Shown here piece by piece: positions 1 to 64,000 of a DNA stretch of 64,000 bases; positions within the stretch are counted from its first letter, which is position 1; the number at the start of each line of letters is the position of its first letter. Position numbers and translations under genes: made by a program. The notes below the pieces were generated by a model. That model had not been told where the DNA came from and ran no database searches. It was given only the letters and a program-made list of their open reading frames with translations. Origin of the DNA: Streptomyces sp. NBC_01142 (GTDB lineage: Bacteria > Actinomycetota > Actinomycetes > Streptomycetales > Streptomycetaceae). The stretch covers positions 1,612,001 to 1,676,000 of the forward strand of contig NZ_JAPEOR010000003.1 in the NCBI RefSeq assembly GCF_026341125.1, written 5' to 3'.

Positions 1-468
1 CCACTGGCTCGCTTCGTCGACGGGTCCGGCGTTGAACGGCACCTCGCACCAGACCCACATCAGCCGGCTGCTGGCCGCGTGGTCGGCGAGCCACAGGGTG
101 AGCAGCCGTCCGACCTGGTTCGACCCGACTGTCGAGGGGTCGAGGGAGACCAGAAGTCCCGGATCGCGGCCGTCGGCGCCCCAGTGCCGCATATCCGGAT
201 CCCTGTGCAGGACGAGAGCGCCGACGAGGATGCCGTCCTCGTACAGCCCCAGGGCACCGGGCTCCCGGAGAAGGTCCCTCGTGCGGTCGGCGGAGACTGC
301 GATGCCCTGACCAGCGAGCAGGCGGGCGCGGTCTTCCGCCAGGGCCGAGGCTTCGGCGCGAGCGGCGTCGGTGTCGATCGGCAGCATCTCGTACACGGGC
401 GCGGTCGGCCGGCCGTCCGTCGGCGGCTGCCGCCGGTCGCCGTCGTTGAAGCTGCTCTGACTGCTCAT
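1..468 (-). CDS. GNAT-like acetyltransferase, C-terminus cut by window edge
   Basis: An ATG at 468 opens a frame that stays open to base 1 (156 codons), so the 3' end lies outside the window. The predicted protein has the shape of a GNAT fold: an N-terminal helix-rich stretch around residues 35-60, then a strand pair containing GILVGALVLHRDPD and the later LLTLWLADHAAS helix followed by WVWCEVP. The start overlaps the upstream regulator stop as ATGA, so it is probably the last gene of the conservon operon. The substrate cannot be inferred, and the GNAT call rests on pattern only. Confidence 0.6.
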   Translation of the reverse strand, partial: MSSQSSFNDGDRRQPPTDGRPTAPVYEMLPIDTDAARAEASALAEDRARLLAGQGIAVSADRTRDLLREPGALGLYEDGILVGALVLHRDPDMRHWGADGRDPGLLVSLDPSTVGSNQVGRLLTLWLADHAASSRLMWVWCEVPFNAGPVDEASQW

Positions 469-959
469 CGGACGGGCTCTGCCGTGGCTGTTGCTGCGGT
501 CGCGGGCTGAGAGTTCGAGGCGTCGCCAAGGAGGCCCCACGCGTGTGCCAGGCCCACCAAGTGGGCCGCGCTGCGGGCGCTCGCCTTAGCCACGACGGCG
601 TCTATCTCGGCGCGTACGTCGTCAGCTGGCACACCGATGGCATTCCCGATGTCCGCGTTGCGGGTGTGCTCGGCGATGGCCCGTATGGCGGTCATCTCAT
701 GGTTGGTGAAGGCCGGAACCGGCCCGCTGCTGGCCGGCGGGGGGACCTCCCGGGCGGTGAGGAGGGTGTGGACGAGGACGGCGCGCGAAGATCCCGGACA
801 GCCCATCTTCTTGCGGACCGCACTGAGGTGGCTGGCCACGCCGTCCACGGACAGGCAGACCTGGCCGGCGATCGCCTGGTTGGTCACGCCGTAGACGAAT
901 CGCGCGGCAGCGCGGCGCTGGTCAGCGGTGAGGGTCGTGGTGCGTAGGGCGGTGGTCAT
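465..959 (-). CDS. LuxR-type HTH DNA-binding protein
   Basis: A 164-residue protein made almost entirely of helix-turn-helix sequence. Residues about 11-72 match the GerE/LuxR C-terminal domain (LTADQRRAAARFVYGVTNQA, then SVDGVASHLSAVRKKMG). Residues about 85-145 look like a second, diverged copy of the same fold. There is no receiver or sensor domain, so input must come from a partner. It sits 105 bp downstream of the CYP154 gene on the same strand with no terminator visible between them, and overlaps the next gene by 4 nt. It is a plausible output regulator of the conservon operon, but its target is unknown. Confidence 0.75.
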   Translation of the reverse strand: MTTALRTTTLTADQRRAAARFVYGVTNQAIAGQVCLSVDGVASHLSAVRKKMGCPGSSRAVLVHTLLTAREVPPPASSGPVPAFTNHEMTAIRAIAEHTRNADIGNAIGVPADDVRAEIDAVVAKASARSAAHLVGLAHAWGLLGDASNSQPATAATATAEPVR

Positions 960-1064
960 GTGGAGTCCTGGGTCGGCGATGGTGTGATGAGGTTGCGGGG
1001 TGGTCGAGGTGCGTCGGCAAAGACGGCGGGGGTGCTGTCTCCGCCGACGCGTGAGTGTGCCGCG

Positions 1065-2300
1065 CTACGCGGCGGCGTGCAGCACGACGGGCAGCGTGGT
1101 GACATCGTTGCCGATGAAGGAGTGCTGCGGCTCGAGGTCCTCGCCATTGCGGGCCAGGGAGATCTGGGGGAACCGCTCGAACAGGGCCGGGAGCGCGACT
1201 TCGGCTTCGAGCTTGGCCAGCGGGGCGCCCAGGCAGTAGTGGATGCCGTGGCCGAAGGCCATGTGGTCTTTGTCCTCCCGGTCGATCCGGAAGGCCTCGG
1301 GGTCCTGGTGGGTCCCCGGGTCGCGGCCGTGTGCACCGAAGCCAACGATGATCGCGTCGCCTTCCTTGATGACGACGCCCTCACCGAGGTCGATGTCCTT
1401 CGTGGCGTACCGCAGGGGCAGGTACATGATCGGCGGGTGCAGCCGGAGGGCTTCCTCGATCACGTCGCGCCAGCGCGTCGGGTCGGCCAGTACCGTGGCC
1501 AGCTGGTCAGGGTGGGTGAGGAGTTCGCGGACGGCGGCGTTGATGAGGGCGACGGCGGTTTCGCTGCCGGCGCCGATCATCAGGATCAGGGTGGAGATCA
1601 GCTCGGTGTGGCTGAGCCGGTCGCCGTCTTCCTCGTGGGCGGCCAGCAGCAGGCTGGTCATGTCCTCGCCCGGGGCGGTCCGCTTGACGTCGATGAGCCG
1701 CTGCATCGCCTGGCCGAGGTCGCGCTTGGTGGCTTCGGCCTCCTCCGCGGTGACGTCCGTGGCGAGAACGGAGTCGATCACGCGGAGCATCTCGGGCCGC
1801 TGGTCGGCGGGAACTCCGAACAGGTCGCAGATCAGGCGCGTGGGTACCCGGTAGGAGAAGTGGGCCCGCAGGTCGAGGGGCGCGGTGCGGTCCTGGCGCT
1901 CCATGGCATCCAGGAGGTCGGTGACGATGGCTTGGAGGACCGGGCGCATCGCTTCGACCCGCCCGGGGGTGAAGGCGCGGCTGACCAGCTGGCGCAGGCG
2001 TTTGTGGTCGTCGCCGTCGGAGGTGAACATGCTGACGACGTCGACCCAGGCGTACAGCCACGGTATGGAGCCGGGGGTGTGTGACGGCCAGGACTTGCGA
2101 GCGTCCTTGGACATGTGGGGATGGGTGAGGAGCCGCTTGCCGACGTCTCCGCGGGTGACCGCCCATGCGATGACGTCTTCCGGCATACGGACCCGGACGG
2201 CCGGGCCGGCCGTCCGGAATTCGTCCGCCTGGGCGAACAGGCGCCGGCCGCCGCTGCTGTCGAGGATCACGGGCGCGGTCTGGGCGGGGGTGCTGGTCAC
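1065..2300 (-). CDS. Cytochrome P450, CYP154 type (conservon-associated)
   Basis: A 411-aa class I bacterial P450 starting at GTG 2300, preceded by AGGAGG at good spacing. The open frame extends further upstream, but that part overlaps the preceding gene in another frame. The I-helix (GAGSETA, about 243-249), K-helix ExxR (EEALR, about 282-286) and heme-thiolate loop FGHGIHYCLG with Cys about 356 are all intact, so it should be a functional monooxygenase needing external ferredoxin and reductase. Its GTG overlaps the stop of the CYP157-like gene (GTGA). CYP157/CYP154 pairs at the end of conservons are known in Streptomyces. Its substrate is unknown. Confidence 0.92.
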   Translation of the reverse strand: MTSTPAQTAPVILDSSGGRRLFAQADEFRTAGPAVRVRMPEDVIAWAVTRGDVGKRLLTHPHMSKDARKSWPSHTPGSIPWLYAWVDVVSMFTSDGDDHKRLRQLVSRAFTPGRVEAMRPVLQAIVTDLLDAMERQDRTAPLDLRAHFSYRVPTRLICDLFGVPADQRPEMLRVIDSVLATDVTAEEAEATKRDLGQAMQRLIDVKRTAPGEDMTSLLLAAHEEDGDRLSHTELISTLILMIGAGSETAVALINAAVRELLTHPDQLATVLADPTRWRDVIEEALRLHPPIMYLPLRYATKDIDLGEGVVIKEGDAIIVGFGAHGRDPGTHQDPEAFRIDREDKDHMAFGHGIHYCLGAPLAKLEAEVALPALFERFPQISLARNGEDLEPQHSFIGNDVTTLPVVLHAAA

Positions 2301-3547
2301 GAAGAGCCTCCTGCGAGTGCGTTGACGGGAAGGCGGTCTGGGGACTTGGGGCGGAACCGGACGGGCAGCGTCTGCGGACACTGGTGGAAAGGGCCGTGAC
2401 GCAGAAGGGGTTTTGGGCCGGGGCTGGTCAGCTCCATGTCCCAGAGCTGGTCCAGGACGGTCTCGACGCCGGTCTGCACGATCGTGGTGGCCTGGGAGAT
2501 CGCGGGGCAGCGGTGCGGGCCGGCCGACCAGGCGAGGTGGCTGCGGTTGTCGTAGCCGAGGTCCTTCGGCAGTGCCGGATCCGTGTTTGCGGCGGCGTGG
2601 GAGATGAGGACCGGAACCCCGGCCGGCACGTACGCGCTGTGGAGGTAGGTGTCGTAGCGGGCGTAGTGGACGGAGAAGTTCGCCATCGGCGCGCGTTCCC
2701 ACAGTGCCTTCTCCAGGGCGCGGCGCACGGTGAGGGTTCCGGCGGCGAGGTCCCCGGCGTACTCGTCGTCACGCAGGAGCAGGTACAGGGTCCAGGCGGT
2801 GCAGGCGGCGACGGGGATGATGCCGGCGCCGACGGCGCAGAAGAGCTGGTTGGTTGCCTCCTGGTCCGTGAGTTCGGCGGCGTGGTTGATCATCCAGGAG
2901 GTGAGGTCCTGGCCGGGCTGGGCGCGGCGGAGCTGGATGAGCTCGAAGAGGAGCCCCGCGAAGTCGGCTGCGCCCTTGGCGGCTTCGGGACCGGCGCTGA
3001 TGAGGTCCTGGCAGGCGCGCACCATGCGGCTGGTCTTCTCGGGTGGGCATCCGAGGAGTTCGGCGAATACCAGCATGGGCAGGATGTCGGCGAAGTCGCT
3101 CATCAGGTCGGCCCGACCTTGGCCGATGATGCGGGCGATCAGGGTCAGGGCGCTGCGCTGGGTGATCTCCCTCAGCCGGTGAGGGCTGATGCGGGCGATG
3201 CAGTTGTCCATCGCCCAGCGCAGGCGGGCGTGTTCCTGTCCGTCGGTGTAGAGGACGGAGGGGCGCCAGGCCATCATGCCCAGCACCGGGCTGTCCTCGG
3301 GGATGTCGCCGTTGGCCAGGGCGGCCCAGCGGCGGGAGTCCTTGGAGTAAGTGCTCGTGTCGTTCAGAAGGGTGATAGCGGCGCGGTGCTGGGTGACGAC
3401 CAGAGCGTGGACCCCGGGCGCGATCTCGGCCCAGCCGGCCGGGCCCTGGGCGCGCAGTTGCTCGTAGACGGCTTGGGGCTGGGTGGCGAAGGCGGCCCCG
3501 TGCAGCATGGGGCAGCCGCTTACGGAGAGCGGGGGCGGCGTGGTCAC
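2297..3547 (-). CDS. cvnE: Cytochrome P450-like protein lacking ExxR, CYP157 type
   Basis: A 416-aa P450 fold starting at GTG 3547, which overlaps the GTPase stop as GTGA. The heme loop is divergent but keeps the Cys (SAGPHRCP, Cys about 347). The I-helix lacks the usual acid/Thr pair. The K-helix reads ALEKALWERAP, so the ExxR Arg is replaced. Loss of ExxR is the published hallmark of the Streptomyces CYP157 family, which is encoded with CYP154 at the end of conservons; this fits exactly. It probably acts with or modulates the conservon signalling proteins, but whether it is catalytic is unknown. Confidence 0.88.
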   Translation of the reverse strand: MTTPPPLSVSGCPMLHGAAFATQPQAVYEQLRAQGPAGWAEIAPGVHALVVTQHRAAITLLNDTSTYSKDSRRWAALANGDIPEDSPVLGMMAWRPSVLYTDGQEHARLRWAMDNCIARISPHRLREITQRSALTLIARIIGQGRADLMSDFADILPMLVFAELLGCPPEKTSRMVRACQDLISAGPEAAKGAADFAGLLFELIQLRRAQPGQDLTSWMINHAAELTDQEATNQLFCAVGAGIIPVAACTAWTLYLLLRDDEYAGDLAAGTLTVRRALEKALWERAPMANFSVHYARYDTYLHSAYVPAGVPVLISHAAANTDPALPKDLGYDNRSHLAWSAGPHRCPAISQATTIVQTGVETVLDQLWDMELTSPGPKPLLRHGPFHQCPQTLPVRFRPKSPDRLPVNALAGGSS

Positions 3548-4143
3548 GAGGCGGGCTCCAGGCTGGGACGGGACAGCAGATGGGAGACGAGCGCGATCAG
3601 CGGGGTCTTCGCCGACTCCTTCTGCCGTACGTCGCATTCGACGAGGGGAGTGGAGGGGTGCAGGTCCAGGGCCTTGCGCAGCTCGGATTCGCTGTAGTGA
3701 GGGGAGGACGCGAAGGTGTTGACCGCGACCACGTAGGGCAGGTCGGCCTCTTCCATGCGACCCATGGCGTCCCAGGACTCGGTGATGCGCGCAGTGTCGA
3801 CCAGGACCACGCCGCCGAGTGCGCCCTGCATCAGCTCGTCGATCATGTAGTCGAACCTCGGCTGGCCGGGGCCGCCGAACATGTAGAGCACGATGTCGTC
3901 GGTCAGGGTGAGGCGGCCGAAGTCGAGCGCGACCGTGGTGGTGTGCTTGTCCGACAACCCCCGCAGTGTGTCCACGACTTCGCTGGCCTTCGTCATGCGT
4001 TCTTCGGTCGATGTGGGCCTGATCTCGGAGACCGCGCCGACGAACGTGGTCTTGCCGACGGCGAACGGTCCGAGCGCAACGATCTTCACCGAGTGGCTGA
4101 CACCGGGCGCCAGGTAGTTCCCCTCAGAGGTTGCTGAGCGCAT
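3544..4143 (-). CDS. cvnD: Conservon small Ras-like GTPase CvnD
   Basis: A 199-aa ATP/GTP-binding protein of the conservon type. The P-loop GPFAVGKTT sits near residue 26. The switch II region is GGPGQPRF in place of canonical DxxG, and the guanine-specificity motif is degenerate (NTFA in place of NKxD), both usual for this family. The start chosen is ATG 4143 (MRSATSEGNYL), giving normal family length and a 20-nt overlap with CvnC. In the model for S. coelicolor conservons, CvnA-D form a membrane-associated complex resembling a eukaryotic G-protein relay, with the GTPase as the switch. Confidence 0.92.
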   Translation of the reverse strand: MRSATSEGNYLAPGVSHSVKIVALGPFAVGKTTFVGAVSEIRPTSTEERMTKASEVVDTLRGLSDKHTTTVALDFGRLTLTDDIVLYMFGGPGQPRFDYMIDELMQGALGGVVLVDTARITESWDAMGRMEEADLPYVVAVNTFASSPHYSESELRKALDLHPSTPLVECDVRQKESAKTPLIALVSHLLSRPSLEPAS

Positions 4144-4480
4144 CGCGAATCCTCTCCAGCAGCTGTCTGTCGTGCTGCTGAGCGGCGGGCACAGGGTCAC
4201 GGCTGATGAGATGGCTGCTGTCGACGAGCGAGGCGACCAGCACCTTCGTCACGGCGGCCGGGAGCTGCAGGTCGGCGCTGACCTCGGCGAGCGACAGCAC
4301 GCCGGGCAGGCAGTGCTGCATTAGCCGGCGAGAGTGGGCGTCCAGGCCGTGCAGCGGTTTGGCCGGGTCGGCGATCAGGAGAGTGGCCAGGTCCAGGGTG
4401 CGGCGAGTGGGCGCGGCCCTTCCCCCGGTCGGGGTGTAGGGCCGCACCATCCCGGCGCGCCGTCGGCCGCGGGGCGTCAC
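4124..4480 (-). CDS. cvnC: Conservon DUF742 protein CvnC
   Basis: A 118-aa DUF742 family member: a basic N-terminus with VRPYTPTGGRA, then a winged-helix-like stretch (SRRLMQHCLPGVLSLAEVSA, ending with RDALSNL). It starts at GTG 4480, overlapping the CvnB stop as GTGA, and its 3' end overlaps cvnD. DUF742 proteins occur almost only between the roadblock protein and GTPase of actinobacterial conservons and are thought to bridge them or bind DNA. Length and order are canonical. Confidence 0.92.
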   Translation of the reverse strand: MTPRGRRRAGMVRPYTPTGGRAAPTRRTLDLATLLIADPAKPLHGLDAHSRRLMQHCLPGVLSLAEVSADLQLPAAVTKVLVASLVDSSHLISRDPVPAAQQHDRQLLERIRDALSNL

Positions 4481-4914
4481 GAGGCCCCGTACGCGGTCCG
4501 CTCCCGGGCGGAAAGCGCGGGAGCCAGGCCCTTGATGGCCTTGATCGTCGCTCCGGAGGCGACGGCCACCTCGGGAGCGGTCATCTCCGCGGCGACGGAT
4601 ACGGCCAGCGCCGTGTTGTGCCCAGCCCCGAAGACGAGGATGCAGCGGTGGGGCAGGTCGATGATGACCTTGCGGGGGGTGTCCTCGCCCTCGAGCGCGC
4701 CGGCGAGCTCGGCGATGGAGCGGCCGAGGGAGAAGATACTCGAGGAGCTGGCTCCGGCACGGTCGGCCACATCGCGGTGGACCCCGTCCGAGTGGGCCAG
4801 CACCATGCCGTCGGAACTGAAGAGAACGGCGTGCAGGACACCCTTCTCCCCCGTGAGCCGGTTGAGGACCCAGGACATGTCGTGGGTGTCGGCGGTGGGC
4901 TGCTGCTCAGGCAC
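4477..4914 (-). CDS. cvnB: Conservon roadblock/LC7 protein CvnB
   Basis: A 145-aa roadblock/LC7 domain protein. DMSWVLNRLTGEKGVLHAVLF followed by SSDGMVLAHSDG is the typical first strand-helix unit of the fold, and the domain ends around residue 125. The start is taken as GTG 4914, overlapping cvnA by 8 nt; the reading frame extends much further upstream, but that part is inside cvnA in another frame. In conservons this protein is the presumed regulator of the adjacent GTPase. Confidence 0.9.
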   Translation of the reverse strand: MPEQQPTADTHDMSWVLNRLTGEKGVLHAVLFSSDGMVLAHSDGVHRDVADRAGASSSSIFSLGRSIAELAGALEGEDTPRKVIIDLPHRCILVFGAGHNTALAVSVAAEMTAPEVAVASGATIKAIKGLAPALSARERTAYGAS

Positions 4915-6235
4915 GGTACTGCTCTCCTTCGGTGCGGTTGGTCTCGCTGTCGCGGATGGTCTCCGCCAGGTGGGCAAAGCCCTGCGAGAACGCCTCGGGG
5001 TCGTCCGCTGGCGCCGGTGTACTGGTGTCGATGGGGGCTGCGGGACGGGGCGAGCGCCGGCGCCGCTGCGGAAGGACCGTGCCGCCGGGCCTTTCACCGG
5101 GGCTGTCGGCGTGGTCGCTTCCCGTGGGAGGTTCTGCGGCTGTGGCGTGCCCCGCGGCCCGGGAGGCTGCTGCTCGGCGCTCGGCCTCGGTTTCCTCTTC
5201 GGTCGGGCCGTGACCGAAGAGGTCTCGCGGGATGCGCAGGACGGCCCGCACTCCGCCGTACGGGGAGGTACTGGTGACGTCGGCGGCGAAGCCGTACTCG
5301 CCGGCAAGGCGGCCGATGACGGCGAAACCGAGCTGGCGCGTGTCCTGCAGAGCCGTCACGTCCAGCACGGTGCGCTGCGACAGCTGCCGGGCGGCTTCCT
5401 CACGCTGATAGGCGTTCATGTTCAGGCCGCCGTCGTCAACGACGATGCAGTACCCGGTCTGGAACGCCTGCACTTCGACGAAGACCTTGCCGTCGGAGTA
5501 CGAGGTCGCGTTGGACAGCAGCTCCGTGAGCGTGACAGTGACCGGCTCGACGACACGCCCTTCGAGCCAGGACTCCCCGCTGCCGGGCTCGTAGGTGTAG
5601 TTCACTCGCAGATAGGCGTTGATCCGGCCCCGGGCGGATTCGACGACCTCGCCGAAGGTGCAGTCCGCACGCTGCAGCCCGGGCCACGACCCGGTCAGGA
5701 TGCGCGTGCGCTGCAGCATGTGCAGGGCCTGGGTGACCAGATGGTCGAAGCCCATCAGGCTCTGGTGGTACGCGGTTCCCTCGGGGTAGCGGTCCATCTC
5801 CTGGACGACGTTCAGCTGGCAGCGGTGAAGATGTGTCTGCGCCTCGTCGATGATGTCCCGCACCGAGGACCTCGCGGCGAGCCCGATCTGCTCCCGGGCG
5901 ATGGTGAGGGCTTCCTGGAGCAGCCCCATCACGACCTGGTGACCGTAGTCGATGGGACTGCCGCTGAGGCGATCCTGGCTGAGTCCAGGCACCGGCACGC
6001 CGCGGTGCCCGCGGGCGAGGGCATCTACCAGCGCGGGCATCCTCACCTCCGCGAAATGCTTCGACTCCGCCTCCACCGCCCTGGCGTACTCGAGCGCGGT
6101 GTCCCGCTGTTCTTCCAGCGGTTTGATCCTCGCGGTCAGGGCCCGCTTGCTACGGGCCTGCACTATGAGCCCCATTGACGTGGCGGCGAATCCGCCACTG
6201 AGCAGTGCGGTTGCTGTCACAAAGGGATCGAGCAT
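4907..6235 (-). CDS. cvnA: Conservon sensor histidine kinase-like protein CvnA
   Basis: A 442-aa nitrate/sulfonate-type sensor kinase-like protein. The N-terminus has one short hydrophobic segment (TATALLSGGFAATSMGLIV), then a coiled-coil-like helical region, then a HATPase_c domain with N-box LTELLSNATSYSD and G-boxes VVDDGGLNM and LGFAVIGRLAGEYG. No phospho-acceptor His in an H-box is obvious. The C-terminal 90 residues are Pro/Arg-rich and low complexity. It starts at ATG 6235, which shares one base with the stop of the upstream gene (TAATG). It heads the CvnA-D signalling set. Confidence 0.9.
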   Translation of the reverse strand: MLDPFVTATALLSGGFAATSMGLIVQARSKRALTARIKPLEEQRDTALEYARAVEAESKHFAEVRMPALVDALARGHRGVPVPGLSQDRLSGSPIDYGHQVVMGLLQEALTIAREQIGLAARSSVRDIIDEAQTHLHRCQLNVVQEMDRYPEGTAYHQSLMGFDHLVTQALHMLQRTRILTGSWPGLQRADCTFGEVVESARGRINAYLRVNYTYEPGSGESWLEGRVVEPVTVTLTELLSNATSYSDGKVFVEVQAFQTGYCIVVDDGGLNMNAYQREEAARQLSQRTVLDVTALQDTRQLGFAVIGRLAGEYGFAADVTSTSPYGGVRAVLRIPRDLFGHGPTEEETEAERRAAASRAAGHATAAEPPTGSDHADSPGERPGGTVLPQRRRRSPRPAAPIDTSTPAPADDPEAFSQGFAHLAETIRDSETNRTEGEQYRA

Positions 6236-6855
6236 TAGATGTCCTCGCACGAAGTGGGGGTCGACTGTGAACAGGCGGGGACACGGCCGAATCGGGGCGC
6301 CTCGGGCTGCGGCCGAAGCGATGCGAGCAACGGCAGGGCCGCGTACAGCGGCAGGGGCGCGGAGTAGACGCGGCCCTCGCTGTTGCCGAGCCGGGCCCAG
6401 TGGAGGTCCTCGGCCGGGCCGGAACTCAGCGGCGGCACGGCCAGGACTCCGCTGTCGCGGTGGTCCACGGGCCACGGCCAGTGCATGCGGTGGCCGGAGC
6501 CGGGCGGCAAGATCAGGACCCACTCGCCGTCGCGGGCTCGGGACACCGCGGCGCCCACCGGGTGGGGACGGATCCCGTCGAAGAGATCGAGGATTCGCAG
6601 GGCCGCGAGCTCAGGCATGGCCGCGGCCTCGAAGCGCTCGCCGATCTCCATCTCGAACGGAGTCCGGGCGTCCCTCGCCCCCGGGAAGAGGTCCGCGATC
6701 GTGGGCACGGTGATCATGCGGCCATCACCACCGGCACCGGGGCCCGCTGTAGTTCGTGGAGCAGCACTGCGCTTTCCACCTCCCTTGATCGACATCTGTC
6801 TGTCGGTCCCGCCGTGCTGGCCTGATCGCTGGTTCCTGTGCCGCTCGTCGCTCAC
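6235..6855 (-). CDS. Hypothetical protein coupled to the conservon
   Basis: A 206-aa protein that I do not recognise. The N-terminal 45 residues are charged and low complexity, so ATG 6718 (MITVPTIADLFPGARD) could be the real start. The GTG at 6855 gives a GTGA overlap with the upstream small ORF. The rest is a compact domain rich in Pro and Trp (ILPPGSGHRMHWPWPVDHRD). No signal peptide or membrane segment is visible. Its 1-nt overlap with cvnA says it is translated with the signalling proteins and may be a conservon cofactor. Confidence 0.72.
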   Translation of the reverse strand: MSDERHRNQRSGQHGGTDRQMSIKGGGKRSAAPRTTAGPGAGGDGRMITVPTIADLFPGARDARTPFEMEIGERFEAAAMPELAALRILDLFDGIRPHPVGAAVSRARDGEWVLILPPGSGHRMHWPWPVDHRDSGVLAVPPLSSGPAEDLHWARLGNSEGRVYSAPLPLYAALPLLASLRPQPEAPRFGRVPACSQSTPTSCEDI

Positions 6856-7043
6856 GCGTTCTCACGGCCGGTGAGGAAGAACCGGTCGATCGCGTTGGCC
6901 GTACCCGGCACCACCACGTCCCGGACGTCGACCCGTTCCAGGAGTGGCATCGCGCGCTGCGCCCCGGCCGGCCGAGGAACGCGGCTCGGCGCCACGGGTG
7001 CCTGGTGCACCGTTGGTTCGGGCCTGGCTGAGAGCTGCCCCAT
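6852..7043 (-). CDS. Small 63-aa protein at head of conservon operon
   Basis: ATG 7043 is preceded by AAGGAGAAG at good spacing, giving a 63-residue protein whose stop overlaps the next start (GTGA). The N-terminal half is rich in Pro, Ala and Arg, and the C-terminal half (LLERVDVRDVVVPGTANAID) looks structured. It does not match a family I know. Position, RBS and coupling argue that it is real. It could be a short regulatory subunit or a processed peptide. Confidence 0.65.
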   Translation of the reverse strand: MGQLSARPEPTVHQAPVAPSRVPRPAGAQRAMPLLERVDVRDVVVPGTANAIDRFFLTGRENA

Positions 7044-7147
7044 GACTTCTCCTTCTGAGGCGTGTGCGACGTGGAGGAAGTCGACGGCCCCGGTGAGCGG
7101 ACTGCGATCGACTGGTCACTGAAGGTAGAGCCCAAATGGCGAATTGG

Positions 7148-7163
7148 GTTCACCACTGTGAAC
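7148..7163. promoter_or_regulatory. Inverted repeat, candidate operator upstream of conservon operon
   Basis: Perfect 6-bp arms GTTCAC and GTGAAC separated by CACT lie about 105 bp upstream of the first gene of the conservon operon, in the gap before the P-loop kinase gene. A TTGACC hexamer on the minus strand (7185-7180) lies just upstream of it, so the repeat would overlap a -10 region. The regulator is unknown. Confidence 0.4.
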
Positions 7164-7181
7164 TCAGGTGATTCGCGCAGG

Positions 7182-7736
7182 TCAAGACGGGTGCATGGAT
7201 CGCACGCGATCAGGCTCCGGTCCGCCGCATGGCTGGTGAACCACACGATCGAGGGCGGTTGAGACGCACTGCTCAACGGGCAGCCTCGTGTCCACCACGA
7301 TCTTTGGGTCGGGGATCGGGTCCGCACTCTCTCCCCGCAGGTCGGCCGGAGGAGCCTGTACGCCCGGTGCTTCCGCCGGCCCCGCGTTCGCCCTCTCCAG
7401 AGCGACCTTCTCCGGGCAGACACACTCGACGATTTGGAGTGCGTGCCCGAGGTTGGAAGCGAAGCGACGCAGGGACCAGACGTCCCGGGCTTGGGTGAGG
7501 GGACGGCCGTCGAGCACGATGACAGCTCCCGGTGTCGTGTCGAGATGCCACGACGCGGCCTGAAGGAGCCACTCGTACAACCGGTCGTTCAGCTCGGGTG
7601 AGACCACGACCCGCTCGGGGAAAAGGACCTTCCGCAAGGCGGCCTTGTCGAGCAGGACCCCTGGTATGGCTTCGGCCAGGGCCCGAGCAAGGGTGGACTT
7701 GCCGGTGAAAGGACGGCCGCCTAAGGCGACGAGCAT
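7182..7736 (-). CDS. P-loop ATPase/kinase (AAA_33-like)
   Basis: A 184-aa protein with a Walker A motif at its N-terminus (GGRPFTGKSTLA, residues about 6-17) and a VIVLDGRPLTQ strand typical of AAA_33/zeta-toxin or small-molecule kinase folds. The start is ATG 7736, preceded by AGGAG; the open frame upstream runs through the region between genes. The C-terminal 60 residues include a charged region and VVDTRLPVEQC, a pattern seen in predicted kinases. The substrate is not identifiable. It lies 40 bp downstream of the ATP-binding gene on the same strand, so the two may be co-transcribed. Confidence 0.78.
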   Translation of the reverse strand: MLVALGGRPFTGKSTLARALAEAIPGVLLDKAALRKVLFPERVVVSPELNDRLYEWLLQAASWHLDTTPGAVIVLDGRPLTQARDVWSLRRFASNLGHALQIVECVCPEKVALERANAGPAEAPGVQAPPADLRGESADPIPDPKIVVDTRLPVEQCVSTALDRVVHQPCGGPEPDRVRSMHPS

Positions 7737-7776
7737 GCACTCTCCTGTCAGCACTGAAATCACATCTGCACCCCGG

Positions 7777-8292
7777 TCATGCCGGCTGGGGCAGCAAGTC
7801 AGGCAGCACGACCGTCCGGGGACAGCGGAAGAAGGCCCACACGCCCTTCCCGCTGCACCCCTCCCGATCTTGTCGAGGGGCTGCGGTCCAGCCGTCCGAC
7901 ACGGCGTTGACGAGAGCGAGACCGCGTCCACGGACAGCGTCCGTGGACGGCCGGATCCTCGGGATCGGGATCTCGTTGGAGTTGTCGGTCACCAAGAGCC
8001 CGAGGGCGACGTCCTTCTTGAAGGCGAGCGCAACACCGACGGCTTCCTTCTCGTCCGGCGGACGGGTTCGGCCGTGCACGACCGCGTTGGTGACCAGCTC
8101 GCTGAGCGCAAGGACGACCCGGTCGATGAGGTCATCGTCCTCGGGCAGCCCCCAGGCCACGAGCTGCCGCCGCACGAAGTGTCGAGCCTCGCCGATGTTC
8201 CTGGGTCGGCTCTCGATCTCGACAGCGACTCGCTCGATCCCGTCACCGTGCGCCAGCACCGCTATGAACTGCCTGTTGGACAAAGGCGTCAA
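7777..8292 (-). CDS. RsbW-like ATP-binding protein (anti-sigma kinase family)
   Basis: A HATPase_c_2 protein like the many orphan RsbW/SpoIIAB homologues of Streptomyces. The N-box LALSELVTNAVVHG, the VTDNSNEIP motif and the GRGLALVNAVSDGW G-box are present, and the protein ends at normal length. I place the start at TTG 8292 because GGGAGG lies 8-9 bases upstream. The frame is open to 8628, but the extra residues are low complexity. It may regulate a sigma factor or act on the divergently encoded XRE-TPR regulator, but this is inference. Confidence 0.8.
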   Translation of the reverse strand: MTPLSNRQFIAVLAHGDGIERVAVEIESRPRNIGEARHFVRRQLVAWGLPEDDDLIDRVVLALSELVTNAVVHGRTRPPDEKEAVGVALAFKKDVALGLLVTDNSNEIPIPRIRPSTDAVRGRGLALVNAVSDGWTAAPRQDREGCSGKGVWAFFRCPRTVVLPDLLPQPA

Positions 8293-8478
8293 CGCGTCCA
8301 CCTCCCGGTTCTGGGTGGCGGGCGCAGCTCCCTCTGGCACGGGGGACCGGGAGGGAGCCGCGCCCGCCGCGGGCCCGGCGGCCGGGGCGTCAGTTCCTCC
8401 GGCCAACGGGCAGCTTGTCGGGCTTCCGAGATCAGCAAGATTCGCCCGGGAGCCGACGGCGAGCAACAGTGACGGTTC

Positions 8479-8576
8479 ACTGATCAGTTGCTTCGGCGGT
8501 GAGGAGTCGCTGATCTGGGCACTGATCCGAGCCAAGTCACTGTTCTTGACGCAGAGTCGATGGATCGTCACTACGC
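8479..8576. promoter_or_regulatory. Intergenic region with repeated CACTGATC and candidate promoter
   Basis: Between the ATP-binding gene and the divergent regulator there are two CACTGATC motifs, the first inside CACTGATCAG, and a third partial copy between them. A TTGACG hexamer at 8546-8551 could be the -35 element for the gene at 8611. The repeats would suit autoregulation by the XRE-TPR protein. This is visual evidence only. Confidence 0.35.
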
Positions 8577-8610
8577 TTTCAGGAATCGATCCGGGTCTGA
8601 GGAGGTGCTG

Positions 8611-10002
8611 ATGAAGCGCACATCGCACGGCCCGTCGGCGAAGCGGTTACGGCAGGAGGCCATCCGGCGGGGTGAGTCCCTCGGCGAGATCGCCCGTACC
8701 ATCCATGACCACTGCACCGTGTCTCTCCTGCGTGCTCAGCGTCTCGCCCGTGGGCTGACGCTGAAGGAAGCCGCTGCGGGCCTGAATTCGCTCGGAGCGG
8801 GACGTGAGGACGCTCCCAGGGTGGATGGCGACCAGCTGGGGCACTGGGAGACCGGCCGGCAGCCCCGCCCGGCGACACTCGCGCTGCTGTGCGAGTTCTA
8901 CGGCGGCTGCAGCCCTGCAGACCTGGGATTCGACAGCGCGGCGGCTGCCGCCCCGTCACCGTCCTCAGCCCTGGTCGTGGTGGGACAGCCGCTGCCTTCA
9001 CCGACGACTCTGCGCGAATCCTTCGCGGCCGACTCTCTGGAGCAGCAAGTCGATGCGGCACGAAGGTCGCTGGACCGCACGCTGGCAGTCGGGACAGTGA
9101 CTTCGACCCAGCTCGACCTGCTCGATGAACAGGTTCTCTGGGCCCGGGAGCAGTACGTTTACACACCACCGGCACCGATGATCAAGGTTCTCCTCAATCA
9201 CCTCACGGAGGTGGAGGACTTGGCCGCGCATCGTCAGCCGGCCGCCGTCCAGGTCCGACTGTCCGAGCTGACCGCGATGCTCGCCACCCTCGTCGCCGAT
9301 GCCCTCATGAAGCTGGGGCACCTGCCCAGGTCGCAGTCCTGGTACGCGACAGCGCGGAATGCCGCGGACGATAGCGGCAACACGGAACTCCGCGCCCGAG
9401 TACGGGCGCAAGCCGCGATGCTCCCCTTCTACTACGGACCGCTCGAGGCTGCGGTCAGCCTCTCTCGGGAGGCCCGGATCATCTGCCGCGGGCGGCCCAG
9501 CGCCACCGCGGCCTTCGCCTCGGCAGCCGAGGCGCGCGCTCTGGCGAAGCTGGGAGACGCCGAGGGCGCCGAGGCCGCGCTCCGCTACGCCGTCGCCGCC
9601 TTCGAGCAGAGCGGAGCTGGAGGCCCGGCGGACAGCGACGCCTTCGGCTTCCCGGAGCGACGGTTCCGGCTGTACGAGAGCGGAACCCTGACGGCCCTCG
9701 GCCGGACGACTCGGGCGCGCCGCGTTCAGGAGGCGGCACTCCTCCTCTATCCGTCGAAGACCGGCATCGACCCGGCCTTGCTCCACTTCGAAGCGGCCCT
9801 CTGCCTGGCACACGATCGCAGCACGACCGAGGCGTGCCAGCTGGCCAGCGCTACCTTTTTGCGGATGGCCCCCGAGCACCGCACACCGATCGTGGAGGAG
9901 CGGGCCCGCGAGGTTATCGGAGCACTCCCGCCTGGTGCACAGTCAGTCCGCGCAGCGCGGGAGCTCCGCGAGATCCTTGCGCTTCCTCCCGGACAGATGT
10001 GA
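8611..10002 (+). CDS. XRE-type regulator with TPR-like C-terminal region
   Basis: A 464-aa protein. ATG 8611 is preceded by GAGGAGGTGCTG, an excellent RBS. Residues about 35-105 form an XRE-type HTH with an unusually long insertion (LRAQRLARGLTLKEAAAGLN, then LGHWETGRQPRPATLALLCE). The remainder is a run of helices (VQVRLSELTAMLATLVADAL, ARVRAQAAMLPFY, EARALAKLGDAEGAEAALRY) like the TPR-like region of Streptomyces transcriptional regulators that sense peptides or partner proteins. It is transcribed divergently from the RsbW-like gene and is followed 33 bp later by the phosphotransferase gene. Confidence 0.85.
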   Translation: MKRTSHGPSAKRLRQEAIRRGESLGEIARTIHDHCTVSLLRAQRLARGLTLKEAAAGLNSLGAGREDAPRVDGDQLGHWETGRQPRPATLALLCEFYGGCSPADLGFDSAAAAAPSPSSALVVVGQPLPSPTTLRESFAADSLEQQVDAARRSLDRTLAVGTVTSTQLDLLDEQVLWAREQYVYTPPAPMIKVLLNHLTEVEDLAAHRQPAAVQVRLSELTAMLATLVADALMKLGHLPRSQSWYATARNAADDSGNTELRARVRAQAAMLPFYYGPLEAAVSLSREARIICRGRPSATAAFASAAEARALAKLGDAEGAEAALRYAVAAFEQSGAGGPADSDAFGFPERRFRLYESGTLTALGRTTRARRVQEAALLLYPSKTGIDPALLHFEAALCLAHDRSTTEACQLASATFLRMAPEHRTPIVEERAREVIGALPPGAQSVRAARELREILALPPGQM

Positions 10003-10035
10003 CAGCGGCGTGGATCGTCGGCGAGCCTGGACCGC

Positions 10036-10941
10036 ATGACACAAGCGGCGCTGGCCCCCGGCGGGTTCGATGAGTCCGAGATGTATCAGGTCCTGGAGCG
10101 GGGATGCGTGGCCGTCGGCCTCGACTTCGCCGACGCTCGCCTACTTCGCGGGCACACCAATGCGGTCATCCTCCTCGAAAAGGAACAGATCGTCGTCAAG
10201 ATCGCCCGACGGGGGTCTCGCGTCGAGGATGTGGCGCGTACGGTCGCTTTCGTCCGTTGGCTCATGGACGCCGGCTTCCCCACCGTCCCGCTCCATCGGG
10301 TCGACCAGCCCGTGCTCATCGACCAGCACGCCATCACCTTCTGGCAGTACTTGCCTCAGCCGGATCATCCGGTCGCTGCGGAGCAGCTCGCCAAGCCGCT
10401 GTACGCGCTCCACACGCTGACCACACCGCCCGTAGCCCTGCCGGTCCACGACAACATCGCGGCCATCCGTCGGTCCGTCGCGGCAATCACGTGCCTGCCT
10501 GCAGAATCGCTGTCGTTCCTTAGCGAGTACGCCGAGCAGCTCGAGGCAGACCTCCATGCTGTGGACTTCGAGCTGCCAGAGGGGGCGATCCAAGGAGACC
10601 CGCAGCATCGCAACGCCCTCCACGTCGGCGATGGCGGAGCCGTCCTCTGCGACTGGGACACGGTAGCGCTCGGACAACCGGAGTGGGACCTGGTCACGGT
10701 GGAGGTCCACTGCCGGCGCTTCGGTCACGGAGAGCAGCACTACGCGGCCTTTGCCGACGCATACGGCTGGGATGTCACACGCTGGCCGGGCTACCAGACC
10801 CTGGCCGCGATCCGCGAGCTGCGGATGATCACGACGAACGCACGGAAGGTTCATCACGCTCCGAGCAGCCTGCAGGAGGTCGAGAGGCGCGTGGACGGGC
10901 TCCGCCGCCACGACAGGCTCCTGCGGTGGAACATCCTCTGA
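10036..10941 (+). CDS. APH-fold phosphotransferase family protein
   Basis: A 301-aa aminoglycoside-phosphotransferase-superfamily protein. The catalytic loop GDPQHRN (about residue 185) and the metal-binding CDWD (about 204) are intact, and VVKIARRG near residue 55 supplies the ATP-contacting Lys. These residues suggest an active kinase, but many members of this fold phosphorylate metabolites or are regulatory, and its placement 33 bp after a regulator gene does not point to antibiotic resistance in particular. It probably shares a transcript with the regulator and is followed by a strong hairpin. Confidence 0.85.
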   Translation: MTQAALAPGGFDESEMYQVLERGCVAVGLDFADARLLRGHTNAVILLEKEQIVVKIARRGSRVEDVARTVAFVRWLMDAGFPTVPLHRVDQPVLIDQHAITFWQYLPQPDHPVAAEQLAKPLYALHTLTTPPVALPVHDNIAAIRRSVAAITCLPAESLSFLSEYAEQLEADLHAVDFELPEGAIQGDPQHRNALHVGDGGAVLCDWDTVALGQPEWDLVTVEVHCRRFGHGEQHYAAFADAYGWDVTRWPGYQTLAAIRELRMITTNARKVHHAPSSLQEVERRVDGLRRHDRLLRWNIL

Positions 10942-10949
10942 CGTTGTGC

Positions 10950-10980
10950 GGGCACCGCAGCGGGTGGGGTTGCGGTGCCC
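10950..10980 (+). terminator. Rho-independent-type hairpin after phosphotransferase gene
   Basis: Ten perfect base pairs (GGGCACCGCA with TGCGGTGCCC) around an 11-base loop begin 9 bp after the stop codon. No long T-tract follows, as usual in Streptomyces. Confidence 0.75.
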
Positions 10981-11192
10981 AGTTGTGCCCAGCGGGCCGC
11001 AGCTCCTAGGGCGTCGAGGCACGCTAAAACCTCTACTAGATAACTGCTGGCGCCTCGGCTGTCCTGCGCAGCGAATGCGAGAGAAATCGTCGGGCTTCAG
11101 CAACGTTGGATCTTGCAGTCCCGGCGGCCGTATTTCGCAGATTCCTGGCAGTCACGGTCGTCGGCTCGCCGGTGATGAGCCATCCGGAGAGT

Positions 11193-11700
11193 TCAGGTAC
11201 ACGCTCGGCTTTTTCGTTCTAAGGCGTACGAGGTGCGTCCGCCGGGCGTTGATACTTTGCGGACGAGGCTGAATTCCTGTTTCTCGTAGTACGTGGCGAG
11301 GGGCGGGTGAAGTGCAGTCTCGGCGGACGCGGCTGATGTTCTCGCGGGCGGCGCGGTCGACGGCCCAGTCGGCGATGAGTGTTCCGAGTTTGCGGTGGCG
11401 TTCGGCCGGGTCGGTGACGGTGCCGTTGAGGTAGAAGGCTGACTCGTTGGCTTCGGAGGCTGTCCAGGCCCAGGGGGAGGCGGTCTTGAGGATCGTGGTG
11501 CAGCCGACGATGCGGTCGTGGTCCTCGGTGAGGACCCACATCTCGCCGTGGGGCCGCATGCAGTTGGCCAGTTCGTGGACGTGTTTTCCCCAGCTGGGCC
11601 AGTTCGGCAGCTGGTTGTTCTTCATCCATTCGGAACGGGCCTGGATGGTGGCCTCGAGGGCGGGTCGGTCCTCTGGTGTGGCTGGTCGCATCGCGAGCAT
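11193..11700 (-). pseudogene. GNAT acetyltransferase, frameshifted near C-terminus
   Basis: From ATG 11700 the protein follows a GNAT pattern (MRPATPEDRPALEATIQARS, then LNGTVTDPAERHRKLGTLIA). After RVRRDCTSPA the frame changes: in the +1 frame the expected ending continues (LATYYEKQEFSLVRKV, then GGRTSYALERK) and stops at 11193. A single extra base in the CCCC run (GGGG on the plus strand at 11300-11303) explains it. As sequenced, the unshifted frame runs on to 11152 with an unrelated tail. A real mutation and a homopolymer sequencing error cannot be told apart here. A likely promoter (TTGCAC, TAGGTT) lies 60-90 bp upstream. Confidence 0.8.
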
Positions 11701-12088
11701 GCGGTCCGCTCCTGTGTGCGCTCGTCCGCGAGGGGTCGGCGGGTTGGTGTGCTGGGCGGAACCTAGAGGCCTACTGTCTGGTAGGTGCAACTTTCCCACA
11801 GGCGGCCCGATCCCAGGCTCGTCGTGACCGGTGGGCCTCACCACGATCGGGGCAGCGCGGAGCCGTCGCTTGTCGGCCACGATGTGCGCGGCCTCGCGCC
11901 GAGTCTGCCGTTTTCCGGGAAGTACCGAATCCTCAATGGCACGATCGGTGCCGTGACCATGCTGATCGCCGTGCTTGAACGCGCCGCCCAGTGCGGCGGG
12001 CTACCCGCAACCCCCGTCAACCTCACAGGTGGGAAGAGTCCGGCGGGCCCCTCGGCCCTGGGCACCCTGCCGCCGCGGGGATCCCGCG
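11701..12088. other. Intergenic region, no clear gene
   Basis: The region contains the probable promoter of the GNAT gene on the minus strand near 11760-11795. I see no coding frame with plausible codon use, repeat or RNA structure in the rest. Confidence 0.4.
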
Positions 12089-12292
12089 GTGACCGAGACC
12101 TCCGGACTGCGTCCGTTCGTCTCCAGCGCGAAGGACCGTGCCGACCAGCCGCCCGCTCCGCTCGACGTCCCGCCCGCCGCCGTACGGATGGGCGTGAACG
12201 CCCGCGTCCGGGAGGTCAGTGCCCAGGAGGCCGAGGACTTTGGCATCTCAACCGAACCGGTTCTGCACGGAGATCGAGCGGGTCTACCTTGA
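12089..12292 (+). CDS. Possible 67-aa small protein
   Basis: A GTG at 12089 opens 67 codons with actinobacterial codon use (LRPFVSSAKDRADQ, then VNARVREVSAQEAEDFG). The RBS is weak. It overlaps the start of the next small frame by about 50 bases, which may mean the two are one gene split by a frameshift or two coupled small genes. I do not recognise it. Confidence 0.35.
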   Translation: MTETSGLRPFVSSAKDRADQPPAPLDVPPAAVRMGVNARVREVSAQEAEDFGISTEPVLHGDRAGLP

Positions 12293-12398
12293 TGCCGACG
12301 GCGACGTCGTGCAGTACGCGGTGACCGTCGACTACACCAACCGCGAACACCGCTTCACCGGCCAGCCCACACCCGAAGACCTCGCCCGCCGCGTCTGA
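12240..12398 (+). CDS. Possible 52-aa small protein
   Basis: TTG 12240 lies 9 bases after AGGAGG and opens 52 codons with a well-formed protein sequence (CTEIERVYLDADGDVVQYAV, then DYTNREHRFTGQPTPEDLAR). The pattern is an amphipathic beta-rich small domain. It ends 37 bp before the SprT-like gene and could be co-transcribed with it. It is too short for the usual gene-calling threshold. The family is not recognised. Confidence 0.5.
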   Translation: MASQPNRFCTEIERVYLDADGDVVQYAVTVDYTNREHRFTGQPTPEDLARRV

Positions 12399-12435
12399 CC
12401 GTCCGTGCCCCTGCCCAGCTCGAAGGCATCACCCC

Positions 12436-13218
12436 TTGAACGACTTAACGCTCTTCGGTGAAACCGCCGCCGACCACACGACGGCGGAGGACCGGCCCGC
12501 GACCGCGCCCGTCGTCCACGGCGCGGTCCTCATCAGCGCCGTGGAAACCGCGTGGAAGGAGATCCGCCGCCGCTTCGCCAGCGTCCCCGACGTCTCCGTC
12601 ACCACACCGCCAACCGCCGGCGCACAGGACCCCACCACATGCTCCGCGCTGCGCACCGGCCGCCACTTCGACCGTGACGGCACCCTGACCATAGAACTGC
12701 AGGTCACGTCCGGCACTCTCGGGCACGGCGGACGCCCGATGATGGAAGGACTGCTGCACCACGCCGCGCACGGCCTGGCCCTCGCACGGGGCATCACCGA
12801 CATCAGCGGCGGAGACCAGCGCTGGCACAACAAGCAATACGGCCGTCTCGCCCGCGAAGTTGGGCTCACACTGCCCGCACGGGCCTCCCGCCGGGTCGGT
12901 AGGGGCCACTGCTCTCTGTCCGACGCCGAGGCGGCCAAGTGGGCCGAAGTAATCGCCGCCCTCGACGCCGCGGCCGCCGTCCAACTCCAAGCCACCGTTC
13001 AGGCCACCGCGCCCCCACGCAGCGATCGGAACGGCACGCGCTTCCTGATCATCTGCGAGTGCACCCCGCCCCGCCGCCAGCAGGTCACCCCGTTCTTCTT
13101 CGACCAGGGGCCCCTGCTGTGCGGCGTGTGTCTGACCAAGTTCCGCCCCACCGACACCCCACTGCCCCACCAGGCCGACCGTCAGCGGACGACGGGCTCG
13201 CCCGGCCGCACCCCATGA
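12436..13218 (+). CDS. SprT-like family protein with altered active site
   Basis: A 260-aa protein. Residues about 100-140 (MMEGLLHHAAHGLALARGIT, then RWHNKQYGRLAREVGL) align by pattern to SprT-like metallopeptidases of actinobacterial plasmids, where the zinc motif is HExxH. Here it reads HHAAH (about residues 107-111), so the catalytic Glu is missing. The C-terminal half ends in a CxC...CxxC zinc-ribbon-like segment (ICECTPP, LLCGVCLTKF). The TTG start at 12436 is the only reasonable one. It may be a non-catalytic DNA-binding derivative. Confidence 0.65.
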   Translation: MNDLTLFGETAADHTTAEDRPATAPVVHGAVLISAVETAWKEIRRRFASVPDVSVTTPPTAGAQDPTTCSALRTGRHFDRDGTLTIELQVTSGTLGHGGRPMMEGLLHHAAHGLALARGITDISGGDQRWHNKQYGRLAREVGLTLPARASRRVGRGHCSLSDAEAAKWAEVIAALDAAAAVQLQATVQATAPPRSDRNGTRFLIICECTPPRRQQVTPFFFDQGPLLCGVCLTKFRPTDTPLPHQADRQRTTGSPGRTP

Positions 13219-13300
13219 AAGTCACGAGCTCTCGTCCGGAGTGCTCCCTCTCCGACCCGGACAGCCACTGCACCGTCAACACCAGGGAATCGCAGTCCAC

Positions 13301-13587
13301 ATGAGCAGGCAGGCCATTGCATACGTCCACCAGACCGGCATTGCCGACGAGACAGCCAAGCAGGTGTTCCTGCTGCTAGCACAGCGCACCGAGACAGCAG
13401 GCGATCCGCACCGCCCCGAGGACATCCCCGACATCATGAGCCTGAACCTCAACGACTCCGACATCCCCGCCTCGCCGCCCACGCCGGACTCGAGCCCGAA
13501 GAGTTCCGCCGACAGCTGCGAGGGCTGAAGCAGCACGTCCCGATGAATGACCTGGAGCACCCCGACCGCCTGTGGGAGATGGTCTAG
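13301..13587 (+). pseudogene. Small helical protein gene, frameshifted
   Basis: ATG 13301 begins MSRQAIAYVHQTGIADETAK, a helical protein of the kind found on Streptomyces mobile elements. As sequenced it ends at 13528 with a low-complexity Pro/Ser tail. In the neighbouring frame the sequence continues sensibly as LAAHAGLEPEEFRRQLRGLK and ends with DRLWEMV at 13587. A missing C near 13470 (ATCCCCGCC) explains the change. The intact product would be about 95 aa. Confidence 0.65.
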
Positions 13588-13936
13588 GGGGCAGCACCGG
13601 CGCGCGACAGCAACGAGTGCGCTCCTGCTGCTTTTCGCCATTCACCATCGCGGTACCGCCTGACGTGACCACGACCGTTTTCGCAGGTGAGGGACATCCG
13701 GTCAGTGATCCTCGCAATGCTGCCTGGGCGGGCAACGGCGGCCGCAGAGGCGTCCGCCGAGGTCAGCCGCCCAGACTTCCAGCCTGATGGGCAGTCGGGC
13801 GGTGCGCCGGGCCTGGCTTGATGACGGCCTTGACCGGCCCGCCCCCGTGATGATCCATCAGTTTCTGTCAGTGCCCGCTGCTACATCCATCTAAGGGACG
13901 TGCCGCGACCGCGGCTCGCCGACGGGAGGGGACACC
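13588..13936. other. Intergenic region, no clear gene
   Basis: A mixed segment without a convincing frame. The last bases (GACGGGAGGGGACACC) hold the RBS of the next gene. I see no terminator, repeat or RNA element. Confidence 0.4.
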
Positions 13937-14152
13937 ATGTCGAAGGTGCCGGACGGGTTCCACCGTGTACGTGGGCACATCCGCCGTAATCCGAAGCCGG
14001 GCAGGGCGAAGCGGATGAGCGGCTGGATGATCGCCGGCCTCGCGGCCGCCGTGTGGTTATGGGGGCAGGTGTTCGGGTTCGGAGAGGCGACCACCAACAC
14101 GACGCCGCCCGCGCATCCGAAGCCGGCTGTCACCTCTCCGGCCGCTCGCTGA
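13937..14152 (+). CDS. Small membrane protein (71 aa)
   Basis: ATG 13937 follows GGAGGGG. The protein has a basic N-terminus (FHRVRGHIRRNPKPGRAKRM) and one hydrophobic segment (GWMIAGLAAAVWLWGQVFGF, about residues 29-48), then a short Thr/Pro tail. Its stop shares one base with the start of the membrane-anchored Mrr-type nuclease gene (TGATG), so the two are almost certainly made together. Function is unknown; it could be a partner or tether of that nuclease. Confidence 0.72.
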   Translation: MSKVPDGFHRVRGHIRRNPKPGRAKRMSGWMIAGLAAAVWLWGQVFGFGEATTNTTPPAHPKPAVTSPAAR

Positions 14153-14832
14153 TGGGAAGCAAGCGGTTACGCCTTCGACGCCCACGCGGCGCGGCCGAGG
14201 TCCTCTCGGCCGCTGTTGTGGCACTGGCCGTCCTGGTCCTGGCCGTTCGGATGGCCGCCGCGACCGTCGCGGCGCTCAAAGACGCGTGGCCTTTCCTCCT
14301 GGTCCTCGTTCTGCTGGCGGGGGCCGTCTGGGCCTGGCGGATCGCGCGCACCATGTACGGTCGACGGCGTGACGCCGAGCGGCTGGCCACGCTGCGGATC
14401 ACGCTGGCCGAGTTCGACGCCATGGACGACCGGCAGTTCGAGCACGCGTTGCGGGACCTGCTGGTCCGCGACGGCTGGCCGGCACGCCGCGTGGGCGGCA
14501 GCGGCGATCAGGCCGCCGACGTCATCAGTGACCACACGCACCACGGCCGGATCGCCGTCCAGGCCAAACACACCCGCGTCGGCGGGAAAGTGGGGTCCTC
14601 GGTCATGTACGCGGTAAAGGGGACGGCCGGCCCTGCCCACCGGGCCGACCACGCCGTCGTCATCACCAACGGCACCTTCACCCGAGACGCCATGGCCTGG
14701 GGCGACCGGCACAGCGTCCACTGGGTCGACCGGGACAGACTCCGGCGCTGGGCGGAAAGCGGCACCGCGCTGCACGAGCTCCTCGGACTGTCCGCACGCT
14801 CCCGCCGCACCCGGTTCAGGCGTGCCGCCTGA
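14152..14832 (+). CDS. Membrane-anchored Mrr-type restriction endonuclease
   Basis: A 226-aa protein. Two hydrophobic segments lie within residues 15-65 (VLSAAVVALAVLVLAVRMAA and PFLLVLVLLAGAVWAW). A Mrr_cat nuclease domain follows from about residue 85 (FDAMDDRQFEHALRDLLVRD) with GGSGDQAADVI near 114 and the catalytic QxK in IAVQAKH near 134. The D...QxK triad is intact. Family members cut modified or foreign DNA. The membrane anchor suggests action near the entry point of incoming DNA. It is coupled to the 71-aa membrane protein and followed by a second Mrr-type gene. Confidence 0.85.
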   Translation: MGSKRLRLRRPRGAAEVLSAAVVALAVLVLAVRMAAATVAALKDAWPFLLVLVLLAGAVWAWRIARTMYGRRRDAERLATLRITLAEFDAMDDRQFEHALRDLLVRDGWPARRVGGSGDQAADVISDHTHHGRIAVQAKHTRVGGKVGSSVMYAVKGTAGPAHRADHAVVITNGTFTRDAMAWGDRHSVHWVDRDRLRRWAESGTALHELLGLSARSRRTRFRRAA

Positions 14833-14864
14833 CAGGCACTCCCCATCATCAACGTCTCGGAGGT

Positions 14865-15593
14865 GTGGTGTTCGACGAAGACGGGTCACTCGACCCGCTG
14901 CTGAAGTTCCTGTTGTACGCCGTCCTTGCGCTGGCCATAGGCAAGATGGTGTGGGAGTGGCTCACGGAGGACGTCAGCCGGTGGATCACCGTGGACCTGT
15001 GGGAGCTGATCGCCGATCACCCCTGGTGGACCGGCTTCATCGCCGTCGGCGCACTGGCCACGCTCATCCACCTCGCGAAGCTGCTGTCGCTCCTGTTCGG
15101 CGCCGGCACTTACGGCTACGTCGGTAACGACGAGGACTACGCCTCCACCGCTGCGCCGGGCGAAGCGGTAAAGGCGGATGTGCTGACCTTCAAGATGAAG
15201 CAGCTCGCCGCGATGAGCGCGACGGGCTTCGAGCAAGCATGCGCCGACCTCCTGGCCCGCGACGGGTTCCACAGCACACGGCGGGTGGGAGGTGCCGGAG
15301 ACCTCGGCGTGGACGTCACCGCCCGTGACCACGACGACCAGCTCCTGATCCTGCAATGCAAGCAGTATCAGAACCCGGTCGGCTCGGGGCACGTGCAGAA
15401 GTTCAACGGAACGGCACGCCTCCACCATGGAGCCGACGTCCCGATCATGATCGGCCTCAACGGCTTCACCCAGCCTGCGGCCGACTTCGCCGCGCACCAC
15501 GACCTCATCCTCATGGGCCGCCCCGAACTGAAGAGATGGGCCCACGGCCAGCACCTGTACGACGTCCTGGGCATCCAGAGCACGACCCAGTGA
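14865..15593 (+). CDS. Second membrane-anchored Mrr-type restriction endonuclease
   Basis: A 242-aa protein with two hydrophobic segments (LLKFLLYAVLALAIGKMVW and WWTGFIAVGALATLIHLAKL), followed by a Mrr_cat domain (GFEQACADLLARDGFHSTRR, GGAGDLGVDVTARD, LILQCKQY) with the catalytic D and QCK in place. Two adjacent GTGs (14865 and 14868) could start it; the second has better RBS spacing. It resembles the preceding gene in architecture but is diverged in sequence, so it is an old duplication or a two-nuclease system. A 32-bp gap separates the two. Confidence 0.85.
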   Translation: MVFDEDGSLDPLLKFLLYAVLALAIGKMVWEWLTEDVSRWITVDLWELIADHPWWTGFIAVGALATLIHLAKLLSLLFGAGTYGYVGNDEDYASTAAPGEAVKADVLTFKMKQLAAMSATGFEQACADLLARDGFHSTRRVGGAGDLGVDVTARDHDDQLLILQCKQYQNPVGSGHVQKFNGTARLHHGADVPIMIGLNGFTQPAADFAAHHDLILMGRPELKRWAHGQHLYDVLGIQSTTQ

Positions 15594-15682
15594 CACCAGA
15601 TTTCAGGTATCCGTCTTTCCGGAAGGCGGTGCTCAGGAAGAGGAATTGCCGGAAGAGACATTTCCGGTACGAATGGTGCCCG

Positions 15683-16405
15683 TCAGATGGTCGTGAGCGA
15701 AACGGCGAGCGCCCCGATGACCATGAAGGGGCCGAAGGCGATCTGGCTGCGACGGTCGCATCCGGCGGCCAGCAGCGCCGCCGCGCACACTGCTCCGACG
15801 ACGAAGCCGGCGGCGGCGCCCCACCACACGTTCGTCCAGCTGCTCCAGCCCAGCAGCGCGCCGACGGCCGGGGCGAGTTTGACGTCTCCCAGCCCCATCC
15901 CGGTGAAGATCGCCAGGAGGAGGAAGACGGCGGTGAGGACGCCAGCGGCGGCGGCCGCGCGGCCGAGGCTGCCGGGCCCGCCGGCCAGGGCGGCCCCGGT
16001 GAGCAGGAGCAGCGTTCCGGCACAGGCGGGGAGGGTGAGCACGTCGGGCAGGCGCTGGACCGCCAGGTCGATCAGCGCGAGGGCGATGCCGCACGCGGCG
16101 AGCCAGTACTGGGCTGCGGCGACCCAGCCGCTCGCTCCGCCCGCAGCGACGGCGGCGAACACGGCGGCTGCCAAGATCTCCGCCGAAAGCGCGGGGGGAC
16201 CGATCCGCTCCGTGCACGTCGGGCAGCGTCCCGAAACGGGCAACAGCGGCAGCGGGCGGCGGCCGATGACAGTGCTGCCGCAGTGGGGACAGCTGCTGCG
16301 CCAGGACGCGGGCGCGGGGACCGACCGGGCGAAGACCACCGGGCGCGCCACGGCGCCGGCCAGGGCGCCGACGGCAGCGGACAGGGCAACGCTGAGGACG
16401 GACAT
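15683..16405 (-). CDS. Prepilin peptidase (A24 family)
   Basis: A 240-aa polytopic membrane protein. It carries the zinc tetracysteine (Cys39, Cys42, Cys61, Cys64 in CPHC...CPTC), and the two catalytic aspartates fit LIDLAVQRLPD (about 113) and GMGLGDVKL (about 174). It has about seven hydrophobic segments. The enzyme cleaves and N-methylates type IV-like pre-pilins on the cytoplasmic side. ATG 16405 is chosen over an in-frame alternative at 16426. A Tad/Flp pilus operon with a pilin but no visible peptidase lies 40 kb away in this window, so this may serve it. Confidence 0.88.
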   Translation of the reverse strand: MSVLSVALSAAVGALAGAVARPVVFARSVPAPASWRSSCPHCGSTVIGRRPLPLLPVSGRCPTCTERIGPPALSAEILAAAVFAAVAAGGASGWVAAAQYWLAACGIALALIDLAVQRLPDVLTLPACAGTLLLLTGAALAGGPGSLGRAAAAAGVLTAVFLLLAIFTGMGLGDVKLAPAVGALLGWSSWTNVWWGAAAGFVVGAVCAAALLAAGCDRRSQIAFGPFMVIGALAVSLTTI

Positions 16406-16889
16406 GACGGGAGGGCTCCCTTGCAATGCGGCCCGGCTCCACCTGTCGGGGCCGATCGGCTTCGACCCTAACCTTCAGGGATGACGGGACCCGCACGGCT
16501 TCGCCTCGAGCCCGCCGCGGCCGCTAAGTGCGCCACCGTTCAGGCTGCCGAGAGTTCGATGGCTGTGCCGGTGGTGGACATGTCGGAAGAGGCAAACGGA
16601 CATGACGGCAAGTCTGCGGGCCAGCTGCCGTGCAGAGCCAGGGAGTTGCGCGAATTCGCGCCCTCGGCCGTCCAACCTCGGGACGGGGGCGGGGGGTTCA
16701 CTTTCGCACGTCCCCGGCGGGTATGTCGTCACGAGGAGCTGGTACCCGTCACGTATTCCTGGTGTGCGGCATTCCTCCGCCCGGCTCGCGTTCGCCAGGC
16801 GCGTGCGCGGACGCCACATCAAGGACCGGACAAGACTGCCAGGGGCGAAGTCAAAGACTCGCGGCAGTCACGGCACGGGAGCCAAGCCA
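16406..16889. other. Intergenic region upstream of prepilin peptidase and Tn3 remnant
   Basis: No convincing coding frame. A minus-strand TTAGGGT near 16468-16476 could be the -10 element for the prepilin peptidase. The right end runs into transposase sequence. Confidence 0.35.
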
Positions 16890-17150
16890 CCGCGCACGCG
16901 CTGAGCGGTTCTTCTTCCTGGACGACGCAGACTGGGACCTGATCGCGTTGCGCCGTACGACAGCGCACCAGCTGGGGTTCGCGGTGCGCCGCAGTCGAGA
17001 GGTTGCGGGCGCTGCCCGCCGACGAGCACGAGCACGACGTCCTGGACGAGGGCGTCGCCCGAGTCTCCCCGCTCAAGCACGCCAACCTCACCGTGCTCGG
17101 CTGCCGCTACAGCTTCCGCGCCTCCACCCCGGTCGACGGCGGTCTGCGCT
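16890..17150 (+). pseudogene. Tn3-family transposase remnant with internal deletion
   Basis: Two pieces of a TnpA-type transposase are joined. The first (RFFFLDDADWDLIALRRTTA, then HQLGFAVRR) is the N-terminal DUF4158-like region. About 25 codons later, in another frame, the C-terminal end appears (ALPADEHEHDVLDEGVARV, then SPLKHANLTVLGCRYSFRAS). Most of the roughly 1000-residue transposase is missing, so the piece is inactive. The right terminal repeat of the transposon is not obvious. It shows past transposon activity and may mark a deletion junction. Confidence 0.75.
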
Positions 17151-17496
17151 CAGGCTGGGGCTCGGGCAGGTTCTGGAGGGCCATGCGAGCGTCGACTCGT
17201 TCGCCGGGCGCGCACGCGTTCCACCAGGGGTGGGCGACGATCGCGGCCGAGAGCCGGATCATGCGTCGCCGCAGCTGCCGCTCCTGCACGATCTGCTCGG
17301 GCGTGTAGCCGGGGGAGTCGGCAAAGGTGACGGTCTGGGTGACCGAGCCCATCAGCTGCCGCTCGTATGTCCGGCCCGAGCTCGGCTCGACGGACCAGGG
17401 CAGAGAGCGGCACAGCTGCTCGTACTGAGCGCGGACGCGGTGCAGCTGGAGCTGCAGGGCCTGCAGGCGCTCGGGGAAGTTGTAGGTGGTGCTCAC
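17107..17496 (-). CDS. Hypothetical protein with altered C-terminus
   Basis: A 129-aa protein starting at GTG 17496, with a long N-terminal helix (FPERLQALQLQLHRVRAQYE), then WSVEPSSGRTYERQLMGSVT and TPEQIVQERQLRRRM. It has no membrane segment, and I do not recognise a domain. Its last 15-20 codons lie antisense to the Tn3 remnant, so its natural 3' end was probably replaced. An SOS-like motif (17515-17529) lies just upstream and resembles one in front of dnaE2. Confidence 0.6.
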   Translation of the reverse strand: MSTTYNFPERLQALQLQLHRVRAQYEQLCRSLPWSVEPSSGRTYERQLMGSVTQTVTFADSPGYTPEQIVQERQLRRRMIRLSAAIVAHPWWNACAPGERVDARMALQNLPEPQPERRPPSTGVEARKL

Positions 17497-17514
17497 TCAC
17501 CTAATGATACGCAT

Positions 17515-17529
17515 GTTCGAATTTTGTTC
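17515..17529. promoter_or_regulatory. SOS-like motif upstream of hypothetical gene
   Basis: GTTCGAATTTTGTTC lies 19 bases before the GTG of the minus-strand gene. It shares GTTCGAATT...TGTTC with the motif before dnaE2 at 19957-19972, but the spacing differs by one base. LexA is a candidate ligand, on weak evidence. Confidence 0.35.
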
Positions 17530-17560
17530 TCGGTGACACGCGGGGCGAGCCCGGTGCCCT

Positions 17561-18017
17561 TGTGACTGAGCGCTTCACTTGGCGAGTTAGCGCTTGAGTT
17601 GGCGAGGCTGAGCGCTTCAATTGGCGGGCTCGTGCTCAGTAACGACGCACCGCCGCCTGCCTGGCACCCCGGCCAGCTCCCTGACCGGGCAGATCACATC
17701 GAGCCGTCTTCCAGGTCACCGTCCACCGCCGGGCCCAACCCTGCCCCGACTCCAGCAGCCGCGATCCGCGGATCGATGGCGTACGGCACGACAAGATCGT
17801 CCAGGGTGCGGCTGTGCGACCACACGCGCCGGGACCCGTCCTCTGGGCGTACAGACCGAAGACTCCATGCACCCAGCACAGCCCTCGTGTGCAGCGTCCT
17901 GTACCACTTCACCAGAAACCGGATCAGCCCAAGGTCAAGCGCTACCCTGCCCGCCAACTGAAGCGCTCGGCCTAGCCAACTCAAGCGCCAACTCGCCAAG
18001 TGAAGCGCTCAGTCACA
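17561..18017. mobile_element. Non-autonomous element with 69-bp inverted ends and 5-bp target duplication
   Basis: Positions 17561-17629 and 17949-18017 are inverted copies of one another with about five mismatches over 69 bp. Each begins TGTGACTGAG at the outer edge, so the ends are TG...CA. The element is flanked by GCCCT on both sides, a 5-bp direct repeat. The 319-bp core has no plausible gene. Each arm carries three copies of a 15-bp iteron (GCGCTTSARTTGGCG) with 20-22 bp periodicity. TG/CA ends, multiple sites per end and a 5-bp duplication fit IS21- or Mu/Tn7-like DDE transposition supplied in trans. It lies 38 bp beyond the end of ku. Confidence 0.8.
17570..17626 (+). repeat. Three iterons in left end of the element
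   Basis: GCGCTTCACTTGGCG (17570-17584), GCGCTTGAGTTGGCG (17590-17604; the first base is shared with the spacer) and GCGCTTCAATTGGCG (17612-17626). They differ only at three inner positions. The same three occur inverted in the right end (17949-18017). They look like tandem transposase-binding sites. Confidence 0.75.
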
Positions 18018-18054
18018 GCCCTGCGCGCCCGCCGGCGAGCCGGTCGTGATCGCT

Positions 18055-18984
18055 TCACGCGCTCTTGTGGGGGATGTGCCCGCCCGCCTTCTTCTTGCCT
18101 GCGGTCTTCTTCGCCGAGCTCCTCTTGGCCGCCGACGTGGTCTTCTTCGCGGCGCGGTTCCTGGTCGGCATCTCGTGGACGGCGGCGGGCTCGCCGCGCG
18201 CTTCGCGGGCCTTCTCGACGCTCTCGCTGAGGGCGGCCATGAGGTCGACGATGGGCGCTCGCTGGCCCTCGTCCCCACTCTCCGCGGGAGAGAGCTGACG
18301 GCCGTCCGCCTTGGCCGCGATGATCTTTTCCAGGGCCTCGGTGTAGTGATCGGTCAGATCGCCGACGTCACCGATGTCGTCGCTGGAGAGCGCCTCGGCC
18401 AGGGCGAGCGCGCTCTGGATCTCGTGCTCGGGCAGGCTCTCCTCGGGCGGCGCGAGCGCGGCGGAGTCCCGGATCTCGTCGGCGGCCAGCAGCTGATGGA
18501 GGACCAGCACGTTGTCTTTCACGCGCAGGAGCCCGAGCCGCTCGCGGTCGCGCAGTGAGTACCGGACGACGGCGGCCTTCGACGTCCGCTGCAAAGCCTT
18601 GACGATCAACGAGTACGGCTTGGCCGCGATGTCGCCGTGGGCGGCCAGGTAGTACGCCCGACCGATGCTCACCGCGTCGATGCTCTCGTACGCGTTGAAG
18701 CCGATCACCTCGATCGCCCGCACCGACTCCAGCGGCAGACCGTCCAGGTCCGCATCGGTGATCTCGACAAGGGAGCCGTCCGGGGCCTCATAGCCGCGGC
18801 CGATCTGGTCCTGGCTCAGCTGCTCACCGCACTGCTCACAGATTTTGCGGTTGCGGATCCGCCCGCCGTCGGCGGTATGGATCTGCCGAAAGGCGATGCT
18901 GTGCGACTCCGTGGCTGGCCAAACCGACACCGGGATGGTCACCAAACCGAAGGACACCGCGCTGTTCATCAAGGGGTGTGGCAT
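18055..18984 (-). CDS. ku: Non-homologous end-joining protein Ku
   Basis: A 309-aa bacterial Ku with the typical N-terminus (SAVSFGLVTIPVSVWPATES), core (IGRGYEAPDGSLVEITDADL), LVIVKALQ-like strand and a Lys/Ala-rich C-terminal tail from about residue 270 (AAKKTTSAAKRSSAKKTAGK) of the kind that binds DNA in mycobacterial and Streptomyces Ku. The start is ATG 18984; the longer frame upstream is not protein-like. Bacterial Ku homodimers bind double-strand ends and recruit LigD. No ligD gene is in the window, so this is likely an accessory Ku paralogue. Confidence 0.92.
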   Translation of the reverse strand: MPHPLMNSAVSFGLVTIPVSVWPATESHSIAFRQIHTADGGRIRNRKICEQCGEQLSQDQIGRGYEAPDGSLVEITDADLDGLPLESVRAIEVIGFNAYESIDAVSIGRAYYLAAHGDIAAKPYSLIVKALQRTSKAAVVRYSLRDRERLGLLRVKDNVLVLHQLLAADEIRDSAALAPPEESLPEHEIQSALALAEALSSDDIGDVGDLTDHYTEALEKIIAAKADGRQLSPAESGDEGQRAPIVDLMAALSESVEKAREARGEPAAVHEMPTRNRAAKKTTSAAKRSSAKKTAGKKKAGGHIPHKSA

Positions 18985-19297
18985 GGCGCTCCTTGTACGG
19001 CCCCCGCGATCAAGGGTACGAGCCTCTGCGTGGGCATGGAAAGCCCTCCCCAGCACCGCGGCGGCCCGAAGCCGGACCGCGAGAACTCTCGTGCCGGTGG
19101 TCTGGGCCAGCGCCGCCCTGCCCCCTCCGTACTCGACCTCCGCCGCGACAGAGCTGTGGTCGGGTAGCGCCGTAGATGGCCCGTCCGGCCAAGTGCGCGC
19201 TCAGAACGTCCCGAGGCCTTCACTCGGGGGCGGGTCCGGTTGCCGCCCTGGCCACCCGCCCACGGGCACCGGCTGGGGTGCCAGTAGCGTCCGTTCC
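18985..19297. other. Divergent intergenic region between ku and SMI1/KNR4 gene
   Basis: A promoter-sized region for two divergent genes. I see no coding frame or clear operator. Confidence 0.35.
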
Positions 19298-19861
19298 ATG
19301 ATCGCCCTCGATGCCCTCGTCCGCCTCTGCCCGCCGCCCGTCGAACCGCCGCCCGCGGTGGACTGGGCGCAGGCCGAGCGCGCCATGGGTACGGCTCTGC
19401 CCGCTGACTACAAGCAGCTCGTCGAGACATACGGCGACGGCATCTTCGACGACACGATCTGGCTACTCGTCCCCGACTCCGCCTACAGCGACTGCGATCT
19501 GCACGCGCAGACGACGGAACGGGACGAGATCTTGGCCGACCTGTGGGAGTTCGAGGCGAAGCCTGCCGGCCTGCTGGAGGCGGGGGCGCGGGTCCTGCCG
19601 TGGGCATTCGAGGAGGGCACGGGGGCGTTCCTGTACTGGCTGTCGCGGCCCGGCCAGCACCCCGACGAGTGGAGCGTGCTCTACAACGAGGGGCGCGGAC
19701 CCCTGTGGGAGTACCACGACATGGGGTGCTTGGCCTTCTTGCTGGCGGTGCTCACCGGAACGGCGGAGACGGAGTACTTCGGCTATCTCTACGACGTGCT
19801 GAAGCCGACGGAGCACCGCTTCGAGACGGCCGACCAGACCCTCGGAACGTCCCGCCGCTGA
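19298..19861 (+). CDS. SMI1/KNR4 (SUKH) family protein
   Basis: A 187-aa protein with the SUKH signature: TALPADYKQLVETYGDGIFD followed by LLVPDSAYSDCDL, then ARVLPWAFEEGTGAFLYWLS and YFGYLYDVL. In bacteria this superfamily is dominated by immunity proteins against polymorphic toxins. No toxin gene adjoins it, so it may be an orphan immunity gene or a Streptomyces housekeeping member. A perfect hairpin terminator follows. No membrane or signal segment is present. Confidence 0.85.
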   Translation: MIALDALVRLCPPPVEPPPAVDWAQAERAMGTALPADYKQLVETYGDGIFDDTIWLLVPDSAYSDCDLHAQTTERDEILADLWEFEAKPAGLLEAGARVLPWAFEEGTGAFLYWLSRPGQHPDEWSVLYNEGRGPLWEYHDMGCLAFLLAVLTGTAETEYFGYLYDVLKPTEHRFETADQTLGTSRR

Positions 19862-19867
19862 CGCCGT

Positions 19868-19910
19868 CTGAGCGCCGTACCTGGCCAGTCCGGCCAGGTA
19901 CGGCGCTCAG
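19868..19910. terminator. Perfect 19-bp hairpin after SMI1/KNR4 gene
   Basis: CTGAGCGCCGTACCTGGCC pairs without mismatch with 19892-19910 around a 5-base loop. It begins 6 bp after the stop codon. Confidence 0.85.
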
Positions 19911-19956
19911 TCACAAGAGCACCAGTTGGCTGAACATAGACGCCTCATCCTCGCGT

Positions 19957-19972
19957 GTTCGAATTGATGTTC
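19957..19972. promoter_or_regulatory. Candidate LexA/SOS box upstream of dnaE2
   Basis: On the minus strand this reads GAACATCAATTCGAAC. It includes CGAAC-N4-ATTCG-like spacing, one base off the actinobacterial SOS consensus CGAACNNNNGTTCG (best fit 19960-19973). It lies 65 bp upstream of the dnaE2 ATG. In actinobacteria dnaE2 and imuB are LexA-regulated, so this is the expected site. Confidence 0.6.
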
Positions 19973-20036
19973 GATACAGTTGAAGCGTAGCCGGATCGAT
20001 TGGTGCGGATTTGGGGGTATCTGGGCGGAGGGTGTC

Positions 20037-23000
20037 ATGCGAGGAGGCGTCCCTCACCTGCACGTCAGCAGTGGGTTTTCGGCCCGCTACGGCGCATCGC
20101 ACCCGCGCGACCTCATCGCCCGGGCCGCTGCGCGCGAGATCGGGACGGTGGCGCTGACTGACCGCGACATGGTCACCGGCACGGTGCGCTTCGCGAAGGC
20201 GGCCGCGGCCGCCGGAGTGAAGCCGGTGTTCGGCGTCGATCTCGGCGTTGCCGCCCATGTTCCACCGGCCGAGGTGCGCCGCCGGACCCCGGTGCGAGGC
20301 GGTGCGCATGTCGCGGAGGCCGCCTTCCGGGCGACGTTCCTGGCCCGGGCCGCGGGCGGGTGGGGGCGGCTATGCCGGCTGGTGTCCTGCGCGCATGCCG
20401 CGGCCTTCCCCACGGGCACGCCGCCCATGGCGTCGTGGGAGATGCTCGCCCAGCACGCGGGCGAAGGCCTGATGGTGCTGCTCGGTCCCGCGTCGGAGCC
20501 CCTTCGCGCCCTCGCGGCCGGGCGCGCGGACGTCGCCGAGCGGCTCCTCGCCCCGTGGCAGCAGATCACCGGCGACGGGCTGCGGCTGGAGGTCGTGTGC
20601 TGGGGTCTGTCCGGCACCGGCCCGGGCTCTGTCCGTCTCGCCGCGCACACCCTCGCGCTCGCCGACCGGCTCGCCATCCCGGCCGTCCTGACCAACGCCG
20701 TCCGCTACGCCGACCCGGCCCAGCGCCGGATCGCGGACGTGCTGGACGCGGCCAGGCTGCTGCGGCCGGTCGACCGGCGGCGACGGGACTGCGGCGAGCG
20801 CTGGCTCAAGGACGGGCCCGCGATGACCGGGATCGCGGAGCGGGTGGCGGCCGCCGCCGGGGCGGACCGGCGCCGCGCCGAGAGGCTGATCGCCGACACC
20901 GTCTTGGTCGCGGATGCGTGCGATGTCGACCCGGCCCGGGACCTGGGGCTTGGGGTGCCGCACTTCCCCGAACCCACCGTGGTCGGCGCCGAGCCGGCGC
21001 CGGACGGGGCGATGCGGCTGCTGCGGCAGCGGTGCGAGAGCGGCATGGTCGCCCGCGGCCTCGATCGCGACCAGCGCGCGATGGACCAGCTCGACTACGA
21101 GCTCGGCATCATCGGCCGGCTGCACTACGAGCCGTACTTCCTTGCCGTCGCCCAGGTCGTCGCCGACGTGCGTGACATGGGCATCCGGGTCGCTGCCCGC
21201 GGCTCCGGCGCCGGCTCCATGGTCAACCACAGCCTGTTCGTGGCCACCGCGAACCCCCTGGAGCACCGGCTGCTCTTCGAGCGCTTCCTGTCCGAGCGGC
21301 GCGCCTCGCTGCCGGACATCGACGTCGACGTCGAGTCCGCGCGCCGCCTTGAGGTCTACGACCGGATCATCGCCCGCTTCGGGCGGGAGCGGGTCGCGGT
21401 CACCGGCATGCCCGAGACATACCGCGCCCGCCACGCCCTGCGGGACACCGGCCTCGCGCTCGGGCTGACGCCGGCCACCGTGGACCGGATCGCGAAATCC
21501 TTCCCGCACATCCGCGCCTGTGACATCCGCTCGGCACTTACGGAGCTCCCCGAGCTCCGGCAACTTGCCGCCGAGGCAGAGCAGTTCGGGCCGCTGTGGG
21601 AGCTCGCCGAAGGCCTGGACGCGCTGCCACGCGGAATCGCCATGCACCCGTGCGGGGTGATCCTCTCCAACGTGAGCCTCCTGGACCGGCTGCCGGTGCA
21701 GCCCACCCCCGGGGGCGAGTATCCGATGCTCCAGGCCGACAAAGAGGACGTCGAGGATATGGGCCTGCTCAAGCTCGACGTCCTGGGGGTACGGATGCAG
21801 TCCGCCATGGCCCACGCCGTCAAGGAGATCTACCGCACGACCGGCAGGGCAATCGACCTAGACAACCCCGACCACGTCCCCCTCGACGACCGGTTCGCTT
21901 TCGCGCTCATCCAGAACTCGGACACGGTCGGCATGTTCCAGCTCGAGTCGCCCGGTCAGCAGGACCTGGTCGGCCGGCTCCAGCCCCGCGACCCGCAAGA
22001 CGTCATCGCCGACATCAGCCTGTTCCGTCCGGGCCCGGTCCAGGGCGGCATGCCCGCCCTCTACATCGCAGCCCGCCACGGCGCCGCACCCGCCTACCCC
22101 CACCCCGACCTGGAGCCGGTCCTGCGCGATACGTACGGGGTGACAATCTGGCACGAACAGATCATCGACATCCTCGCAGTCATGACCGGCTGCGACCGCG
22201 CTCTCGCCGAAGTAGCCCGCCGCGCCCTCAGCGACGAGCAGCGCCTGGCGAAGATCGAGACCTGGTTCCGGCAGCTGGCCGGCGCCCGCGGCTACAGCCC
22301 GAAGGTGCTCGACGACGTCTGGGACATCGTCTCCTCGTTCGGGGCGTACGGGTTCTGCCGAGCGCACGCCGTGGCGTTCGCCGTCCCGGCGCTGCAGTCC
22401 GCGTGGCTCAAGGCCCATCACCCCGCCGCTCTCTACGCGGGACTGCTGGAGCATGACCCGGGTATGTGGCCGGCCCGGGTCATCGTCGCCGACGCCCGTC
22501 GCCATGACGTCCCCGTTCTGCCCGTCGACATCAACGTCTCCAAGCCCCAGTACACGGTCGAGCAGACCGCATCCGGCTGGGGCGTCCGCATCTCCCTCGC
22601 GTCGGTGCACGGCATCTCCGACGACGAGGTCGCGAGGGTCACCGAGGGCCAGCCCTACACCTCCCTGCAGGACTTCTATGCCCGCGCCCACCCCAAGCTC
22701 CCGACCCTCGAGCGCCTCATCCGCATCGGCGCACTCGACCCGCTCAAAGGCGAGGCGACGCGACGGGACCTGCTACTGCAGGCAACCGAACTCCACCGCC
22801 AGGCCCGTACCCGCCCTGGCGCCAGCCAGCTCCCGCTCGACACCACGCTCCACGCCGCCAGCCCGTCCGGACTGCGGGAGATGACCGCCCGCGAACGGCT
22901 GGAAGCCGAGCTCGGCGTCCTCGAGATCGACGTCTCCCGGCACCTGATGGAGGACCACCACCGACTGCTGCGCGAGATCGGCGCCACCGACGCCGCGCAC

Positions 23001-23483
23001 CTTCGCGCGATGCACCCCGGACAACGCGTCCTCGTCGCCGGCGTCCGCGCCTCCACCCAGACCCCGCCCATCGCGTCGGGAAAGCGGATCATCTTCGTCA
23101 CCCTCGAAGACGGCTCCGGCCTCGTCGACCTCGCCTTCTTCGAGAACTCCCACGAGCAGTGCGCGCACACGATTTTCCACCACGGCCTGCTCCTCGTCCG
23201 CGGCACGGTCGAAGCCCGCGGACCCCGGCGCACCGTGGTCGGCGAGATGGCCTGGGACCTCGACGAACTCGCCGCCGCCCGCGCCACCCACGGCCCTCAA
23301 GCCCTCCTCGACATGCTGGGCCAAGCCCCGGCGCCCACACCCGCCCAGTCCGGCCCCTCGCGGACGATCCCGGACGGCACCGCAGGCGCCCGCCTGCACC
23401 CATGGAGCGATCTTCAGCCGGCGGGGAGCCGCTCGGCCGAACTCACCCGCCTTGGGCACAAGAGCCAAGGGAGCGCCGGATGA
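20037..23483 (+). CDS. dnaE2: Error-prone DNA polymerase DnaE2 (ImuC)
   Basis: A 1148-aa C-family polymerase. ATG 20037 follows GGAGGGTGTC; an in-frame TTG at 19980 is less likely. The order is a PHP domain with HLHVSSGFSARYGASHP, then the palm with the catalytic PDIDVDVES (about residue 425) and the GMFQLESPGQQDL and SFGAYGFCRAHAVAFA blocks, then helix-hairpin-helix and OB-fold (ASGKRIIFVTLEDGSGLVDL). DnaE2 carries out damage-induced mutagenic synthesis with ImuB. Its stop overlaps the next start (ATGA). The tail beyond residue 1100 is low complexity. The gene appears intact. Confidence 0.95.
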   Translation: MRGGVPHLHVSSGFSARYGASHPRDLIARAAAREIGTVALTDRDMVTGTVRFAKAAAAAGVKPVFGVDLGVAAHVPPAEVRRRTPVRGGAHVAEAAFRATFLARAAGGWGRLCRLVSCAHAAAFPTGTPPMASWEMLAQHAGEGLMVLLGPASEPLRALAAGRADVAERLLAPWQQITGDGLRLEVVCWGLSGTGPGSVRLAAHTLALADRLAIPAVLTNAVRYADPAQRRIADVLDAARLLRPVDRRRRDCGERWLKDGPAMTGIAERVAAAAGADRRRAERLIADTVLVADACDVDPARDLGLGVPHFPEPTVVGAEPAPDGAMRLLRQRCESGMVARGLDRDQRAMDQLDYELGIIGRLHYEPYFLAVAQVVADVRDMGIRVAARGSGAGSMVNHSLFVATANPLEHRLLFERFLSERRASLPDIDVDVESARRLEVYDRIIARFGRERVAVTGMPETYRARHALRDTGLALGLTPATVDRIAKSFPHIRACDIRSALTELPELRQLAAEAEQFGPLWELAEGLDALPRGIAMHPCGVILSNVSLLDRLPVQPTPGGEYPMLQADKEDVEDMGLLKLDVLGVRMQSAMAHAVKEIYRTTGRAIDLDNPDHVPLDDRFAFALIQNSDTVGMFQLESPGQQDLVGRLQPRDPQDVIADISLFRPGPVQGGMPALYIAARHGAAPAYPHPDLEPVLRDTYGVTIWHEQIIDILAVMTGCDRALAEVARRALSDEQRLAKIETWFRQLAGARGYSPKVLDDVWDIVSSFGAYGFCRAHAVAFAVPALQSAWLKAHHPAALYAGLLEHDPGMWPARVIVADARRHDVPVLPVDINVSKPQYTVEQTASGWGVRISLASVHGISDDEVARVTEGQPYTSLQDFYARAHPKLPTLERLIRIGALDPLKGEATRRDLLLQATELHRQARTRPGASQLPLDTTLHAASPSGLREMTARERLEAELGVLEIDVSRHLMEDHHRLLREIGATDAAHLRAMHPGQRVLVAGVRASTQTPPIASGKRIIFVTLEDGSGLVDLAFFENSHEQCAHTIFHHGLLLVRGTVEARGPRRTVVGEMAWDLDELAAARATHGPQALLDMLGQAPAPTPAQSGPSRTIPDGTAGARLHPWSDLQPAGSRSAELTRLGHKSQGSAG

Positions 23484-24488
23484 TCACGGACACCGCACTC
23501 CCGCGGCCGCGTGCGATCCTGCGGATCCACTTTCATCCCCTGGAACGGAGCGAAGAGCTGTACGAACAGCTGCTCGCCGTTCTCGAAGGCATCAGCCCCC
23601 GCATCGAGCCCCTGCGCGCCGACTGGTCCGCCTACGTCGACCTCACCGGCGCCCTCAATTTCTGGGACCGTGACGTCGAAGGCCTCATCGCTGTGCTCCG
23701 CCTCCGACTGCTCGCGCTCCACGGCGTTCAAAGCTCGGCCGGCGCTGGCCCCACACGCGGGATCTCGGCGATGGCCGCGGCCGCCACCCCACCCGGTGCC
23801 GCCACGGTTGTCCATGACGACCCCTACGAGATCGCCGCGTTCCTCCGCCCGAAGCCGGCCGCCACCCTGCCCGGCGTCGGCCCCAAGACCGCCCGCACGC
23901 TCGCCCGTTACGGCATCACCACCGTCGGCAACATTGCCGACACCCAGCTCCCTCCAGCGGATCCTCGGCGCCAGCGCCGCCCGCGAAGCCCACGACCTCG
24001 CCCACGGCATCGACGAGCGCTCCGTCGTCCCGGCCGCCGCCCCCAAGTCCGTGAGCACCAGCCACCGCTTCGACCACGACGAACTCGACCCCGACCACCA
24101 CCACCGCACCGTCCTCGCCCTGGTCGAGGAACTCGGCGCCCGGCTGCGCACCACCTGCGAGATCGCCCAGGCCCTCACGCTCACCGTCACCTACGCCGAC
24201 CGCACCCAGACCACCCGCAGCCGCACCCTCACCGAGCCGACCGCCCACACCCCCGCCCTCGCCACCACCGCGCGCGAACTCCTGACCGGATTCGGCCTCC
24301 AGCGCGCCCGCGTCCGCGCACTCGCCGTACGAGCAGAACGCCTCTGCCCCGTCGAACACGCCTCACACCAGCTCACCCTCGACGACCGCGACGAGAAGCT
24401 CCACCGTCTCGAATCCGCCCTCGACCGGGCTCGTGCCCGCTACGGTCCCGGCATCGGGGCCGCCTCCGCCTTCCCGAAGGCGGTGTGA
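23480..24488 (+). pseudogene. imuB: ImuB-like Y-family polymerase homologue, frameshifted
   Basis: ATG 23480 overlaps the dnaE2 stop. The first 155 codons match Streptomyces DnaE2-associated Y-family proteins (ILRIHFHPLERSEELYEQLL, then LPGVGPKTARTLARYGITTV). At about 23952 the frame changes: in the next frame the protein continues as SSLQRILGASAAREAHDLAH and runs to TGA 24486-24488 with the little-finger region. One extra C in ACCCAG restores it. The N-terminal catalytic Asp of active Y-polymerases is absent, as in ImuB, so its role would be as an adaptor for DnaE2. No imuA is next to it. Confidence 0.8.
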
Positions 24489-24511
24489 CTCCGGCTGCGG
24501 CCGGGGCGGCC

Positions 24512-24675
24512 AGGAAGAGATCAACGCCGAACACCCACGGGTGAGGGCCCGCGTCGAGCACACCTTCGCCCGCACGAAGAACTGGATGAGCCTGCGCGAC
24601 TGCAGTCAGAAAGGAGACGGCCGCCACCACCCCGCCGCCGCCATGCACAACTCGCCCTCGCCCGGGGAAACTTAG
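24512..24675 (+). pseudogene. IS5-type transposase C-terminal remnant
   Basis: The translated stretch EINAEHPRVRARVEHTFART then KNWMSLRDCSQKGDGRHH matches by pattern the C-terminal end of IS5-family DDE transposases, including the RARVEH motif. The expected ending HNLALARGN appears only after adding one base near 24648, so even this piece is broken. No left part of the element is present. It lies directly between imuB and the Imm49-like gene. Confidence 0.65.
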
Positions 24676-26435
24676 ACGGGTTCGGCCGCCCGGAGCAGCC
24701 GCTGGGGCAGGTAAGGGGACTCGACCCGGATGATCCAGCCTCTGCGGCGGGCGTGGCCGGCCAGGGCCAAGGCGTCGAGGTCGATCCTGGCGTCGGGGTC
24801 GTCGGCGCGGTCGGAGACCCGGTAGTAGTCGCGGTGGGCTTCGAGGGCGTCGGCCAGGGCCAGGTTGAAGCTCTCTTCGTCACCCTCCACAAGCTGCGAC
24901 AGCAGGACCGCCGGCGGCGGGAAGAAGCCCCAGTCCCTGGCTTCCTCCACGTCCCGCAGCGCCCGCTGCGTCGCCGGCTGCGGATCCACGCCCCTCAGGT
25001 AGTCGTGGAGGGCCACCCGGTACGACGCGAACGCGCCGCCGTCCTTGGCGGTGAAAGTGGGGCCGGTCAGGACCAGGGGGGCGAGGTCTTCGCGTACGCC
25101 GGTGATCAGGGCGAAGGCAGTGGCGGTCTGCCAGCTGCCCGCGCCCACTTCCTCGCCACGGGAGGCCGGGTAGCCGAGCGTACCGCCGTCGATCGTCACC
25201 CGGGCCTCGGTGCCCGGCTCGGCGAGGGCGATGCGGAACAGGGCCGCACCCAGCTGGGAGGCCAGGCGCAGGTTCGCGAGCTGGGCGTCCGTGATGTCGC
25301 CGGAGTCCGAGGCGCGCCACTTGAAGAGGAGCTCCTGGTAGCGCAGGGCGCTCGCCAGCCGCCATACGGCGAGGGGCTGCCCGTCCACCGGCGAGATGGC
25401 CTCCCTGGTGTACTGGTCGATCAGGGCCTCGCTCTCCGCGTTCACGGTCCTTTCGAGGGCTGGCCGTCCGACCACGAGCGGCCCCGTGGCCAGTGCAGCG
25501 GCCGCATCCGGGCGCCGGTTGCGGCCGAAGCCTTCGACGCGCGGGCCGCGGGTCTCGAAGCCGGTGACCAGGGCGCGCGGAAGGTAGTCGGTGTCGACGG
25601 CTGGTTCCCAGCCCAAGGTCCGGTACGCGAGCGCGGCCAGGGCGAGCGGCAGGAGCGGGAGGAGGCTGCCCGGCGAGGCGCCCGGTCCATGCAACGTGCT
25701 GTACGGCAACAGGAGGGCGGTCAGTTCGGAGTCGAAGCCCACCTGGTCCTCGGCGGCCAGGGCACGCAGGGTCTTGAGCGCCACGCTGTCCGGCCGGTCG
25801 AGGAGGCTTTCGCCCGTATGCTCCTCCCGGCTGCGGATGCGGGTCAGCGCGGCGTCCACGGCGGCGAGCTTCTGCTGGGGGCTCGCAGGGTAGTCCGCGT
25901 CGTCGTCTCCCGTGTCGTCGAGGACCTGTGCCATGAGGCCCTTGATGAGCTCGACGGCGGGCGTTCCGTCCGCGGTCCCGCCGCACTTCTGGCGGGCAAA
26001 GTGGAAGGCCTCGCCGTGCCACTTGGCCTTGTCCGAGAGGATCGCGAGGCAGAACGCGTCGATCCATTCGCCTGGGGTGACGCTCTCCTCGGCGTCGCCC
26101 TCATTCCCGGCGTCGTAACCCATGCCGAAGTTCACATAGTTGAGGGTGATGTGGAAGGAGCAGTGCGGAAAGTACGCCGCGAACGCCACCGCGCCCGCCG
26201 CGGCCTCCGTCGCGTCCTTGAGGGCGGCCTTGGCCTCCGGGATGTCGAGGCCGGGCGTCTCGACGGAGAGGGCGCCCAGGTAGTCGAGAAACTCCTCGGC
26301 GATCGACTGCCACTCATACGTGGCCATCCGGCCGGCCTTCGACATCGACCGGACCTGTCCACCGATCCGGTTCGCGAAGTCCTCGCGTGCCGCCGAAACC
26401 GCTGCCCCGCCCACCTGGTGACGCTCTATCCGCAT
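24672..26435 (-). CDS. Immunity 49 family-like protein
   Basis: A 587-aa protein starting at ATG 26435 with AAGGAG upstream. The N-terminus MRIERHQVGGAAVSAAREDF and the region around FAAYFPHCSFHITLNYV fit the Imm49 family of Streptomyces. A long helical region follows, then an acidic C-terminal domain. Imm49 proteins are predicted immunity proteins to polymorphic toxins, but the large Streptomyces members have no characterised partner. No toxin gene is adjacent; the stop abuts the IS remnant, so the locus may have been trimmed. It is cytosolic, with no signal peptide. Confidence 0.65.
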   Translation of the reverse strand: MRIERHQVGGAAVSAAREDFANRIGGQVRSMSKAGRMATYEWQSIAEEFLDYLGALSVETPGLDIPEAKAALKDATEAAAGAVAFAAYFPHCSFHITLNYVNFGMGYDAGNEGDAEESVTPGEWIDAFCLAILSDKAKWHGEAFHFARQKCGGTADGTPAVELIKGLMAQVLDDTGDDDADYPASPQQKLAAVDAALTRIRSREEHTGESLLDRPDSVALKTLRALAAEDQVGFDSELTALLLPYSTLHGPGASPGSLLPLLPLALAALAYRTLGWEPAVDTDYLPRALVTGFETRGPRVEGFGRNRRPDAAAALATGPLVVGRPALERTVNAESEALIDQYTREAISPVDGQPLAVWRLASALRYQELLFKWRASDSGDITDAQLANLRLASQLGAALFRIALAEPGTEARVTIDGGTLGYPASRGEEVGAGSWQTATAFALITGVREDLAPLVLTGPTFTAKDGGAFASYRVALHDYLRGVDPQPATQRALRDVEEARDWGFFPPPAVLLSQLVEGDEESFNLALADALEAHRDYYRVSDRADDPDARIDLDALALAGHARRRGWIIRVESPYLPQRLLRAAEPV

Positions 26436-26465
26436 TGCGCTGCTCCTTGATCACTTGCCTGGTGG

Positions 26466-26732
26466 TCAGCCTAGGTGCCGGGTCTGACACGCTGCGGGTG
26501 CGGCCGACCGCAGGCCACGAAGGCGGTCATCTACCGGTACGGGCCGAAGCCTCGGCCGCGTAGTGGACCGCGGCCCTCGCGCGGCATCAACCTGCAGGCC
26601 GGCCTGTTGCGCCATTGCCTGTGCCTGGATCTTCATCCCACTGCGCCCGAGCCAGGCGGCGGATACCGCCGCGCCGCCGCCGAACACGGCGCCGATCGCC
26701 GCGCCAAGCAGCGCTGCCCACCCTTGGTCCAT
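26466..26732 (-). CDS. Small membrane protein, possibly truncated
   Basis: ATG 26732 opens 88 codons. The first 35 residues carry one membrane segment (WAALLGAAIGAVFGGGAAV) followed by a charged helix (GRSGMKIQAQAMAQQAGLQV), as in small Streptomyces membrane proteins. The last 40 residues are Arg/Pro-rich and look out of frame, so the 3' part may be decayed. Function is unknown. Confidence 0.5.
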   Translation of the reverse strand: MDQGWAALLGAAIGAVFGGGAAVSAAWLGRSGMKIQAQAMAQQAGLQVDAARGPRSTTRPRLRPVPVDDRLRGLRSAAPAACQTRHLG

Positions 26733-27397
26733 GGTCGCTATCCCTTCAGGTTTGGCGGTCAGAAGCAGGCTAGGAAGTCTCGGGGCATGGCCCGTTGCGG
26801 AAAGCGAGAGCTGGCCGGAAGCGCCAAACGCGCCGGTCTCGGTCACCGCTGCCAGCTCGCCCGGCGACTCGCGGACTTTCTGCGGCAGTTCGACAGTCCT
26901 GTCGGCCCGCGACGGCTAAGCCTGCCGGCGGCGCCGCCGGAAGAGGGTTGCATCCACAGTTGCGTGCACAGTTGTCTGCACAGGGGGATCCAGAGTTGCA
27001 CCGTAGGTACTACCGGAGGTGTGAACCCCCCTTTCGTGATCTTGAGTGTTTTGCCTGGTCAGCCCCTGTGGGCAAGCCCTTTTCGCTCGACGACACCTCT
27101 TTCTCCGCGATAGCCGGAGGAAGAGGCTTTGTGTTCTGACGGCCCGGCGCTGTCTGCTCGCTCTGTCGTCCCTCCCTTTGTCCCTGCTCCGCTTCCCGGC
27201 TCCCGTATAGCGCCGAAGCTCCCGGCCCGCTAGCTCGGACCGCCCACCTCTCGGCTCCGCCCGTCCGCCGGGCACAGCTCGCCAGCGCGCGGCGAGCCGA
27301 GCGGCAAAACGGACACGCTCGCAGCGCTCGCCTGTCACACTGGATGCGCCACCGCCGCCTCCCTCGTCGGCGGGGCTCTTACGTGTCCGGCGGCCGC
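26733..27397. other. Intergenic region with short direct repeats
   Basis: No convincing gene. At 26945-26998 there are four near-repeats of CCACAGTTGC/TGCACAGTTG spaced 12-15 bp apart, followed by a single GGGCAAGCCC (27070-27079) that matches the repeat array at 29937-30104. The region immediately precedes the transfer cluster and may hold regulatory or replication-related sites. Confidence 0.4.
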
Positions 27398-27709
27398 TCA
27401 CCGGCGCTGCCAGCAGAATGCGAAACGGCCCCGCCGGTAGGCGGGGCCGTTTCGGTGCGGCGTCATGTCAGCGTGCTCGGCGTCAAGGTCGGCCAGCTCG
27501 CTGTCCAGTGCGCTCAGGGTGACCGGGTCGGTCGCGCGGTCGTGGGCCGTGCGCATGGTGGTGGTTCGTCCAGGTTGCGCAACAGGTCGTACAGAGAAGC
27601 GGGGGCGGGAGGACGCCCCCTCGGTCGCGCCGGCCAGGATGAGGGTGGAGCAGAGGCGGCTGGAGACGGCGGTCCAGGGGGCGCTCCAGCAGAACGTCAC
27701 GGTGCTCAT
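27398..27709 (-). CDS. Uncertain small ORF upstream of the transfer cluster
   Basis: The minus frame from about 27709 contains a plausible protein segment near its end (RTAHDRATDPVTLSALDSEL then DLDAEHADM), but a strong hairpin lies inside its last codons and neighbouring frames also look coding (the plus strand has RRLETAVQGALQQNVTVLIP around 27655-27715). Either this is a decayed gene or the real frame is shifted. Low confidence. Confidence 0.3.
   Translation of the reverse strand: MSTVTFCWSAPWTAVSSRLCSTLILAGATEGASSRPRFSVRPVAQPGRTTTMRTAHDRATDPVTLSALDSELADLDAEHADMTPHRNGPAYRRGRFAFCWQRR
27421..27454. terminator. Perfect 15-bp hairpin
   Basis: CGAAACGGCCCCGCC and GGCGGGGCCGTTTCG pair perfectly around GGTA. 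This is the strongest terminator-like structure in the region and separates the upstream region from the transfer cluster. Confidence 0.8.
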
Positions 27710-27815
27710 TCCTCCTGACCACCCTGCCCGGCCCCGCCGCCCGCCGGACCGGGCACTCTGGCCGCATGAGCGGGTGGTGGTCACGGACTTTTACGCGGTC
27801 AAAACCGACCGCCCC

Positions 27816-27849
27816 GATGTGGTTGGTGCTCGGGAGCACCAACCACATC
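27816..27849. promoter_or_regulatory. 16-bp perfect inverted repeat, candidate operator or cruciform
   Basis: GATGTGGTTGGTGCTC and its exact complement are separated by only two bases. The loop is too short for an efficient terminator, which suggests a dimeric regulator site. It lies 155 bp upstream of the first gene of the transfer cluster. Confidence 0.6.
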
Positions 27850-28004
27850 CCAGTGTGTGCCGTTGCCACCCGGCTGATCCACCCCACCTGGTGATCACTA
27901 TTCGCTGACGGTCCACGACGAACTTCGTCGAACGAGTGGTACGGGTGATCCATCGTGAGAGTGTGAACAAGATGATGCAGATGCAGATGCAGGAGGGGCG
28001 AGGC

Positions 28005-29675
28005 ATGACCAACGGCACTACGCCAGTTGTCCTTACCCGAACGCACCGGATCCTCATCGGCGTAGTTGTCGCAGGCGCGGTGATCATCGCCGCGATCGGT
28101 TTCGCCGGGTCGTACGCGGCTGTCCGCGAGCTCGCCGTCCAGAAGGGCTTCGGCGGCTTTTCCCTCGTCTTCCCCATCGGCATCGACGCCGGCATCTGTG
28201 TCCTGCTGGCGCTCGACCTTCTGCTGACCTGGCTGCGCATCCCGTTCCCGCTGCTGCGGCAGACGGCCTGGCTGCTGACCGCGGCCACGATTGCGTTCAA
28301 CGGCGCGGCGTCCTGGCCTGACCCGCTGGGTGTCGGCATGCATGCCGTCATCCCGGTCCTGTTCGTCGTCTCGGTCGAGGCGGCACGGCATGCGGTGGGC
28401 CGGATCGCCGACATCACCGCCGACAAGCACATGGAAGGCGTGCGGATCACCCGCTGGCTGCTCTCGCCGCTGCCCACGTTCCTCCTGTGGCGGCGGATGA
28501 AGTTGTGGGAGATCCGGTCGTACGAGGAAGCGGTCCGCCTCGAGCAGCATCGGCTCGTCTACGAGGCCCAGCTGCAGGCCCGCTTCGGGCGTCGCTGGCG
28601 GCGCAAGGCGCCGGTCGAGTCACTGATGCCGCTGCGTCTGGCGAAGTACGGCGTACCGCTCGCCGAGACCGCACCGCACGTCCTGAAGGAAGCCGGCATC
28701 GTCCTGAGCGCCGTGACGGACCGCGCTGACGGCCAGGTCTCTGGCGGGCAGCAGGGCGGTGAGCACGAGCGGGCGCTGGAGGGCGGCGAGATCTCGGCCG
28801 TCGGCCACGCCGAAGAGGTGCGCACCGCGGAGCCTTCCCTTCGCGACTCCGTCCCGGAGCGCGAGCATCAGGACGTCCCGGCGGTCGATTACGCCGACGC
28901 CTGCCGCGCCTACATCGAGCAGCACGGCGCCTTCCCCGACGCCGGTCAACTCGCTGCCTTCCTTGCCCAGTACGGGGTGACCGATCCGGCGACCGGCGGC
29001 CTGCTCGCCGAGGCGCAGCTGGAGCCGGTACTGGCCGAGCTCCAGCAGTGGATGGTCGAGCCGGAGACCGATGATCAGCCGGCCGGACAGGCCCCCGCCG
29101 TCGTGACCGATGCGGCCGGTGACCGAGGCGTCAGCCCCGTGACCGACACCGTCCGTCAGACCGCCGCCGAGGCGCATCCGTTCTTCGGCTCGGCCGCGCC
29201 GGCAGCGGGGGAGTCACCCAAATTTGGGTGGTCCGGAGATCCGGAGCCGTACGCGGCCGAGCAGGTGCCGGTTCCGGTGGCAACCGCATCGGCGGCAGGC
29301 GACCGTATGCCCGGCGGGGGAGTGCCGCAGCAGACTTCTCTCGATGTCCCCACGGGTGTGGCTGCAGAGGCAGCCGCGGGCGAGCCGGCCGCATGGGAGG
29401 CCACGGTCACCGACACGGGAGCGGCTACGGCGCGACTGCCTGAGCAGCAGACCCAGGAGCCCGATCTGGACCCCGTGCAGCAGCAGATCGTCACCGTGGC
29501 CGGGTGGCTGGCCGAGGCCGAGGACGCCGGCCAGAAGGTCTCCGGAGCGGAGGTCGCCCGCCGTCTCGGGCTGTCCCCGAAGACCGGCCAGCGGCGGGTC
29601 AACGCTGCGGCCGAGCACCTGGAGGAGCAGCGTCGGCAGCAGGGCCGCGCACATCTCCGGTCGGTCAACCGCTGA
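28005..29675 (+). CDS. DUF2637 membrane protein with C-terminal HTH (Spd-like)
   Basis: A 556-aa protein. ATG 28005 follows GCAGGAGGGG; an in-frame GTG at 27936 is less likely. Residues 15-140 hold four membrane segments typical of DUF2637 (VVVAGAVIIAAIGFAGSYAA, FPIGIDAGICVLLALDLLLT, the LLTAATIAFNGAAS region and HAVIPVLFVVSVEAARHAVG). A long acidic, repetitive middle region follows, and the end is a helix-turn-helix (KVSGAEVARRLGLSPKTGQR). Such proteins are encoded at the head of Streptomyces plasmid transfer regions and are linked to intramycelial spread. The 3' part carries several TGACCGAT motifs. Confidence 0.82.
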   Translation: MTNGTTPVVLTRTHRILIGVVVAGAVIIAAIGFAGSYAAVRELAVQKGFGGFSLVFPIGIDAGICVLLALDLLLTWLRIPFPLLRQTAWLLTAATIAFNGAASWPDPLGVGMHAVIPVLFVVSVEAARHAVGRIADITADKHMEGVRITRWLLSPLPTFLLWRRMKLWEIRSYEEAVRLEQHRLVYEAQLQARFGRRWRRKAPVESLMPLRLAKYGVPLAETAPHVLKEAGIVLSAVTDRADGQVSGGQQGGEHERALEGGEISAVGHAEEVRTAEPSLRDSVPEREHQDVPAVDYADACRAYIEQHGAFPDAGQLAAFLAQYGVTDPATGGLLAEAQLEPVLAELQQWMVEPETDDQPAGQAPAVVTDAAGDRGVSPVTDTVRQTAAEAHPFFGSAAPAAGESPKFGWSGDPEPYAAEQVPVPVATASAAGDRMPGGGVPQQTSLDVPTGVAAEAAAGEPAAWEATVTDTGAATARLPEQQTQEPDLDPVQQQIVTVAGWLAEAEDAGQKVSGAEVARRLGLSPKTGQRRVNAAAEHLEEQRRQQGRAHLRSVNR

Positions 29676-30550
29676 CCGACCCGCCCCGCGAGTGGCCGAT
29701 GACCGAGCCCGGTCATCTTCTTGTCCGGCCCCGTCGGTCACGACCGATTCCACGGTCGTGATACCAGTGACCGACGCCGGTGACCGATGGCTCCGTGACC
29801 GATCCCTGCGCCGGTATCCGATGACCGATCCGGTCCCCATCGGCCATCGGTCCTGACCGATCCAGCGCTCACCGGTCACCCCTGCGGCGTGACCGATCGA
29901 CCACCGGGGGCGCTGCTCCCAGCCCGCCCGGAACCAGGCTTGCCCACCCTCCCAGGAGGCTTGCCCAGGGTTGCTTCGACCGGTCACCGGGGCTTGCCCA
30001 GAACACCGGGAGGCTTGCCCAATCGGTCACTGGCGGCTTGCCCAGCAAATAGGCAAGCCTCTCACCTGCTCTTTTAGGGAGTTGGGCAAGCCTTCGGGCA
30101 AGCCCCGATGAGGAGAGTTCACGGCACGACATCCGAAAGGAGATGTGCCGTGCTCACCCTGTCGCAGCCCGCCCGCATCGCCGGCGGAATCTTTGACCGC
30201 CTGGACGCCGAGTGGGCAGTCCTGTGCGCGGACACTGCCGTCCAGGCCGTGGTGACCGATTGGCTGATGGCCGATCACCTGGCCGACGACGTCGCGGCCG
30301 TGACCGATTCCTGGGTGCGCAACCTCGGCCCCGTGCAGCTGCTCGCCACCCTTCGGCCGCGCGACGGCGTCGTGACCGATGAGCTGACCGACGCCGTACT
30401 GCGCGCCCTGCTGCACCGCGCGGCTGGCCGTGACCGATCTGCCACGCTCGCCGCCCGCATCATCGTCCAGGCGATGATCCCCGGCGCGGTCCGCATGACC
30501 CGCGGCCAGGTCCGTCCCTTCGGCGGCCGCACTTTCGACGACATCGGTCA
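28978..30550. repeat. Thirteen copies of octamer TGACCGAT
   Basis: Exact copies start at 28978, 29104, 29781, 29796, 29822, 29854, 29890, 30253, 30301, 30373 and 30431. Inverted copies are at 30022 and 30543. They occur both between genes and inside two genes, in more than one reading frame. Many one-base variants (TGACCGAC, TGACCGAG) also lie here. This is far above chance and looks like a DNA-level recognition sequence array, possibly of the kind bound by the Streptomyces translocase TraB. Confidence 0.75.
29937..30104. repeat. Array of GGCTTGCCC(A) repeats
   Basis: Five direct copies of GGCTTGCCCA start at 29937, 29958, 29991, 30012 and 30035. They are followed by three inverted copies, the first partial (30052, 30083 and 30096). 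The spacing of 21-33 bp is roughly two to three helical turns. The array ends 46 bp before the next start codon and would suit cooperative binding of a repressor or initiator. Confidence 0.75.
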
Positions 30551-31049
30551 CATGAGTGTCGCTGCCCTCTACGTCGTCGCACGCTCCGGTCGCATCCACA
30601 CCCGGCCCGGCCGGCCCGCCGCCAACCTCGCCCTGGACGCCCTGCGCCGGGTGTGCCGCGAGCTCGCCGCCGACCGGGAGGTCCTCGGCGAAGACCTGGC
30701 CCTCGCCGAGGACCTGGCCGACACCGAGCCGGGACCGGCCGAGAGCACCCACGTCTGGTCGGTGCGCACCGCCGCGGCCGCCGCCGGCCTCACCCCGGCC
30801 GGACCAGCCAGTGAAGCGGAGGCGAGCCGCGCCCGCCTCGAACTGCTCGAGCTGGTCCTGGACGCGATGGAGGCCGGCACCCTCTCGCCCGCCGACGGCC
30901 GGGCCATTGCCTGGCACTACACCACCGCCCCCGTCCCGGACACCGAGGCCGCCTCCCGCTCCGGCGCGACCGCCGGCGCGTGGCAGCGCCGGCGCTCACG
31001 CGCCGTGGACCGCCTGAAGTCCTCGCTCCAGCTGAGGCCTGCGGCATGA
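30150..31049 (+). CDS. Sigma-factor-like putative regulator of the transfer cluster
   Basis: A 299-aa protein. GTG 30150 follows AAAGGAG. Most of the protein is helical and unrecognised, but the C-terminal 60 residues (LSPADGRAIAWHYTTAPVPD, then GATAGAWQRRRSRAVDRLK) look like sigma-70 region 4 or a related winged-helix end. An N-terminal region around residues 105-150 (ARIIVQAMIPGAVRMTRGQV) may match region 2 only loosely. It follows the GGCTTGCCC array and four TGACCGAT copies lie within the gene. It may be the regulator of this cluster. Confidence 0.6.
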   Translation: MLTLSQPARIAGGIFDRLDAEWAVLCADTAVQAVVTDWLMADHLADDVAAVTDSWVRNLGPVQLLATLRPRDGVVTDELTDAVLRALLHRAAGRDRSATLAARIIVQAMIPGAVRMTRGQVRPFGGRTFDDIGHMSVAALYVVARSGRIHTRPGRPAANLALDALRRVCRELAADREVLGEDLALAEDLADTEPGPAESTHVWSVRTAAAAAGLTPAGPASEAEASRARLELLELVLDAMEAGTLSPADGRAIAWHYTTAPVPDTEAASRSGATAGAWQRRRSRAVDRLKSSLQLRPAA

Positions 31050-31103
31050 CCCCGATTTTCTCCCCCGGCCACCGTCCGCTCGCTCCGACTGTAGGAGACC
31101 CGC

Positions 31104-31370
31104 ATGCCCGCCACCGCCAAGGCGCCCCTGGATGCCGACGAAGAGCGCGTCACCCGCGCCCAGCGTCTGCTGATCCAGCTGGGCGCCGCACTGGTGCACC
31201 GACCCTTCGACACCACCACCCACGACCGGCTCCGGACCTTCCTCACCGACGACGCCAAGGACGTCCTTGCCTCCCTGGAGATCCTGGAGCAGCGCCCCGA
31301 GACCGAACTGCGCCAGCGGATCGGCGAGCTGGCCGGACACTGCCTCTTCCCCGCTGAGGGTGCGGCATGA
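31104..31370 (+). CDS. Small hypothetical protein of transfer cluster
   Basis: An 88-aa helical protein (RVTRAQRLLIQLGAALVHRP, then TFLTDDAKDVLASLEILEQR). ATG 31104 follows GTAGGAG. Its stop overlaps the next start (ATGA), so it is produced with the TcpC-like protein. No domain is recognised. Confidence 0.7.
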   Translation: MPATAKAPLDADEERVTRAQRLLIQLGAALVHRPFDTTTHDRLRTFLTDDAKDVLASLEILEQRPETELRQRIGELAGHCLFPAEGAA

Positions 31371-32476
31371 AATCTGTGCTGACGCGCCGCCCTGCCAAGG
31401 CCGCGGCCACCGCACCGGCCAAAGCCGAGCCGCAGGACTGGGCCATCGACGAAGGCCCCCGGGATGTCGGCGGCTGGTCGACCGGCGCCCAGGCGAACAC
31501 CTCCACGATGATCCGCTGGACAGTCTGGGGGCTGCTCGTCCTGGGACCGCTGCTCGGCGCGGCCGCGTACCTGTCGGTGCCGGCCCAGGCCGGACCATCG
31601 AAGCCGAAGGCGGCGCCCGCCGCACCGGCCGCCGTCGGCGCCCAGGGCGCCGGCGGCTTCGCCCAGCTCTTCGTCGCCGCCTACATTGCCGCGGGGGAGG
31701 GCGACCAGGCCAAGCTCGCCGCCTACTACCCGGCCGCCACCAGCCTCCGCCTCGAAGGGGCTTCGGGCCGGCGTACCGGCGAGCAGCTCACCGTCGTACG
31801 GCTGCGCCAGGCCGACCACGGCCTCTGGTCGGTGACGGTGGCCGCCCGCATCACCGAAGCCGAGCCCACCGCCAAGCCCTCGGACAACGACCGCCGCGAC
31901 GCCAAGGCCGACGCCAAGAAAGCTGCTGCCGAGGCCGTCCACTACTTCCAGGTCCCGGTCGCCACCGCTCCCGCCGCAGGCGGGGCGAACGGTTACGTGG
32001 CTCTGGCCATGCCGGCCGAAGTTGCCTCCCCCGAGCGGATCGAGGCGCCGGAGCTGGTCTACGGACCGCTGCGGCCGGCCCTTCCCACCGACCCGCGGAC
32101 CCAGGCCGTCACCGAGTTCCTGACCGCCTATCTCACCCGCGCCGGCGCCGGTGAGCTCGACCGCTACCTCGCGCCCGGAACCAAGCTCGCCGCCATCACC
32201 CCCGCGCCCTACACCGGCATCGCCGTCGACCAGCTCGCCATAGAGGGCGAGAAGAGCTCCGAGCCCGTGACCACAGTGTCCGGCGACGGCACCACGCTGC
32301 GGCTGCTGGTCGCCCTGCGCGCCACGGGACACGACGAGGTCCGCGTCCCGCTCACCTACGCCCTGACCCTCAAGGCCCGCGCCGGCCGCTGGGAGATCGC
32401 CTCCCTGGACGGGGCTCCGGCTCCTGCGCCCGTCCGTCCGGCTGCCCCCTCTGCCAGCCCCACCCCCACGCCCTGA
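31367..32476 (+). CDS. TcpC-like conjugal transfer protein (VirB8-type)
   Basis: A 369-aa protein with a cytoplasmic N-terminus of about 48 residues, one membrane segment (WTVWGLLVLGPLLGAAAYLS) and two extracytoplasmic NTF2-like repeats (FAQLFVAAYIAAGEGDQAKL at about 105 and VTEFLTAYLTRAGAGELDRY at about 245). This is the layout of TcpC, the VirB8 counterpart of Gram-positive type IV systems. The Pro-rich end (APVRPAAPSASPTPTP) is a linker-like tail. It is probably an assembly factor of the transfer channel. Confidence 0.82.
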   Translation: MKSVLTRRPAKAAATAPAKAEPQDWAIDEGPRDVGGWSTGAQANTSTMIRWTVWGLLVLGPLLGAAAYLSVPAQAGPSKPKAAPAAPAAVGAQGAGGFAQLFVAAYIAAGEGDQAKLAAYYPAATSLRLEGASGRRTGEQLTVVRLRQADHGLWSVTVAARITEAEPTAKPSDNDRRDAKADAKKAAAEAVHYFQVPVATAPAAGGANGYVALAMPAEVASPERIEAPELVYGPLRPALPTDPRTQAVTEFLTAYLTRAGAGELDRYLAPGTKLAAITPAPYTGIAVDQLAIEGEKSSEPVTTVSGDGTTLRLLVALRATGHDEVRVPLTYALTLKARAGRWEIASLDGAPAPAPVRPAAPSASPTPTP

Positions 32477-32490
32477 CAAGGAGAGTCGTC

Positions 32491-32784
32491 ATGCACGAAA
32501 TCACGCTCGCTGCCGGCTGGATCACCACCGGAACCGGCCTCGGTAACGACATCAAGGACCTCATCTTCAACGTCGCCATCCCTGTGCTGTGCGGGTTGTT
32601 CGTCGTCGTTGTCGGCTGGAAGACGAAGGCGCCCGGCCCGACGATCATGGCCGTCATCTTCGCCGCGATCGTCTGGGGCGGCTCGGCGAACATGGACACC
32701 CTCAAGGACAAGACGACCGAGGACATCAACCAGTACGACGACGGCGGCGCCGGCCAGCAGCTGTGGAACCAGGGTGACCAGTGA
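32491..32784 (+). CDS. Small membrane protein of transfer channel (TcpD-like)
   Basis: A 97-aa protein with two hydrophobic segments (LIFNVAIPVLCGLFVVVVGW and TIMAVIFAAIVWGGSA) and a short acidic C-terminus. GGAGAG precedes ATG 32491. Size, topology and position between TcpC- and TcpE-like genes match TcpD/VirB2-type components of Gram-positive type IV systems. The stop overlaps the next start. Confidence 0.75.
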   Translation: MHEITLAAGWITTGTGLGNDIKDLIFNVAIPVLCGLFVVVVGWKTKAPGPTIMAVIFAAIVWGGSANMDTLKDKTTEDINQYDDGGAGQQLWNQGDQ

Positions 32785-33392
32785 CCGCTGTCCTGGTCGA
32801 GCCGGCTGAGAGCGAAGACGAGCTGATCGGACGCTGCTACACCAAGGCCCGCCGCACTCCGCTGGTCGTCGGGTCCGTTCCGGGAGGCGGCGGCCGCAGC
32901 CTGCGCCTCCCGGGCGGCCCGTACACGCTCACCCAGCTCGCCGCGATCGTCGCCACGTTCGTCGTGCTGATCCTGTCCCGGCCTCTGTGGGGCGGGCGCG
33001 GGCTGATGGACGTGGTGGTGTTGCTCGGCTGCCCGTTCGGCGTTGCCTTCCTGCTGCGGCACCTGCACATCGACGGCCGCAACCCGGCGGCAGCCGCGGC
33101 CAGCGTTGCGGTGATGATGACCGGCCCGCGCTGGGGCCGCCTTCACGGCCGGCCGTTCCGGCCGGCCCGCCCCGCCCGCGGTGCGACCCGCATCACCGTC
33201 GCCGCTGCCGACGCCGCAGAGCCGTCCGCCGCTTCGGCTGCCCCGGCACGCACTGCGCCGACCCGGGCCGCGCGCCGGCCCATACCGGCAGCACCCGCAT
33301 CCTCCGCAGCTGCCAACTCCCCTGTGGCGTCCGGCGTGCAGGCCCTGCTCGCCCGCCGCTCTGCATCCGCTCGAGATGACCTGGAGGAATGA
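32781..33392 (+). CDS. TcpE-like membrane protein (VirB3-type)
   Basis: A 203-aa protein starting at GTG 32781. RCYTKARRTPLVVG and a pair of membrane segments (TLTQLAAIVATFVVLILSRP and MDVVVLLGCPFGVAFLLRHL) precede a long Ala/Pro/Arg-rich cytoplasmic tail. This order is typical of TcpE proteins, which bridge the VirB4 ATPase and the channel. It overlaps virB4 by 4 nt (ATGA). Confidence 0.78.
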   Translation: MTAVLVEPAESEDELIGRCYTKARRTPLVVGSVPGGGGRSLRLPGGPYTLTQLAAIVATFVVLILSRPLWGGRGLMDVVVLLGCPFGVAFLLRHLHIDGRNPAAAAASVAVMMTGPRWGRLHGRPFRPARPARGATRITVAAADAAEPSAASAAPARTAPTRAARRPIPAAPASSAAANSPVASGVQALLARRSASARDDLEE

Positions 33393-35935
33393 TGCATCTG
33401 CCGATCCGGCATGTCGCCAACAACCTCGTCTTCACCACCCACGGCACCACCTGGGCCCTCTGGCGGGTGGCGGCCGCCAACTACAGCCACGCGCCGGCCA
33501 CCGCGAAGAAGCGCCGGCTGAAGTCACTTGAGTCGCTGTTCAAGTCGCTCACCGGCGAGCCGATGCTCATGTCGCTGTGCCCGCAGGTCGACCCGATCGC
33601 CGTCGTCCGCGCCATGGTCGCCGACGTCGACCTGAAGAAGTCGCCGCGCTACGAGCTGCTCGGCCACGCGGTCCTGGACCAGCTCGAGGAGATGGAGCTG
33701 ACGGGCCGCACCGACTGGCTCGCAATCCCTCTGCCCGCGCTGTCCCGCAAGGACGCCGCACTGTCCGCCTTCCAGGCCGCCAAGGCCGAAGTCGAGCTGC
33801 AGCTCGGCCTGATGCCCGCCCCCATCACCGCCGGCGAGATCGAGCGGCGTACCGAGCAGGCGATGCGGATGCACGCGCAGTGGCCGTCCGGGGTCACCAT
33901 GCGGCCGGCCACCGAGGTCGAGATTCTGTGGATCTACGGGCACAGTGCCCGCCGCGGCCTTGCCGAGCCGTTCCTGCCCGACGGCACCGAGCAGGGCCTG
34001 CGCGGCCGCGGCCGCACGGTCGCGGCCCTGGGGGAGGTGCTGCTCGCCGAGGGCGGCGCCGACTTCAAAGAGCGCCGGGCCGCACCGGGCAACCCCTTCG
34101 AGCGGCGCTATCTGCAGGTATCCAGCGAGTGGGGCGACTCCTACCAGGCGATGCTCGCCCTCTCCGAGATGCCGGAGGCCTTCGCGCTGCCGGGGGCGGC
34201 GTACCTGCAGCAGCTCGACGATCTGGCCTACCCGGTCGACTGGACGGCCCGCCTGGTCATCACCCCCGGTGCCAAGGCCGAGGCCAAGACCCGTAAGCGG
34301 GCCCGCCACCTGAAGGCGCAGGCCGCCGAGTACGTCGGCGACCCGGCAGGGCCGCCCACCTCGATCGCGAAGAACGAGATGGACAACGACGAATACCGCG
34401 ACCGGCTCACCTCGTCCGCGCGCGAGGTCGAGATCCGCGCCATGGTCACCCTGGCTGTGTGGGGGGCCAGCCCGGACGACGCCCAGGATCGTGCCGCTGC
34501 CCTCGCATCGGATTTCGGGGCGACGGACTACACCTTCTCCCGCCCGGTGGGGGAGCAGTCCAACCTGTGGCACGCGATGCTGCCCGGCTGCCGCACCCCG
34601 CGGGTGATGACCGGGTACGCCCAGTACCTGCTCGCCCGCGACTTCGCGATGGCCATGCCCTGGTGCGGCTCCCAGCTCGGCGACGAGCGCGGCGGCCTGT
34701 TCGGCCTGCAGCTCGCCTCCGGCGGCGCCCGCCCCGTCATGGTCGACCCCGCCCGAGGGCCCCGCCAGAACGCCTCCGCCTCCATGGCCTTCATCGGCGA
34801 GCTCGGCGCCGGCAAGTCCGTCGGTCTGAAAACGGCGGTCTACAACGTGCTCGCCCGCGGCCATCAGCCGGGCCGGCCCGACTCCCGCGGCCGCGCCGTC
34901 ATCGTGGACCGCACCAAGGAAGAGGAGTGGGCACGGTTCGCCAGCGCTTGCCCAGGCACCACCCAGGTCATCAGGATCGACCAGACCGCCGAAGTGTCTC
35001 TCGACCCCCTGCGCCTGTACGTACAGGACAGCCCGAAGGTCGCGGCACGCTTCTGCGAGTCCTTCCTGACCCTGCTGCTCGGCGTGAAGCCGATGGACCT
35101 GGAAGGCGTCGCACTGTCCGAGGCGGTCCAGGCCGTTCTGGAACGCCCCGAGCCCTCCATGCGCGCCCTGGTCGACGAACTCACCGCCCGCGGAGCTGAG
35201 GACACTTCTGCCCGCAACCTGGCCCGCAAGCTCAAGGCCGTAGCCCGCAAGGACCTCGCCGCCGTCGTCTTCGATGACACACTCCCGGTCGTCGACACGG
35301 CGCGAGCCGACAGCGTCGTCTTTCTCGTCAACTCCCTCGCCCTGCCCAAGAAGAGCGAGCTCGCCTCCGAACACCGCATCGAGCGCCTCGAGTTCGAGAA
35401 GGTGCTGGGCCGGTCCCTGATGTACCTGATCGCTGCCGTCGCGCGCGAGACCGTCATGAAGGCCAAGGAAGAGTTCGGGGTCGCGGTCTTCGACGAGTGC
35501 TGGTGGCTCACCAGCTCGGAGGAGGGCCTGGAGCTGCTGCTCGAGCTGATGCGTGACGGCCGTAAGCACAACGCCGCCGCCTACGTGGGGTCGCACGACC
35601 CGCACGACATCGGGCCGGCCGACAGCGAGAAGGGCGCCATCATCCGCGGCCTGATCCCGCACCGGCTCCTGTTCCGCCAGACCACCCGGTCGCTGGCGTC
35701 GCGCGGGCTGGAGTTCCTCGGTGTGGACGCCACCGATGCCGACCTGCTGGACCTGGTCACCGCCGGCCTGTCTCCGCTGGATCTGCCGGACGAGGAGAAG
35801 CTGGCCCGTGCGGGAGAGTGCCTCTACCGCGATCTCGCCGGCCGCATCGGAATGATGCGGGTCCTCATTCCGGTCGACCCGGCCGTCATGCGCGTCATCC
35901 ACACCACACCCAGCGACTACCGGGCCGCGGCATGA
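33389..35935 (+). CDS. VirB4-type transfer ATPase
   Basis: An 848-aa cytoplasmic ATPase. A long N-terminal domain carries LFKSLTGEPMLMSLCPQVDP and the region around YLQQLDDLAYPVDWTARLVI. A RecA-like domain follows with Walker A GELGAGKS (about 470-477) and Walker B VAVFDECWW (about 698-704). It powers channel assembly and substrate transfer in type IV systems. It is co-directional and overlaps both neighbours (ATGA), so it is strictly coupled to the VirB6-like gene. The gene is full length. Confidence 0.92.
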   Translation: MMHLPIRHVANNLVFTTHGTTWALWRVAAANYSHAPATAKKRRLKSLESLFKSLTGEPMLMSLCPQVDPIAVVRAMVADVDLKKSPRYELLGHAVLDQLEEMELTGRTDWLAIPLPALSRKDAALSAFQAAKAEVELQLGLMPAPITAGEIERRTEQAMRMHAQWPSGVTMRPATEVEILWIYGHSARRGLAEPFLPDGTEQGLRGRGRTVAALGEVLLAEGGADFKERRAAPGNPFERRYLQVSSEWGDSYQAMLALSEMPEAFALPGAAYLQQLDDLAYPVDWTARLVITPGAKAEAKTRKRARHLKAQAAEYVGDPAGPPTSIAKNEMDNDEYRDRLTSSAREVEIRAMVTLAVWGASPDDAQDRAAALASDFGATDYTFSRPVGEQSNLWHAMLPGCRTPRVMTGYAQYLLARDFAMAMPWCGSQLGDERGGLFGLQLASGGARPVMVDPARGPRQNASASMAFIGELGAGKSVGLKTAVYNVLARGHQPGRPDSRGRAVIVDRTKEEEWARFASACPGTTQVIRIDQTAEVSLDPLRLYVQDSPKVAARFCESFLTLLLGVKPMDLEGVALSEAVQAVLERPEPSMRALVDELTARGAEDTSARNLARKLKAVARKDLAAVVFDDTLPVVDTARADSVVFLVNSLALPKKSELASEHRIERLEFEKVLGRSLMYLIAAVARETVMKAKEEFGVAVFDECWWLTSSEEGLELLLELMRDGRKHNAAAYVGSHDPHDIGPADSEKGAIIRGLIPHRLLFRQTTRSLASRGLEFLGVDATDADLLDLVTAGLSPLDLPDEEKLARAGECLYRDLAGRIGMMRVLIPVDPAVMRVIHTTPSDYRAAA

Positions 35936-38226
35936 GCTCGCTCACGAACTGGCGGATGCGGCTGCGGGCGTTGGGCTCCGCACGGCTGCGCCTGGCGCTG
36001 CTCGTCGCCGCAGTCGCCGCCACCACGTTCACCTTGCTCACCACGCTGCCCGCCCACTCGGAGCCCCTGCCGGCCCCGTCTCCGAGCGCGCCGACTGCGC
36101 AGACGGCGCCGGGGCAGCGCACTCCCACGCCGGAAGAAGTTGAGGCGATCGAGAACGTCCTGCGCGAGCAGGGGGAGCGCCTGTCGAAGGCCGCGCAGGA
36201 GGGCATGCTCAAAGGCGAGAAGGAACGGCTGCGCAAGCTGCTGCCCGACGAGGGCGGCGTATTGGGTGTCTTCAACGTCACCGACGCCAACGGCATGCCC
36301 ATCAGCGCCTACACCGTCAGGTCCGACACCGGCAACATGCTCGACTGGGACCTCGGCATCCAGAACCTGCTCACCGAGCTGTGCTTCATGGCCACCAAGT
36401 GGCTCATCGCGTTCTGCTCCTGGCTCATGGTCTGGGCGCTGTCCTTCGGCCTGGCCAAGCTGCTGCTCGTTCCAGTGCTGTCAGTCGCCAACTCGCTGCA
36501 CACCCGCGTAATTCTGGAGATGGGCCTATCGGCGCTGTTCCTGTCGGTGTGCGCGGTCATCTGCGTCGCGAGAATCTTCTTCGGCGACAAGGCCAAGGGC
36601 TGGGGCGACGCCGCCCTGTCCGTCTTTCTGGCTGCACTGACGACCACACTGCTGGTCTCCACACCGCAGACGCTGCTGGGTGAGGAAGACGGAGCGATCG
36701 CCGTAACCCGCGGCCTGGCCCTGGAAGTTGCTGACGTCATCCTGGACGCCAACCCGGCCACACCGCAGGCCAATGACGGAGTGACCACCCCGGCCACCAG
36801 CAACACCATCTCGCGGCCCCTGACCGACGCGCTGACCGACGCCTTCATCGTCAAGCCGGCCATGCTCCTGCAGTACGGGCGCGTCTTTGAAGGGGAGTGC
36901 GCGGCCGAGTATTCCGACACCAAGCTCGCGCAGCTGGCCTTCGACCGGAGTGTCAGCTCCCGCACCGGCATGCTCAAGAAGGTCACCGGCCTGGCCGACT
37001 ACGTCGACCCCACCGGCGGCGCCATCTCGGGCTGGTACAACATGCAGATCGACATGTCCCAGCAGTGGGCGGTCGATCACTTCGGCAACCCGCCCATGCA
37101 GCGCTTCGAAGAGAAGTGCGTTCCCGGCGATGCTGACGCGGCGAAGAAGGCCTCGTTCGACAAGGTCGGCGGCAGCGTCTTCCTCCTCATCGCCGCCCTC
37201 ATCGTCACCGTCCTCATCTCCGGCCTGGCCGGGTCTTTCCTGGTCGCCCAGTGCCGCATCGCCTGGGATGCCATCCGCGGCGAGCCCGTCCTGGTAGCGG
37301 GCACCATCCCCGGCGCCGGCCGCGCCTTCCTGTGGGACTGGGCTGCCTCGGTGCTGCGCAACCTGGGACTGATGCTCACTTCGGTGGTGGCGCTCGCCGT
37401 CTTCATCGTTGTGGTCCAGGCCGTCCTCGATCCCGTACAGGTGGACTGGGGCAGAGAACTGACGCTGCGGTTCCTGGTCGTGGACATCGTGTGCATCGGC
37501 GCGGTCAAGAAGCGCAAGCAGCTTGCTGCCCGCTCCAAGCAGGTCGCGGCGAACTTCCGCGCGAAGATGTCGGCTGGCCGCATCGGCGGCACAAACGGCT
37601 CCGCCTTCGGCCCACCCGCCTCCGACACCGTCCCCAAGAACCGCCACATCGGCAGGAAGACCGCCCGCGGCCTGGTGCGCGGCGCGATGGTCGGAGTGTC
37701 CCTCGCCCAGGGCAACCCGCTCGCCGCTGTCGGCTACGCCCTGCCCCGGACCGTCGGCGCCACCGCCCTGATGAGCCGGATCAACACTGGCGGCCGGGGC
37801 GGCCGTCGGCGCCCGCCGGCCCGGCCTGCTGGCCGCCCCTCGCCGCGCCCAGGCGGTCAGCCTCCCGGCCGTCCCCGCCCGTCACCCAGAGGCGAAGTGA
37901 GCCCACGCACCGAATGGGACTTCGACTTTTCCGAGCCCTCCACCAGCCCAGGCAACGGTCGCCTGGGTGCTCCGCCGCGACCTACCCACCGCCCCGGAAC
38001 TCAGCCTGCCCGCCGCCGGCCGACTGCCCACCCTGCACAGCCTGCCGGCAACGCTCCGACTCCGGCTAACGGGCCCCGCCCGGCCGCCGTGCAGCGGGGC
38101 GGGGGACAGCGGGCCACGCCTCGGCACTCGGCCCCGACCCAGCCCGCAGCGTCCCCGCGCCAGCAGCAGTTGCGGCAGCGACTGGACCGCGGCACCCGCC
38201 GCACCCCGCCGAGAGGCGAGTCGTGA
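35932..38226 (+). CDS. VirB6/TrbL-like polytopic transfer protein
   Basis: A 764-aa membrane protein. A signal/anchor at residues 17-40 (LRLALLVAAVAATTFTLLTT) precedes a periplasmic helical region (EVEAIENVLREQGERLSKAA). A membrane domain spans residues about 145-255 (FMATKWLIAFCSWLMVWALS, LEMGLSALFLSVCAVICVAR), and further segments lie at about 415-500. The last 170 residues are Pro/Arg/Gly-rich and probably cytoplasmic. This matches VirB6-like channel proteins of actinobacterial type IV clusters. The start overlaps the virB4 stop (ATGA). Confidence 0.85.
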   Translation: MSSLTNWRMRLRALGSARLRLALLVAAVAATTFTLLTTLPAHSEPLPAPSPSAPTAQTAPGQRTPTPEEVEAIENVLREQGERLSKAAQEGMLKGEKERLRKLLPDEGGVLGVFNVTDANGMPISAYTVRSDTGNMLDWDLGIQNLLTELCFMATKWLIAFCSWLMVWALSFGLAKLLLVPVLSVANSLHTRVILEMGLSALFLSVCAVICVARIFFGDKAKGWGDAALSVFLAALTTTLLVSTPQTLLGEEDGAIAVTRGLALEVADVILDANPATPQANDGVTTPATSNTISRPLTDALTDAFIVKPAMLLQYGRVFEGECAAEYSDTKLAQLAFDRSVSSRTGMLKKVTGLADYVDPTGGAISGWYNMQIDMSQQWAVDHFGNPPMQRFEEKCVPGDADAAKKASFDKVGGSVFLLIAALIVTVLISGLAGSFLVAQCRIAWDAIRGEPVLVAGTIPGAGRAFLWDWAASVLRNLGLMLTSVVALAVFIVVVQAVLDPVQVDWGRELTLRFLVVDIVCIGAVKKRKQLAARSKQVAANFRAKMSAGRIGGTNGSAFGPPASDTVPKNRHIGRKTARGLVRGAMVGVSLAQGNPLAAVGYALPRTVGATALMSRINTGGRGGRRRPPARPAGRPSPRPGGQPPGRPRPSPRGEVSPRTEWDFDFSEPSTSPGNGRLGAPPRPTHRPGTQPARRRPTAHPAQPAGNAPTPANGPRPAAVQRGGGQRATPRHSAPTQPAASPRQQQLRQRLDRGTRRTPPRGES

Positions 38227-39374
38227 CCAAGCAACGTAAGAAGTGGCTGGCGGGCGGCAGCAGCCTGATCGCGCTGGCGATCATCCTCATGGGGGCGATC
38301 GCTGCGCACGTCACCGGTGTCGCCCAAGGCGACGCCGAGGCCGCCGCCCGCACCCGGGCCCGCTGCTCCGTCGGCGGGGCCCCGGGCATGGACGTCGACA
38401 CCGCCCAGGTTGCGCAGCAGGTGAAGGCCGTGCTCGCCGGAAACACCGGCGACGTCCAGGTGTCGGGCCTGTCGCTGCCCAAGGAGCAGATCCCGAACGC
38501 GAAGGTGATCGTGGCCACCGGCGTGCAGATGAAGATCCCAGCCCGCGGGCAGGTCATCGCGCTCGCTACCGCCCTGCAGGAATCAACCCTGCGCAATATC
38601 GACCACGGCGACCGCGACAGCCTCGGCCTGTTCCAGCAGCGGCCCTCCCAGGGCTGGGGCACCCGTCAGCAAGTCCTCGATCCGGTCTACGCGTCGACCA
38701 AGTTCTACAAAGCGCTGAGGTCCCTGAAGGACTGGGAGCACATGCCGCTCACCGTCGCCGCCCAGAAGGTGCAGAAGTCGGGGCTGCCCGACGCGTACGC
38801 CAAGCACGAGCCGCTGGCCACCGCACTGCAGCGGGCCATCGCGCCGACGCTCGGCGCCGCCGGTGCCAGCCCCGCGCTCACTGGCGGCTTCGGTACGGGC
38901 GGCTGTGTCACGCAGGCCGGCGCCGACTACGGCGACATTGCCCCGGGCAAGCTGCCGGACGGCTACCAGATCCCCATCAACGCCCCCATGCAGGCCCGCA
39001 ACGCGATCCGCTGGGCGCTCGGTCAGCTCGGCACGCCGTACCAGTGGGGCGGCACGTGTACCAACCCGCACGGCAACGTCGCGCGTGACCGGTGCGACTG
39101 CTCGTCCCTGATGCAGCGTGCGTACGGAGTGGCCGGCATCGAGATCTCCCGCACGACGTACACGCAGATCAACGACGGGCGGCCGGTGTCCACCAACGCA
39201 CTCCAGCCGGGCGACCTGGTGTTCACCGAGGGCACCGCGTCCCGCCCCGAGCACGTGGCCATGGCGATCGGAGATGGACTTGTCGTGCACGCACCGCGCC
39301 CGGGACGCGTGGTGGAAGTGGCCAAGGTGGCTACCCACGGAACGATCCTCGTGGCCCGACGCATCGTGCCCTGA
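38223..39374 (+). CDS. Cell-wall hydrolase with lysozyme-like and NlpC/P60 domains
   Basis: A 383-aa secreted or membrane-anchored protein. It has one N-terminal hydrophobic segment (SSLIALAIILMGAIAAHVTG), a lysozyme-like region (ALATALQESTLRNIDHGDRD, then SLGLFQQRPSQGWGTRQQVL), and a C-terminal NlpC/P60 domain with the catalytic Cys in DRCDCSSLMQ and His in EHVAMAIGDG. The pair would cut glycan and peptide bonds to let the transfer channel pass the cell wall (VirB1-like role). It starts at GTG 38223, coupled to the VirB6-like gene. Confidence 0.9.
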   Translation: MTKQRKKWLAGGSSLIALAIILMGAIAAHVTGVAQGDAEAAARTRARCSVGGAPGMDVDTAQVAQQVKAVLAGNTGDVQVSGLSLPKEQIPNAKVIVATGVQMKIPARGQVIALATALQESTLRNIDHGDRDSLGLFQQRPSQGWGTRQQVLDPVYASTKFYKALRSLKDWEHMPLTVAAQKVQKSGLPDAYAKHEPLATALQRAIAPTLGAAGASPALTGGFGTGGCVTQAGADYGDIAPGKLPDGYQIPINAPMQARNAIRWALGQLGTPYQWGGTCTNPHGNVARDRCDCSSLMQRAYGVAGIEISRTTYTQINDGRPVSTNALQPGDLVFTEGTASRPEHVAMAIGDGLVVHAPRPGRVVEVAKVATHGTILVARRIVP

Positions 39375-39505
39375 CGCGGCTTCGAGAGCCCCGCAAGTCC
39401 GCCCCCACGACGCCGTACCGGCTTCCAACTCACGCAGGGCCAGGTGGGTTGACTGATCCCATTCCGTCCGCATTGGATGACACTCCTGCGCGAGGAGGCC
39501 CGGCG

Positions 39506-39658
39506 ATGACCCACAGCTCGATCCAGCTCTCAGACGAACTGCCTTCGTGCTCACGATGCGGAGGAGAAGTGATTGTCGGGGCGGACGTGCCACCTTCGGA
39601 TCCGCGCGCGGGTCCACCGCGCTCGCCTCCCGCCTGGCCCGCGGCACCGGCCGCCTGA
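39506..39658 (+). CDS. Short ORF, probable 5' end of a broken gene
   Basis: ATG 39506 has a strong RBS (GAGGAGGCCCGGCG) and opens 50 codons with an N-terminal part that looks genuine (SSIQLSDELPSCSRCGGEVI, zinc-knuckle-like). The rest is Pro-rich and in the wrong frame for the coding sequence that continues to 40257. The two may be one gene joined by a frameshift or deletion near 39590. Confidence 0.4.
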   Translation: MTHSSIQLSDELPSCSRCGGEVIVGADVPPSDPRAGPPRSPPAWPAAPAA

Positions 39659-40257
39659 TCGGCGGCACCGCCAGGGCCGCAGCCGGCACAACGAAACTTG
39701 CCGCCAGGGGCACCCTCGCGGTCGGCAAGGCAGGGCTGAAGTCCACCCTGGGGCTGCCCGTGTACGGGCCGCGCGCCGCCCGCAGAACCGGTGCCGCGCG
39801 CGCCGCAGTGCCCGGCCAAGTCACCAACGGTGCCGCCGGCCTGGGCCGGCGTCTGCAGCAGATCCACCAGCAGTACGCCCCACCCGCGCGCGACTTCATG
39901 AGCGAATACGCCCACGGCCTGCGCTCGTTCGGGCGCCTGGTCAGCGGCCGCCGCCCGCTGGGCCCCTATACGCCGCCCCGGCGTCCCACTCCGGCTCGCC
40001 CCCAGCCGGTCCCAGGCCCCCCGCCCATTCGGCGCCGCCCCCCGCGCCCCACGCCGGTAGCGGCTCCTCCGGCCGCCAGGCACCGCCCGGTTCCCCCGCG
40101 CGCCCCAGCCCGCAGCGAGCCCGGCCCAGGCAGCACTACAGATGTGGCTGCACCGCATGCGCAACCGCCAGACCCCCGCGCCCCCGCAGCTCCTCCCTCC
40201 CCGCGCCCGGCACGGCCGGCAAGGCCCGCACCCCGCCGGGGCGGTGGCCGCCCGTGA
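39547..40257 (+). CDS. Basic Pro/Ala-rich transfer cluster protein
   Basis: The frame runs to 40257 and encodes up to 236 aa: a basic Gly/Ala-rich N-terminal half (SARGSTALASRLARGTGRLI, then TLAVGKAGLKSTLGLPVYGP), a short helix (RDFMSEYAHGLRSFGRLVSG) and a Pro/Arg-rich end. It lies between the hydrolase and the lytic transglycosylase remnant, whose start it overlaps (GTGA). The true start is unclear because no RBS precedes 39547. No domain is recognised; the basic, low-complexity nature suggests a DNA- or membrane-surface role. Confidence 0.5.
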   Translation: MLTMRRRSDCRGGRATFGSARGSTALASRLARGTGRLIGGTARAAAGTTKLAARGTLAVGKAGLKSTLGLPVYGPRAARRTGAARAAVPGQVTNGAAGLGRRLQQIHQQYAPPARDFMSEYAHGLRSFGRLVSGRRPLGPYTPPRRPTPARPQPVPGPPPIRRRPPRPTPVAAPPAARHRPVPPRAPARSEPGPGSTTDVAAPHAQPPDPRAPAAPPSPRPARPARPAPRRGGGRP

Positions 40258-40607
40258 CCGGAGAGAAGAAGGCCATCCTCATCTCCGGCATCGCGCTCGC
40301 GCCGATCGCCTTCGTGCTCGGTCTCTGCGTCCTGTTCATCGCCGCCGTTGCCGGGGGCGCAGCCGGTTACGAAGACGAACTCGACGACAGCAGCAACGGC
40401 ATGACGGCCGGACAGGGAGCGCCCTCACAGGTGGCGGGTGTGCACGCGGTAATGCTCGCCGCGTACTCCCGCGCCGCCACGACCATCACCACCCTGCGCC
40501 CGAAGTGTGCCGGGATGCGACCGTGGGGCCGATGCAGTTCCTCCCCTCCACCTGGAAGGGCGCCAGCGGCTTGGACGGGGAAATACGCCGCGTTCTACGA
40601 CATTTAG
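40254..40607 (+). pseudogene. Truncated lytic transglycosylase gene of the transfer cluster
   Basis: The N-terminus is intact (KAILISGIALAPIAFVLGLC then VLFIAAVAGGAAGYEDELDD) and continues to LRPKCAGM. Here the sequence jumps: the next codons, in another frame, give VGPMQFLPSTWKGASG, the catalytic-loop end of an SLT domain. An internal piece of roughly 60 codons is gone, and the sequence ends shortly after. As read, the frame runs to TAG 40605-40607 with an unrelated tail. The gene is broken and marks the left edge of the inserted block. Confidence 0.8.
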
Positions 40608-40629
40608 GGCCACATATGAGTTGGCCTTT

Positions 40630-40674
40630 CTCATCGTCCTGTCCATCGCTTGTCCGGTTGGACAGGGTGATGAG
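40630..40674. terminator. Imperfect hairpin after transglycosylase remnant
   Basis: CTCATCGTCCTGTCC and GGACAGGGTGATGAG pair with two mismatches over 15 bp around a 15-base loop. It may end transcription from the transfer cluster or belong to the inserted block. Confidence 0.45.
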
Positions 40675-40856
40675 AAGTCCCTCGTGCGGGTGGTGTCACC
40701 CTCACACCCCATGTGGAGGGTAGGGACGGAATGCAACGAACAGGGTGACAGAACTCCAAGAGCCGCATCTATGCGGTCTTGTGGCATTCCGCTGATGGTG
40801 CGGATGGCGGGTCGCTAAGGTCCAGTGCAGGAGATCGTGTTGCCGGGGGTGGGCGC

Positions 40857-43601
40857 GTGCGGGTCCGTATGTGGGTGGCGGGAATCGTGGCGCTTGCCGG
40901 CCTGGGTATTGCGCTGCCGATCGTGCTGGCGCTGGCGGGGAACGCCGCCACGGCCGCTAAGCACTGGCACTGGCCGCTGGATGATCTCCGACAGCACCCG
41001 TGGTGGTCGCTCGGCATCTTTGGGCCACTGGCGATCGTGGCAGGCGGTTTCGCGGCGTGGCTGCAGTTACGTCCACCGGCGGCCCTGAACGACCCACCAC
41101 CACCCCCGCCCGTGGCGGTCCCGGACTGGTTCGTCGATCGGGGCCAGACCCGCACCACCGTGTCGGCTGTGTGCGGCGGCCGCCGCGCCGTAGGCATCAC
41201 CACCTCCCTGTGGGGAGCAGGAGGATTCGGCAAGACCACCCTGGCGACTGCCGTGTGCGCCCGCCGGCGTGTGCGGAGGCGGTTCCGGTCCCGGATCTAT
41301 CCCGTCACCATCGGCCGGGACGTCCGCGGACGTGCGGCTGTGGCGGCCAAGGTCGTCGAGGTCACCCGCTTCATCACCGGCGACACCACCGAGTTCGACG
41401 ACCCCGCTCTGGCCGGCGCCCATCTGGGCCGGCTCCTCGACAAGCGCCCCCGCACCCTGCTCGTCCTGGACGACGTGTGGGAAGCCGAGCAGCTCGACCC
41501 CTTCCTGAAGGGAGGCCGCCGCTGTGTACGGCTGGTCACCACCCGCAACCCCGCACTGCTGCCACCCGGCGCGCAGCGCATCCCCGTCGACCAGATGTCC
41601 CGCGACCAGGCCAAGGCCGTGCTGATCTGGACCCTGCCACCGCTGCCCGAGCCCCTGGTGGACGCCTTGCTGAAGGCCACCGGCCGCTGGGCCCTGCTGC
41701 TGCGCCTGACGAACCGCCTGATCGCCGAACAGTGCGCCGCCGGCGCCGATCCCACCGCCACCGCCGAGCGGATCCTTCACCGGCTGCGCGGCAACGGGCC
41801 CGTCGCCGTGGACGATCCCGCTGCCACCTGGAACCTGGACGACCCACGCCTGCGCAACCAGGCCGTCAAGGCCTCGATCGAGGCCGCAACCACCCTGCTG
41901 CCGCCCGGCGGCCCGGACCGCTTCACCGAGCTCGGCATCTTCGCCGAGGACGAGTCCATCCCCATCACCGTCGTCGCCCTGCTGTGGCAGACAAGCAGCC
42001 AGCTGACCGAGGACCAGACACGCACGCTGTGCCGGGACCTGGAACGCCTGTCCCTGCTTACCCTCAACCCACGCCGCGGCGGCACGATCAGCCTGCACGA
42101 CGTCATCCGCGACTACCTCCGCGGCGAACTCGGCACCGCCGGCCTGACCCGCATCAACGGCCTCCTGATCGACGCCGTCGCCAACGCCCTGCCACCGGCC
42201 CAGCCCCTCGCCCCCACCACGCCCGACCCCGAACGCGCCTGGTGGCAGCTGCAGGACGGCTACCTCCTCGACCACCTCCTCGACCACTTCCTCGCAGCCG
42301 GACGCACCACCTCCGCCGAGGCCATCGCGGGCGACCTGCGATGGGTGGAAGCCCGCCTCACCCAGCGCGGGCCGACAGCCCCCTGGAGCGACCTCACCCG
42401 CATCGACACCCCCCACACCCGCCCCCTGGCCCGCAGCCTCGCCCAGACCGCCCACCTCCTCACCCCCACCGACCCACCCCATGCCCTCACCGGCGTCCTG
42501 CACACCCGCCTCGACAACCACCCGCACTGGCACCCCCAGATCACCGCACGCCAGCACGACCCTGCCCAACGCCCCTGCCTCACCAACCAATGGCCCCTGC
42601 CCGACGGCCCCTCACCCGCTCTGCAACGCACCCTCACCGGCCACGCCGGCTCGGTGAATTCGGTGGCGATCGCCCCGGATGGGACCTGGCTCGCCACCGC
42701 CAGTGACGACGGGACGGTGCGGATCTGGGACCGGACCACCGGCACCTGCACCGCCACCCTCCACACCGACCACGCCGGTTCGGTGTATTCGGTGGCGATC
42801 GGGCCGGCCGGCACCTGGCTCGCCACCGCCAACAGCGACCAGGCGGTGCGGATCTGGGACCGAGCCACCGGCACCTGCACCGCCACCCTCCACACCGACT
42901 CGGTGAATTCGGTGGCGATCGCCCCGGATGGGACCTGGCTCGCCATCACCAGCGACGACGGGACGGTGCGGATCTGGGACCGGACCACCGGCACCCTCAC
43001 CGGCCACACCGACTCGGTGCGCTCGGTGGCGATCGCCCCGGCCGGCACCTGGCTCGCAACCGCCAGCAACGACCTCACAGTACGGATCTGGGACCGAGCC
43101 ACCGGCACCTGCACCGCCACCCTGACCGGCCACACCGGCCTGGTGGAATCGGTGGCGATTGCGCCGGACGGGAGCTGGCTCGCCACCGCCAGCGGCGACG
43201 GGACGGTGCGGATCTGGGACCGATCCTCCGGGTCGTGCACGGCCACCCTCGCCGGCCACACCGGCCGCGTGCTTTCGGTGGCGATTGCGCCGGACGGGAG
43301 CTGGCTCGCCACCGCTAGCTACGACGGGACGGTGCGGATCTGGGACCGGACCACCCGGTCGTGCACGGCCACCCTCACCGGCCACACCGGCTCGGTGCAG
43401 GCGGTGGCGATCGCGCCGGACGGGGCCTGGCTCGCCACCGCCAGTCACGACAAGACGGTGCGGATCTGGGCCGTCGCGGATCAATGCACCGTGGCCATGG
43501 CACGAGCCGAAGATGCGCTGCTCCCGTGTGCCTGGGGGGCTGGTGGCGAACTCGCAGTGGGGGGAGAAAGGGGCCTGTACATCTTCAAACTCCTCACCTG
43601 A
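40857..43601 (+). CDS. STAND protein: NB-ARC NTPase with seven WD40 repeats
   Basis: A 914-aa protein. GTG 40857 is chosen; ATG 40869 is also possible. Two membrane segments (IVALAGLGIALPIVLALAGN and WWSLGIFGPLAIVAGGFAA) come first, then an NB-ARC domain with P-loop GAGGFGKTT (about 120-128), LLVLDDVWEAEQLDPF and RLVTTRNPALLPPG. A helical linker and seven WD40 repeats follow (from about 600 to the end). This is the plan of APAF1-like signalling NTPases, which in bacteria often act in stress or phage defence. No effector domain beyond the membrane segments is seen, so the anchor itself may be the output. The repeat DNA is highly similar between copies. Confidence 0.85.
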   Translation: MRVRMWVAGIVALAGLGIALPIVLALAGNAATAAKHWHWPLDDLRQHPWWSLGIFGPLAIVAGGFAAWLQLRPPAALNDPPPPPPVAVPDWFVDRGQTRTTVSAVCGGRRAVGITTSLWGAGGFGKTTLATAVCARRRVRRRFRSRIYPVTIGRDVRGRAAVAAKVVEVTRFITGDTTEFDDPALAGAHLGRLLDKRPRTLLVLDDVWEAEQLDPFLKGGRRCVRLVTTRNPALLPPGAQRIPVDQMSRDQAKAVLIWTLPPLPEPLVDALLKATGRWALLLRLTNRLIAEQCAAGADPTATAERILHRLRGNGPVAVDDPAATWNLDDPRLRNQAVKASIEAATTLLPPGGPDRFTELGIFAEDESIPITVVALLWQTSSQLTEDQTRTLCRDLERLSLLTLNPRRGGTISLHDVIRDYLRGELGTAGLTRINGLLIDAVANALPPAQPLAPTTPDPERAWWQLQDGYLLDHLLDHFLAAGRTTSAEAIAGDLRWVEARLTQRGPTAPWSDLTRIDTPHTRPLARSLAQTAHLLTPTDPPHALTGVLHTRLDNHPHWHPQITARQHDPAQRPCLTNQWPLPDGPSPALQRTLTGHAGSVNSVAIAPDGTWLATASDDGTVRIWDRTTGTCTATLHTDHAGSVYSVAIGPAGTWLATANSDQAVRIWDRATGTCTATLHTDSVNSVAIAPDGTWLAITSDDGTVRIWDRTTGTLTGHTDSVRSVAIAPAGTWLATASNDLTVRIWDRATGTCTATLTGHTGLVESVAIAPDGSWLATASGDGTVRIWDRSSGSCTATLAGHTGRVLSVAIAPDGSWLATASYDGTVRIWDRTTRSCTATLTGHTGSVQAVAIAPDGAWLATASHDKTVRIWAVADQCTVAMARAEDALLPCAWGAGGELAVGGERGLYIFKLLT
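42640..43470 (+). repeat. Seven near-identical WD40-encoding DNA repeats
   Basis: Units of about 110-126 bp recur, sharing TCGGTGGCGATC at each first strand, TGGCTCGCCACCGCCAG and GACGGTGCGGATCTGGGACC. The third unit and the following junction are shortened. The similarity points to recent expansion or gene conversion, as in fast-changing receptor arrays. Confidence 0.85.
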
Positions 43602-43788
43602 GACGCGGCCCCGGCGCGAGTCCGCTCCCGCCGCAGCCCCGTTCACCGGCCAGTGCGGCGCTGGTGCCCGATTGCGCAGGCCAGAAGCGGGGAGTTAGAC
43701 CGCCCCCTCACGGTCCGCTGTCGCACGTCAGAGTGATCACAAAGGGTTGGCCGTGACGCGCGCCGGACGACGGCATGTTGAGCGGGTC

Positions 43789-44160
43789 ATGCGAAAACTG
43801 ATCTCGTACGCCCTGGCAGTGGCCGCGCTGGCCCTTCCCGCCCTGCCCACCCGGGCGGCGCAGGCACTGCCGTCCGCAACCGCTGCGACCGCCATGGCCC
43901 AGGACTTCAACTCGTGCGGCTACTACCCGAAGTCGGCTCTGCGACTGCGGACCGGCCCAGGCACGAAGTACACGACGCTCGGGGTGCTCTACCCGGCCGA
44001 CTTGGTCAGCGTCGACAAGGCGAAGGGCGGCTGGTACCGGGTGAGCCTGCAGGACCGCTCCAAGTCCGGCCTGAAGGCCGGCTCCACAGGATGGGTCGCG
44101 AAGTCCGGCCTCAAGCCGCACGTATGCATGCAGTTGGACGTGCGCCAGGAAGCGCCGTGA
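43789..44160 (+). CDS. Secreted SH3-domain protein
   Basis: A 123-aa protein. ATG 43789 starts a classic signal peptide (MRKLISYALAVAALALPALP, then TRAAQA). The mature part is a bacterial SH3 fold (SALRLRTGPGTKYTTLGVLY, GGWYRVSLQ, GWVAKSGL) with two Cys that could pair. Such small secreted SH3 proteins bind cell wall or extracellular partners. It is not obviously linked to the STAND gene. Confidence 0.82.
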   Translation: MRKLISYALAVAALALPALPTRAAQALPSATAATAMAQDFNSCGYYPKSALRLRTGPGTKYTTLGVLYPADLVSVDKAKGGWYRVSLQDRSKSGLKAGSTGWVAKSGLKPHVCMQLDVRQEAP

Positions 44161-44409
44161 TTCGAAGAAGGTGCAAGTCCTTCTCGATTGCCCTGTCGCA
44201 GCAGGGTGATTTGGAGGCGGGCCGGCCCCACTGTCCCCTGTCATCCAATCGAGGCGTTTGACTACGAACGCAGCCGTACCGGCTGGGGCGGACGGGGCCG
44301 TGCCGTACGTCGAGGTTTCGTGCGTGGATGCACGCGAGCGTCGGCGCAGTCTGGACGGCGCTGATCTGAGCCCTCAGGATGGTTTTTCCAATCTTCGGGG
44401 GGAGGGATC

Positions 44410-45487
44410 ATGGTGGGTCGCGTCCGTTTATGGATCGTGTACTTCGTACTTGCCGTGATCGCTGGCCTGGCAGGAGTTGTCGCCGCGATTTGGATGCCAC
44501 CGGAGCGAGCTGCAGCCGTCGCGGCCACAGCTGTAGCGATCACAGCGTTGCCCGTCACCCGCGTCTCGGCCCGCATCGACACTGCTACCCGGCAGCGCGA
44601 ACTCATGTCAGCCAACCTCTACGCGGTCAGTGCTACTGGCCGACTGCCCTGCGTGCGTGATCTGATTGACCCGATCGCGTTGGGCGTGCACGCCGCCGAA
44701 AGTTTTGTCAGGGACGGTGTCGCAGACCGCGTGGCGCCGTTCATCCAGCGGGACCGAGAAGCCGACGTGCACGCCGCCGTCACAAGCGGCGGCTTCGTTC
44801 TGATCGTCGGCGAGTCCACGGCCGGGAAGACACGCCTTGCCTACGAGGCCCTGCGTACACTGCGGCCGAACCACGCCTTCGCCTGCCCCACCCCGTCGGC
44901 GCTCTATGCCCTCCTGCCCGCAGTGCAGAAAGAGAAGAAGTGCGTCGTATGGCTGGATGACCTCGAACGCTACCTGGGCGCCCAGGGACTCACCGCCCAA
45001 CTACTCACCCAACTACTCGGCGACAGCTCACGCGACGCGCTTGTCATAGCCACCATGCGAGCTCACGAGCATCAACAGTTCCTCTCTCCCCCCACCGACG
45101 CTTCCACAGAAGAGCGGGCGATGCGAGCCCGCGAACTGCTGCAAAGCGCTCGAACCATCAGAATCGACCGCCAGTGGTCAGCGGCCGAACGCCATCCGTG
45201 AGCGCCTCCTCGGCCCGGACCACCCCGACACCCTCGTCAGCCGCCGCGAAGTCGCCGTCGGCCTCGGCTGGCTCGGCTGCTGGGCCGACGCCCTCACCGA
45301 ATACCTCACGGTCGCAGTCGCCCGCGAACACGTCCTGGGCGCCGACCACCCCGACGCCCTTGCCAGCCTCAACGACGAGGCCCACTGCCTCGAACAGCTC
45401 GGCCGCAGCCAGGAGGCCGAGGAGCTGTACCAGAGGGTGGCAGCGTTGGGGCAGCGGACGGCCGACGAGGGCGAAGATCGTCACTGA
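44410..45487 (+). pseudogene. Membrane-anchored NTPase-TPR gene, internally deleted
   Basis: ATG 44410 with GGGGGAGGG upstream begins a protein with two membrane segments (LWIVYFVLAVIAGLAGVVAA and AAVAATAVAITALPV), then an NTPase domain with VGESTAGKT (about residue 137) and VVWLDDLERYLGAQGL. At about 45180 this frame runs into a stop (45199-45201), while another frame continues as TPR sequence (IRERLLGPDHPDTLVS, then LEQLGRSQEAEELYQRVAAL) to TGA 45487. A large middle part is missing and the join is out of frame. It resembles STAND/TPR proteins like the nearby NB-ARC gene. Confidence 0.75.
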
Positions 45488-45615
45488 CGGTCACATAATC
45501 TGTGGCGATTTCACTCCCCGTCAAGCAGCCGCGAGCGGGGAATTAAATGGCCACCAACAGCCTCCCGTTGACATCCAACCCAGTTCATGCCGGGGAGCTG
45601 GTCCCGCTGTCTTCT

Positions 45616-46737
45616 CTAGTCGGTGTCCGTCGCCGCCAGCACAGCGATCCGGCGGAGGTCGGGGGAGAGGGCGGCTATGCCGTAGTCGTAAATGTCGTTC
45701 TGGAACCAGTCCGCATCGGCCTCGAAGTGGAACCATGTGCTCTGCCGTACGTGGCGCTCCACTTCGTCCGCGCTCGCGCCCGCCGGAGCGCCGCTGAGCC
45801 CCGCCATCGAACGCCATGCCCACAGCCGCCCGTAGGCACCCTGCACGCCCGAGCTGTGCATGCCGCCCATCGACGCGGTGACGAAGAGCAGGCGCCAGAT
45901 TTCGTCCACCGGGCGGACCGCGATCTCAAAGCGATCCGTTGGGCTGAGCCCGTCGACACAGGGCATCGGCAGGGTCGGCAGCAGAGCGGGCACCCGGGCG
46001 GGTGCGACGGCCTCGTCCAGCATGAAGACCCAGGCCCCGCAGTCACCCCAGTCGCCCGCCTGCACGGCGGCAACGATGGTCTCGTGCACTTCCGTGGTGG
46101 CGATGTCCCGAAGGGCGGAACGCTCGGACGTGCGTGGTGTCGGCGGGTCCACACGGCCCTCGGTGGGTACACCGGTCCCGCTCCCGCTGGCGGAGCCGTG
46201 CATCGAGCGGCTTGGAAAACCGACGCCGGCCTCGAAGTCGCGGCGCTGCACCGGGAGCCAGGACAGGGCCTGCCAGCCGGGCCTTACGAGCAGCCAACAG
46301 CGCAGCGGCGGGAACTGTTCGACATCCACGCCACGGAGCACCAACTCGTGGAAAAGACAGGCGCGCAGCTCGTCCAGCCGGTGCGGCTCCCGCTCGTTGC
46401 GATCGAAGACGGTGGCTGCCAGGTCGCTGACGTGCTGATGCTCCGCGAGGAGCGAGGCGACAAAGCGCGGCGCGAGGTTGGAGCCCGCAGTGAATGGGCG
46501 CTTTTCGTCGAGGAGTCGGAGCAGCTGTACCAGGCTGTCGCGGCTGGGGGTGAGGGCGAGCACACGTACCACGTGGGCCAGTTGGCGCTCGTACTCCCGT
46601 ACCTGTTCGACAGCGGCCGCGTGCCGGTCGGCCAGCTGTGACCCCAGCTCGCGCACGTAAGAGGCGTCACCGTGCGCGGCGCGCTGTTCGGCCTGACCCC
46701 ATACGAGAGCTCCGAGATCGTCCTTAGCGTCTTCCAC
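45616..46737 (-). CDS. Hypothetical protein (373 aa)
   Basis: A full-length gene on the opposite strand to its neighbours. The protein is cytosolic with a helical N-terminus (VEQVREYERQLAHVVRVLAL), a central part with ALRDIATTEVHETIVAAVQA, and an end with FEADADWFQNDIYDYGIAAL. Some features (Trp/Asp-rich end, mixed fold) look like Streptomyces DUF6183-type proteins, but I cannot assign it. It lies at the right side of the block inserted in the transfer cluster. Confidence 0.7.
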   Translation of the reverse strand: MEDAKDDLGALVWGQAEQRAAHGDASYVRELGSQLADRHAAAVEQVREYERQLAHVVRVLALTPSRDSLVQLLRLLDEKRPFTAGSNLAPRFVASLLAEHQHVSDLAATVFDRNEREPHRLDELRACLFHELVLRGVDVEQFPPLRCWLLVRPGWQALSWLPVQRRDFEAGVGFPSRSMHGSASGSGTGVPTEGRVDPPTPRTSERSALRDIATTEVHETIVAAVQAGDWGDCGAWVFMLDEAVAPARVPALLPTLPMPCVDGLSPTDRFEIAVRPVDEIWRLLFVTASMGGMHSSGVQGAYGRLWAWRSMAGLSGAPAGASADEVERHVRQSTWFHFEADADWFQNDIYDYGIAALSPDLRRIAVLAATDTD

Positions 46738-47043
46738 GGTCTGTCACCCTATGCCTGCGGGCTCCAGCGACCGGACGGGGCTGGACACCGATATATGTGC
46801 CGCACTCCGTCTGCACCCCTACCAACAGCCGACCTCTTCGTACAGTCGCGTGGAAACGGTTGTAGTCCGACTGGATTGGATGAGACGGCGACTGGCTTCG
46901 GCGAGAGCGGACACCACTGTCCGAGCACCCAGACACCCAAAAGTAAAGGGAAAGTAAAGCCTCGCGATCGGTGTCTGAATCGGCCTTCCGGCCTGACTTG
47001 GTCCAGGTGAAGGGAGATTCCCCGCACCGACCAGGAGGCCACC
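46738..47043. other. Intergenic region at right edge of inserted block
   Basis: No gene is seen. It contains two short AAAGTAAAG repeats near 46940-46960 and the small inverted repeat GGCCTTCCGGCC around 46983. This stretch may hold the promoter for the downstream transfer genes now cut off from their original operon. Confidence 0.35.
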
Positions 47044-47085
47044 GTGCACGCAGCACTCCGTACCACCGCCCGGCGGCCGGCATGA
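47044..47085 (+). CDS. Candidate 13-codon leader ORF
   Basis: CCAGGAGGCCACC directly precedes GTG 47044, which opens 13 codons (VHAALRTTARRPA) ending in TGA overlapped by the next start (ATGA). The perfect RBS belongs to this mini-ORF, not to the membrane protein gene, which lacks its own. It may be a coupling leader, or the true N-terminus if one base is missing. Confidence 0.4.
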   Translation: MHAALRTTARRPA

Positions 47086-47546
47086 ACGTCGCCGACCTGC
47101 CGGGCGCCCAGTTGCTCGCCGACATCGTCGGCTGGACCACTGCCGCCGCCCCGTACCTTGCCGCGCTTTCCCCGGTCGCCCTGGCCGTCTGCATCTGCGC
47201 TGCCGCGCGGCGCGCCCGTCTCGTGCGGGAGGCCCTCACCGACCGCGTCATCGTGGAAGTGGTCCCCACCAGTACCTTCGATCCGAGTGAAGGCGAAGTC
47301 GGCCGGTGGGCGCGCCAGCTCAGCCGGGTCCACCACTCCGCCGATGGCGTACCGGCCCGCGGCTCCGCTGCCCGGCTGCGCTACACCGCCGAGGACGGCA
47401 AGATGCGCTGCTTTCTCGAGGGGCCGGTCACCGCGGCCGCCGTTCTGGCCATGCCGGGCTTTGCCGAGGTCGAAGTCCGCGCCCACCGCGCCCAAAAGGA
47501 CATTCAGCCGATCCGCTTCCCGGCCCCGAACGAGGGGGCGAAGTGA
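47082..47546 (+). CDS. Membrane protein of transfer cluster
   Basis: A 154-aa protein. An N-terminal hydrophobic segment (AAAPYLAALSPVALAVCICA) is followed by a cytoplasmic alpha/beta region (TDRVIVEVVPTSTFDPSEGE) with Ala-rich helices. Its stop overlaps the coupling ATPase start (GTGA), so it is made with it. Similar small anchors precede VirD4-like genes in Streptomyces transfer clusters. Confidence 0.72.
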   Translation: MNVADLPGAQLLADIVGWTTAAAPYLAALSPVALAVCICAAARRARLVREALTDRVIVEVVPTSTFDPSEGEVGRWARQLSRVHHSADGVPARGSAARLRYTAEDGKMRCFLEGPVTAAAVLAMPGFAEVEVRAHRAQKDIQPIRFPAPNEGAK

Positions 47547-49723
47547 CTGCAGCAGTTGAGTTCGACTTCGACTTCTCGAAGCCCACCAGCGCCGTCGGTG
47601 GGCTTGATTCCCGCCGCTACGTGCAGCGCGTCGAGCTGGCCATGGCGCTGGCCGACCAAAAGCCGCTGGCTTCTCTCGGTCTAAATCCCGATCCGCTCCA
47701 GCAGCTGGCAGCCGCGATGGCCTCAGTGCGCACCAAGGACGGCGAGCGCGCTGACGTCGTCATCGACCTGGTCCCCATTCGCGAACGCCGGCTCGCCCGG
47801 CGCCGGCGCCAGTTGCTCTTGCAGTCCGGGCGCCGCGGGCCATCCGCGTACGGCGAGCGCCTGACCGGCGGCCTGGGCGGGGGAGGGGCGTGGGAATCGG
47901 TCCTCGCCGCATGGTCCGGGGGCAAGACCGCCGTCGGCGAGCGGCTGCCCCGCATGACCGACCTGCGCGACGGGATCGGCAAGTTCGACCCGGCAGCAGG
48001 CGCCGTGTTCGCTGTGCAGCTGCTGCTGCGGACCGAGGCGCCGCACCCGCAGATCGCACTGGCCCGCATGAACCAGCTGCTCGCCGCCTTCTCCGCCACC
48101 TCCGGCGAGAACTACCTCAAGCCCCGCAGGCCGCGCACCCGCTGGCGGATCGCTTCCTTCGAGAAGCGCTTCGCAACCGGCGAGTTCGCGCCCCGGAAGC
48201 GGCAGTGGCTGACTGTGCCCGAGCTGGCCGGCTTCCTCAAGCCGCCCACCGTGAAGTGCCGCGCTTCCAGCGTGGTGCGCTCCGGCGGCCTGCTCCCGCC
48301 AGCGCCGTCGGACCTGCCCGTCTACACCGGCCAGCGGGACCTGGTGCCGCTCGGCGCCGTGGTCTACGGGGACGGGCGCGAGCGGATCGGTGCTGCTCGC
48401 GTGAAGGACCTGCTCTTCGGCCTGCAGCTGGGCAAGAGCGGCCATGGCAAGACCGAGGCCGCGCTGGTGCAGTGCATCGCCATGGCCCACAGCGGATACG
48501 GCACCTGGTTCCTCGACCCGCACGGGGAAGGCTGGATGCGGGCGAAGCCGTACCTGGCCCACCCCGCGATCGCGTCCCGGGTGTGGGAGATCAACCTGGC
48601 CCGCTCCGAGCCGGACCAGCTGGTCGTCTCGTGGAATCCGCTGTCGATGGAGGGCCGCCCCCTCAGCGCGGTGCAGGACGTCGTCCGCTCGGTCACCGAA
48701 GGCATCGCCGCCGCCCAAGACTGGGGCGACAACGCCCCTCGAGCCCGGACAATCCTCGCCCGCGCCGCCCAGGCCATGGCCCTGCTCAATCTGCAGGCTG
48801 TCCAGGCAGGCCGGCCTGATGCGCAGTGCACGCTCTTCCAGTTGAGGTCGTGGCTGACGGATGAGGACTGGCGCGAGGGTCTGCTGCCGTCACTCCCGCA
48901 GCGGGTACGCGATTACTGGACGAAGACGTTTCCGTCACTGGCCAAGGACGCGGTGCCCACCGTCACCTATGTCATGGACCGCCTGGATACCTCGCAGTCA
49001 CTGCAGGCGTTCTTCGGCAGCCCGCGCTCGGCGTACGACATCCGCAAGGCGATGGACACCGGCCGCGTCGTCTTCGTCTGCCCGTCAGGATCCGAGTCCG
49101 ACGCGCTCGTCTCCTGCCTACTCATTCACGATCTGCACCGCGCCGGCCTGTCCCGTCAGGACACCCTGCGCGAGGACCGCCGCACGTTCTGGGCCTGGGG
49201 CGACGAGCTCACCGCCCTGGACGCCTCCAGCAAGGGATTCCTGGCCGCCATCGCCGAGCAACTGCGCAAGTACGAGGTCCGCTTCATCGGCATGACGCAG
49301 ATGGCCCTGCGACTGAGCGCCATGACCCGGCAGTCCCTGCTGCAGAACCAGAGCCTGCTGTCCACCTGCGCGGCCGACTTCGACGAGGCCGCCTTCGTTG
49401 CCCGCCGATGGAACGGCCACGTCACGCCGGAGACCATCACCGAGCTCCCGAAATACCACTACGTCATGTCGATCAACCTCAACGGCAGGCCGACCCAGCC
49501 CTTCCGTGTACGCGGCCTGCCGGTCGAGGAGATCTTCGACCACTACAACAACCCCGACGGTGTCCCCGAGCTGGACCAGGCAATCGACACCAACCTCCAG
49601 CGCCGGCCCGTCGCCGAGATCCTCACCGACCTCGAGAACCTGGACACCCTCATCCTCGCCCACCACACCAGCTGCCGCCCCGGCCCGAACGGCGCTGGCG
49701 ACCCCACCACCCTCATCGACTGA
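47543..49723 (+). CDS. VirD4/TraD-like type IV coupling ATPase
   Basis: A 726-aa ATPase starting at GTG 47543. The Walker A LGKSGHGKT is at about residues 295-303, and a Walker B-like FWAWGDELT follows further on. The region VRFIGMTQMALRLSAMTRQS then LLQNQSLLST matches the sensor part of TraD/VirD4 proteins. It has no membrane segment of its own, so the preceding 154-aa membrane protein may anchor it. It would bring the DNA-protein substrate to the VirB4-driven channel. It is followed after 14 bp by the replication-relaxation gene. Confidence 0.88.
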   Translation: MTAAVEFDFDFSKPTSAVGGLDSRRYVQRVELAMALADQKPLASLGLNPDPLQQLAAAMASVRTKDGERADVVIDLVPIRERRLARRRRQLLLQSGRRGPSAYGERLTGGLGGGGAWESVLAAWSGGKTAVGERLPRMTDLRDGIGKFDPAAGAVFAVQLLLRTEAPHPQIALARMNQLLAAFSATSGENYLKPRRPRTRWRIASFEKRFATGEFAPRKRQWLTVPELAGFLKPPTVKCRASSVVRSGGLLPPAPSDLPVYTGQRDLVPLGAVVYGDGRERIGAARVKDLLFGLQLGKSGHGKTEAALVQCIAMAHSGYGTWFLDPHGEGWMRAKPYLAHPAIASRVWEINLARSEPDQLVVSWNPLSMEGRPLSAVQDVVRSVTEGIAAAQDWGDNAPRARTILARAAQAMALLNLQAVQAGRPDAQCTLFQLRSWLTDEDWREGLLPSLPQRVRDYWTKTFPSLAKDAVPTVTYVMDRLDTSQSLQAFFGSPRSAYDIRKAMDTGRVVFVCPSGSESDALVSCLLIHDLHRAGLSRQDTLREDRRTFWAWGDELTALDASSKGFLAAIAEQLRKYEVRFIGMTQMALRLSAMTRQSLLQNQSLLSTCAADFDEAAFVARRWNGHVTPETITELPKYHYVMSINLNGRPTQPFRVRGLPVEEIFDHYNNPDGVPELDQAIDTNLQRRPVAEILTDLENLDTLILAHHTSCRPGPNGAGDPTTLID

Positions 49724-49737
49724 AACGGAGCACCACG

Positions 49738-50682
49738 ATGCCGTACCCGCACACCGGGCCCACGGGCCTGGGCCAGATCGCGCAGCAGGCAACCCAGATC
49801 CTCTACCAGCACCGCCTGGTCTCCACCAGGCAACTGCACCAGCTGATCACCCCACACCACACCCGTGCCGAATACCTGCGCCGCCAGCTTCACACGCTGC
49901 GGGAGACAGGCCTGGCCGAGACGGTCGGCCGGCGCGTCTCCGGTCAGACCGAGCTGCTGTGGTGGCTCACCGAGAAGGGCGCCAACGCCGTCGAATCGGT
50001 CGGACTGCTGCCTCAGCGGCCGTACCGAATGAGCCCGGAAGCGGCCCTCGGCCCGCTGCAGGAACACACCCTCGCCACCGTGGAAACGGGCCTGGCGTTC
50101 GTCGACTGGGCCCGCCGCCTCGACCACGAATGCGGACCGCTCGACTGGTCACCCGAGACAGCTCACTACTACCGCGACGACGCCCGCCCGGGCCAAGAGC
50201 TCAGCCTCATCCCCGACGCCGTCCTCCACTACGTCCACACCGACCAGAAGGCCAAGCAGCGCACCCTGCTCACCTTCTTCATCGAGGTCGACCGCACCCA
50301 AATGACCACCGCCCGCCTCGCGCAGAAGCTTCACGCTTACGCGGCCTACCACGACTTCACTCCACAGCAGCCCTCCGGCCGCGGAGCCAAGCCAGGTCGG
50401 CGCACCACCAGCACCCCGGCCTGGCGATACCGCTACCCCGCCTTCCCGCGCCTGCTCCTGGTCCTCACCGGCGCCTCCGACGCCCGTCTCGCCCGGCGCA
50501 TTGCCGACCTGCGCAGTCTCGCCGCCAGCGACCCCGCGCTCACCAACACCGGGCTGCGCGCCGGCGTCACGACCCTGGGCAAGCTCCAGCACCGCGGCCC
50601 GTTCGAGCCGATCTTCACCCCAGCCCTCGGACCGGCCGAGCACTCGGACGCCTGGCTGCGGCCCGTCAGCATCGCCGCCTGA
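49738..50682 (+). CDS. Replication-relaxation family protein
   Basis: A 314-aa protein of the Replic_Relax type. An N-terminal winged helix (ATQILYQHRLVSTRQLHQLI, then AEYLRRQLHTLRETGLAETV) precedes the conserved core (SLIPDAVLHYVHTDQKAKQR, FFIEVDRTQMT) with the acidic D and E of the nuclease-like fold. These proteins lie next to coupling ATPases on Streptomyces plasmids and integrative elements and may nick or process transferred DNA. It is the last intact gene of the transfer cluster. Confidence 0.85.
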   Translation: MPYPHTGPTGLGQIAQQATQILYQHRLVSTRQLHQLITPHHTRAEYLRRQLHTLRETGLAETVGRRVSGQTELLWWLTEKGANAVESVGLLPQRPYRMSPEAALGPLQEHTLATVETGLAFVDWARRLDHECGPLDWSPETAHYYRDDARPGQELSLIPDAVLHYVHTDQKAKQRTLLTFFIEVDRTQMTTARLAQKLHAYAAYHDFTPQQPSGRGAKPGRRTTSTPAWRYRYPAFPRLLLVLTGASDARLARRIADLRSLAASDPALTNTGLRAGVTTLGKLQHRGPFEPIFTPALGPAEHSDAWLRPVSIAA

Positions 50683-50789
50683 CCGCCCTCTCGGGAAGCA
50701 AGACCTCATGCATTTCGGGTTCCTCAGCCGCCACTTCAGGGAGCTGGCTCCCACGCCGACCGAGGGAGATTGCCGGGCGAGTACCGGGC

Positions 50790-50972
50790 CTGCAATGAGC
50801 TCGGCGCCATCACCCGGCCATTCTTACCGCTGGTCGGGGAGATGCTCGCGCTGTACTGCTACACCCGCCCTCTCGGCGTGCTCTCCCAGACCGAAGACTT
50901 GCCGTGACGAATCGAGGCCCTCGAACCCGAACAGGTACCGACCCCGCTCGACGACCTCCTCGCGAGCTTGTG
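50790..50972 (+). pseudogene. Small gene remnant
   Basis: Translation gives CNELGAITRPFLPLVGEMLA and TRPLGVLSQTEDLP, then an in-frame TGA, then RIEALEPEQVPTPLDDLLAS. The protein-like character on both sides of the stop indicates a decayed small gene. The rest of 50683-51139 shows no other gene. Confidence 0.5.
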
Positions 50973-51139
50973 ACTTGGTGGACGAGGAGGGCTGTTGTGA
51001 CGACGGTGTAATGAGTTGACCGGGTAGCGCCGTCTGGGCAAGCTCCAGCCACGACCTGGATGAAAGCCTTCTTGCTGGTGGACTGCCCTACCCGATCGGA
51101 GGGTGGGGCAGCGAGTCAGCAGATCGGAGATGCCGAGGG

Positions 51140-51488
51140 ATGACTTCTCACCTCCACGCGCTGTGCTTCGACGCGAACGACCCGCTCCGCCTCGCGCGCT
51201 TCGTGGGTCGGCGTCCTGGGCTGGGAGATGGCTGACGACTCCCACGACGGCATCCCCCTCCTGCCGAGCGATGACACCGGGTTCCGGATCCGGTTTCTCC
51301 CGACCCGGGAGCAGAAGGCCGGCCAGAACCTGATGCACTTCGATCTGACGAGCACGTCCCTCGACGACCAGCAGAAGACGGTGGCGACGTCGCTCGGACT
51401 CGGCGCCCGGCACATCGACATCGGTCAACGCCGGGAGGAGGGTCATGTGGTGCTCGCCGACCCCAACACTTCTAACTACCAGTTCTGA
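51140..51488 (+). pseudogene. VOC (glyoxalase) family gene, frameshifted and truncated
   Basis: ATG 51140 begins MTSHLHALCFDANDPLRLAR, a typical VOC N-terminus. After RF an extra G (near 51200) shifts the frame; the correct frame resumes with VGVLGWEMADDSHDGIPLLP and HFDLTSTSLDDQQKTVATSL up to VVLADP. The usual ending is lost and replaced by a few unrelated residues before TGA at 51488. Its truncated end meets the truncated radical SAM gene head-on. Confidence 0.75.
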
Positions 51489-51980
51489 ACATACGCGCAC
51501 GTCAGCCCGCAGCGTGATGCCCCGGTTGACGGCTTCCCTGATGTTGCACCGGGTCCGGACGTAGCTTCCCGCTCGTTTGGTGATCTCGTCGTGTTCGGCG
51601 GGGTCATCGCTGTAGTAGCTCGTTGCGAGCGTGACACCCTCGCGGGCGAACACCTCCCACCACTCCTCGCGAACGTGGAAAAGGTTGCTGTAGATCTCTA
51701 CACGCAGCCTGAGCGAGAGCGCCAGTTCGGCGAACTCGCGCCACTGCGGGTGAACAGTCGGCTTCCCCCCCGATGAGCTGGATACTGCGGATGCCGAACT
51801 CGGCAGCGTCGATGATGACCGCTCGCCATTCCGCGGGGGTCATCTCCCCATGCCTGGCTCGCGGGCTGGACTCAGACAGACAATGCGTGCACGTGAGCTG
51901 ACACCTTCCGGTGTTCCTTAGTTCAAGGGACTGGATTCCGGCAACCGGTTCGCGGGTGGGCGACTCAATGAGTGTCGTCA
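51480..51980 (-). pseudogene. Radical SAM enzyme gene, frameshifted and 3'-truncated
   Basis: From ATG 51980 the protein reads SLELRNTGRCQLTCTHCLSE with the CxxxCxxC cluster motif, then MTPAEWRAVIIDAAEFGIRS and LIGGE. Here one extra A (about 51773) shifts the frame; the next frame continues PTVHPQWREFAELALSLRLR, WWEVFAREGVTLATSYYSDD and RAGSYVRTRCNIREAVNRGI. It ends abruptly near 51485 without the SPASM or C-terminal region. The intact enzyme would be a peptide-modifying or anaerobic-type radical SAM protein. Confidence 0.75.
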
Positions 51981-52070
51981 TGCTGGTATTCCTCCCGTGC
52001 CGTCGTGCTGGTGAGTGGTGATGCCGCCTGACTGCCACCGTCCCCAGACAGGCGGCAGGCGGGCGGGGTT

Positions 52071-52118
52071 CTAGGGGGCGCACGCGGCGTATGCGTCGTC
52101 GTACTCGGGGTCATCCAT
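52071..52118 (-). CDS. Possible 15-aa peptide upstream of radical SAM gene
   Basis: ATG 52118 opens MDDPEYDDAYAACAP, ending in TAG. It is acidic, with two Tyr and one Cys, and lies 91 bp before the radical SAM start, a position typical of precursor peptides. The RBS is poor, and there is no homology I can cite. It could equally be the end of a decayed gene, since the frame extends upstream without a start. Confidence 0.3.
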   Translation of the reverse strand: MDDPEYDDAYAACAP

Positions 52119-52145
52119 GGCCCAGGCGCACGGGGGCTTGTGGGG

Positions 52146-52535
52146 CTACGCATGGGCGAGCACATCCGGAATCGGGGTCGGGACGACCACCGGGTGAGCG
52201 GTGAGCCCGTACCAACCGGTCTCGTCGCGCGCAACGAACTGGAAGGCGAAACCGGCTGCGAGCTGCCGCAACGCGTGGTCCTAGTGGTCGTTGTTGCCGG
52301 TCCAAAACCGAAGCTCGGCGGGTGCGTCCCGCTCGGCGTGCGTTACCGGTTGAAGCGCGAGGGGCGGAACCCACTCGGCGTACGGGTCGGGGTCCAGCGC
52401 TCCCGCGAATCGGAGAGCTTGCCTGCGTAGCCATCGGAGCGCGAGCCGACGGGACGGAGCGACGATCCCGCCGAGATAGACGGTCGTCACGGCGTCGCCC
52501 GCGTACACCTCGGCGACGTACCCAACATCGGTCAT
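52146..52535 (-). pseudogene. Small gene interrupted by an in-frame amber codon
   Basis: ATG 52535 opens a well-formed protein (TDVGYVAEVYAGDAVTTVYL, RLALRWLRRQALRFAGALDP) that stops at TAG 52281-52283 after WTGNNDH. The same frame continues with equally good sequence (DHALRQLAAGFAFQFVARDE then TGWYGLTAHPVVV) to a second TAG at 52146. A CAG-to-TAG change explains the split of a 129-aa protein. Read-through is possible but unlikely. Its start overlaps the upstream gene stop (ATGA). Confidence 0.7.
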
Positions 52536-52831
52536 GCGGCACGCTCGCCGTTGCCGGGGCGGAACAGGTTCCGAAGGTGGTCGGCTGCCGCTTCAATCCG
52601 TTGCATCTCGGCCGCGTGCTCTGCGTTCCGCTGAACAATCGCAGCGTCCAGACCAGCGAGGAACAGCGCGCGGTACTCGGGGTCCGATTCGATGCGTTGC
52701 AGCTCGACGAACGGCTCGTCACGCTTGGAAGGGCGGGGGGCGAGTGCCCACATGATCCGGGGGAAGCGCTGCCGTAAGCAAACTTCCGCGGCCCCCACGG
52801 CGAGGACGAGCCGGACCGGTAAGAGCCTCAC
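52532..52831 (-). CDS. Small hypothetical protein (99 aa)
   Basis: A helical protein (EPFVELQRIESDPEYRALFL, AAIVQRNAEHAAEMQRIEAA, DHLRNLF) with no recognised domain. Its start overlaps the upstream stop and its stop overlaps the amber-split gene, so three small genes form one coupled unit on this strand. It is a typical Streptomyces phage- or plasmid-like small gene. Confidence 0.65.
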   Translation of the reverse strand: MRLLPVRLVLAVGAAEVCLRQRFPRIMWALAPRPSKRDEPFVELQRIESDPEYRALFLAGLDAAIVQRNAEHAAEMQRIEAAADHLRNLFRPGNGERAA

Positions 52832-53088
52832 GCCACTTCCCCCCGGCTTCTAGCGTTCTCTCGCGCGGTCTTGGCGCTAAGAAGCTCTGTGAGGCTCGCG
52901 AGGCGGACGTGCTCAGGCTCCGCTTCCCATTCGGTCCCGCCGCTGATCGGGCGGAGCGACCAGTACGGGCCGGCGACTCCGCGGAACTCCCCAACACGGT
53001 CTCCACGGCGGGTGTCCACCATGAGCGTGCCGGGGTCCGGAACGTGGGCGGGTTCTTGCTTGTCTGTGGGACTGTTCTGCGCAGACAC
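52828..53088 (-). CDS. Small hypothetical protein (86 aa)
   Basis: GTG 53088 follows GAGAGGAGC. The protein (MVDTRRGDRVGEFRGVAGPY, then WSLRPISGGTEWEAEPEHVR) resembles small ligand-binding beta proteins often found beside XRE-DUF397 pairs in Streptomyces. Its promoter region is shared with the divergent XRE regulator and contains a palindrome. Confidence 0.65.
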   Translation of the reverse strand: MSAQNSPTDKQEPAHVPDPGTLMVDTRRGDRVGEFRGVAGPYWSLRPISGGTEWEAEPEHVRLASLTELLSAKTARENARSRGEVA

Positions 53089-53102
53089 CGCCGCTCCTCT
53101 CC

Positions 53103-53118
53103 GTAGTGGTTCCACTAC
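53103..53118. promoter_or_regulatory. Palindrome between divergent small-gene operon and XRE gene
   Basis: GTAGTGG and CCACTAC are separated by two bases, 15 bp upstream of GTG 53088 and 77 bp upstream of the XRE gene. It is a candidate operator for the adjacent XRE protein. Confidence 0.45.
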
Positions 53119-53194
53119 CAGGGCGATTCAGCGTGTCCTACAGTTCAGAAGTCTTCAACTTGCGCCATTTGAACGGAGAGTTGGGTGATCACTG

Positions 53195-54022
53195 TTGAAC
53201 CGCAAAGAGCTGAACCCCGAAAGTTCGCCGGAAGCAGCGTTCGGCGAGCGTTTACGCACGTTGCGAGACGAGCGCGGGTGGACGCAGGATGACTTAGCCG
53301 ATCGTATGGGCTACTCGGGGACGCATATTTCCGCCATTGAAACTGGTCGTCGGTCCCCAACTCCCCGTTTCACGAACAGTGCCGACAAGGTGTTCGGGAC
53401 GGGCGACCAGCTCGAACGCCAGGGCAGGGCCGCGCGCACAAACGCGCTGCTAGAAGGGTTCCCGGAGTTCGTCGCACATGAGGCGAAGGCAGCAGAGATC
53501 AGGCTGTACGAGGTCGGCGTCATCCCTGGTCTACTCCAGACACCGGAGTACGCAGCAGCGCTCACAGCGGGCACCGTCAAGCGGGGAGCGATCACCCCCG
53601 AGCAGGGGGACGAGCGGATCGCGCTCGTTGCAAAGCGCCAAGCATCCTTGAACCGGACACCGCTCCCGCTGGTCTTCGCAGTGCTTGACGAGAGCTGCCT
53701 TAGACGACCGATCGGGGACAGTGCGATCATGGATACCCAGTTTGCGCGGCTAGTCGAGTTCGCCGAGCTGGCGAACACGGTTGTACAGGTAGCCCCGTTC
53801 GACATGGGGGTTCGCCGCCCGCTCAGTCTGCCCGTGACCGTCCTTACGATGCCTGATCGGTCGCTCATGTCGTACGCCGAGTCTGCCCAACGGGGCCATC
53901 TCGAACGAGAAACCACGTTCGTGCTCCCCATGCTGACGGCCTACCATCAGCTACAGGCCGAAGCTGCTTCACAGGCGGCGTCTGTCGCCATGATCGAACG
54001 GTTACGAAAGGGCACCCCGTGA
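53195..54022 (+). CDS. XRE-family regulator with DUF5753 domain
   Basis: A 275-aa protein. TTG 53195 is the only start giving the full HTH (ERLRTLRDERGWTQDDLADR, then MGYSGTHISAIETGRRSPT). The rest is the DUF5753 domain with the usual EAKAAEIRLYEVGVIPGLLQ and YAAALTAGTV signature. Hundreds of such regulators exist in Streptomyces, each next to a DUF397 gene; here the pair overlaps (GTGA). They form BldB-linked toxin-antitoxin-like or developmental modules. Confidence 0.92.
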   Translation: MNRKELNPESSPEAAFGERLRTLRDERGWTQDDLADRMGYSGTHISAIETGRRSPTPRFTNSADKVFGTGDQLERQGRAARTNALLEGFPEFVAHEAKAAEIRLYEVGVIPGLLQTPEYAAALTAGTVKRGAITPEQGDERIALVAKRQASLNRTPLPLVFAVLDESCLRRPIGDSAIMDTQFARLVEFAELANTVVQVAPFDMGVRRPLSLPVTVLTMPDRSLMSYAESAQRGHLERETTFVLPMLTAYHQLQAEAASQAASVAMIERLRKGTP

Positions 54023-54228
54023 CGACCGAATCCCCCCGCTGGTTCAAGTCTTCGTACAGTGAAAATGGCGGTCAGTGCATCGAGGTTGCTGCCAACTTCG
54101 TCGCCTCGCACGGCGTGGTCCCCGTCCGTGACTCCAAGAACCCGACCAGTCCGGTCCTAGACTTCCCCGCAGGCTCGTTCGCAACTTTCGTGGCGAGCGT
54201 AAAGGCTGGAGAGTTCGGCATCGTCTGA
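54019..54228 (+). CDS. DUF397 protein
   Basis: A 69-aa protein with the DUF397 pattern: RWFKSSYSENGGQCIEVAAN, VPVRDSKNP and FPAGSFATFVASVKAGEF. GTG 54019 overlaps the XRE stop. The XRE regulator and DUF397 protein are predicted to work as a pair. Confidence 0.92.
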   Translation: MTTESPRWFKSSYSENGGQCIEVAANFVASHGVVPVRDSKNPTSPVLDFPAGSFATFVASVKAGEFGIV

Positions 54229-54266
54229 CCAGTCGGCCAACCCGCACCAGTTCAAAGCGGCCCATC

Positions 54267-54808
54267 GTGCAACGACATGGTGGGCTTCGCTGTGTCCGCT
54301 GTAGGCCAACATCGAAAGCCCCGCCACACCCAGCAGCGCCGGTCGTCTGGGATGACCAGGTCGACGACACCGGCGCCCGGCACGCGGAGATGCTGCGGCG
54401 CAGGCAGGAATGCAACGCCCCCACGTGGCAGCACTACGCCAGCCAGCTCCGCTCCGAGCTGCGCAGCCGCCTGGCCGAAGCCAAGCAAGCCTGCCAGGAC
54501 CGGCGGCCGCCGCGCCTCGAGTACCAGCCGATGATGCGCGAGAGCGAGCAGGCCTTCGCCCAGGCCATGCCGCCGCAATCCTGCGGAGCGGACGTGTCAC
54601 CGCGCGACGTCTACCGAGCGCGCGCCCTCCGCATGCCCGAACCGGCCGGCCGCCCTGCCCCCGAGGCCGACAGGGCTGGCTGGAGCACCTGCGCGATCAG
54701 CGCGAGGCGGAACGGGCCTGCGCGGCACTGCGTATCGAACTCCCCGACTGGGAGGCCGAGCAGACCACCGCGGTGCCAAGGAACTTGCAGGATGGCGGTA
54801 CCCGGTAA
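54267..54808 (+). pseudogene. Small zinc-ribbon gene, frameshifted
   Basis: GTG 54267 begins a protein with a zinc-ribbon-like start (HGGLRCVRCRP) and helical sequence (ASQLRSELRSRLAEAKQACQ, MMRESEQAFAQAM). After about 54680 the frame becomes low complexity, while the neighbouring frame continues as WLEHLRDQREAERACAALRI, then ELPDWEAEQ, to TAA at 54808. A one-base change joins them into a protein of about 180 aa. No function is known. Confidence 0.55.
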
Positions 54809-54957
54809 TGGCGCTGATTCGTACGACGCTGAGCCGGTTCGACGGTCGGCTGCTCTCCACGCCATGGCGAGAGCGGAATGAAGCCACGGGACGACTCACT
54901 GTCAGGACCTGCTGGCACAATCGAGCGGCAGTCGGCCTGGAGATCATGGGGGTTGGG

Positions 54958-55971
54958 ATGAACAAGCGCTGGTGTGTACTCCTGTCCGGAGTGATGGCGG
55001 GATGCTCCAGTGAACCCCCACCGGCGCCACCGTCCGGTCAGCAGGGCGCCCCCGCCAAACCATCTCCGAAGCCCGCCGCCCAACTGCCTCAGGGCATGCA
55101 CGCTCTGGGAGCCACCACCGCTCTCGACGACGACGTCTGGACACTCAAGACGACCCGGCTCAAGCCGGCCCAGCCCAGCGCGAAGGCCAAGGGCGTACCG
55201 GCCGGGTGGCTGACGGCCACGACCGACCTCGTCTTCACCAACACCAGCGATGAGATCCAGCGTTTCCCGATCGTCTCGGTCACCCGCCGCTACGGCGCAG
55301 AGGGCCGCACGGCGGAGGCCTTCACCGACACCGGCATCGCCCCGGTGCCCGTACCCGCACTCGGAGAAGAACCGAGGCGAGTCGGTCCGGGGCAGGCTGT
55401 CACCTCCCGACTCGGTATCGCCGTACCCAACAACGCCGCAGGACTACCGGTGACCTTCACCGTGCAAACGCAGGCGTACCTGCAGATGGATCAGACCGCT
55501 CAATACTTCGAGGGCCCCTTCCCCGGCGGACCCGCGAGGCTGGCGCCTCTGCCCGGCAAGGCCGCCACAGGCAAGGGTGTGCTGCGCCTGGGTGATTGGC
55601 ACGACGACGGAGCCACCCGCATCCGCGTCGCACAACTCGCCATCGACGAGCTCAACCGGGATGCGCGTGAGTGCACCCTCGAACTGACCGTCATGAACAC
55701 GAGCCCGCGCGTGGAGGTGAGCAGGACGTCGTTCGACAACTCCCTGCGTATCTACTACGGCGAGAGTCTTCAGGGCCCGATCACCTTGCACGCTGGCCCT
55801 GGCCCAGGCGGCTACGACGGCGGCGGACCCATTGCTCCGCAGCGCGCTGCCACACAGACCCTGCGATTCTCCCTACCCCAGAAGGCCATCCCCGGCCCAG
55901 TGACGATCGAAGTCAACTACCCCAATGGCGGCAGCACCCGAGCCACCTACCAGGGCGAAGTCCAGAACTGA
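54958..55971 (+). CDS. Lipoprotein-like secreted protein
   Basis: A 337-aa protein. ATG 54958 gives a short signal peptide ending in a lipobox-like VMAGC followed by a Pro-rich linker. The mature part is beta-rich (TTDLVFTNTSDEIQRFPIVS, FTVQTQAYLQMDQTAQYFEG, CTLELTVMNTSPRVEVSRTS) and resembles Ig-like or DUF4352-type extracellular domains. A further upstream start is possible but does not make a signal peptide. A hairpin terminator follows. Function is unknown. Confidence 0.75.
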   Translation: MNKRWCVLLSGVMAGCSSEPPPAPPSGQQGAPAKPSPKPAAQLPQGMHALGATTALDDDVWTLKTTRLKPAQPSAKAKGVPAGWLTATTDLVFTNTSDEIQRFPIVSVTRRYGAEGRTAEAFTDTGIAPVPVPALGEEPRRVGPGQAVTSRLGIAVPNNAAGLPVTFTVQTQAYLQMDQTAQYFEGPFPGGPARLAPLPGKAATGKGVLRLGDWHDDGATRIRVAQLAIDELNRDARECTLELTVMNTSPRVEVSRTSFDNSLRIYYGESLQGPITLHAGPGPGGYDGGGPIAPQRAATQTLRFSLPQKAIPGPVTIEVNYPNGGSTRATYQGEVQN

Positions 55972-55990
55972 CCGGTTGACGCCGCGCGCA

Positions 55991-56018
55991 GCCCCGGATG
56001 CCATCACGGATCCGGGGC
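55991..56018. terminator. Hairpin after lipoprotein gene
   Basis: GCCCCGGAT and ATCCGGGGC pair perfectly around a 10-base loop, 20 bp after the stop codon. Confidence 0.75.
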
Positions 56019-56127
56019 TTGCTGCCGACAGTTCAGCGGGGCGGAGGGCTCTCGATCTGCGCCGGGCCGGCCATCTTCTCGTTGGCCCGCATGTGCTCAC
56101 AGATATCTGCGAGGCGCCCTGGAGAGC

Positions 56128-56328
56128 GTGCTCGGCCCGCGGGCGGCTGAATCCCCTCCAGGCCAGCCAAACCTGAAGAAGCTCACGTTCGATCAAGCCC
56201 AAGGATGGGCCTGCGCGTTATGCGGCGCCCGATTGATGGCCGACCGGACGCTTGGAGAGTTCTGCACCGGACGAGGCCTGCTGGCCGAGCCGACCGAACT
56301 CTGGGCGTGCAATCCACTGTGCCGATGA
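56128..56328 (+). CDS. Small zinc-binding-like protein (66 aa)
   Basis: GTG 56128 opens 66 codons. The region KLTFDQAQGWACALCGARLM, then CTGRGLLAEPTELWACNPLC contains CxxC and two later Cys in the pattern of small Streptomyces zinc-ribbon proteins found near XRE-DUF397 loci. The start is uncertain; the conserved part begins near residue 17. Confidence 0.5.
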   Translation: MLGPRAAESPPGQPNLKKLTFDQAQGWACALCGARLMADRTLGEFCTGRGLLAEPTELWACNPLCR

Positions 56329-56604
56329 ATCGACAATCTTCGCCGCCCTCAGCATTCCTTCTCGCCTATCTGCCTATCGATGGGCGGGGCGGGCGGAAGG
56401 AATGCCTCCCACTCACTCCCGTAGTGCGGGATTGGGCTCGCCGGGCGGCCTGAACTGCCATAACGGGCTGTGGCATTCGAGAATCTTTGCGTAACGTGTG
56501 AGGCCAGGCCAGCCGCCTGCGGCGGTGGATGTGCAGACGGGGTGTCGCAGCACGCACCGCAGCCGCAGGTGAACACGCTGACGAAGAACTTACGGGGAGG
56601 CACT

Positions 56605-57225
56605 GTGGCACCGCTGGCACGACCAGACCGACGACCGCTTCGCGACTGGAATCGAGTGCGCTCGGCATCTCTGCTTTTCGTGTCCGTAGCGCTCGTGACT
56701 GCTTCCGCGTGCAGTTCGGACAACGATGATTCAGCGAGCAAGGATCCCAAGGAATCTCCGTCAACCAGCGCACCATCGACGGAGCCGACAAAGGCCGCGG
56801 ACCCAACGGAGCGCGCCAAAGCTGATGTGATCAGCCTCTACAGCCAGTACTGGCAGCAGATGGAGCGCGCTTACGCCAAGGGCAGCGCGGACGGTACAGA
56901 TCTTAAGAAGTACGCCGCAGGGCCGGCGCTCGTCGGGGCCAAACAGGAAATCAAGGGCATGTATCAGGCCAGCCAGATCGTCACGGGAAAGGTCACCCTG
57001 GGCAACTCGACCGTGACCAAGCTCGATCTCAACCGCAAGGTGCCGAACGCCACGCTTTCCACCTGCCTTGACGTCTCGAAATGGGACGTCGTCGACCGCA
57101 AGACCAAGAAGAGGGCCGCCCTGCCCAAGGATCGCCTCACCAAGTACGTCTCTGTCGCGACGGTCGAGCGCTGGCCTGACGGCTGGAAGGTCATCAAGGA
57201 CGAGCCGCAGGAGAAGGCATGCTGA
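56605..57225 (+). CDS. Lipoprotein at head of Tad operon
   Basis: A 206-aa protein. GTG 56605 follows GGGGAGG. A signal peptide (SLLFVSVALVTASAC) ends in a lipobox with Cys. An acidic Ser/Pro linker precedes an NTF2-like folded part (VISLYSQYWQQMERAYAKGS, DVSKWDVVDRKTKKRAALPK). Its end overlaps the next start by 7 nt. Similar lipoproteins accompany actinobacterial Tad loci. Role unknown. Confidence 0.78.
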   Translation: MAPLARPDRRPLRDWNRVRSASLLFVSVALVTASACSSDNDDSASKDPKESPSTSAPSTEPTKAADPTERAKADVISLYSQYWQQMERAYAKGSADGTDLKKYAAGPALVGAKQEIKGMYQASQIVTGKVTLGNSTVTKLDLNRKVPNATLSTCLDVSKWDVVDRKTKKRAALPKDRLTKYVSVATVERWPDGWKVIKDEPQEKAC

Positions 57226-58079
57226 CGGGCCGGCTGCTGCTCGTGGCATCCACCCTGGTCCTGACCACGCTCACGCTGACTGGTACTGCCCACGCCGCGG
57301 ATGGCCCCGGCACGGGAGCGGGCTTCTGCGGGGTGCACTTCTGTGTCGGCGCGGGAGTGGACGGAAAGCCCGAAGGCAGCAAGCCGGGTGGATCGGGCGG
57401 CGCAGACCAGGCAGGCAACGGCAGCGACAGCAGCGCGCCGGTCTGTACCTTCCGGAAACTTGATCCGCAACCGCCGGAAGGCAGTCTCCTCTGGGACGGG
57501 CACAAGCCGGGCGACGGTGCCGTGTATGCGCGCGAGTGCGGGGGCACCGGCGGCTTTACGGTCGGGACGGTCTGGGGGGCGGAGCCGCCCACTGGCACAG
57601 CCGTCGATCCGGCTGTCCTGGCCCAGCAAGCCGTTGACCGAATGCTGTTGCGGGGCCCGGAGATTGGCATTACCCCGAAGCCAGGCGGCAAGGGCGTGGT
57701 GGGTATGCCGGTCTACATGTGGACGGCGAAGGGCACGGAGACGTACGGACCGAACACCGCATCGGCATCGGCTGGCGGCGTGACGGTCACTGCCACCGCC
57801 AAGGTTTCGAAAATCGTCTGGGCGATGGGCGACGGGAAGACCGTCACCTGTACCACAGCTGGCACGCCCTACAACGCGGAGTACGGCAAGAAGCCGTCCC
57901 CTGACTGCGGCCACCGCTACTCCCAGCCTTCCTCGACCCAAGCATCGGGGAAGTGGCACGTCACTGCGACTTCGACCTGGACCGTCAACTGGCAAGGCGG
58001 CGGGCAGACCGGCCAACTCACCGAGACCCGTACCAGCGACGTGGATATCACCGTCGCCGAGGTCCAGGTCCTCAACTAG
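57219..58079 (+). CDS. Secreted protein of Tad operon
   Basis: A 286-aa protein with a signal peptide (LLLVASTLVLTTLTLTGTAH, then AA). It has a Gly-rich region with CGVHFC, and a beta-rich C-terminal part (VTVTATAKVSKIVWAMGDGK, TATSTWTVNWQGGGQTGQLT) of PKD/Ig type with several Cys. It is likely surface-exposed and part of pilus export or an accessory to the Tad machinery. It overlaps the lipoprotein gene. Confidence 0.78.
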   Translation: MLTGRLLLVASTLVLTTLTLTGTAHAADGPGTGAGFCGVHFCVGAGVDGKPEGSKPGGSGGADQAGNGSDSSAPVCTFRKLDPQPPEGSLLWDGHKPGDGAVYARECGGTGGFTVGTVWGAEPPTGTAVDPAVLAQQAVDRMLLRGPEIGITPKPGGKGVVGMPVYMWTAKGTETYGPNTASASAGGVTVTATAKVSKIVWAMGDGKTVTCTTAGTPYNAEYGKKPSPDCGHRYSQPSSTQASGKWHVTATSTWTVNWQGGGQTGQLTETRTSDVDITVAEVQVLN

Positions 58080-58116
58080 CTCACCCTGCTTAAGAACTCG
58101 AGAGGCACTTCACCGA

Positions 58117-58806
58117 ATGGAATCCCCCGCCGCGCCGTCGGTGCCGCGCCCGGCCGCCCCGGCCCGCCCCGAGATCCCCATCACGACGACGGCTCCGGTC
58201 AAGCGGGAACGCCGCTGGTCGGTGGTGGCGCTGTGCATCGTCCTGGCCGTGCTCGCCGGTCTCGGCGCGGCCGCGGCCGTCACTTCCGCGAGTGACCGGG
58301 TCAAGGTGCTGGCCATCGCCCGCGATGTGCCCGCCGGACAGGCCCTGACAGCGGCGGACCTCGCCGTGGCCGAAGTGAGTGCCGACGCCGCGCTGACCCC
58401 GGTGCCCGCCGTCGACAAACCCTCCGTGATTGGCAAGCGGCCGGCTGTCGACCTGCGCAAGGGCGGCCTGCTCACCTCCTCACAACTCGCCGAGGGCACC
58501 GGCCTGGGCGATGACAAGCAGCAGGTCGGCGTGCAGGTCAAGCGTGGCCAGGCCCCGGCCGGCACGCTCGCCCCCGGCGACAAGGCCCTCGCCGTCACCA
58601 CGCCTGCCCAGGGCGAGCAGACCAGTGGCAAAGACGCCGAAGCGCCGCCTTCGACCATCAACGCCGTGGTCGTGAACGTCTCGCGCCCGGACGCCTCCGG
58701 CACGGTCGTCGTCAACCTGGCCGTCGCGCAGACCGACGGCCCGCTGCTGGCCACCCGCGCCGCCCAGGGTCGCGTCGCGCTGGTCCGCGAACCGCGGAGC
58801 AGCTGA
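58117..58806 (+). CDS. cpaB: CpaB/RcpC-like SAF domain protein
   Basis: A 229-aa protein. It has a short cytoplasmic N-terminus, one membrane segment (WSVVALCIVLAVLAGLGAAA) and then a SAF domain (VKVLAIARDVPAGQALTAAD). This matches CpaB/RcpC, the periplasm-facing part of Tad pilus assembly. A repeat-like C-terminal domain (TTPAQGEQTSGKDAEAPPST) follows. It precedes the CpaE-like gene with a 1-bp gap. Confidence 0.85.
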   Translation: MESPAAPSVPRPAAPARPEIPITTTAPVKRERRWSVVALCIVLAVLAGLGAAAAVTSASDRVKVLAIARDVPAGQALTAADLAVAEVSADAALTPVPAVDKPSVIGKRPAVDLRKGGLLTSSQLAEGTGLGDDKQQVGVQVKRGQAPAGTLAPGDKALAVTTPAQGEQTSGKDAEAPPSTINAVVVNVSRPDASGTVVVNLAVAQTDGPLLATRAAQGRVALVREPRSS

Positions 58807-58807
58807 C

Positions 58808-59677
58808 ATGCCGGTCACCGCACTTGTCTCCGCTAAATCGTCTGGCGTCACCACCGCCGCCCTGGCGCTCACTCTTGCCTCGAAGCGCCCCTCACTGCTC
58901 GCCGAGTGCGACCCGGCCGGCGGCACCATCCGGGCAGGCTTCCTCCAGGGCCAGGTCAGCGCGGGCTTCGGCCTCTACCACCTTGCCGCCGCCGAACGGA
59001 CCGGATCCGACGCGCTCGCCAACGCCTTCGCGTCCCACTTGTGGCCCCTGGACGAGGCCGGGCATCGCAAGCTGCTGCCCGGCCTGACCGACCCCGCTCA
59101 GGCCGCAGCCCTCGGCCGGACCTGGCCGGCCCTGTCCGAGGTCATGCATGTCCTGGCCGACGAGGCCGGATACGACGTCTTCATCGACGCCGGCCGCCTC
59201 GTCCTGGAGTCCGGACGCCTGCACACCACGCTGACGCCAGCACCGCTGCTGCACCAGGCCGACCTCGTCCTCCTTGTGGTCCGCGCCACCGAGCAGTCCC
59301 TCACCTTGGCCCGCCACCTCATCGACCCGTTGCGCACCGAGCTTTCCGAGCGCGGCTCCGGCCCGGACGCGCTGGGCCTGCTCCTCATCGAGGACGGCCC
59401 GTACCGCGCCCATCAGGTCGCTGAAGCGCTCAAGGTGCCAGTGCTGGCCGCCCTGCCCGTCGACCGGGACACCGCCGGCTACTTCATCAACGGCGGCCGC
59501 CCGCCCCGCGGCTACGGCCGCAGCCCCCTGCTGCGCCACGCCCGCACCGCCACCGAGCAGTTCGAAGCCGCCGCATCCCGGCGGCAGATCCAGCAGCAGT
59601 ACCCGCCAAGGCCCGCCAACCCACAACTGGCCGGCGTCCTGCAGCGGCTGACGGAGAAGGGAGGATCGCGTGGCTGA
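58808..59677 (+). CDS. CpaE/TadZ-like MinD-type ATPase
   Basis: A 289-aa protein of the ParA/MinD fold. The P-loop is SAKSSGVTT (about residues 8-16), a variant of the deviant Walker A, and DVFIDAGRLVLESGRL and ADLVLLVVRATEQSLTLARH are the switch regions. TadZ proteins localise the pilus assembly site. It overlaps the TadA start by 8 nt. Some residues of the Walker motif differ from active MinD, so ATP hydrolysis may be lost. Confidence 0.8.
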   Translation: MPVTALVSAKSSGVTTAALALTLASKRPSLLAECDPAGGTIRAGFLQGQVSAGFGLYHLAAAERTGSDALANAFASHLWPLDEAGHRKLLPGLTDPAQAAALGRTWPALSEVMHVLADEAGYDVFIDAGRLVLESGRLHTTLTPAPLLHQADLVLLVVRATEQSLTLARHLIDPLRTELSERGSGPDALGLLLIEDGPYRAHQVAEALKVPVLAALPVDRDTAGYFINGGRPPRGYGRSPLLRHARTATEQFEAAASRRQIQQQYPPRPANPQLAGVLQRLTEKGGSRG

Positions 59678-61220
59678 CACTCAGCAGCGCCCCGGCGTGA
59701 ACGGCAGCCCGCCGCCGATGGGCCGTGACGACATCGCCGGCCTGCTCGCCGGAAAGATCGGCCAGCGCCGCCCGGCCGAGCCGCCGCAGGCTCCCGCCAC
59801 GACGGCCGCAGCACCCGCGCCAGCCAGTCCGGCAGCCGTGCCGCGGCTGGCCGGCCTGCCCGGTGAGATCCCCGTCGGCTGGGAAGTCATCGAGGACCTC
59901 CAGGCCCTGGTGTCCAAGCAGCTCAGCGCGGAGGATCCCGACAAGCTGCTGGAGGAGGCCGACCGCCGGGCCCTGGCCAAGTCCCTGGTGCGAAACGCCG
60001 TCGCCGACTGGTCCACCAAGTACGCCCAGGGCAACACCCCACTGACCGCTGAACAGGAAGCGGCGATCGGAACCGCCGTCTTCGACAGCATGTACCGCGG
60101 CGGCCGCCTGCAGTCCCTTCTCGACCAGGACGGCGTCGAGGACGTCATGGTCGATGGCCTGCGAGCGCACGTTGAGTATCACGACAAGCCGCGCCGCACC
60201 ATCGACCGGGTCGCCGACAGCCATGAAGAGCTGATCGCCTGGGTCAACCGGATGGCGAGGCTGTCCGGACACGGCGAGCGCGGCCTGACCCAGGCCACTC
60301 CCATGGTCGGCTTCCGCATGCCCGACGGCTCCCGCGTCACTGCCTCGCTGCTCACCAGCCGCCCGTCCGTGGTGATCCGCAAGCACCGCATCCGCCAGCA
60401 CGGCATCGCCGAGCTGGTCCAGTGGGGATCCATCAACCCGTTGCTGGAGCGGTTCCTCACTGCCTGCGTTCACGCCAAGATGAACATTCTCGTGGTCGGC
60501 GACATGGGTGCCGGCAAGACCTCGCTGCTGCGCGCGCTCGGCCGCGAGGTCCCGCCCGCCGAGCGACTGGTGACGCTGGAGTCGGACCGCGAGCTGTACC
60601 TGGACGAACCCGGCCCCAAGCCCGGCCCTATCACCTACGCCTTTGAAGCGCGCCAGTCCAACGGCGAGCGCCACGGTGACAAGATGGCCGGCGAGGTCAC
60701 CATCTCCGACATGTTTGCCACGGCGCTGCGCTACAACGCCACCCGCGTCATCGTGGGCGAGGTCCGTTCCACGGAAATCGTGCCGATGCTCCAGGCGATG
60801 TCCGCTGGCGGTTCCGGATCGATGTGCACCCTGCATGTGCGGCGGCCGCACGCCATCGTCAGCCGTCTGGTCCAGCTGTGCACTGAGGCCGGCATGGCCA
60901 CCGAGGCCGCCCACCACCTCATCGCCTCATCCATCGATGTCGTCGTCTACCTCACGTACCTGGACGAGACTGCGCTCAGCGGCAAGAAGCACCGTTTCGT
61001 CTCGAACATTTACGAGGTCCACGACGTCGTCGGTGAAGGTGGCCGGCCCACGACCACCGAACTCTTCTCTCCCCATGGCAGTGAAGTACGGGCGGTCTAC
61101 AAGAACATGCCTTCCTTCATCGACGACCTCGAACGCACCGGCCTGTTCCACCGGCAGTGGCTGACCGAGAACCCGTACGGCGCGTGGGGACGTGCCCTGC
61201 AGACGGTGGGAAAGCGATGA
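59670..61220 (+). CDS. tadA: TadA/CpaF secretion ATPase
   Basis: A 516-aa GspE/VirB11-type ATPase starting at GTG 59670. Walker A GDMGAGKTSLL lies at about residues 277-287, the Asp box follows, Walker B RVIVGEVRSTE is present, and the His-containing MCTLHVRRPHA is conserved. The N-terminal 70 residues are Pro/Ala-rich. TadA powers assembly and retraction of Flp/Tad pili. It overlaps both neighbours (8 nt upstream and ATGA with tadB). Confidence 0.95.
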   Translation: MADTQQRPGVNGSPPPMGRDDIAGLLAGKIGQRRPAEPPQAPATTAAAPAPASPAAVPRLAGLPGEIPVGWEVIEDLQALVSKQLSAEDPDKLLEEADRRALAKSLVRNAVADWSTKYAQGNTPLTAEQEAAIGTAVFDSMYRGGRLQSLLDQDGVEDVMVDGLRAHVEYHDKPRRTIDRVADSHEELIAWVNRMARLSGHGERGLTQATPMVGFRMPDGSRVTASLLTSRPSVVIRKHRIRQHGIAELVQWGSINPLLERFLTACVHAKMNILVVGDMGAGKTSLLRALGREVPPAERLVTLESDRELYLDEPGPKPGPITYAFEARQSNGERHGDKMAGEVTISDMFATALRYNATRVIVGEVRSTEIVPMLQAMSAGGSGSMCTLHVRRPHAIVSRLVQLCTEAGMATEAAHHLIASSIDVVVYLTYLDETALSGKKHRFVSNIYEVHDVVGEGGRPTTTELFSPHGSEVRAVYKNMPSFIDDLERTGLFHRQWLTENPYGAWGRALQTVGKR

Positions 61221-62131
61221 CCACGTCACAGCTCGCTCTGGTAGCGGCCTGCTGCGCCGTCCTCGCTCTGCTGGCGATCGTCGCAGCGGTCCGCGAGTTC
61301 CGCGGCCGCGTGCCCGACCCGGTCAAGCCCGCCTCCCGCACTGCAGGCCGTATCCAGCGCGCGAAGGCCGAGCTGCCGGCGAAGTGGCAGCGCCGCTGGC
61401 GGCACCTGGTCACCGCGGCCGTCGTCGTCACACTGGTGGTGTGGGCCTGGACCGGCTGGCCCGTCCACGGGATCCTGGCCGGCGCCGCTGTCCTCGGCCT
61501 GCCCTACATCCTCAACCCGGGCACCGCGGCCACCCTGCGCATCGAGCGTCTCGAGGCGCTCGGGCAGTGGCTCAATCACCTGGCCGGTGTCCACCAGGCC
61601 GGCATCAGCCTGCCGCAGACCATCCGAGCCTCGGCCAAGGGCGCCCCCGGCCCGATCGCGCCGAACGTCCGCGCCCTGGCGGACCGCCTGCGCGGCGGAG
61701 CGGAGGCACAGGACGCGTTCGCCCGGTTCGCCGACGAACTCGCCGACGGCGTCTCCGACCACGTCGTGCTGCTGTTCCAGTCCCACGCCGTCTACAAAGG
61801 CCCGGGCCTCTCTGACGCCCTCGAAGCGCTGGCGGTGACCATTCATCAGCAGGCCGCAGACGCCCGCGACATCGAGGCCGACCGCGCGAAGGTCCGCAAG
61901 TCCTCCCGTATGGTCTCCGTCGTCATCTGCGTCGTCGTGGTCGGCTGCATGCTCAATCAGGCCTGGTCCGGCTGGTACCAGTCGCCCATCGGGCAGATCG
62001 TCCTGGCCGTCCTCGGCGGCCTGTTCGCCTGGACGCTCTCCTGGCTGCGCCGCATCGCGCGTACCCAGCCCGACCCACGACTGCTGGACCCACTGCCCGC
62101 AGCCCAGCCCACCACCGGAGTGGCCGCATGA
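61217..62131 (+). CDS. tadB: TadB-like inner membrane platform protein
   Basis: A 304-aa GspF-type protein. An N-terminal hydrophobic segment (LALVAACCAVLALLAIVAAV) and a second near residue 75 flank a cytoplasmic helical domain (LEALGQWLNHLAGVHQAGIS then LPQTIRASAKG). Further hydrophobic stretches sit near the C-terminus (VSVVICVVVVGCML and LAVLGGLFAW). TadB and TadC form the platform for pilus assembly. It is translationally coupled on both sides. Confidence 0.92.
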   Translation: MTTSQLALVAACCAVLALLAIVAAVREFRGRVPDPVKPASRTAGRIQRAKAELPAKWQRRWRHLVTAAVVVTLVVWAWTGWPVHGILAGAAVLGLPYILNPGTAATLRIERLEALGQWLNHLAGVHQAGISLPQTIRASAKGAPGPIAPNVRALADRLRGGAEAQDAFARFADELADGVSDHVVLLFQSHAVYKGPGLSDALEALAVTIHQQAADARDIEADRAKVRKSSRMVSVVICVVVVGCMLNQAWSGWYQSPIGQIVLAVLGGLFAWTLSWLRRIARTQPDPRLLDPLPAAQPTTGVAA

Positions 62132-63021
62132 TCCCCATGGAGGCCGTTCTGCCCGCGGCCGCCGCCGGCGCCCTGATCGGACTGGCCGTACGAGCCGCCC
62201 TGCCGGCCCGGCGTGACCTCGCCTCAGCCTTGGACAACCTGGACGCCGGCAAGGTCAGCACGCCCCTGCCGTCCGCAGCCCCCACCACGACCGGATCGCT
62301 CCCGGAACGGGTCGGCAACCGCCTGCTCGGCGTGCTCGGCGGCCGCCTCACCCTGCCCGTCAAAGACCTGAACCTGCTGCGCATCAGCCCGGCCGAACAC
62401 CTCGGCAAGCGATTCCTGTTCGCGCTGTACGGGCTGCTCCTGCCGCAGCTGCTCCAGGTTCTGCTCGCACTTGCTGGCACCGCGCTCCCGTTCACGGTGC
62501 CAGCGTTCCTCTCGCTGGCCCTCGGAGCGCTGTTCTGGTTCTGGCCCGGCAAGGAAGTCGCCCGGGATGCAGCCGCAGCACGCCTGATCGTGAGGCATGC
62601 TGCCGCCTCCTACCTCGAGCGCGTCGCCCTTGCCCGGATCGCCAACTCCGGCGCCGCCCAGGCCCTCACCCAGACCGCGGAGGTCGGCGACGGCTGGATC
62701 TTCGTCCGGATGCGGCAGGTCTTCCACCAGGCAGATCTCTCCGGGGTCACCGTCTGGGAGGCGCTCAGGCAGCTCGGTGAGGAGCTCGACATCCCCGAAC
62801 TGACCCGGCCCGCCGACACCCTCGCCCTCGCCGGCGACGGGGCCGCCGTCTACACCACGCTCCAGGCCCAGGCCCGCCAACTGCGCATTGCGCTGCTGGC
62901 GGACTCGAAAACACAGGCGAATGAGGCGAGCGCGGCAATGATCCTGCCCGTCACCTTCGGCGTCATCTTGATGCTCACCTTCGTGATGATCCCGATCACG
63001 ATCACCATCCTCGGCAGCTGA
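62128..63021 (+). CDS. tadC: TadC-like inner membrane platform protein
   Basis: A 297-aa GspF-type protein. The N-terminus has a hydrophobic start (AVLPAAAAGALIGLAVRAAL), a second pair near 95-135, and a helical cytoplasmic part (LARIANSGAAQALTQTAEVG, VWEALRQLGEELDIPELTRP) before a final segment (FGVILMLTFVMIPITITIL). It overlaps tadB by 4 nt and is followed by the pilin gene. Confidence 0.92.
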   Translation: MIPMEAVLPAAAAGALIGLAVRAALPARRDLASALDNLDAGKVSTPLPSAAPTTTGSLPERVGNRLLGVLGGRLTLPVKDLNLLRISPAEHLGKRFLFALYGLLLPQLLQVLLALAGTALPFTVPAFLSLALGALFWFWPGKEVARDAAAARLIVRHAAASYLERVALARIANSGAAQALTQTAEVGDGWIFVRMRQVFHQADLSGVTVWEALRQLGEELDIPELTRPADTLALAGDGAAVYTTLQAQARQLRIALLADSKTQANEASAAMILPVTFGVILMLTFVMIPITITILGS

Positions 63022-63044
63022 ACAGATACAGGAGAGACCGACAC

Positions 63045-63233
63045 ATGGACATCCAGACCCTGACCGTGTGGATCCGCACCCGCTACGAGCAGCTCAAAGC
63101 CCGCCGCGACGACGGAGCGACCAGCACCGAACTCGCCCTCATCACCGGTGCGCTGCTGGTCGGAGCCGGCCTGCTGGTCGTCGCCGTCCGCAGCAAGCTC
63201 ATGGAGAAAATCGGCATCATCAACGGCGGCTGA
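63045..63233 (+). CDS. flp: Flp-type pilin precursor
   Basis: A 62-aa protein. The basic leader ends at Gly in RRDDGATSTELALI; the E five residues after the Gly and the following hydrophobic helix (LALITGALLVGAGLLVVAVR) are the type IV prepilin signature cut by a TadV-type peptidase. It is the likely major Tad pilin. It sits 23 bp after tadC with a clear RBS (GGAGAG). Confidence 0.9.
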   Translation: MDIQTLTVWIRTRYEQLKARRDDGATSTELALITGALLVGAGLLVVAVRSKLMEKIGIINGG

Positions 63234-63285
63234 CCGAGCGCCCCGCACCCAACCCGCACACACGTCGAGAAAGAGGAACCGTCAG

Positions 63286-63975
63286 GTGATCCGAGTACCC
63301 CGGTCCCGCATCGCCAGTCTGGCCGCATCCGCGTCGGCCATCATGCTGACGGCCGTACTGGGAACCGGATGCGGCACCCAGAGCGACCCGCAGACCCCTG
63401 CCGGGAAAGGCACGACCGCACCCGGCAAGAGCAAGGCGAGCCCGCCCGCACAGCGTGTGCTGAACACGCCGCTGCTCGAGGCGACCCTGCCCAACCAGTT
63501 CAGCATTCCAACCGACCTGGACCAGTCCCGCACCCGCAAGGCATGGGACAACTTCGACGCCACGCACTGCCAGTCCGAGGGCTGGCCGGATGAGTGGTGC
63601 AGCGAGGCGCTCACCATCGGGCTGGCCGCGTTCACAAACCTTGACGACCAGGAGCTGGCCATCCGGCTCATCTCCTTCTCCGACAGCGCCACCGCTGCCC
63701 GCTTCTTCATAGGCGAAGGCACCGTGGACGAGGTGGGCGAGAATCCGCCCGGCGACCAGATCGACGTCTACGAGATCGACCAGCCGGATGAAGTGGCGGC
63801 CTGGAACGGTAAGGGGCTCTATGTGCGGCAGGGCGCTGTCGTCGCAAAGATCGAGTACACGTGGGAGCCCGGCACGGACATCCCGTCGGACAGGCTCCGG
63901 TCTCTCGCCGACATGGTCGTCCAGCGCATTAAGCAGGCACAGGCCGGTAAGCCGCCCACGGCCTCGGCCCGATGA
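63286..63975 (+). CDS. Lipoprotein following the pilin gene
   Basis: A 229-aa protein. GTG 63286 follows AAGAGGAA. The signal peptide (IASLAASASAIMLTAVLGTG) ends in a lipobox with Cys, then a Pro/Lys linker and an alpha/beta domain (PTDLDQSRTRKAWDNFDATH, IGLAAFTNLDDQELAIRLIS, VAKIEYTWEPGTDIPSDRLR). It is probably surface-exposed and belongs to the Tad operon. Function unknown. Confidence 0.8.
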   Translation: MIRVPRSRIASLAASASAIMLTAVLGTGCGTQSDPQTPAGKGTTAPGKSKASPPAQRVLNTPLLEATLPNQFSIPTDLDQSRTRKAWDNFDATHCQSEGWPDEWCSEALTIGLAAFTNLDDQELAIRLISFSDSATAARFFIGEGTVDEVGENPPGDQIDVYEIDQPDEVAAWNGKGLYVRQGAVVAKIEYTWEPGTDIPSDRLRSLADMVVQRIKQAQAGKPPTASAR

Positions 63976-64000
63976 ACCATGGCCGCGAGGGACGAGAAGG
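63972..64000 (+). CDS. Start of next Tad operon gene (partial)
   Basis: ATG 63972 overlaps the lipoprotein stop (ATGA) and opens MNHGREGRE up to the window edge. This is the position where a TadE/TadF-type pseudopilin is expected. Too short to identify. Confidence 0.45.

Follow-up and report, generated by a model that had tools for sequence, protein, structure and literature searches.

Computational analysis of a 64-kb stretch of DNA (the window, by which we mean that whole stretch) revealed a clustered and conserved array of the octamer TGACCGAT that is linked to the HTH of the adjoining DUF2637 protein, and in which one base covaries with one residue of that HTH. Given this covariation, it is very likely that the HTH binds the array directly. 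Somewhat less firmly, we consider it probable that the adjoining DUF2637 protein binds the array as a membrane-anchored reader, which would fasten the DNA to the membrane. The array is independent of ParB and of the VirB4 encoded in the window.

Layout of the locus and its two arrays

The DUF2637 gene (28005..29675, forward strand) has a predicted N-terminal membrane domain, a long variable linker, and a C-terminal HTH. Its open reading frame opens at 27936 (GTG), and we read the start as 28005 (ATG). PF10935 (DUF2637) is matched with 155.5 bits against a gathering cut-off of 22.8 (E 1.5e-45 for the ORF from 27936). This is a plasmid-borne domain whose function is listed as unknown in Pfam, and in the literature searched it is mentioned a single time, in one paper, as the domain of a phage-related candidate gene. 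The protein has N-terminal hydrophobic stretches at 12-40, 48-84, and 106-127, and its model comprises four low-confidence N-terminal helices, a long low-confidence linker, and confident HTH helices. Judging from hydropathy and this poor model (pLDDT 54.8), the N-terminal domain is probably a membrane domain of four helices. The HTH tail (29451..29672, forward strand) is modeled by AlphaFold with helices at 8-25, 32-39, and 43-72 (mean pLDDT 86), and its residue 44, the second of the predicted recognition helix, is a Lys (codon AAG, 29580-29582).

The gene is followed by an intergenic gap of 474 bp (29676..30149), which holds the core of array 1 and the whole of a second array, and then by the first gene of the transfer cluster (30150..31049, forward strand; the “next gene” below). 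Based on Pfam, the transfer cluster (31367..39374, forward strand) includes genes for a TcpC-like protein (31367-32476; PF12642, E 6.8e-15), a TcpE-like protein with a match below the cut-off (32781-33392), a VirB4/TcpF-like ATPase (33389-35935; AAA_10, E 1.2e-90), and an NlpC/P60 protein (38223-39374), all on the forward strand. The ATPase also matches NCBIfam TcpF (E 7.3e-33), far under the family cut-off. The window thus has both TcpC and a VirB4/TcpF ATPase, the pair by which a Tcp/Tn916-type transfer cluster is recognized.

The initial annotation of this DNA reported 13 octamers in 1.6 kb, and exactly 13 copies of TGACCGAT were counted at 28978-30550, placed, as it had said, in genes as well as gaps. 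Two lie within the DUF2637 linker, where they read V-T-D (28978 and 29104; 28978..29111, forward strand). Six are intergenic, five of them in the core of array 1 (29781, 29796, 29822, 29854, and 29890, forward strand; 29781..29897) and one within array 2 (30022..30029, reverse strand). The other five are inside the next gene (30253, 30301, 30373, and 30431 on the forward strand and 30543 on the reverse; 30253..30550). The single main orientation that had been described holds in the window (11 on the forward strand, with only 30022 and 30543 on the reverse), but is weaker over 42 loci, where 331 sites are oriented with the DUF2637 gene and 152 opposite to it.

In the window, 16 copies of TGACCGAT were observed compared with 1.62 +/- 1.32 in shuffled windows (maximum 7; none of 100 reached 16). 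Genome-wide, GTGACCGAT is itself common, with 106 copies in 10,104,557 bases (its reversed control has seven), and therefore it is the clustering, rather than the copy number, that matters. The octamer is not spread evenly over the replicon: 11 of the 106 genomic copies fall inside the 1.6-kb array, and no second cluster was found elsewhere in the genome among the matches listed.

It could be supposed that the octamers are a by-product of coding, that is, V-T-D repeats of two proteins. The observation that copies occur in several reading frames is true as far as it goes, but weak, since five of the seven coding copies are in a single frame and read V-T-D, as a coding origin would have it. However, six copies lie outside genes, and when synonymous codons were shuffled in the next gene, five copies of TGACCGAT were observed against 0.35 expected, with none of 5000 shuffles reaching five. 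The excess is less marked in the DUF2637 gene (two copies observed; 206 of 5000 shuffles reach two). Among relatives, four genes (two of L003, one each of L001 and L002) gave 2, 0, 0, and 1 of 5000, and there was no excess in the DUF2637 gene of L002, which is without any copy of its own octamer. Moreover, in loci with an Arg in the HTH (the R loci described below), the altered base also appears within the neighboring gene, where V-T-D becomes V-A-D at several places, in step with the sites outside genes. As an account of the whole array, a coding by-product is already contradicted, and we give it almost no credence.

A better form of the unit is RTGRCCGAT, frequently within tandem GACCGAT heptads. 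At position -1, 90% of the K/S-type sites (those of loci with Lys or Ser in the HTH) have a purine, and the window array additionally contains three GGCCGAT and three more GACCGAT. The core of array 1 includes two opposite-strand sites (GGCCGAT at 29839 and GACCGAT at 29846, reverse strand), the first of which forms with 29822 a convergent pair with a start-to-start spacing of 17 bp. Over 47 related loci, which makes the counts non-independent, this spacing recurs 18 times, and there are also 46 pairs at 7 bp (the tandem heptads), 25 convergent pairs at 6 bp (many from one conserved spot in the next gene), and 15 divergent pairs at 8 bp; spacings of 24, 46, 52, and 58 bp are frequent as well. 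In appearance, the array suggests a constructed nucleoprotein site rather than single sites scattered along the DNA.

Array 2 (GGCTTGCCCA; 29937..30104) comprises five direct and two inverted exact cores in the gap, with GCTTGCCC at 29938, 29959, 29992, 30013, and 30036 (forward) and at 30084 and 30096 (reverse). Among relatives, it changes with the family of the next gene and follows that gene rather than DUF2637, which suggests that the next gene is its probable owner. The next gene of the window has no Pfam match, and the proposal that its product is sigma-like finds hardly any support (Sigma70_r4_2 in one of 10 members, E 0.059).

What the array follows among relatives

A distant DNA search found part of the region in 212 plasmid records, of which 206 are from Streptomyces; seven of the 212 cover at least 80% of it. 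We examined loci from 10 of these records as well as 33 loci from named genomes, and reached further loci through the DUF2637 protein, its HTH, and the next gene. The HTH occurs in 53 plasmid records. All of the first 10 plasmid relatives have an array at the corresponding position, with 10-19 TGRCCGAT in each 3-kb stretch. The 217-kb record of L001 has 21 copies of TGACCGAT, 15 of them within 0.85 kb. In L002, L006, L007, and L015, TGGCCGAT is dominant instead, and some other loci are mixed. This conservation in place, along with the clustering, supports the view that the array is a dedicated cis-acting DNA locus.

Array 1 follows the neighboring DUF2637 HTH, not the transfer genes. The DUF2637 genes that bear the HTH have arrays, including those in three plasmid records without this VirB4. 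In L078-L083, the DUF2637 N-domains are 83%-89% identical to that of the window, with other C-termini, and there are no TGACCGAT and at most one TGGCCGAT in the stretch examined; L084 and L085, which have more distant DUF2637 genes with other C-termini, also have no octamers. HTH loci that lack the next gene (L074, L075, L077, L092, L093, L095, L096, L116, and L120) have octamers, with no more than one GCTTGCCC, and loci with the next gene and GCTTGCCC and without DUF2637 (L024 and L026) have zero and two octamers in the 3-kb stretch. HTH with array 1 and next gene with array 2 thus form a double dissociation. Only 0-1 TGACCGAT were found at 11 distant loci with a remote homolog of the next gene and no adjoining DUF2637 (L031-L035, L037-L041, and L043); in the genomes of L031 and L034, a related HTH is present elsewhere.

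Some loci depart from the simple arrangement. In L011, the DUF2637 position beside the array is taken by an unrelated ORF that by eye looks transposase-like. In two cases, later checks located the matching partner: the G-type array of L023 (10 G : 3 A) has no adjoining DUF2637, but its genome proved to have an R-type HTH on the same contig, and the R-type HTH of G090 has no adjoining array, but a G-type one (9 G : 2 A) was located ~40 kb away. For the orphan arrays of L019 and L027, no such HTH was found in either genome. In L010, L117, and L119, the HTH frame lies beside the array with no DUF2637 N-domain within the stretch examined, and because of these, membrane anchoring may not be universal, unless the three loci have decayed.

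Covariation of an HTH residue with one base of the octamer

The residue at the position of the Lys in the predicted recognition helix varies among relatives, and with it the third base of the octamer. Loci with Lys or Ser (27 loci: 24 Lys, 3 Ser) have TGACCGAT, with 291 A : 51 G, and loci with Arg (14 loci) have TGGCCGAT or a mixture, with 44 A : 154 G. The latter counts include L094, for which 2 A and 9 G were entered by hand from L123 (an array 40 kb away), and are 42 A : 145 G without it. A rank test on the 41 non-redundant loci with a readable residue gave p 1.4e-7, uncorrected for kinship. The ranges of the K/S and R loci overlap only via L086 (K, 0.50) and L016 (R, 0.47). The initial annotation had named the DUF2637 HTH among possible binders, and it is the candidate whose residue covaries with the sites.

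The pattern holds for sites within the first 330 bp after the HTH (A:G of 139:26 in K/S loci vs. 18:82 in R loci). Gap sites alone show the same trend with more overlap (three of 24 K/S loci have a G fraction of at least 0.5). Among single-letter variants in gaps, G at position 3 is the one that increases in R loci (26 to 82); TGACCGGT is likewise common in K/S loci (70). Mixtures are frequent among R loci (about 1:1 in L005, L016, L017, and L126), and there are weak K loci (L009, L125, and L086, the last with 3:3). The HTHs of L126 and L125 were found later; the counts there are 5 A : 6 G (R) and 10 A : 8 G (K), respectively.

It should be noted how the loci were selected. Before the table was made, we dropped L044, L046, L072, and L087-L091 (duplicate loci), matches with E >1e-8, and the pseudogene L097. 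Removal of further duplicates (L045, L047, L049, L052, and L070) reduced 47 rows to 42. Within these, L099 has no readable residue, and L118, with fewer than four sites, is outside the fraction test; L125-L128, as later finds, are outside the 42.

Kinship was evaluated using two trees, with a motif-class cut-off (0.45 G) that was set after the counts were seen. On the HTH tree (key column omitted), there are four changes of residue class and five of motif class. Its two independent supported pairs both show the motif changing in the same direction in 169 of 200 random pairings; in the remaining 31, one of the two pairs agrees, and the opposite direction never occurs. The N-domain tree, which is poorly resolved and omits the truncated L021, has six residue and six motif changes and one supported pair. 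There are few independent supported pairs, where a real test would take at least six, and therefore the kinship-corrected support for covariation is suggestive, not significant.

Other explanations, and a possible membrane anchor

The octamer of the plasmid pSVH1 is GACCCGGA, which differs from the array octamer. The initial annotation had drawn a comparison with TraB, a hexameric translocase of Streptomyces that acts at clt, with its 8-bp TRS repeats (PMC4170104). The likeness lies in short, non-palindromic 8-bp repeats clustered by transfer genes, in the window with one main orientation (11:2). A clt- or oriT-type locus, at which the transfer machinery would pick up DNA directly or via DUF2637, would also fit several placements: the array heads a conserved TcpC/VirB4 cluster in the first-fetched plasmid loci, the G090 array is at the transfer cluster with the DUF2637 gene ~40 kb off, clusters in the L119 record lie 3-7 kb before VirB4, and DUF2637 genes with other C-termini are near T4SS coupling or FtsK genes (L083-L085). 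However, the array is kept in L074, L075, and L077, whose records (487, 666, and 153 kb) have no match to the window VirB4 at E 0.001, and those of L116 and L120 adjoin DUF2637 and ParA genes ~95 and ~87 kb from VirB4. That search matched nine of 14 records, with L001 as the positive control; the other negative records are those of L118 (HTH fragment only, no array) and L081 (another C-terminus). A second octamer cluster was seen in the L077 record, near 12.6-12.9 kb. Unlike clt, the array has no adjoining FtsK/TraB (none was found by Pfam among 20 selected window ORFs) and has the DUF2637 HTH as its apparent binder; over relatives, its orientation is only ~2:1. Thus, the TraB/clt comparison is not borne out, and we think a clt- or oriT-type locus rather unlikely. 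More improbable still is an operator cluster, in which DUF2637 would be a membrane-bound transcription regulator whose sites control the transfer operon. The array does surround the start of that operon and adjoins a second array linked to its first gene, but for an operator, 13 sites in 1.6 kb is a large number, and seven are intragenic; the array also follows DUF2637 genes without adjoining transfer genes (L074 and L077).

A partition site had been suggested as well, and centromeres commonly take the form of site clusters close to parAB. Of the 18 HTH loci with annotation, 13 have ParA and/or ParB in the stretch retrieved, and in the unannotated L009 both were detected by tblastn. However, the octamer is not palindromic, and the parAB genes of relatives have palindromic parS candidates of their own that do not covary: repeated palindromes were found there in seven of nine stretches examined, the exceptions being L028 and the window, with TTTTACCGCGTAAAA in L002, L003, and L014, ATTACGCCGTAAT in L001 and L010, and GTGATAACGCCGTTATCAC in L077. 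The ParBs of L001 and L003 are only ~33% identical, yet the A octamer is common to both, whereas the ParB of L002 is 80% and 83% identical to those of L003 and L014, with the same palindrome, and the octamers differ (G vs. A, matching R vs. K in the HTH). The window has the array, yet four ParB queries and one ParA query were without a match in it. For SCP1, inverted repeats of 13 and 19 bp are reported (PMC13245405), and over SCP1 and SCP2 together, the parS sites that ParB/ParT bind are inverted repeats of 13, 18, and 19 bp (PMC13245405; PMC12260392). It is the parAB palindromes of relatives that resemble these repeats, whereas the array is a non-palindromic 8-9-mer in many copies, with a membrane protein. 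A ParB-type partition site is therefore unsupported, and it is very improbable that the octamer is the centromere of a neighboring ParAB. Equally hard to credit are replication iterons of the plasmid. Repeats in and beside a gene recall rep-iteron loci, as does the 21/33/21/23-bp spacing of array 2, but what is encoded beside the array is a membrane protein, and its HTH covaries with the motif; a nearby helicase or primase is annotated only in L007 and L074 among the annotated HTH loci.

The reading that we prefer is that of a membrane anchor. The DUF2637 protein would sit in the membrane through its N-terminal domain, and its C-terminal HTH, on a long flexible linker, would read RTGRCCGAT in direct and inverted pairs, so that many bound copies along 1.6 kb could fasten the DNA of the element to the membrane. 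Both the membrane location and the tethering are inferred. The purpose may be stable inheritance (the array is often beside parABS), presentation of the DNA to the transfer machinery, or possibly both. We lean toward anchoring for maintenance that is also used by transfer: maintenance is favored because some carriers of the array are without this VirB4, and a role in transfer through DUF2637 may exist because the array usually heads a transfer cluster. In this wider sense, partition or maintenance may still describe what the array does, and the presence of the array beside parAB in many relatives, a likeness to the ParABS systems of SCP1 and SCP2 (PMC13245405; PMC12260392), makes a role in stable inheritance plausible.

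Overall, we rate the system as a DNA-anchoring array whose apparent reader is a membrane protein that is sequence-specific in its own right, and DUF2637 gains a predicted target and a predicted contact residue. If this is true, large Streptomyces plasmids and elements have a separate DNA membrane anchor, often beside ParABS, which bears on the upkeep of linear plasmids in hyphae and on DNA delivery to the transfer machinery. More tentatively, and with the balance somewhat against it, DUF2637-HTH proteins and heptad arrays might serve actinobacterial plasmids in general as a centromere that is sequence-specific and anchors DNA to the membrane, in which the membrane protein would itself read the DNA, one recognition-helix residue sets specificity, C-terminal swaps give element-specific arrays, and the system works beside ParABS and presents DNA for transfer.

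The array system lacks the ParB-parS features tested and one feature of TraB/clt; by analogy, it may work somewhat like a clt or a centromere, with a layout like that of SpdB2. The latter (of pSVH1, with a spdB2-like gene in SLP2) is an integral membrane spread protein that binds DNA non-specifically, and the SLP2 spdB2 is reported to help stability (cited within PMC4170104). The DUF2637 protein is like SpdB2 in its N-terminal hydrophobic stretches, long cytoplasmic tail, and gene beside transfer genes, and differs in the sequence-specific recognition that covariation indicates for its HTH. No significant sequence similarity to DUF2637 was seen in the proteins compared (the SLP2 copy and pIJ101 SpdB): the SLP2 copy has no PF10935 match, pIJ101 SpdB gave no match, and with a profile run against the SLP2 spdB2-like protein alone, filters off, we obtained E 0.018 and 0.9 bits. 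Further parallels come from protein families that are unrelated to DUF2637. The omega repressor of pSM19035 recognizes heptad arrays in direct and inverted order, and Noc of Bacillus is a DNA-binding, membrane-attached protein; the first is like the array system in its heptads and the second in its attachment to the membrane.

A second array and variation in its core

Ahead of the first gene of the transfer cluster lies a second array (29937-30104), in which direct copies of the core GGCTTGCCCA are followed by inverted ones. Comparison of related loci showed that this core varies by family of the first transfer gene: it is GCTTACCC in two loci (L013 and L022) and GCATGCCC in two others (L023 and L051), and weak repeats of CTGGGTCA, GCTGACCC, or GGATACCC occur at some remote homologs of the gene.

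DUF2637 genes with other C-termini and copies of the HTH

Short repeats other than the octamer (GGGTGGAA, GGTGCGCA, and GATGCACC) come after DUF2637 genes that have C-termini other than the HTH, in L078 (6799-7472), L082 (6564-7200), and L081 (7605-8500). Perhaps these are the own arrays of those DUF2637 genes. At another related locus (L129), the DUF2637 protein has an N-terminal domain 88% identical to that of the window and an altered HTH, and the octamer was not found in the 4.7-kb stretch examined.

In L008 (6491-8624), the intergenic array is present in two copies with two small genes between them. One genome (G054) has two copies of the HTH, far apart and in opposite orientations on contig C1 (119197-119415 and 8557712-8557927), the frame of each holding one TGA.

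Palindromes near parAB in related loci, and further genes of the window

Perfect palindromes are repeated near parAB in seven related loci (L001, L002, L003, L004, L010, L014, and L077) and resemble the parS sites that plasmid ParBs bind. In L028, inspection by eye showed palindromes of a similar kind intermingled with the octamers of the array.

Close to the transfer cluster, the window encodes a large WD40 beta-propeller protein (40779-43601). A Replication-relaxation family protein (PF13814; 49408-50682) is a possible partner of the cluster, and Tad/Flp pilus-like genes for one T2SSE ATPase and two T2SSF proteins occupy 58808-63021. After a DnaE-like ORF (19980-23483), translations inspected by eye revealed overlapping frames (23159-24544) that may represent a broken Y-family polymerase gene.
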